Shown: piece after piece, positions 1-21,465 of the stretch
Numbering within the stretch: the stretch's first letter is position 1
How the letters are laid out: each line of letters opens with the position of its first letter
IMG/VR virus record: IMGVR_UViG_3300008262_000357
Location: 1 to 21,465 of that record
Reading direction: 5' to 3' (one strand)
Length of the DNA: 21,465 bases
Source of the DNA: a virus
Notes under the pieces: model-generated
The model's input: the letters and a program-made list of their open reading frames with translations, nothing else
What the model was told of the DNA's origin: nothing
The model's database searches: none
Position numbers and translations under genes: made by a program

Positions 1-2
1 GT

Positions 3-98
3 GAACTATGTTCCAATGTAGTAGTTGACGGAGATCTTGGAGGCCCTGTAAACACAGGCGTTATTGATATTAATGAAATTCGTAAAAAGAATCTATGA
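3..98 (+). CDS. C-terminal end of an unidentified protein (5' truncated by window edge)
   Basis: An open frame enters from the left edge and encodes about 31 residues, ending in VIDINEIRKKNL, before a TGA stop. The stop overlaps the ATG of the RNase H gene in an ATGA junction, the same tight coupling used by the following genes, so this is probably the 3' end of the upstream gene in the same operon. The visible tail is too short to assign a family. The frame choice is supported by the absence of stops and by the overlap pattern; the other two + frames contain stops in this stretch. Confidence 0.6.
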   Translation, partial: ELCSNVVVDGDLGGPVNTGVIDINEIRKKNL

Positions 99-1081
99 CA
101 TATATTTTAGTTGATACTGCAAACACATTCTTTCGTGCTCGTCACGTTATTAACGGAGACGCTGATATCAAATTAGGTATGGCTTTTCACATCACTTTAA
201 ATAGTGTAAAAAAAGCCTGGCAAGATTTTCAAGGCAGTCACGTTATTTTCTGCTTAGAGGGGCGTAGCTGGCGTAAAGATTTTTATAAACCCTACAAAGC
301 CCAACGTGCTGAAGCTAGAGCGGCACATACAGAACGTGAAGCAGAAGAAGAAAAAGTATTCTGGGAAGCATTTGATACCTTTAAAGATTTTATCAAAGAC
401 AAAACTAACTGTACGGTTCTACAACATCCACAATTAGAAGCTGATGATTTAATTGCTGGCTGGATTCAAACACATCCCAATGATAACCACGTGGTTATCA
501 GCACAGACACTGATTTTGTACAATTAATTGCACCGAATGTGAAACAGTACAACGGTGTTATGGAAACTACAATTACACACGAAGGTATCTTTGATGCAAA
601 AGGTAAAAGAGTTATCGACAAGAAAACACAAGAGCCAAAAGCGATCCCAGATCCAGAATGGTTGTTATTCGAAAAATGTATGCGTGGTGATACCAGTGAT
701 AATGTCTTCTCAGCGTATCCAGGTGTGCGTACTAAAGGCACAAGCAAAAAAGTGGGTCTTACTGAAGCGTTCGAAGATCGTAAAACCAAAGGATTTGCGT
801 GGAACAATCTCATGCTTCAGAGATGGACTGACCACGAAGGCAAAGAACATCGTGTACTAGAAGATTATGAACGCAATCGTCGACTGATTGATTTGAGTCA
901 TCAACCAGACGACATTAAAGAAATCATTGCCACAACTATCTCACAGGCTATTGATGCAAATAAAAATATCAGTCAAGTAGGTATTAGACTGATTAAATTT
1001 TGTAATCTATATGATTTGAAAAAAATTGCCGAACAGGCGCAAAGTTATGCTGAACCACTAAATGCGAGGTACACACTATGA
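95..1081 (+). CDS. rnh: T4-like RNase H / 5'-3' exonuclease (FEN-like)
   Basis: Probable flap/5' nuclease that removes RNA primers and short 5' flaps from lagging-strand fragments during phage DNA replication. The 328 residues are close to T4 RNase H in length (about 305). Visible acidic metal-binding positions follow the FEN/PIN pattern: D7 in LVDTANTFF, E115, D117 and D118 in LEADDLIAG, D138 and D140 in STDTDFVQL, and D199 and D202 in RGDTSDNV, followed by the helix-3-turn-helix area. A basic stretch around residues 58-71 (GRSWRKDFYKPYKAQR) matches the conserved Tyr-Lys-Arg arch region. The ATG overlaps the preceding stop by 4 bases, and the gene's own stop overlaps the next ATG, again as ATGA. 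The family assignment rests on motifs and is strong; the exact substrate preference is inferred from T4. Confidence 0.9.
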   Translation: MTYILVDTANTFFRARHVINGDADIKLGMAFHITLNSVKKAWQDFQGSHVIFCLEGRSWRKDFYKPYKAQRAEARAAHTEREAEEEKVFWEAFDTFKDFIKDKTNCTVLQHPQLEADDLIAGWIQTHPNDNHVVISTDTDFVQLIAPNVKQYNGVMETTITHEGIFDAKGKRVIDKKTQEPKAIPDPEWLLFEKCMRGDTSDNVFSAYPGVRTKGTSKKVGLTEAFEDRKTKGFAWNNLMLQRWTDHEGKEHRVLEDYERNRRLIDLSHQPDDIKEIIATTISQAIDANKNISQVGIRLIKFCNLYDLKKIAEQAQSYAEPLNARYTL

Positions 1082-1554
1082 CAGAGATACATGCTAAACC
1101 AATCATCGATAATAAATTTTGGATCGTTGAACAAGACGGAGAAAAAATTGCTACTCTAAGAAAAAACGAAGACAATCGTTTTGTAATGAGCAATGAGTTA
1201 GGAATAAAGATCTACGAAAACAAAAAAAGTTTAACTGACCAATTCGGTAAAGACTTTTTTGTTGTTAAGATTGTAAAAGAAAGTGATACTGCATTACCCA
1301 ACGAGGTTCACGGATTCAGTACCAGTGCCGAACCTCATAATCCTCTTTATGACATTAAAAAGAAATTACCTCTATTTACTAAGAGCGAAGATTCAAAAAG
1401 CCTGTACTGTGCCGGTTATTATATCATCAAGTTTGATAAAGGGTGGGTTAAAAGTTTTTGCCCTAAATTAATCACACTACAAAGATATCCATATCAAGGC
1501 CCGTTTAAAACTGAAATTGAAATGAAACAGGTACTATCAAGTGTCTCAAAATAA
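1078..1554 (+). CDS. Conserved phage protein of unknown function (158 aa)
   Basis: No enzyme motif is recognised. The protein begins with a beta-rich region (FWIVEQDGEKIATLRK) and has a distinctive middle segment around residues 75-125 with HGFSTSAEPHNPLYDIKKK, LPLFTKSEDSKSLYC and GYYIIKF, in which aromatic and Cys residues (two Cys) are spaced as in a compact folded domain. I recall similar proteins beside replication genes in marine T4-like phages, but no function is known to me. It is translationally coupled to the RNase H gene (ATGA overlap) and runs 14 bases into the next gene, so a role in replication or recombination is possible but only by association. Confidence 0.75.
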   Translation: MTEIHAKPIIDNKFWIVEQDGEKIATLRKNEDNRFVMSNELGIKIYENKKSLTDQFGKDFFVVKIVKESDTALPNEVHGFSTSAEPHNPLYDIKKKLPLFTKSEDSKSLYCAGYYIIKFDKGWVKSFCPKLITLQRYPYQGPFKTEIEMKQVLSSVSK

Positions 1555-1789
1555 ATTACCTACTACATTACCTACTATAGAAAAAATAATTTCTAGAACT
1601 GTTGTTGCTGAAAAGAGTCAACAGAAAGAAATTAGAATCACTATACAAGAAGCACGTGATTTAACTGCCGAATTGGCTATTCTAACATCTAAATTAGGTT
1701 CAACTGTTCAAGAAATACATCAAATGCTGTCGGAAATACGCGAATCAACTACTAAGATCGATGTTAAGTTCGACGGAGGAACGTTCTAA
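1541..1789 (+). CDS. Small helical, probable coiled-coil phage protein (82 aa)
   Basis: The protein is almost wholly helical in character: residues about 12-72 have regularly spaced hydrophobics (ISRTVVAEKSQQKEIRITIQ, then LTAELAILTSKLGSTVQEIHQML), which suggests a coiled coil or helical oligomer. The C-terminus changes to an acidic, glycine-containing tail (KIDVKFDGGTF). There are no cysteines and no membrane segment. It overlaps the previous gene by 14 bases, so both are read from the same message. The next gene begins 42 bases later behind its own late-promoter-like sequence, so this gene ends a transcription sub-unit. The function is unknown; oligomerisation or a partner-binding role is inference. 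Confidence 0.75.
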   Translation: MSQNKLPTTLPTIEKIISRTVVAEKSQQKEIRITIQEARDLTAELAILTSKLGSTVQEIHQMLSEIRESTTKIDVKFDGGTF

Positions 1790-1793
1790 AGTT

Positions 1794-1801
1794 GATAAAT
1801 A
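1794..1801 (+). promoter_or_regulatory. T4-style late promoter -10 element (GATAAATA)
   Basis: GATAAATA differs at one base from the T4 late consensus TATAAATA and lies in the only sizeable gap (42 bases) of the + strand block, 30 bases upstream of the ATG at 1832. No -35 element is required at T4 late promoters, since the phage sigma gp55 recognises only this motif. A start site six or seven bases downstream (about 1807-1808) would leave a leader of about 25 bases. The same variant occurs at 18264-18271 on the other strand. Confidence 0.55.
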
Positions 1802-1830
1802 TATACGTGGTTTATTAGGATACGTATATA
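1800..1830 (+). promoter_or_regulatory. Inverted repeat enclosing the ribosome binding site of the 1832 gene
   Basis: TATATACGT (1800-1808) and ACGTATATA (1822-1830) are perfect 9-base reverse complements separated by 13 bases. The probable Shine-Dalgarno AGGA (1817-1820) lies in the loop, and the ATG begins one base after the stem. In RNA read through from upstream genes this hairpin would hold the initiation region in a structure. RNA begun at the adjacent late promoter would lack nearly all of the left arm. The pairing is seen directly; the regulatory role is inferred. Confidence 0.5.
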
Positions 1831-1831
1831 G

Positions 1832-2116
1832 ATGAGCAGACCAAAACCTAAAGTAATTCTTGAACATGCAAACAAAGAGAATTATAAAGTGGAACAAATT
1901 TTAGAAAGCGAGGCTATCTGGGCTGTGTTTTACCAGAGCAAACCTTTTAATTTAAAAAGTGGTAGTCTGCTGGCCAATTATCCCGGACCTAAATATAAGA
2001 AGGTAAGTTTTAGCAATCCAGGACACGCTCACAATCTCGCCAAGAAATTAAATAAATTATTTAAAACCAAAGACTTTTCAGTTTATAAATTAACTACCGG
2101 CGAAGAATTGAAATGA
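1832..2116 (+). CDS. Conserved small phage protein of unknown function (94 aa)
   Basis: This is a basic protein with an N-terminal RPKPKVILEHANKENYK segment, a central segment with AIWAVFYQSKPFN, and a second half with PGPKYKKVSFSNPGHA then HNLAKKLNKLFKT. The strong surplus of lysine and the FSNPGHAHNLAKKLN helix resemble a small nucleic-acid- or partner-binding protein, but no named domain is recognised. I recall close relatives in marine T4-like phages, where it is a conserved protein without a function. The start is an ATG with a loop-located AGGA upstream, behind the hairpin described at 1800-1830 and a probable late promoter. Confidence 0.75.
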   Translation: MSRPKPKVILEHANKENYKVEQILESEAIWAVFYQSKPFNLKSGSLLANYPGPKYKKVSFSNPGHAHNLAKKLNKLFKTKDFSVYKLTTGEELK

Positions 2117-2119
2117 GTG

Positions 2120-2521
2120 ATGGACAATAAAGACCGATATACTGAAGTTTTTTTAAAGGCGGCCGGCTTACCCATTGATGAGAAAAATGTCAAAGACTGC
2201 CGATCACGATGGTGGTTCAGCACAAGAGAAAAATCCAACGGTGGTCTCCGTATCACTGATCAATGTCTAGAATTTTTAGAAACTGTTGCAGACATTAAAA
2301 TTTATAAAATAGATTTACCAAAAGATCTTACCATAGGTCCTCAAGTACTAATTTGGTTAGACCAATTCTTAGAAACTCCCTGGCATTTAGAAAAAAGATA
2401 TATCAAAGTTTTATCTGAAAAATCTGCATTTGAGTTATACCTGTTTTCTGGAGATGTTAGAAAATTAGGATCAGCCAAAGCCATGGCCAAAAGATTAAGC
2501 CAAGAATCCCAACCTCAATAA
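2120..2521 (+). CDS. Conserved phage protein of unknown function (133 aa)
   Basis: The reading frame opens with GTG at 2117, one base after the upstream TGA, followed at once by ATG at 2120; I prefer the ATG. The protein is mixed helix and strand, with a charged N-terminus (RYTEVFLKAAGLPIDEKN), a WWFSTREKSNGGLRITDQ segment, an alternating Lys/Ile stretch (IKIYKIDLPKDL), and a helix-rich C-terminal half with YIKVLSEKSAFELYLFSGDV. The C-terminal helix AKAMAKRLSQESQ is basic. No enzymatic motif is recognised. It abuts the gene upstream and is probably co-translated with it. Confidence 0.7.
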   Translation: MDNKDRYTEVFLKAAGLPIDEKNVKDCRSRWWFSTREKSNGGLRITDQCLEFLETVADIKIYKIDLPKDLTIGPQVLIWLDQFLETPWHLEKRYIKVLSEKSAFELYLFSGDVRKLGSAKAMAKRLSQESQPQ

Positions 2522-2545
2522 ACTTATTACGTAAATAAATTCGTT

Positions 2546-2821
2546 ATGTTAGATCTTAATGCTCTTGATATCTTAGACAGCAGAAAAATGAATACTGCTG
2601 TTCCGCATTTTTCAAAAGTGATGATCCATTCCGTAGAATGGGACAATGACCAAACTATAGAAAATTGGATTACTGCTAATTTAAAAGGCAGATATTATAT
2701 CATTCCTCAGCCTTATGTAACCGAAGATGGAAAATTAAAAACAGCCAGATTTGCAGGGTTTGAAGATCAAAAAGAGATAACTTATTTTATACTAGCCTGT
2801 CCTCATTTAAGGAGAAATTAA
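2546..2821 (+). CDS. Small phage protein of unknown function (91 aa)
   Basis: A short N-terminal helix (LDLNALDILDSRKM) is followed by a region with alternating aromatic and hydrophobic residues (KVMIHSVEWDNDQTIENWI, then GRYYIIPQPYVTEDGKLKTA) that suggests a beta-rich fold. The ending is FILACPHLRRN. No family is recognised. The start at 2546 has no convincing Shine-Dalgarno sequence, and an internal ATG at codon 15 (2588) is an alternative. The TAA stop overlaps the next ATG (TAATG), so translation of the next gene is coupled to this one. Confidence 0.65.
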   Translation: MLDLNALDILDSRKMNTAVPHFSKVMIHSVEWDNDQTIENWITANLKGRYYIIPQPYVTEDGKLKTARFAGFEDQKEITYFILACPHLRRN

Positions 2822-3051
2822 TGACTGAAGAAGTAAAAAATCAAGAAGCCGCTACAGCGCCTGTCGATGCTGCTGCTGCGCCACAACCTACTGCACCTGA
2901 TCTAAATATTACTGATCTTGCTGCCGTGAGAAATATCATCGATATCGCATCTCAGCGCGGTGCATTTAAGGCCAACGAACTAGAAGTTGTTGGTAAGACT
3001 TACAACAAATTAACTGCATTTTTAGATTCAGTAAACAAAAAGGAACAATAA
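2821..3051 (+). CDS. Small conserved phage protein with an acidic, Ala/Pro-rich N-terminus (76 aa)
   Basis: Residues 1-27 are low complexity, rich in Ala, Pro, Glu and Thr (about AATAPVDAAAAPQPTAP), and look disordered. The remainder is a helical domain: LNITDLAAVRNIIDIASQRG, then AFKANELEVVGKTYNKLTAF. It is similar in style to a small conserved protein of marine T4-like phages that I recall but whose function is unknown. A good ribosome binding site (AAGGAG) lies 7 bases before the ATG, inside the end of the upstream gene. It was considered as a RiPP precursor for the radical SAM enzymes and judged unlikely, because it lies on the other strand in the conserved block. Confidence 0.8.
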   Translation: MTEEVKNQEAATAPVDAAAAPQPTAPDLNITDLAAVRNIIDIASQRGAFKANELEVVGKTYNKLTAFLDSVNKKEQ

Positions 3052-3052
3052 T

Positions 3053-3703
3053 ATGAGAGCACTAAAACACACTGGTAGAATGATCAAATCGGGAGCGAAA
3101 GTTTTGGTGGTATTCAGGACGCTCCCCGGAGAATCTAACTATTCTCTAGTTATTCCTGTGGCTCAGTTATCTGATACATATCACGACTCTATTATGAAAG
3201 TAGTAGAAAGTGATCAGGCTCAAGAAGTTTTTGAGTTTGGTGAAATTCTTTTTATTAGAAGTTTTCCAGATGGTCGTCCAATGCTACAGGCACTAAGAGC
3301 AGACGGATTATTGGAAAGAGTAACTACTGATTCTGTTCTAATGACTCCTACACCCAATGATAACATTCCGTTGCATCAATTAAATTCGTTGATAGCAGAG
3401 CAAAAAAACTGTGCTGTTGACGATCTATGTACATTTGTATCCGGTGCTCCAAAACAGTCAGATGCCACTGTAGAAAATGTTGCCGCAGTTAACGACCTAG
3501 GAAAAGATCTAGGAGAACCTAGCAAGCCTGCAAAAATTCAAGCACAGCAGAATGAAATATTATCTGACAAAGATATTGCTAAAGGATTACGCAGTCAAGC
3601 AGATGCACTATACAAAGAAGCAGCACGTCTACGTAAAGAAGCAGAAGATCTAGATCCGACTGTAAAAAAATCTTCAAAGACTAAAGAAACAGCAGATGCC
3701 TAA
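3053..3703 (+). CDS. Conserved phage protein with a basic/acidic coiled-coil tail (216 aa)
   Basis: The N-terminal half (residues about 1-110) is a well-conserved-looking globular domain with TGRMIKSGAKVLVVFRTLPG, ESNYSLVIPVAQLSDTYHD, QAQEVFEFGEILFIR and PDGRPMLQAL. Residues 110-165 are a polar linker, and residues about 165-216 are a charged helix with repeated ADALYKEAARLRKEAEDL, probably a coiled coil. I recall this protein as conserved in cyanophages and related marine T4-like phages, with no known activity. It follows the previous stop by a single base, with AAGGAA as its ribosome binding site, and its 3' end overlaps the next gene by 8 bases. Confidence 0.8.
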   Translation: MRALKHTGRMIKSGAKVLVVFRTLPGESNYSLVIPVAQLSDTYHDSIMKVVESDQAQEVFEFGEILFIRSFPDGRPMLQALRADGLLERVTTDSVLMTPTPNDNIPLHQLNSLIAEQKNCAVDDLCTFVSGAPKQSDATVENVAAVNDLGKDLGEPSKPAKIQAQQNEILSDKDIAKGLRSQADALYKEAARLRKEAEDLDPTVKKSSKTKETADA

Positions 3704-4001
3704 GCCGTTGTTTAGACCGCCAATGCATCTTGTAAAAGAGTGGCCGGAGGTATTTGAAGATATGTACATGAATACCATGCCTGTTGCATATCTTGAAATG
3801 GTACATTTAACGTTTGAAGATGGCAGGATATGGCAGATTGATGTACGTGCTCAACTCCAAGGGTCTGCTCCAGAATCTATCGCAGAAAAACTATTAGAGA
3901 CTCTTCAAGAGTACAAAGACGAAATAAAAAAGATAGATTTTAAAATAGATATAGAAAGATTGAAAAGAGATATTACCGATTCAACTAAGACTCTGTTTTA
4001 G
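3696..4001 (+). CDS. Small conserved phage protein, last gene of the + strand block (101 aa)
   Basis: The N-terminus is proline-rich (MPKPLFRPPMHLVKEWPEVF), followed by a beta-type segment VAYLEMVHLTFEDGRIWQI and a long charged C-terminal helical region (IAEKLLETLQEYKDEIKKID and onwards). No enzymatic motif is seen. The start overlaps the upstream gene by 8 bases. The 3' end overlaps the last codons of the convergent radical SAM gene by 17 bases, so the two strands share coding sequence at the boundary between the conserved block and the accessory region. Confidence 0.75.
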   Translation: MPKPLFRPPMHLVKEWPEVFEDMYMNTMPVAYLEMVHLTFEDGRIWQIDVRAQLQGSAPESIAEKLLETLQEYKDEIKKIDFKIDIERLKRDITDSTKTLF

Positions 4002-5220
4002 TAGGAAAAGTAATATCTCTTACTTTTTCAAAGAAAGCAATTTTATCTATGCCGTCTCGATATAGTTTTTCGTTTCTTCCAGACTTTATCATTTTTTCGA
4101 TATAACTTTTCAACATATCAATTCTTTCTCTGGTTCCGTTTCTTTCTAAGTATTCGAGATTATTTGATTCCCATTTGATATAATCTTCGTATATTTTATT
4201 TTTAGTTTCTTGAGGAAGATGTGTTGGATCAAAATATTTAGGGTTATAAACATAATTGAACATGGGATGAGGTTCAATCGATGTTAATTGTGTAGATATT
4301 TCTTTGTGCCAATCTAAAAACTCTATAATCCTATCACAGTTTAATGAACTAAATGTTGCATGTATCTGTATGCTAATATTTTCTTGTTCTTTAGCCACAG
4401 CATCAATAGTTTCTAAATTATCTATTAACTTATTCCATTTCATTGGATATCTAATAAATTCATTTAATTTACCGTAAGCATCAACACTTACACACAAATA
4501 AACACGTTTGAATTCTTTCCAACAGTCTAATATTTCTCTTGGTGTTTTAGTAAGATTAGAATTATAACTTAATACTATGTTCTTAGATATTCCGAGATCA
4601 ATAAATTTTTGTAAAAATGCTTGATGATCAATTATTAAAGGTTCGCCGCCAACAATATGTATTCTTTCAACCTTGCTGACAAAAGGATACAGTTTTTCAA
4701 GGCAACTTCCGTCATGATACCAATCTAACTTCATCATCCTATCATAATGTTCTATAGGTATTTGTTTGGTATCTAATTGTTCTTTTAGAAATAAAGTACT
4801 GTTAAATCCGTTACACATTACGCATTTAAGATTACATCTGTTACCGAACGTGATATCTAGATAATAAAATTCTGCTTCTTTGATAGTGCCGTCTGCGTCA
4901 CATTTCGAAATCCAATATTCTTCATCCATTGAAACTCCGAAACTTTCGTTGAACCATTGTCTCCAACTTATTTTTCCGTTACTTTCAATCTCCCAACATT
5001 TTTTACAAGTAGGATGTTTTTTATCTTCTATAAAATATTTTCTTATTTCTTTATGAAAATCATTATTAAAAGATTCTAAGACTTCAAACGTAGGATCGTT
5101 AAATTCTTTATTTTTTTCTAATCTATCATATCCTTGATTATTACAACATATACGTTGTCTGCCTGCATTATCAAGACTAAACGCAGCAAAAGGATATAGG
5201 CAAAAATTTTTTCTGGTCAT
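3985..5220 (-). CDS. Radical SAM protein with N-terminal SPASM/twitch-like cysteine domain (411 aa)
   Basis: Probable radical S-adenosylmethionine enzyme. The core motif is C129-x3-C133-x2-C136 (GNRCNLKCVMC), which would bind the [4Fe-4S] cluster that cleaves SAM, followed by GGEP at about 191-194 for SAM binding. In front of the core lies a cysteine domain: FCLYPF (C7), ICCNN (C25, C26) and CKKCWEIE (C72, C75). This resembles the SPASM/twitch pattern, which usually sits behind the core and binds auxiliary Fe-S clusters; here it is N-terminal, as in the family called N-terminal twitch radical SAM proteins. It is the last gene of a ten-gene overlapping run, overlaps its upstream neighbour by 4 bases, and ends in convergent overlap with a + strand gene. 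The substrate is unknown. Confidence 0.88.
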   Translation of the reverse strand: MTRKNFCLYPFAAFSLDNAGRQRICCNNQGYDRLEKNKEFNDPTFEVLESFNNDFHKEIRKYFIEDKKHPTCKKCWEIESNGKISWRQWFNESFGVSMDEEYWISKCDADGTIKEAEFYYLDITFGNRCNLKCVMCNGFNSTLFLKEQLDTKQIPIEHYDRMMKLDWYHDGSCLEKLYPFVSKVERIHIVGGEPLIIDHQAFLQKFIDLGISKNIVLSYNSNLTKTPREILDCWKEFKRVYLCVSVDAYGKLNEFIRYPMKWNKLIDNLETIDAVAKEQENISIQIHATFSSLNCDRIIEFLDWHKEISTQLTSIEPHPMFNYVYNPKYFDPTHLPQETKNKIYEDYIKWESNNLEYLERNGTRERIDMLKSYIEKMIKSGRNEKLYRDGIDKIAFFEKVRDITFPTKTES

Positions 5221-6176
5221 TTTTCTTTAGTAATTAATATATCAGTTCCGCAATGACAATAGTCCTTTTGACAGATAACGTCATTTGACGTTAATTTAAA
5301 AACATCAAATATGTTTCCTAACATTGGTCCTTGGCCGCAACTTGCGGCTCTCATTGTTCCGCTAGGTGAAATAAAAATAGATTCCTGAACTTTACATTTC
5401 CATCCTTGGAAAAAATTTCTGTTTTCTGCTACAATTCTATTACTATTCAAAGTCTTTACAGTGCCATCATCGTATTTTTCTACTGAAGCAATTACTGTTT
5501 TTGGTTCGGGTTTATATATAGTTACCTTAGATTCAAAATTATTTTTTGATATAAAATCCGATATTCTAGAATCTTTGTATTTCCACGGGCCCGTTACAAC
5601 ACTCATTTCATCTAATAGCGGAACCCATTCAAGATTGTAATTCTTTAATTTACTTTTAATTTCTGCTCCTACTGTTAACATGTCATCGAACTTTTCTTCT
5701 AACAGCATCATTCTTAAACAAAGATAATTTACTTTATTTTGTAAAAATTCTGCAATTTCTAAGTAATTTGATTTATTTGCAAACTCAGGATGATAACTAG
5801 CAACTACATCATCAAACAATTGATAATGTTTTTCCCACCAAGAAATTTTTCTACTTAGGTTTGTATTAATTCCTAAAGTTACATTATGACCCAATCTCTC
5901 TTTGAGAAAATTAGATACTGGTATTAAACCTTTCCAGAGGGTAGGTTCACCGCCACTGTAATAAAACTTGAAATATACATAACCGTTATCTTGATAATAT
6001 TTTATTATTTTTTCTAAATTTTCTAATAAAACATCAATTTTATCTTCATTAGTGTAAGACCCACTCCAGTTTCCTTCGTTACAATAACTACACCTATAAT
6101 TGCAAAAATTATTAACCTGCCATGTTATAGCAAGGTACGGATTGTCTTTGGGAGAAATGGCTATTAGATTCGGCAT
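5217..6176 (-). CDS. Radical SAM protein with C-terminal cysteine cluster (319 aa)
   Basis: Probable radical SAM enzyme of different architecture from its three neighbours: the core begins almost at the N-terminus with C25-x3-C29-x2-C32 (NFCNYRCSYC), then GGEP at about 74-77. The extra cysteines lie at the C-terminus: WKC near 260, ASCG near 279, and a CQKDYCHC cluster near 301-308, followed by GTDILITK. This is the usual order of a core followed by a twitch/SPASM-like auxiliary cluster. The phrase FISPSGTMRAASCGQG, with LGNIF after it, is typical of that region. It overlaps the upstream gene by 13 bases and the downstream gene by 4. The reaction and substrate are not identifiable from sequence; Fe-S chemistry is strongly indicated. 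Confidence 0.88.
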   Translation of the reverse strand: MPNLIAISPKDNPYLAITWQVNNFCNYRCSYCNEGNWSGSYTNEDKIDVLLENLEKIIKYYQDNGYVYFKFYYSGGEPTLWKGLIPVSNFLKERLGHNVTLGINTNLSRKISWWEKHYQLFDDVVASYHPEFANKSNYLEIAEFLQNKVNYLCLRMMLLEEKFDDMLTVGAEIKSKLKNYNLEWVPLLDEMSVVTGPWKYKDSRISDFISKNNFESKVTIYKPEPKTVIASVEKYDDGTVKTLNSNRIVAENRNFFQGWKCKVQESIFISPSGTMRAASCGQGPMLGNIFDVFKLTSNDVICQKDYCHCGTDILITKEK

Positions 6177-8617
6177 GATATCTCAAAAAATGTAGACTCG
6201 AAATTCGTGCCTCTATGTTTGTCCAGCAGTCTATTAAATTCTAAAAACTCACTGATCTTATCTTTTTGGTATTCTTCACTGTAATAGTATTCGTAAATTT
6301 TTTGGAACACTTCTTGACCTACATATCTATTTAGATGTTTTAGTTGTCCCTCTGCTTCTTGCATTTTAATCACAGCATCTGATCTCATTTCACTACTCCA
6401 TATTGTAGTGCGCATAAAATTTGGATTATCTAAGAAAATAGGATACCAACCCACAGGGCGATATTCTGCTTTGTTATCGAGATAACGCCATATGTCTGGT
6501 AAAGAAAATAAATTGTAAGCACTGATCACAGAATAAACAACAATCTTGATATTTGGCAGGGCTGCAATAGCAGTAAAGTTATTATCAAATTCTTGCCAAT
6601 TTAAAGGATGTCTAATATAATTTCCTTCATACCCAACACCATCTATACTGATCTGTATCTCATTATTAGGGAAATGAGACATTAAATCTAACAGTTCGCC
6701 TTCTGCTGTTGTACCATTAGTAGTAAAACTTACAAAACAATCTGTATTGTTAGATTCTATAAGATTTTTTAGTAATGTTCTATTTTCTTTGATCAAAGTC
6801 GGTTCGCCGCCTGTAAGGTATATTCTTTTAAGATTACCCGATACTTTCTGCATAGTATCTTTGTATGTTTCATTTTTAAACCATTTATTAATATCAGCAG
6901 GAATATTTCGTTCACTGGCCCACATTACCTGATATTTTTTATTTTCCGTCTCTTTATCTAAAATACGTTGCCGTTCTTCATTGACTTTACTACTACTGCC
7001 GCCCCAACATGAATTACAGGCCAAATTACAAGTATTGCCCAATCTTAATTCTAAACTAGTTAATTTGTCTAGAGATACTTTTGAATTGTGTAAAAATTCA
7101 TTTACTGACTTTATAACATTAATATCAGATTGATATTTTTTATTAGATTCAGTTCTACTGCTACTACCGGATAATTTTTCGTGTCTATAACAAACTTGGC
7201 AGTCAGAAACTTCTTCACCCACTAGCATTTTCCAGCGAGCATTCTGCATATGTTCGTTATTCCAAATTTCTTCTATAGAATCCTGACCTAAATTAAATTC
7301 AGTACCGTCAGATTTTTTAAGGTGTGAATTATCTCGCACAGTACAACAAAGTTTTACACTACCATCTGTATTGCTGTTTAAATTAAAGAAAGGAAATACA
7401 CAAAACGTTTTAGATCTCATCGATGGAATTTTTAAATGATCTCTAAGTTCTGGGAAAGTTTCAAAAAGATCTTCATTTCGAATGCTGTCAACTGATTGAT
7501 TAACGTATCCAAATTTTTCTGTTAATTTAAATTTATTGTCTGGTTCAGTCATTAAAAAATTTATCACGCTTTCAAACTGACTTACTACTGCTGAACTGGC
7601 TTCTGTATTTTTCATTACAGCCTTGGTCCATGTAATTAGTTCGTTCCATTTATCAATAATGACATGTTTATTTTCTAGCACATTGGCCTGTTGACGAGGA
7701 GGCTGTGTTAGTATATTCAATCTAATATTCTTAGGTTCTAGTAATTCTTCTAGTACCCACTCTTTATAGAAATCTGGAAAATGCCATACATTATAAAGAC
7801 TTATAGTAGGTGTGATATGGAATTTTACGCCGGGCAATAATTTTAATTTTTTCCTGTTTTCAACTATATTTTTCCATACAGTGCCTTTTCGTAAGTATTC
7901 GCCACGCTCCCATGATGCATCTAAACTAGCATACACTTCAACTCTATAAAACTTACTCCATAATTCAAAAAGATCTATCTGTTTGTATTTCAACGTGCTG
8001 AGATTCGTAGTATACATTAACTTGACATCGAAGCGTTTCATCTCGATCAATTTTGTTAAGGCAGCATAATGCTCTTCTTGCATCAATGCCTCACCCCCAG
8101 CAAAAACTATTTCTTCAGCAGTTTCCAACGCCTGTTCGTAATAATTCCAAAACTTTTCTCTTGGTATTTGAATAATTCCAGGATCTGGTTGATTTTTTAA
8201 AAGAGGAATCTCGGGTCCCCACTTACTGCTTAATTCGGGGCCACATGTTCTGCATTTGAAATTGCAGATATTACTAAATCTAATATCAAGATACCTAACT
8301 TCACTCATTGTATCTTTTTTTGATTCAACAATAGGAATTAGATGTTTCTTGAACGTAGCACTGGTTGATTGTCTTAGTGTTTGAATGCCTGATTCTTCTA
8401 ACTGATAACAACGCTTACATCCCTCAGGACGTTCGTTGTTTAGTAACTGGTGTCTTAATTGCTTGTAAGAATCGTTATTAACTAAATCTTCAATATGTTC
8501 TTGATTGATGTTTCCAAGAGGTTTACTTGAATCGTACATACAGCAAGGAAAAACCGACCCGTCTGGCCATGCATGAATTCCTACCCAGGGCTGTAAACAA
8601 AAATTGTCTTTATCCAT
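6164..8617 (-). CDS. Double radical SAM protein: two tandem twitch-core modules (817 aa)
   Basis: Two full-length modules are fused head to tail. Module 1 (residues about 1-400) has FCLQPW (C7), FPCCMY (C25, C26), CKRCYQLE (C67, C70), core C118-x3-C122-x2-C125 (CNFKCRTC) and GGEA at about 174-177. Module 2 (about 401-817) repeats the plan: FCVFPF (C406), LCCTV (C424, C425), CQVCYRHE (C473, C476), core C530-x3-C534-x2-C537 (CNLACNSC) and GGEP at about 603-606. Both cores keep all three cluster cysteines, so both may be active. Module 1 ends in LFETFPELRDHL and the whole protein in RGTNFESTFFEI, a tail also seen in the next radical SAM protein upstream. It overlaps both neighbours. No frameshift or stop separates the halves, so the fusion is real in this assembly. 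Confidence 0.88.
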   Translation of the reverse strand: MDKDNFCLQPWVGIHAWPDGSVFPCCMYDSSKPLGNINQEHIEDLVNNDSYKQLRHQLLNNERPEGCKRCYQLEESGIQTLRQSTSATFKKHLIPIVESKKDTMSEVRYLDIRFSNICNFKCRTCGPELSSKWGPEIPLLKNQPDPGIIQIPREKFWNYYEQALETAEEIVFAGGEALMQEEHYAALTKLIEMKRFDVKLMYTTNLSTLKYKQIDLFELWSKFYRVEVYASLDASWERGEYLRKGTVWKNIVENRKKLKLLPGVKFHITPTISLYNVWHFPDFYKEWVLEELLEPKNIRLNILTQPPRQQANVLENKHVIIDKWNELITWTKAVMKNTEASSAVVSQFESVINFLMTEPDNKFKLTEKFGYVNQSVDSIRNEDLFETFPELRDHLKIPSMRSKTFCVFPFFNLNSNTDGSVKLCCTVRDNSHLKKSDGTEFNLGQDSIEEIWNNEHMQNARWKMLVGEEVSDCQVCYRHEKLSGSSSRTESNKKYQSDINVIKSVNEFLHNSKVSLDKLTSLELRLGNTCNLACNSCWGGSSSKVNEERQRILDKETENKKYQVMWASERNIPADINKWFKNETYKDTMQKVSGNLKRIYLTGGEPTLIKENRTLLKNLIESNNTDCFVSFTTNGTTAEGELLDLMSHFPNNEIQISIDGVGYEGNYIRHPLNWQEFDNNFTAIAALPNIKIVVYSVISAYNLFSLPDIWRYLDNKAEYRPVGWYPIFLDNPNFMRTTIWSSEMRSDAVIKMQEAEGQLKHLNRYVGQEVFQKIYEYYYSEEYQKDKISEFLEFNRLLDKHRGTNFESTFFEISCRI

Positions 8618-9980
8618 AATTTTTACACATCTCTAAAAAATTTCTTAGTTGAGGGAAAGTTTCTTCAAAATTAGTTCCTCGTCTTCGATCGTACTCGTTG
8701 AACCAATTATAAAAATCTTTTCTTCCTTCAGTTAATTTATCATTGCTATAGTTGGTAGTTTCCATGTACTTCACTACCCTTAAAAATTTTTCATATTCTA
8801 ATTCACTAAATTTAAACCTATTTTTATCATCTAAATTATCTTTGATAAAATTTAAATGGTCGTACATGTAGGACATGAATTCTTCTTTAGGCAATATATT
8901 CATATCATACTGTAACGGTTCTTTTAAAAACGGAGTATCGAATCTCACACGTTGCCATTTGTTTTGATTATCATGATTATATTTCTGTCTCCACTCTAAA
9001 ATTTTAGTTAATAAAGTTGAAAAATTTGGAACCGTTAATATATTAAAGGTAATCATGAATGTTATGGGCAAATTGGTTTTAGTTAGGTAGGTATTGAGAT
9101 TTCTTTCCCATAGTTCAATGTCTAATCCTGTTCGAATATACTCTGCTTGGGGACCCCAAGTATCCATACTAGTGAAAATTTTAAAATCTTTAATTTTTTT
9201 ATTTTCTATTAAATTATTGACCTTTTCAGTAAGTCTATCTAAAAGTATAGGCTTTACACCAAAATTGCTGTTAATATTAAGTTCAAGATCAGGCGACGGG
9301 TTGTTTTCCAGATCTTCTAACAGGCGCCAAGTACTTTGTTGCAGTAACGGTTCGCCTCCTGTTATTCTTAGAATTGTCAGAGTATTACGTACTTCGGGCC
9401 ACCAACGCCACCAGGCATCTACATACGGATTATTTTCTTCTTCATAAATTTTAAACCAATCAATGTCGTTCCTATGATTTTTAACCATAGTATAAGGACC
9501 GTGATCTTTTATTTCTTTGTAATAACTGCTTGAATGTTTAGGGTGACAATACCCGCACTTGAAATTACATTCGTTACCAAAACTTATTTCTATATATTGA
9601 GGATTAATATTTTGATCCCAATCGCCGTTTTTAATCTGATCAAATCTTTCGGGATTGTAAATGCTGGCATTTCTTTCTTTTCGATCGCTGATATAATCTT
9701 CGCCTAGTGCTTCTATATTCCAACAATAGTTACAACCGCTGGGTTTTTCTCCATTGAGCATTTCCAGCCTTTCCATTTTCTTTTGAGTAGTATTATGTAA
9801 TGCACCAGGATTCATTATTAACTCTTCAAGAGGAATTGGGTGTGGAGGAGGGTGGTAACAACTATGAGTTTCACCTGTCTGTAAATAAATCGTAGTATGA
9901 TGCCATTTCGCTAAACAAAAAGTTGGCGAAACTTCATTCATAATAGGAATAAATTTTTGTATTCTAGCTTTATCCTGCAT
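8610..9980 (-). CDS. Radical SAM protein with N-terminal twitch-like domain, CC replaced by CYH (456 aa)
   Basis: Radical SAM core with C138-x3-C142-x2-C145 (CNFKCGYC) and GGEP at about 208-211. The N-terminal auxiliary domain has FCLAKW (C22), a His/Pro-rich segment THSCYHPPPHPIPLEE (C41), and CNYCWNIE (C83, C86). Where the sister modules have a CC pair, this one has CYH, so the auxiliary cluster may have a different ligand set. The C-terminus ends in RRRGTNFEETFPQLRNFLEM, a tail shared with the double protein downstream. I recall close relatives of this one in other marine T4-like phages. AAGAGA lies about 7-8 bases before the ATG. It is the first radical SAM gene transcribed after the glycosyltransferases and overlaps the large repeat protein by 11 bases. 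The substrate is unknown. Confidence 0.88.
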   Translation of the reverse strand: MQDKARIQKFIPIMNEVSPTFCLAKWHHTTIYLQTGETHSCYHPPPHPIPLEELIMNPGALHNTTQKKMERLEMLNGEKPSGCNYCWNIEALGEDYISDRKERNASIYNPERFDQIKNGDWDQNINPQYIEISFGNECNFKCGYCHPKHSSSYYKEIKDHGPYTMVKNHRNDIDWFKIYEEENNPYVDAWWRWWPEVRNTLTILRITGGEPLLQQSTWRLLEDLENNPSPDLELNINSNFGVKPILLDRLTEKVNNLIENKKIKDFKIFTSMDTWGPQAEYIRTGLDIELWERNLNTYLTKTNLPITFMITFNILTVPNFSTLLTKILEWRQKYNHDNQNKWQRVRFDTPFLKEPLQYDMNILPKEEFMSYMYDHLNFIKDNLDDKNRFKFSELEYEKFLRVVKYMETTNYSNDKLTEGRKDFYNWFNEYDRRRGTNFEETFPQLRNFLEMCKNYG

Positions 9981-11958
9981 TAAATTTTTCTCTTAACCAG
10001 TCAAAATCGTTTATCTTCTTAAGTGTTTCGAAGTTACCTTTATTCTGCTCTCCGTATGCACGACCTGCTAATGCTCCTGCAATGGCATAGTATCCGTAAT
10101 CCCCATCAGCAACTTCACACCATGTATCTAATCGTTTAATTGTTTCGTCATTGTCTTGTCTTTCTATTACCTTGCTGGCTAACTTAGCGCATTCTCTAAA
10201 TGCACTTTTCCATGTATTAAAAGGATCAGTATTGAAGACTGTGATATTAGATACAACATTCATCGATTTGAATTTTTTAGATATAGATGTAGTCATGTCG
10301 GCAGTATTTAAGTCCATATTCAATGTTAATAATCTTGGAAGCAATTTTACTCCGCCATATCCGTATTCTAAACCGTTAATAGGGTTCCGACTACTCCATA
10401 CGTGAACGCAATCTACATCATAACTGTAACTAAAATATACTAGATCAAAATTGAAATCATTGGATATGATAGCATCACCATCCACTATCCATAACATGTC
10501 TGTTTCTGACAATTCCGCTGCCTTAATATGAGCCCGATGTATTCCTTTTACACCGTGTACTCTCTTAGCCCTGGGACATTTATCTAGTAATTTTTGATAG
10601 TTTTCATCTGCATTCGGTTCATTATAACTTATAAAAACTACATCATATAATTTATGTTTGGAGATAACTTTATCATTTTCTTTTTTATTGGTTAAAAATC
10701 TATGAGAAAATTCTCGTTTTCCTATAGGACTCTGTTTAGAAAATAATACTGGACTATTCATTGATATTATCTTATCATTGAAACTATGTTTAAATGTGTT
10801 ATTTTCGCTGGTGTCGTATTGTTCTTTCCAGTCTCTGGGATCGAAATATAAACCAAAAATAGATTGATCTATAATTTCAACTTCTGGCCATATACCCCAG
10901 AACATTTTTTGACTTTCATTGTTTAAAATTTCTAAGTACTGCTCATAACTATGCATAACATATCTAGGATATCTATAACGACTAACAACCTTGTTATGTT
11001 CTTTTTTCTCGATTAGATATCTGCGAGAAAATTCTTTTTTCGATATGGTTTTCTCTTTAGAAAATAAAACAAGTCCGTTAAGATAAGACTCTTCATTATT
11101 ACATAAATTTTTAAACATATGATTTTGATGTCTGTCAGCATCATATTCTTTATTGTTAGGATCAAAGTAAAAATCAAGTATTGTTGTGTCAATTATTTCA
11201 ATCTCTGGCCATATACCCCAAAACATACTTTGGCTTTTGTTGTTTAAAATTTCTAAGTATTGTTCATAACTATGTATAACATGCCTAGGGTATCTAAATT
11301 TGCTGGCAGTTACATCGTATTCTTTTTTATCAACAAGATATTGTTTTTCAAACTCTCGAGATGAAATTCGCTTATACCTGCTACAAAGCACGATGCCACT
11401 CATATACGAATCAACTTCGTTACATGTGTTTTTAAAAATATGATTTTCTCTGCGATCATATGTGTTATGATGGCTGAAATATAAATCAAAAATAGATTCG
11501 TCTGTAACTTCAACCTCTGGCCATACACACCAGAACATTTCATCTTCTATAGACTTGTACTCATCATATGATTGCGGAGTATAGATATTATATTTCTTTG
11601 GAGTACTGGCGTTAATCTCTATTTCTTTTTTTGCTGTAAAAAATCTATGATGAAATTCTTTCTGAGAAACATTTAATGATTTAGGAAATAAACAAACTCC
11701 GTCATAATGTTCTCCGTTTTTAAAAACGTGAACATACATATCGTCCCATTTTGTTGCTCTATAATTATTTAAATTAAATGTTTTTAGTAAATTAAGATCA
11801 TCCCACACTACCCAAAACATTTTTGTAAATGCTTTTGACTTAATTTGTTCGTAGGATGTTACATTTGTTAAACGTTGTGCAATAGGATATTCTGACTTAA
11901 ATGTTGCCCAGTCATCATCATTGCCTTTTGTTTTTGAAACGTAAAAAATATCATACAT
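9970..11958 (-). CDS. Glycosyltransferase-like protein with four degenerate internal repeats (662 aa)
   Basis: The C-terminal domain (about 437-662) begins YDVVFISYNEPNADENY and contains RAKRVHGVKG and the DGDA motif (D493-x-D495), a GT-A-type metal/nucleotide-sugar signature. It is clearly paralogous to the gene just upstream. Before it lie four repeats starting at MFW residues 47, 141, 245 and 352 (spacing 94, 104 and 107). Their pattern is MFW-x-IWPE, then FDLYF, YD, H-x-FKN, VLFSK, KEF, YL-x-KKE. Each can be laid against the glycosyltransferase core: MFWxVW matches MLWIVDGD and FKN matches WSSRN, but the DxD is lost. They may be non-catalytic glycosyltransferase-like modules used for binding or spacing. 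There is no signal peptide or membrane segment, and no clear ribosome binding site; translation probably depends on coupling to the overlapping upstream gene. Confidence 0.8.
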   Translation of the reverse strand: MYDIFYVSKTKGNDDDWATFKSEYPIAQRLTNVTSYEQIKSKAFTKMFWVVWDDLNLLKTFNLNNYRATKWDDMYVHVFKNGEHYDGVCLFPKSLNVSQKEFHHRFFTAKKEIEINASTPKKYNIYTPQSYDEYKSIEDEMFWCVWPEVEVTDESIFDLYFSHHNTYDRRENHIFKNTCNEVDSYMSGIVLCSRYKRISSREFEKQYLVDKKEYDVTASKFRYPRHVIHSYEQYLEILNNKSQSMFWGIWPEIEIIDTTILDFYFDPNNKEYDADRHQNHMFKNLCNNEESYLNGLVLFSKEKTISKKEFSRRYLIEKKEHNKVVSRYRYPRYVMHSYEQYLEILNNESQKMFWGIWPEVEIIDQSIFGLYFDPRDWKEQYDTSENNTFKHSFNDKIISMNSPVLFSKQSPIGKREFSHRFLTNKKENDKVISKHKLYDVVFISYNEPNADENYQKLLDKCPRAKRVHGVKGIHRAHIKAAELSETDMLWIVDGDAIISNDFNFDLVYFSYSYDVDCVHVWSSRNPINGLEYGYGGVKLLPRLLTLNMDLNTADMTTSISKKFKSMNVVSNITVFNTDPFNTWKSAFRECAKLASKVIERQDNDETIKRLDTWCEVADGDYGYYAIAGALAGRAYGEQNKGNFETLKKINDFDWLREKFNAG
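10651..11820 (-). repeat. Four tandem protein-coding repeats of about 94-107 codons
   Basis: The units begin at 11820, 11538, 11226 and 10905 (reading down the - strand). The last three are close enough to see at DNA level; for example the stretch GTTTAAAATTTCTAAGTA occurs at 10921 and again 321 bases away at 11242, in frame. Units 3 and 4 share almost the same YRYPRYVMHSYEQYLEILNN segment with unit 2. The first unit is the most diverged. The gradient suggests repeated in-frame duplication, with the youngest copies in the middle and toward the C-terminus. Confidence 0.75.
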
Positions 11959-12868
11959 CTGCAGGCACCGGCATCCGGAAATAAGTGTCGTTTAGATTCA
12001 TAGTTTCATTATATAAATCCAAAGTATATTTGCTCTGTTGGGCATCTAGCCAAGGCCAATCTAATCCTAGATTGTATTTTATTTTTTCTCCGAGATTTTT
12101 TATTTCGTCAACTAGGCCGTCTTCGTTAACTTCTTCATAAGGTTTTCCGTACTGCTGCCATATACCTCTAAGTATTTCAAAATCTCTTACATCTACATAA
12201 TTCCATTCGGTGCAGTTGGCCATCCATGTGCCTAATCTTGCACCATATACTGCATAGATTCCATTTTCTTCATGGCTACCAACTGTAGACCACATGCGCA
12301 GTCTATGGATATTATGCCACCATATTCTCTGTTGTATTTCTTGTGCAGGAACTTTAACACCATCAAGTAAGGTCATTTTAACACCTTCTCGAAATCCTGC
12401 TCTCCAAGCCTGAAATGGAGAACCTGTAATGATACTGTCGCTAAAACTTAAAGGAAAGTTACGATATCCATCTTCCCAACAAAAATCTACTTGTCCGCGA
12501 TCACTATCTGAGTTTTCGTGCGTTTTCATGTTAAGGACAAAATCTTTCTTCCAAATTTTTAATCCGCCGTTTCCGTAACGCAATCCGTTGATCACATTAC
12601 GACCGCACCATCCATAGACCTGTATCTTAGGATCACTCATATCTAGATCAATATTAAAAAATTTAGGATCTACAATATTATCAGCATCCACAGTGATAAA
12701 CCAATCAGTATCTGATAAATTTGCTGCGGCTTTGTGAGCATGGTCGGAACCTTTAACACCGTGTACACGTTTAGCCCAAGGTACCTTACTGCATAAATCA
12801 GCATAATGCAGATCTGCATTAGGCTCGTCATAACTTAAAAAGATTACATCAAATTCAATTGTTTTCAT
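11951..12868 (-). CDS. GT-A-like glycosyltransferase family protein (305 aa)
   Basis: Probable glycosyltransferase of a family common in marine phages. It begins FDVIFLSYDEPNADLHY, has AKRVHGVKGSDHAHKAAA and the D61-A-D63 motif in WFITVDADNIVDPKFF, then CGRNVINGLRYGNGGLK and AWRAGFREGVKM. The same ordered blocks occur in the C-terminal domain of the 662-residue neighbour, so the two are paralogues and this one is the plain, repeat-free form. The DxD motif argues for a metal-dependent nucleotide-sugar enzyme; donor and acceptor are unknown. It overlaps the upstream gene by 14 bases and the downstream gene by 8. No Shine-Dalgarno sequence is evident before the ATG, which again suggests translational coupling. 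Confidence 0.75.
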   Translation of the reverse strand: MKTIEFDVIFLSYDEPNADLHYADLCSKVPWAKRVHGVKGSDHAHKAAANLSDTDWFITVDADNIVDPKFFNIDLDMSDPKIQVYGWCGRNVINGLRYGNGGLKIWKKDFVLNMKTHENSDSDRGQVDFCWEDGYRNFPLSFSDSIITGSPFQAWRAGFREGVKMTLLDGVKVPAQEIQQRIWWHNIHRLRMWSTVGSHEENGIYAVYGARLGTWMANCTEWNYVDVRDFEILRGIWQQYGKPYEEVNEDGLVDEIKNLGEKIKYNLGLDWPWLDAQQSKYTLDLYNETMNLNDTYFRMPVPADV

Positions 12869-13442
12869 TTATAAGAATATATTTTTTAAAAATGCGACGT
12901 GTATACACACTAAATTTTTGAGGCAATTTAATTTGAAAACTTTTTTCCTCGTCAATTAACTGATTTAATTGTATTGAAAATTTTTCAAAAAGTATATTAG
13001 GATCGTTGTATTCAGTGATGTAAAAATCCATTATAGTATCACCGTTATAATGAATCCTTTTTTTTGATTTTACTTTGTCTGACAAAGAAAAAATTAAATT
13101 ATTATCTTTGACACTGATTGTTAGGTCGGGATCTTTTGAATCGGCCCAGCGACTGTCTATTATTCTGTGTAGAACATCGTCAATTTTAATCAACGATTTA
13201 ATTTCTATTATTTCAAGAGTATCTGATTCAAAATCAATATAACAATTAGCCAATGATATTTTTCCAGAACCTATGGCTTCTCCTGTTTCTTGATCTACTT
13301 TAATTTTATGTTCGAAGGAATCTGCAGATTGGTTAGGATATATTCCTTTTACTTTACCCGTTTCAGGATCATAAACTGCCCAGTACTCAATTTCTATATT
13401 ATGAGTTTGATACCATTGATCGAAGTCAATTACTTCTTCCAT
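12855..13442 (-). CDS. Protein of unknown function with YWAVYDPETGKV motif (195 aa)
   Basis: Two Pro/Glu-Thr-Gly phrases are prominent near the N-terminus: IEYWAVYDPETGKVKGIYPN (residues about 17-36) and KVDQETGEAIGSGK (about 48-61). The rest is strand-rich with many Ile/Asp/Lys residues and a basic C-terminus (VYTRRIFKKYILI). Such DPETG phrases occur in beta-stranded virion or fibre-associated proteins of marine phages, but I cannot name this family. A good ribosome binding site (GAGGAAA) lies before the ATG, unlike its neighbours. It sits between two types of glycosyltransferase and could be an acceptor, an adaptor or a virion protein; this is inference only. Confidence 0.65.
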   Translation of the reverse strand: MEEVIDFDQWYQTHNIEIEYWAVYDPETGKVKGIYPNQSADSFEHKIKVDQETGEAIGSGKISLANCYIDFESDTLEIIEIKSLIKIDDVLHRIIDSRWADSKDPDLTISVKDNNLIFSLSDKVKSKKRIHYNGDTIMDFYITEYNDPNILFEKFSIQLNQLIDEEKSFQIKLPQKFSVYTRRIFKKYILINENN

Positions 13443-14257
13443 GCTGTTTCCTCAAGTATACTGATTATTTCATCCAGGATAATATCTTTATTAACATAAT
13501 GTATAAGATCTTTCTGTTGAAAATTTCCTATTTTTAATCCAGTTTTGTTAAAATAAAATCCCACATGATTGGTCCATTCGTCAGCAGGCCAAGGCCAGTT
13601 TTGTACTTGACCTTTCATGTGTACTACGTTAGGAAATTCTAATTTAGGAAATTCTAGTTCTAACAATTTTGCAGACAAAGCAAACGCTTCATCTGTTCCA
13701 ATTATTTTAGGTTTGAATTCGTTGAGAAAAACATTAGAAAATTCTGTAGGATTATTATAAATTTCCCTTTGTAAAGTAAAAAATTCTTTTACTTGATCTG
13801 AATCTCGTTTGAAGAATGTATAATAACTATATAGGTTTGGCAAGTTATTAGCCGTAAATGTCTTTCTATAATAATCGGAAGTTACAGGCTCGCCTCTATA
13901 GGTAAACGCTCTGTCTGTGATAAACAAATCTGTATTTTCAATAAAGTATTGTGCCCAATGACTGCAATCATTTAAAAATAACATGTCAACATCTAAACAG
14001 ACTGTGTAATCAAAAGGACTCAATTGGTCCATATAACTTCTGCCAGACCAACCAGTGTGTCCCGGATGTTCTATTATTTGATCAAACACCCACGAAGATG
14101 TAAAATTTTTTGCTGACGACAAATCGTCTGTAACTAAGCAGACTTGATCATACCCTTCTTTCTGTGTGTTTTTTATACTCAACGCTAACGCATAGGCTAG
14201 TTTGTTATAGTTAACAGATTCGTTTTTTGAGGTGATTAGTAAATATCCAAATTTCAT
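13430..14257 (-). CDS. GT8-like glycosyltransferase (275 aa)
   Basis: The N-terminal half looks like a GT-A Rossmann fold: FGYLLITSKNESVNYNKLAY, then YDQVCLVTDD, then SPFDYTVCLDVDMLFLND with D89-V-D91 as the DxD metal site. Later segments include TDLFITDRAF, LYSYYTFFKRD, IGTDEAFALSA and an FPNVVHMKGQ block, arranged as in family-8-type transferases. No transmembrane segment is seen. It shares the YD/FD-x-T-x-x-xD-x-D logic with the next gene upstream (14254-15111), so the pair is probably paralogous. It is coupled to that gene by an ATGA overlap. Donor and acceptor are unknown. The general class is supported by the DxD and fold-like order; the exact family is uncertain. Confidence 0.7.
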   Translation of the reverse strand: MKFGYLLITSKNESVNYNKLAYALALSIKNTQKEGYDQVCLVTDDLSSAKNFTSSWVFDQIIEHPGHTGWSGRSYMDQLSPFDYTVCLDVDMLFLNDCSHWAQYFIENTDLFITDRAFTYRGEPVTSDYYRKTFTANNLPNLYSYYTFFKRDSDQVKEFFTLQREIYNNPTEFSNVFLNEFKPKIIGTDEAFALSAKLLELEFPKLEFPNVVHMKGQVQNWPWPADEWTNHVGFYFNKTGLKIGNFQQKDLIHYVNKDIILDEIISILEETAWKK

Positions 14258-15111
14258 ATTAATTTAAGCAAAACTTCACTGTTCCTTATCAAACTCTGTT
14301 TGTTCATAACATGAACATCTTGATTCTTGATAGAGATTGCAACGTAATCGTCATTACCTTGATTAATTAAAAAAATTAATTTTCCGTTGGCATCTATATC
14401 CACTAATAGATCTTTATCTGTAGTTGTGGGTATTGACGGTAAACTTTGTTCTTGAGATTTGTTATATCCGTCTAGTATATGTTTAGCAACGCTAAATGAA
14501 ATATCGTTCCTATAAGGTCTAGGATAAAATCTAAAAAGATCACAATAATAAGAATAATTTTCTTTTATGTAGTCTACCAAATTAAAAAATATTTTTGTAT
14601 TTTCATTTTTTGTAAAAACTACATTAGTTGCCCAATATAAGTTAGGGCCAGTGTCTGAAACATACTTGTCTAAAGTGCCTACTCGATTTCCGCCTAGATC
14701 GATCATAGATTCTCCAATCATTAGATCAATATCAGAATCAATATGAGATTTTAATCTGTCTGAAAAAATTAAAAAATCACTGTCAATTAATAATGTTCTA
14801 TCGTAAGGAGTTAAATCCCAAACTGAAAATCTATTGTTGTTAATAAAAGGAACATTGTCTATAAGATTACCATCACTTAATGTTCTATAATTTTCTGAGT
14901 AAGGACGTTCGGTTATAATAATTTGATCAAAAACAGATTCGGCATCTTTTATAGCACTGCTAGTACTCATCCAATCCATAGTAGATTGATCAGTTATCAA
15001 AGAGACTGGCATCTGAAGATGCTTTTTCGCTAGGCCGCCAGCGATTATAGACATAAGACTATAATCAACCTTTCGGCTGTTATGAGCGAAAATAACTATT
15101 CCTTTTTTCAT
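14254..15111 (-). CDS. GT-A-like glycosyltransferase-related protein (285 aa)
   Basis: It begins KGIVIFAHNSRKVDYSLMSI, has PVSLITDQST and FDQIIITERP strands and the DxD-type motif D110-S-D112 in YDRTLLIDSDFLIFSD, followed by IDLMIGESM and LYWATNVVFTKN. The last 65 residues (LLVDIDANGKLIFLINQGND, then YVAISIKNQDVHVMNK) form a separate strand-rich C-terminal part not seen in the neighbour at 13430. It overlaps the upstream and downstream genes by 4 bases each, and no strong ribosome binding site is visible. The sugar donor is unknown. A non-catalytic role is possible because the motif context is less typical. Confidence 0.65.
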   Translation of the reverse strand: MKKGIVIFAHNSRKVDYSLMSIIAGGLAKKHLQMPVSLITDQSTMDWMSTSSAIKDAESVFDQIIITERPYSENYRTLSDGNLIDNVPFINNNRFSVWDLTPYDRTLLIDSDFLIFSDRLKSHIDSDIDLMIGESMIDLGGNRVGTLDKYVSDTGPNLYWATNVVFTKNENTKIFFNLVDYIKENYSYYCDLFRFYPRPYRNDISFSVAKHILDGYNKSQEQSLPSIPTTTDKDLLVDIDANGKLIFLINQGNDDYVAISIKNQDVHVMNKQSLIRNSEVLLKLI

Positions 15112-15458
15112 AGTTCTATAAGTTTATCTACTGATCTAGATTTTTTTATTTTTTCGTACTGCCTAAAATATTCATAAACCGCAGTCATATACCTATCTAA
15201 TATTTCGTCTTTGAAGGTATTCAAATCAGAAATTAAAATAGGTGTGTCATTTGAATCTAGGAGAGGAACATTTTCAGTTCTCTGTTGGTCGATTAACATT
15301 TGAACAAATACTATCAAAGATCTATCAATTTTAAAGATGCCTCCATTATAACCGTAGGTTAGATTAGCATCAATTTTTTCTTTGAGATTTTTACGTTCTA
15401 ATGTTAGTGTTTGCCTAAATTTTGAAAAATCTAGGGCTTTAGCCAGACGTTCGTCCAT
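15108..15458 (-). CDS. Small conserved phage protein, first gene of the accessory operon (116 aa)
   Basis: A helical protein: MDERLAKALDFSKFRQTLTL opens it, LTYGYNGGIFKIDRSLIVFV lies in the middle, then VPLLDSNDTPILISDL and a helical, basic end (VYEYFRQYEKIKKSRSVDKL). I recall it as a conserved protein found beside fibre or virion structural genes of marine T4-like phages. Its function is unknown; a fibre-assembly or structural role is suggested by position only. The ATG has a clear Shine-Dalgarno sequence (TAGGAG, 5-base spacing), which also forms one arm of the hairpin at 15464-15507. It is the first gene behind the strongest late promoter in the window. Confidence 0.75.
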   Translation of the reverse strand: MDERLAKALDFSKFRQTLTLERKNLKEKIDANLTYGYNGGIFKIDRSLIVFVQMLIDQQRTENVPLLDSNDTPILISDLNTFKDEILDRYMTAVYEYFRQYEKIKKSRSVDKLIEL

Positions 15459-15463
15459 GTGAA

Positions 15464-15507
15464 CTCCTATAAAATACGCACATTATTTATATGTGGTTTT
15501 ATAGGAG
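15464..15507 (-). promoter_or_regulatory. Hairpin that sequesters the Shine-Dalgarno of the 15458 gene, with the late promoter in its loop
   Basis: CTCCTATAAAA (15464-15474) and TTTTATAGGAG (15497-15507) are perfect 11-base reverse complements, with an inner five-base pair of arms CACAT (15479-15483) and ATGTG (15491-15495). On the - strand the 3' arm contains the TAGGAG ribosome binding site. RNA read through from the fibre genes carries both arms and could bury the site; RNA started at the late promoter inside the loop lacks the 5' arm and would be free. No U-run follows, so it is not a typical terminator. The pairing is seen; the regulatory effect is inferred. Confidence 0.6.
15484..15491 (-). 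promoter_or_regulatory. T4-type late promoter, perfect TATAAATA
   Basis: This is an exact match to the T4 late -10 consensus, ending 25 bases before the start codon at 15458. Transcription would begin near 15477-15478. It would drive the ten overlapping genes down to 3985, placing the glycosyltransferases and radical SAM enzymes in the late programme. A functional assignment requires a phage-encoded gp55-like sigma elsewhere in the genome. Confidence 0.65.
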
Positions 15508-15513
15508 GAAAAA

Positions 15514-16485
15514 TTAACTACCGGAAATAGCGCCTACTGTAGATGCACCGCCACCGACTAATATCGGGCCAGTAATAGCAAAACTGTTAGGAATCAATGA
15601 AGGAGCCAACTCGCCTCTAGCCCGTACTTGATCTACACTTAATGATAGTGTTCCTGTTACTTCGTCAAAAGGAAGAACGGTAGTTGGTGTATGTGGAGAT
15701 GTTGCAGGATCAACATAATTATCCTGCCATCTTACTGTTAGTATAACGGATGTTGCGGTACTGGTAGTTCCACTTGCCAATCTAGCCTGCAACACCCATG
15801 TGTTTGCAGTATAGGGACTACTGGCTTGGAATGACCAAACCTGTTGATCAGATGTGGTCAATTGCCAAAAACCAATATTATTGTATGTGGCATTACCGCC
15901 AGAGGCAGGATATAAAGTAGAATTACCGGCAAAGAACGGCTGGCCTGCACCACTTAATAAACTAGACCATCTTTGATCTTGAAGAGTTCCTGACCCGCCT
16001 GATCTAGTGCTGGCAAATCGTATTTTACCGCCACTGTTAAAGAAATATCTACAGGCATTATTGTCTGCAAAATTGATTGTGACTGTGGAAGTAACTAAAG
16101 AAGTCCAATTAGAGAATCTTGATTGTGATCCAATAGCCTCTGTAACAAACTGCCCTGTGCCTAAATTGAATTTATTTGTTATGGCTTGATCTGCTAATGT
16201 GTTATATTGAAAATTAGGATGGGATGTTCCGTATCTTATAACATCGCCTTCATTAATTGTAGTAATACTAGGTGCTGAACCGGTTTGGTGTACTATGGCA
16301 TTATAGATATCAAATCTTAAATTGTCCCATTGTGCTTTAGTTACTGTGGCTCCTGATGATAATGCTGTAGGAGCATTCAAAGTTTGACCATATCCACTGT
16401 TAGTAGAACCTGGTCCCATGATACCAGAAATTTTAGTTCTAATATTGTTATAGTCTGTTACACTAATTAAATCACCGATTGGCAT
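15514..16485 (-). CDS. Virion structural / fibre-associated protein (323 aa)
   Basis: The N-terminus MPIGDLISVTDYNNIRTKIS, with GYGQTLNAP and TVTKAQWDNLRFDIYNAI after it, matches a group of virion structural proteins of marine T4-like phages that I recognise by pattern. The middle is Ser/Thr/Gly/Asn-rich beta structure (NACRYFFNSGGKIRF, RWSSLLSGAGQPFFAG, GFWQLTTSDQQVW, then ILTVRWQDNYVD). The C-terminus is a small glycine/serine tail (ILVGGGASTVGAISGS). Probable role: fibre or baseplate-associated component, perhaps host binding. The stop codon of the upstream fibre gene forms part of its Shine-Dalgarno region (TAAGGAA), so the two are translated in tandem. It is the last fibre gene before the hairpin and late promoter. 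Confidence 0.75.
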   Translation of the reverse strand: MPIGDLISVTDYNNIRTKISGIMGPGSTNSGYGQTLNAPTALSSGATVTKAQWDNLRFDIYNAIVHQTGSAPSITTINEGDVIRYGTSHPNFQYNTLADQAITNKFNLGTGQFVTEAIGSQSRFSNWTSLVTSTVTINFADNNACRYFFNSGGKIRFASTRSGGSGTLQDQRWSSLLSGAGQPFFAGNSTLYPASGGNATYNNIGFWQLTTSDQQVWSFQASSPYTANTWVLQARLASGTTSTATSVILTVRWQDNYVDPATSPHTPTTVLPFDEVTGTLSLSVDQVRARGELAPSLIPNSFAITGPILVGGGASTVGAISGS

Positions 16486-16495
16486 TTTCTATTCC

Positions 16496-18241
16496 TTATA
16501 ATACTAACACTTCTATAGTTTTGACGCCAACATCTTGATCACTTTGTAAAGCGATACCAAAAACATCTGGATGTTGATGGAAACTGGCAGCGATAGCACA
16601 ACCATTTTCTGTAGCCACTAATCGATCGCCTTTGCGTACCGATCCTACTACCTTGCACGGTACACGACCTTTTAGGGCAATATATGTACCACCTTCTAAC
16701 TCTTTGTTCATCATAAATGCTGGATTTGTACTTACTACTCCGATAGCACGATCTCCAAAAACAGTGGCTCTAACTTCTGCTTCGCCGCCCACTGTCACTA
16801 CTGTACCTGGTTCATACTCACGATCTGTAAGGTACTTCTCTGCTAGGTCAGCATATTTCGCTGCTGTAGCAGTACCGTCAAACAAAACTGCAAACAAATT
16901 ACCTAAACTATCTCTGGCTGCAATAGTATTACCAGAAGCAAGAGTTTTAGCAGACCTATAACTAGGATCTGTATCTGTAGCACTGTCATCAATTTTTAAT
17001 CTATCTGACTTATCTGCGATTCCAATAAATCTGTTTGCTGTAAGATTGGCAGATGCGTCTCTGATAGCCACCGATACTGCCACTGCACCAAATTCACTAT
17101 TTAGACTGTTTAAGGTTAAAGCATTACTAGCCGTTCCAGTAACTGATCCAATAACGTTTCCTGTGACTGTGCCATTTAAATTTCCAATCACATTACCGGT
17201 TAAATTGCCTACCATTGGACCTGTATGTGTACCAGACGTGTTACCAGTTACTGATCCACTTAGATTTCCTGTAAATGTCGTAGCGTAAACATTAGCCCAA
17301 TTTTCTGTAGAAGAACCTAAATTGTAAAAATTATTGGCTCCTGGCAAAAAGCCTGTAGAAGTAATATAAAAATTACGCTCATCGCTGGCTGAAACTCTTA
17401 CGCGAAGAGTTAATGGGCTGGCTAATCTAGATTCAATGATTGGTTCATCACCATTCTCTATTTTAAGAACTAGATCTTTACTGTATGAAGGATAATTACC
17501 GCCAATGGTTAAACCAGGATCCGAATAATTCACTTCTGTATCGAATCGAACTTCTCCAGTTCTTACATATTCGCTGGCCAAAAAACCACCCAATCTAGCA
17601 GCATTTGATGCTGTTCCCCAATAGAAGTGGTCTGTACTGGTAACTCCAGTAGATCCGTTAGTATTAACAAGATTCAAACCTTTCTTTATTGTGGTAAATC
17701 CAGTAATGGGGTTCAACCCACTGTCTAGAGTAAACGCATCTTTACTAACAATAGCAATGGTATCACCGCCGGAAATAATTTTTCCTATGCTGTGATTAGT
17801 GCCTAAAGTATCTTTTACCACCTGTGCCGTTAATGAGGCAGCACCTAATTCTGGGGTGGTTTCTGGTCCTATCAAAACAAACGTAGAACCGTTATAAGCA
17901 TACAACTGTTCTGCGCTGGTATCGAACCAAAAATCTCCTGCTTGAAGCCCGGATGGGGCTGTCGTTCCTATTTCTGCACCGCTGGCAGTCCTAAAACGAC
18001 TACCATCATAAAATCTTAACTTTTTATTACCACTATCATACCATATCTGCCCGGTTACTACCTTAGGAGGAGCACTGGTATTTGAGAAATTTTCTAATAG
18101 ATGTAAAAAATTCTCGTTCTGTACTTCACCGTATCCTGCGTAGTTTTTACCTACAAAACGTATGTCGGTAGTGGTATCAATGGTGCCGTCTTCTACAGAG
18201 ACTAATCTCGTCCCATTAAACTTGTCTACTTGATATGCCAT
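16496..18241 (-). CDS. Tail fibre protein with tetrapeptide repeat and shared C-terminal domain (581 aa)
   Basis: Probable tail fibre or virion fibre subunit. The N-terminal block (about 1-125: NGTRLVSVEDGTIDTTTD, GYGEVQNENFLHLLENF, GQIWYDSGNKKLRFYDG) is shared with the next gene upstream and probably attaches the fibre to the virion. The middle holds twelve consecutive G-N-x-x-type tetrads at residues about 324-370, a pattern typical of trimeric beta-helical shafts. The last 120 residues (KYADLAEKYL, YEPGTVVTVGGEAEV, GVVSTNPAFMMN, GRVPCKVVGSVRKGDRLV) match the end of the 18283-20112 protein and may act as a fibre-end, chaperone or receptor-proximal domain. A GGAG ribosome binding site and a GATAAATA promoter lie just upstream. 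Confidence 0.85.
   Translation of the reverse strand: MAYQVDKFNGTRLVSVEDGTIDTTTDIRFVGKNYAGYGEVQNENFLHLLENFSNTSAPPKVVTGQIWYDSGNKKLRFYDGSRFRTASGAEIGTTAPSGLQAGDFWFDTSAEQLYAYNGSTFVLIGPETTPELGAASLTAQVVKDTLGTNHSIGKIISGGDTIAIVSKDAFTLDSGLNPITGFTTIKKGLNLVNTNGSTGVTSTDHFYWGTASNAARLGGFLASEYVRTGEVRFDTEVNYSDPGLTIGGNYPSYSKDLVLKIENGDEPIIESRLASPLTLRVRVSASDERNFYITSTGFLPGANNFYNLGSSTENWANVYATTFTGNLSGSVTGNTSGTHTGPMVGNLTGNVIGNLNGTVTGNVIGSVTGTASNALTLNSLNSEFGAVAVSVAIRDASANLTANRFIGIADKSDRLKIDDSATDTDPSYRSAKTLASGNTIAARDSLGNLFAVLFDGTATAAKYADLAEKYLTDREYEPGTVVTVGGEAEVRATVFGDRAIGVVSTNPAFMMNKELEGGTYIALKGRVPCKVVGSVRKGDRLVATENGCAIAASFHQHPDVFGIALQSDQDVGVKTIEVLVL
17132..17272 (-). repeat. Tetrapeptide (G-N/S/T-x-x) coding repeat in fibre gene
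   Basis: About twelve successive four-residue units (GNLS GSVT GNTS GTHT GPMV and on to GSVT) encode residues about 324-370. In the DNA, 12-base periods with recurring TTACC/TTTCC phrases are visible. Such repeats recombine easily and often vary in length between fibre alleles. Confidence 0.75.
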
Positions 18242-18263
18242 TGATTAACTCCGTATATACACT

Positions 18264-18271
18264 TATTTATC
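18264..18271 (-). promoter_or_regulatory. T4-style late promoter -10 element (GATAAATA)
   Basis: A one-base variant of TATAAATA in the 41-base gap between two fibre genes, 22 bases before the ATG at 18241, with GGAG (in CGGAGTTAATC) as ribosome binding site. It is identical to the element at 1794-1801. Unlike the other two sites, no inverted repeat covering the ribosome binding site was found. Confidence 0.5.
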
Positions 18272-18282
18272 GTACCCTGTTA

Positions 18283-20112
18283 TTAAACTCTGCCCACTAC
18301 AATTTCAATAATTCCGTCTGTACCTTCAAAATCTTCCAGTGCTTTACCGATAATAGTGCCTATTTTAGGATCTATAGTAGGTCTAGCATAGCCGTTTCCG
18401 CCACTGACTAGCATGTCTCCTTTACGGATTTTGCCTCTAACTTTACAAGGAACTCTTCCCTGTAGTGCTAGGGCAACTACATGATCGCCTTGTAATTCGC
18501 TGTTCATTAAATATGCTGGATTACTAGACACAACTCCTGCCACTTTACGAGTTTCATCTTCTGCTACAGTAACTTCTTGACTGCCACCAAATTCTAAAAC
18601 TGTACCTGGTTCATAATCTACATCTGCTAGATAGTTTTCTGCTAGGTCGGCATAACGTGCAGCAGTAGCAGTACCTTGAAATAGATTAGCATGAACAGTA
18701 TTCCAACGTTTAGTAACAATACCTAAATGAGTTACATTGTCATTTTCTGGCACAAATGCAGGTGCGTTAGCGCCTCCTAGAGATAGCGACAGTGTACTGT
18801 TAATTAATTTGAAATCTACATCGCCTATAGTATTATCGATAATATTAAAAGTAATGCCTTGTGATGAAGTATCTCTAATAGTAGGAATAGACACATCAAT
18901 AAAAATATCTAACTGACCGGAATTACCTATAGATATTCCAGTGTCCGCTACATTCAATTGATTCAGTGTACCTAATTGAACAATGTTAGCCGCTAACTGT
19001 GTACCTGTCAATGTATCTGCAGCAGCAGTAACAGTGATATCAGCACTGCCATCGAACGCTACTCCGTTTATAGTTCTAGGAGTTTTCAGTCTAGTTGCAG
19101 TAAACGCATTACCAGATAGTTGCGCTCCTACAAACTCGTTGGCTTGTACTACATTAAAAGAACTTGTGCCTTCTGTAGCAGTTACATTACCTGTGACATT
19201 ACCTACTAAATTTGCTGTAATTGTTCCGGCAGCAAAGTCGCCGGCGCTGTCTCTGGCTACAACTTTACCTATTAAATTAGATGAACTAGCATCAACAGCC
19301 CAAGTCACGGTATTTAAACCGTTAAAATTATTCCCTGTTAGATAACTACCCCTATTCAGTGTACCTGTAGTTGATGAAGTTATTGTTATATCATTCTGTC
19401 CATCAAAGGCAATGCCGTTGATAAATCTTGGGGTTTCTAGTCTACTAGCCGATGCTGCATTTCCGTCTAATGCACCTATAAAATTATTACCAAAAGAAGG
19501 AAACATATTTAGGTTAACACCAGAACTAACTGTTCTTAACACGCTATCGGTATAACCTAAATTGTATTTGTTAGTGATATGAGTTTGTTCGTTGGCCCTG
19601 ATAAGGTATGCCGAACTGGCTGTCATAGATATAACTTTATCATCTACAACATTTAATATAATTGGTCTTTGAGCACCAGTTGAATCTAATAGAAAAGTAG
19701 AAATAGATCTAGTTTCTCCGAATCCCTCAAGTCCTTCGGGTCCAACAAGATTCCATGCATTTTCATTATAGACAAATAATTGTTTTGTTGAACCTTTAAA
19801 CCATAATGTTCCAGCGATGCCTTCGGGACTGGTATTTTGAATCACTGTTGACCCGACAGGTACCCACTTGTCTCCTTCATAGACATTAAGAGTTTTATTA
19901 AAAGTATTAAACCATGTCTGTCCACTTATTGGACGAGAAGGAGGATTAGCATTGGCCCAATTTTCTAAAAGGCCTAAGAAATTTTCATTCTGAATTTCGC
20001 CGTAACCTGTATAGTTACGTCCTACCAAACCTACACTAGTTGACGTATCTACTGTTCCGTCTTCTAAGACTATTAACTGTAATCCGTTAGTTTTATTAAT
20101 TACATAGGCCAT
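18283..20112 (-). CDS. Tail fibre protein, paralogue of the 16496 gene (609 aa)
   Basis: Fibre subunit with the same N-terminal block (NGLQLIVLEDGTVDTSTS, GYGEIQNENFLGLLENW) and C-terminal block (ARYADLAENYLADVDYEP, VVSSNPAYLMN, GRVPCKVRGKIRKGDML) as its neighbour, but a different shaft. The shaft carries two copies of a known fibre motif: SRLETPRFINGIAFDG (about 223-238) and TRLKTPRTINGVAFDG (about 340-355), each followed by an N/A/S-DITxT strand. This motif recurs in tail fibres of many phages. The ATG has GGAG a few bases upstream, and 19 bases separate it from the upstream fibre gene stop. The role is adsorption apparatus; receptor and exact position on the virion are unknown. Confidence 0.85.
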   Translation of the reverse strand: MAYVINKTNGLQLIVLEDGTVDTSTSVGLVGRNYTGYGEIQNENFLGLLENWANANPPSRPISGQTWFNTFNKTLNVYEGDKWVPVGSTVIQNTSPEGIAGTLWFKGSTKQLFVYNENAWNLVGPEGLEGFGETRSISTFLLDSTGAQRPIILNVVDDKVISMTASSAYLIRANEQTHITNKYNLGYTDSVLRTVSSGVNLNMFPSFGNNFIGALDGNAASASRLETPRFINGIAFDGQNDITITSSTTGTLNRGSYLTGNNFNGLNTVTWAVDASSSNLIGKVVARDSAGDFAAGTITANLVGNVTGNVTATEGTSSFNVVQANEFVGAQLSGNAFTATRLKTPRTINGVAFDGSADITVTAAADTLTGTQLAANIVQLGTLNQLNVADTGISIGNSGQLDIFIDVSIPTIRDTSSQGITFNIIDNTIGDVDFKLINSTLSLSLGGANAPAFVPENDNVTHLGIVTKRWNTVHANLFQGTATAARYADLAENYLADVDYEPGTVLEFGGSQEVTVAEDETRKVAGVVSSNPAYLMNSELQGDHVVALALQGRVPCKVRGKIRKGDMLVSGGNGYARPTIDPKIGTIIGKALEDFEGTDGIIEIVVGRV

Positions 20113-20131
20113 TTATCGCTCCAATTCTTTA

Positions 20132-21465
20132 TCATGATACGAACGACCAAGCACTGCTTATGATCTGGAATGTTTTTACAGTTCTAGACACAAGGATACC
20201 CGGTGCTGCTACAGTGGCTAATCCAAAAGCAATACTGCTAACACCGAATGCAGTACCAGTTGGTGTGTTAAATTCAGTAGTACCTGTAGACAATAACGGA
20301 TTGATGTCTAAAGATGTAGTACCGTTTACTAATTGAGAACATAGTACACGGGCAATAGTTCCATTCGCATATTCAGCAGCAGGGGCTACCTGCTCAACTA
20401 ATCCGGCGATAGCAGAGTTAGATATACCGTCGGAAATATCCATACTTAACACGATACTTCTGCTTCGCACTGTATTGTCTACATAATTTTTTGTAGCGGC
20501 GTCTTGAGCAGAAGTTGGATTAGCAACGTTGGTAATTTTCTTACTGCTTAAATTAAGGGTACCTGTGCCGTTAATATCTAACGTCAAATCTGTATTAGGA
20601 GCAGTCACTTCAATAGTACTGTTATCCATAAACAGATCATCTACTGTAAATTGAGTTTGCGCACCGAAACTAGTTACGCCAGGAATACTTGTAATACCAG
20701 GACCAAGCGATGTACTAGATAAAACTGTAACACCATTGATCTTAAATTCTTTGCCGGATGCTAAATTGATATGTTCCGAACTGTTCCAAGCACCGCTGGC
20801 TAACTGAGGCCATGCATCGTTATACCCATCGGCAATCGCTTCCGAAGAGTTAGAAGTTGCTACTTGACCAACATCGTGCCATAAGAACACATGACTAGTG
20901 GCGCCTTGTAATATCACTCCGCCACCAGCAGCATTTCCGTCTGTAGGTAAAGTGTTGGTTTGCTTGGCTAATACTATATTTTTATCTTCAACAGTCAATG
21001 TGCTGGTATTGATAGTTACAAAATCACCATTAACTGTAAGATCTCCCTGTACAATTAGATCCCCGCCAACATCTACTTCACTATCAGGTATACCTTCATA
21101 AAGATTTATTTTTCTCGATAAAGATCTAATCTTAATTGCTTGTTCAGCAATAACATCTCGTCTTACTGTTAATGTAATGTCTTTGTTAGACGCAATATTA
21201 GCGATTGTAAGATTACCGTCAGAAATGTTAAATTGACCTTGACTTGCATCACCGATAATCAATCCTAAATTTGAAGTAAGAATTAATCCGCCGTTGATAA
21301 TATTGTTGGTATCATTTCTTACATAAGAACTTGCAGGTTGATTACCTAAACTGTCAGCATTAGTGGCTGTAACATAAAATTTCATTCCGGACAATGTGCC
21401 GGAATTAAATCCTGGATTAATCTCTCCTGTGAATCCTTGTATAGGCAACTTAGGAGTAAAAGAAT
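20132..21465 (-). CDS. Tail fibre / virion structural protein, 5' end beyond the window
   Basis: The frame is open to the right edge. The first possible start seen here, TTG at 21448, is probably an internal Leu codon because the upstream codons (about SFTPK before LPIQGF) continue without a stop, so the gene is likely truncated by the window. The visible 438+ residues include NIINGGLILTSN, the repeated fibre strand motif DLIVQGDLTVNGDFVTINTS followed by TLTVEDKNIVLAK, a KKITNVANPTSAQDAATKNY collar motif, and a hydrophobic beta-rich C-terminus. These are typical of T4-like marine phage fibres. It is the first of four consecutive fibre genes on this strand. Confidence 0.8.
   Translation of the reverse strand, partial: SFTPKLPIQGFTGEINPGFNSGTLSGMKFYVTATNADSLGNQPASSYVRNDTNNIINGGLILTSNLGLIIGDASQGQFNISDGNLTIANIASNKDITLTVRRDVIAEQAIKIRSLSRKINLYEGIPDSEVDVGGDLIVQGDLTVNGDFVTINTSTLTVEDKNIVLAKQTNTLPTDGNAAGGGVILQGATSHVFLWHDVGQVATSNSSEAIADGYNDAWPQLASGAWNSSEHINLASGKEFKINGVTVLSSTSLGPGITSIPGVTSFGAQTQFTVDDLFMDNSTIEVTAPNTDLTLDINGTGTLNLSSKKITNVANPTSAQDAATKNYVDNTVRSRSIVLSMDISDGISNSAIAGLVEQVAPAAEYANGTIARVLCSQLVNGTTSLDINPLLSTGTTEFNTPTGTAFGVSSIAFGLATVAAPGILVSRTVKTFQIISSAWSFVS

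Follow-up and report, generated by a model that had tools for sequence, protein, structure and literature searches.

Why a phage should keep a dense row of radical-SAM genes, and on what their products might act, is the question raised by the locus described here. In the relevant sections of PMC5332604, PMC7029224 and PMC9301287, phage radical-SAM genes are so far listed without a demonstrated role. Nishimura et al. 2017 (PMC5332604) reported T4-like environmental phages, with 12 radical-SAM genes and an A-type Fe-S carrier in TARA_ERS488813_N000010, and in the host recognition cluster of pelagimyophages a single variable region combines radical-SAM gene cassettes with genes for tail fibres and glycosyltransferases (PMC7029224). 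Radical-SAM clusters in T4-like phages are thus already published; what is new here is a fixed operon together with its control. The DNA analysed, referred to as the window, is a virus record of 21,465 bases that is classed as 'linear' and is possibly a fragment.

Organisation of the operon

The array comprises four genes on the minus strand:

A411, 3985–5220, minus strand: twitch radical-SAM protein encoded at the end of the operon (NF033640, 288 bits; separate tree slot)
B319, 5217–6176, minus strand: radical-SAM protein in which a C-terminal cysteine cluster replaces the N-terminal twitch (PF04055, 33.7 bits)
C817, 6164–8617, minus strand: two fused twitch radical-SAM units (two NF033640 places, 363 + 305 bits)
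D456, 8610–9980, minus strand: twitch radical-SAM protein, constant member of the array (NF033640, 315.5 bits)

By these coordinates, A and B overlap by 4 bases, B and C by 13, and C and D by 8. The core motifs are CNLKCVMC and GGEP in A, CNYRCSYC and GGEP in B, CNFKCRTC and GGEA followed by CNLACNSC and GGEP in the two cores of C, and CNFKCGYC and GGEP in D, giving five cores in total. The original prediction of four overlapping minus-strand genes with five intact radical-SAM cores is hence confirmed by the coordinates, the motifs and NF033640 scores far above chance. It had missed that the overlapping run extends upstream through E, F, G, H and I to J (15458): the array A–D is the 3' part of a ten-gene unit reaching from J116 to A411 (15458–3985), in which neighbouring pairs overlap by 4–14 bases and which lies directly behind tail-fibre-like genes. 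The upstream genes and the fibre-side genes are as follows:

E662, 9970–11958, minus strand: N-terminal part with repeats by eye, C-terminal F-like domain; fast-evolving
F305, 11951–12868, minus strand: GT-A-like fold, probable glycosyltransferase (AF2, Foldseek, VIA)
G195, 12855–13442, minus strand: small variable protein (overlapping ORF; DUF5620 match below threshold)
H275, 13430–14257, minus strand: glycogenin/GT8-like (weak profile match)
I285, 14254–15111, minus strand: putative transferase (D110-x-D112 invariant in 32 rows)
J116, 15108–15458, minus strand: first gene of the operon, without cysteine, conserved behind K
K323, 15514–16485, minus strand: putative structural or tail-fibre-like protein just upstream of the operon (position and 22-row alignment)
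16496–18241, minus strand: tail fibre or virion structural protein (phrog_19602 tail fiber, E 1.9e-16; phrog_14394 virion structural, E 6.9e-11)

Radical-SAM family membership

Scores against NCBIfam N_Twi_rSAM (NF033640, cut-off 170 bits) make A (288 bits), D (316 bits) and C (656 bits over two stretches) members of this family, with B (34 bits) outside it. Against Pfam Radical_SAM (PF04055, cut-off 29.5 bits), B (33.7 bits) and C (63 bits) lie above and A (27.9 bits) and D (20.1 bits) below the cut-off, so that the assignment of A and D rests on NCBIfam and the motifs and, in the case of D, also on the predicted fold (AF2 model with a pLDDT of 85, radical-SAM fold). Judged by their CxxxCxxC and GGE motifs, and for D also by fold, the five cores of A–D belong to the radical-SAM superfamily. 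As members of N_Twi_rSAM, A, D and the two halves of C exceed the cut-off and have an intact N-terminal cysteine cluster and core; the phage genes depart from the family definition in their old, mostly position-specific slots, the fusion in C, the linkage to F-type transferases, the operon with a late-type leader and the presence of B. In relatives outside the window's clade (L029–L097), many phages carry separate genes of about 390–455 aa instead of the C fusion. Viperin (NF038283, cut-off 180 bits) was ruled out, the best score being 58 bits (C).

The family matches also bear on what the array could be for. The genes might be auxiliary metabolic genes serving the host, for example in heme synthesis ('ahbD') or cofactor maturation: ahbD is listed as common in viral surveys (PMC9301287), and the AhbD model (TIGR04545) picks up 5 of the 58 twitch rows at E <= 0.001. 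However, N_Twi_rSAM matches every one of the 58 (best E 1.5e-117, versus 2.3e-6 for AhbD), which leaves heme synthase unsupported as a family name, and the array stands in fixed linkage with transferase-like and fibre genes; we regard a host-metabolic role as highly improbable. Phage glycosyltransferases and QueE-type radical-SAM enzymes are known to act in DNA modification. With this precedent, and with a QueE-like PHROG match for C (E 1.2e-9), the operon could be imagined to hypermodify the phage DNA, although a PHROGs scan of 20 window proteins revealed no recognisable gene for DNA modification, and the operon is linked to fibre genes and has a late-type leader. To this reading we attach barely any probability.

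Conservation and age of the array genes

The original prediction had held that the array is maintained by selection, and had named loss of core cysteines or absence of clustering in relatives as the marks of decaying copies. Neither was seen. Within the B-scan loci, CxxxCxxC is present in 195/195 twitch, 76/76 D and 80/81 B-labelled ORFs; the sole exception is an ORF of 215 aa scoring 25 bits, and nine further ORFs lacking the motif are cut by the locus edge and were left out of this count. In alignments restricted to full-length ORFs, the cluster cysteines are invariant: C7, C25, C26, C67 and C70, which precede the radical-SAM core, in 58 twitch rows; C22, C41, C83 and C86 (auxiliary) as well as C138, C142 and C145 (core) in 29 rows of D; and C25/29/32 together with C261/280/302/307/309 in 35 rows of B. 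The N-terminal cysteines of the twitch and D rows are predicted to be auxiliary-cluster ligands. Values of dN/dS against the relative L008 are 0.016–0.076 for genes A–D, which are under purifying selection. Clustering is conserved as well: walking upstream from B leads to D in 76/80 contigs, and in the other 4 the walk ends at the contig edge. Decay of the copies was ruled out by the low dN/dS, the invariant cysteines and the presence of the motif in every uncut ORF except one with a weak label. Two twitch copies lying outside arrays carry a stop codon.

In a tree of the radical-SAM genes, the slots mostly cluster by position in the array and not by phage (23 label changes, compared with a mean of 80 after shuffling, and 0/200 shuffles as low), this being a quick tree in which 31 of 125 inner branches are weak and several branches are long. 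The slots are old and mostly orthologous, and recent tandem duplication was ruled out by their position-wise grouping across phages. Such grouping favours distinct steps over recent copies, and to this extent is in line with the earlier idea of a multi-step pathway; the array is, however, the 3' part of an operon and not a free-standing system.

Transferase-like genes and candidate substrates

The AF2 model of F (pLDDT 87, pTM 0.86) has as its top Foldseek match the capsid glycosyltransferase of PBCV-1 (2p6w, E 6.8e-6), and by VIA it matches B4GALNT1 (Z 11.0, rmsd 3.1 over 143 residues) and 2p72 (Z 9.8, rmsd 3.4 over 140), tied with the nucleotidyltransferases IspDF (Z 10.4) and MobA (Z 9.6); Foldseek also returns HddC. 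Residues D61 and D63, acidic residues of DxD type, are invariant in the alignment. F thus has a GT-A-like fold and is probably a glycosyltransferase. The GT-A fold that it shares with the PBCV-1 enzyme (2p6w/2p72/2p73) is a likeness at the level of fold only, with 15–20% identity and a TM score normalised by F length of 0.23–0.28, and does not imply action on a capsid. The C-terminal part of E (residues 438–656) matches F with 34% identity (E 3.6e-33); self-BLAST reported none of the N-terminal repeats that were noted by eye. Compared to the relatives L009 and L008, the amino acid identity of E is 53–63%, versus 69–98% for the remaining operon genes and K. H is likely to be a glycosyltransferase, given a weak match of its 33-row profile to glycogenin (E 0.001) and a match of one of the 33 rows to Glyco_transf_8 (E 0.004). 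For I, the profile found no match in solved structures and none to any glycosyltransferase family, so that we infer its transferase assignment. In the same way, family searches and a profile search against solved structures gave no informative match for K, whose naming as structural or tail-fibre-like is hence putative; K may be regarded as a candidate substrate of the operon.

In light of these genes, a strong rival to a role in glycan tailoring is that the radical-SAM enzymes modify amino acids of virion proteins directly, in a RiPP-like manner (for example by cross-linking, epimerisation or oxidation of residues in K, J or a fibre), with the transferases glycosylating the modified residues. 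N_Twi_rSAM proteins have a SPASM/twitch-like auxiliary cluster, many peptide maturases occur among the sub-threshold matches, and F resembles the peptide S-glycosyltransferases SunS and ThuS in Foldseek. By VIA, D aligns best with SkfB (Z 12.0, rmsd 3.6/223 residues), but BlsE (Z 11.8, rmsd 3.4/218), DesII (Z 11.4, rmsd 5.0/270) and MoaA (Z 11.2, rmsd 4.1/228) are tied with it, and hence the fold match fails to separate peptide from sugar substrates. Furthermore, J has no cysteine and K only one, which makes thioether chemistry there unlikely, and the ten overlapping operon genes leave no room for a separate precursor-peptide gene; there is no spare small ORF between them, although J116 or a fibre could still serve as substrate. 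Together with the sugar enzymes that occupy the same place in some other phages (see below), these points lead us to consider direct protein modification rather unlikely, in spite of its strength as a rival.

Gene neighbourhood across phages

Relatives of D were confirmed in at least 583 stretches of IMG/VR. Searches with D, B, F, K and one relative of H gave no match among 50,697 phage records, so cultured phages in that set would not reveal the operon. From the D scan the best 80 of the at least 583 were taken (79 new loci), and its counts therefore concern the closest relatives; in other relative scans the best 80 of 97 and the best 80 of 257 (78 loci) were kept. An F-like gene lies immediately before D in 79/79 of these best D-scan loci (among at least 583) and in 67/76 B-scan contigs. 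Overlaps between gene pairs recur in relatives (J>I 116/117, I>H 128/128, F>F 87/87, F>D 139/147, D>T 79/83, T>B 74/76; counted from the first possible start codon, which can lengthen overlaps).

The order K-J-I-H-(G)-F-(E)-D is kept in the loci examined, and it is mainly the region after D that varies, carrying twitch radical-SAM genes, epimerases, UDP-sugar dehydrogenases or 2OG oxygenases depending on the phage. Of 156 non-redundant downstream ORFs, 141 were submitted to Pfam (11 backbone proteins and 4 others having been omitted for size), yielding 10 NAD-epimerase/GDP-mannose dehydratase, 4 UDP-sugar dehydrogenase and 7 2OG oxygenase proteins. A nucleotide-sugar enzyme is found within 12 ORFs after B in 55/80 array contigs. 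Such enzymes are scarce in the window's clade, where just 2/6 contigs have an epimerase; both share layout and match scores and thus probably represent one phage. Several island genes are without a Pfam match, and the by-eye labels 'GTx430' (glycosyltransferase) and 'Amidinotransf' were dropped for this reason. In a crude test, none of 169 plus-strand ORFs from 10 loci showed two membrane-like segments, which argues against a Wzx/Wzy-type route.

Regarding the carriers themselves, a homologue of gp23, the major capsid protein, is present in 7/13 contigs with the array or D, and a weak stretch resembling the late sigma factor gp55 (~75–105 residues, E 1.7e-8 to 9.8e-6) in 5/6 window-clade contigs and 7/9 of another set, the two sets sharing two contigs. 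By these sequence markers, the carriers of the array or of D are T4-like phages. They resemble the phages of PMC5332604 in being T4-like, in having many radical-SAM genes and in the A-type Fe-S carrier (here in 5/13 phage contigs); that source, where it treats these genes, gives counts only, and the operon, transferase linkage, slots and control are features described here.

Late-promoter motif and hairpin upstream of J

The gap between K and J holds two features:

15464–15507, minus strand: RNA hairpin in the K–J gap, whose 3' arm holds the Shine-Dalgarno AGGAG (15464–15468)
15484–15491, minus strand: TATAAATA, a late-promoter motif of T4 type, located in the loop region of the hairpin

The hairpin has an MFE of -16.3 kcal/mol (z -5.86, 0/200 shuffles as good), and the motif occurs as a single exact copy in the window, against a chance expectation of 3.5. 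For comparison, 41 of 87 unique J leaders were used (6/6 from the window's clade and 35/40 from the D scan), picked after their folds had been seen. TAAATA lies at -29 to -35 in 41/41 of these selected leaders, the motif is enclosed by a pair in 40 and the Shine-Dalgarno is paired in 38, whilst in an arm-swap control the native arms beat swapped ones by 5.8 kcal/mol. Energies of -1.6 to -9.9 kcal/mol were obtained for the five omitted D-scan leaders (L241, with a miscalled start, L259, L218, L229 and L210), in which TAAATA is likewise visible by eye. The remaining 41 leaders are of other types and come from B-scan clades and from phage contigs in MAGs; ATAAATA is present in only 4/42 unique B-scan J leaders. 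Genome-wide, the motif showed no enrichment over a reversed control pattern, so that it is position, conservation and the hairpin, rather than abundance, that support the promoter reading. RNAalifold found no common pair in the leader alignment, probably as the arms vary in length and MAFFT sets them out of register, and single-sequence folding with the arm-swap control was used instead.

In T4, the genes e and I-TevI are transcribed late from a promoter situated at a hairpin in which the ribosome-binding site is masked; their late transcripts lack the 5' part of this hairpin and are translated (PMC3014915, PMC2988022); the same motif is shaded upstream of gene e in these sources. The leader of J is comparable in that such a motif lies inside a hairpin in which the Shine-Dalgarno is paired, a likeness known here from the DNA sequence, and differs in that the hairpin heads a ten-gene enzyme operon, not a lysozyme or homing endonuclease gene. 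This architecture points to translation that would be confined to late infection. Timing also bears on a role of the kind proposed for pelagimyophage glycosyltransferases (PMC7029224), in which the operon would alter the host surface glycan and so block superinfection. Glycosyltransferases and radical-SAM cassettes do occur together in the pelagimyophage host-recognition region; exclusion of competitors would presumably help early, however, and no polytopic membrane protein was seen among the 169 island ORFs by the crude test. Such a role therefore appears improbable.

Proposed role of the operon

We propose instead that, in T4-like phages, the operon serves late glycosylation directed at the virion and the array forms its tailoring end, a reading that we hold at close to even confidence. 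Late in infection, the phage sigma factor would start transcription within the K–J hairpin; a start there would drop the 5' arm and leave the ribosome-binding site of J free, and J-I-H-G-F-E-D-C-B-A would then be made along with the tail fibres. Working in the cytoplasm, the transferases may build a short glycan, with a fibre protein encoded just upstream as its most likely carrier; D could then perform a fixed radical-chemistry change on the glycan or its carrier, with the twitch and B enzymes adding further changes, e.g. dehydrogenation, deoxygenation, epimerisation or C-C/C-O joining. Other phages may obtain equivalent changes via the epimerases, UDP-sugar dehydrogenases or 2OG oxygenases at the same place. 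The time of expression, the glycan or glycoprotein substrate, the virion location and each individual reaction are what we infer.

More broadly, and more tentatively, this group of T4-like phages may decorate its virion with a radical-edited glycan (or a glycosylated, radically modified fibre), using fixed transferases and D with swappable post-D cassettes (twitch/B arrays, B12 radical-SAM enzymes, epimerases, 2OG oxygenases), the system being kept silent until late infection, in part of the group, by a promoter-in-hairpin switch. If so, this would be a modular, phage-borne system for diversifying glycans in which radical-SAM enzymes are used on virus particles, and uncultured T4-like phages would hold unexplored glycan chemistry, perhaps linked to host recognition or escape from defence. 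With a constant radical-SAM gene between transferases and swappable tailoring enzymes, next to fibre genes and behind a late-type leader, the radical-SAM role becomes directly testable on the virion.

The pelagimyophage cluster likewise brings fibre, glycosyltransferase and radical-SAM genes together (PMC7029224) and is described as non-syntenic, in contrast to the gene order from K to D kept here. The freshwater phages presented in that source are without radical-SAM genes, and the account in PMC12619734 of an aquatic jumbo-phage lineage with four core glycosyltransferases leaves radical SAM unmentioned in the part concerned. Among cellular twitch genes, neighbourhoods (150 of 182 neighbours used) showed no common theme or steady sugar context, the top Pfam family being Radical_SAM in 6/150 proteins. 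In a single case, a Bdellovibrionia locus (L111, with L110 similar), a T-B-T' set lies near a carbamoyltransferase and a short-chain dehydrogenase.

Organisation of the radical-SAM operon

The original prediction of four overlapping minus-strand genes carrying five radical-SAM cores was confirmed from gene calls, family profiles and motifs, with four cores lying from D to B and that of A following B. A411, each half of C817 and D456 are members of the NCBIfam family N_Twi_rSAM; B319 lies outside this family and is built of a radical-SAM core and a C-terminal cysteine set. The overlapping gene run extends upstream past position 9980, with overlaps of 4–14 bases between successive genes from D up to J, and a 55-base gap then separates J from K323 and more fibre-like genes. 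Two fibre-like genes upstream of the operon match PHROG tail or virion-structural families. The elements concerned are:

3985–9980, minus strand: radical-SAM genes A411, B319, C817 and D456 (numbers give protein length in aa)
9970–11958: E662, with an F-like domain
Upstream of E to 15458: F305, G195, H275, I285 and J116, J being the first gene
15464–15507: hairpin in the K-J gap
Upstream of the gap: K323, fibre-like

A constant core with exchangeable downstream genes

Relatives in IMG/VR comprised 13 loci found by C817 and 97 by B319, of which the best 80 were kept (B scan), whilst D456 gave at least 600 stretches, at least 583 of them confirmed and the best 80 kept (D scan). Contigs found by C817 and B319 share the order fibre-like genes, J, I, H, (G), F, (E), D, twitch (N_Twi_rSAM-type) genes and B, with G and E present in only some and J or G unrecognised in part. 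Walking upstream from B led to D in 76 of the 80 contigs and ran into the contig edge in the other 4; from D to B there were three cores in 1 of these 76 contigs, four in 42, five in 30 and six in 3. Among the best 80 of at least 583 D relatives, an F-like gene immediately precedes D in 79/79 new loci, and D is followed by a twitch gene in 8, a D-like gene in 1, another gene in 66 (a twitch gene coming second in some of these) and the contig edge in 4. Thus D and its upstream genes form the core, with the radical-SAM array as one alternative among several downstream.

The 141 non-redundant proteins found downstream of D include 10 matches to NAD-epimerase or GDP-mannose dehydratase, 4 to UDP-glucose dehydrogenase, 7 to 2OG-Fe(II) oxygenase, 4 to B12-binding radical-SAM proteins, 3 to GDSL and 1 to DegT; for many of the 141, no model matched. 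In 55/80 B-scan contigs at least one of the first 12 ORFs after B encodes a nucleotide-sugar enzyme (phmmer, small reference set), and the sequence ends in 9 of the 25 contigs where none was found. The window clade is poorer in such enzymes, with an epimerase in 2/6 contigs, these two probably being one phage.

The radical-SAM motif CxxxCxxC is retained in 195/195 twitch, 76/76 D and 80/81 B-labelled ORFs lying wholly inside the 80 B-scan loci, and in 77/77 D and 13/13 twitch ORFs of the D scan (best 80 of at least 583). Core and auxiliary-cluster cysteines are invariant over 58 twitch, 29 D and 35 B rows, and dN/dS against the related locus L008 is 0.039 for A, 0.076 for B, 0.016 for C and 0.048 for D. 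No other aligned family is as well conserved as D (57–85% identity to the window; K 23–85%, the row sets differing). In a quick tree of 128 rows, D and cellular D-like proteins form one supported branch and slots (array positions) -1, -2 and -3 fall mostly in groups of their own; the first half of C is placed, weakly supported, next to the -1 group, and its second half and A lie in other old groups.

Each of the six window-clade contigs has 5 N_Twi_rSAM-like matches. The contigs of L029 (170 kb) and L245 (217 kb) hold 18 and 14, spread over several genome places and two with an internal stop. An A-type Fe-S carrier, perhaps loading many Fe-S enzymes of these phages, occurs in 5/13 array phages (G001, G002, G003, G012 and G013, the contigs of L007, L008, L012, L052 and L072).

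A late-type leader at the head of the operon

The K-J gap contains TATAAATA, the sole exact copy in the window (3.5 expected by chance), within a hairpin whose 3' arm holds the J Shine-Dalgarno sequence (z -5.86). In 41 selected leaders TAAATA lies at -29 to -35 in 41/41, a pair encloses the motif in 40 and the Shine-Dalgarno sequence is paired in 38 (mean z -3.8). The arms co-vary: replacing a native 5' arm by a foreign one costs 5.8 kcal/mol on average, and the native arm beats the foreign mean in 38/41 leaders and is top of all in 11/41, with 220/1590 foreign arms equally good. ATAAATA occurs in unique D-scan upstream regions before J in 27/40, before K in 1/57 and before I, H, F, D or T (twitch) in 0/267, a comparison that is not a neutral control since regions upstream of overlapping genes are coding; the B-scan counts are 4/42 before J, 8/39 before K and 5/399 before other genes. 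A weak gp55-like match was found in 5/6 and in 7/9 contigs of two sets.

This leader resembles the control of T4 gene e and I-TevI, where the same promoter-in-hairpin arrangement restricts translation to late transcripts (PMC3014915, PMC2988022), but is placed here on an enzyme operon. Hairpin, late-promoter motif and co-varying arms were seen together at the operon head in the window and in J leaders of L185–L263. Leaders of other clades carry, by eye, a sigma70-like TTGACA/TATAAT pair or CTAAATACTC, hence the hairpin switch is not universal.

Transferase-like genes and the proposed substrate

Modelled with AlphaFold2 (pLDDT 87, pTM 0.86), F gave as best Foldseek matches PBCV-1 capsid glycosyltransferase structures (E 6.8e-6 to 2.0e-5), followed by SunS, ThuS and other GT-A enzymes, HddC among them. 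In VIA comparisons, B4GALNT1 (Z 11.0, 143 residues, rmsd 3.1) and 2p72 (Z 9.8, 140 residues, rmsd 3.4) were tied with the nucleotidyltransferases IspDF (Z 10.4) and MobA (Z 9.6); between the two, a glycosyltransferase is favoured by the invariant residues D61/D63 and by the surrounding operon. E holds a second F-like domain, H is weakly glycogenin-like and I has an invariant DxD, with no relatives of I recognised. E has diverged far more rapidly than the genes around it (identity to L008 63%, against 92–98% for the others), the gene in its place ranges from 221 to 674 aa across phages, and degenerate repeats precede its F-like domain by eye; perhaps E is a variable part for acceptor or host specificity. 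A crude hydropathy test on 169 plus-strand ORFs from 10 loci detected no membrane protein of at least two segments.

The favoured explanation is that the operon assembles and completes a virion glycan, given the fibre-gene neighbours, the late-type leader, the membrane-free transferase-like enzymes, the constant radical-SAM enzyme and the nucleotide-sugar enzymes of most array-bearing relatives; its substrate, each reaction, timing and virion location are what we infer. The strongest rival is that the radical-SAM enzymes modify protein directly. The model of D (pLDDT 85, radical-SAM fold) is silent on substrate, as SkfB (Z 12.0, rmsd 3.6, 223 aligned), BlsE (11.8, 3.4, 218), DesII (11.4, 5.0, 270) and MoaA (11.2, 4.1, 228) tie in VIA comparisons. 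On the virion-glycan reading the array would perform distinct tailoring steps, in agreement with the old slots and with other enzymes at the same place in other phages.

Relation to known phages and cellular genomes

T4-like phages rich in radical-SAM genes with Fe-S carriers (PMC5332604) and pelagimyophage radical-SAM cassettes adjoining glycosyltransferases (PMC7029224) are already published; for the operon, constant D, exchangeable cassettes and leader we found no description in the open-access papers searched. Genes named ahbD are plentiful in viral surveys (261 in the Baltic, PMC9301287), and some may be N_Twi_rSAM proteins; the ahbD model touched only 5/58 twitch rows.

A T4-like gp23 capsid gene is present in 7/13 contigs. 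No match at E 1e-5 to window K, F, D, B, E or an H relative was found in 50,697 phage records, from which records close to the window's own genome were possibly omitted. At 23–28%, C817 matches the Vibrio phages K566 and K567 together with a single-cell virus; an L029 twitch protein matches these three and Vibrio phages QD01 and VS1 at 21–23%.

Contigs binned in Verrucomicrobia, Pelagibacter, Betaproteobacteria and Rhodobacteraceae MAGs (L107, L108, L109, L141) keep the order K-J-I-H-F-D and probably derive from phages. On many contigs of Elusimicrobia MAG bin-0981 twitch genes stand in tandem, as many as about six or seven in a row (L112, L115, L118–L123, L128). Bdellovibrionota MAG contigs L110, L111, L124, L127 and L130 carry T-B or D/T sets, that of L124 adjoining ribosomal-protein and obg-like genes (names assigned by eye); cells of this kind may have supplied the phage module or received it. 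At 95–1081 the window encodes an exonuclease with 49–52% identity to those of jumbo phages PA5oct and CBB and of Erwinia phages.
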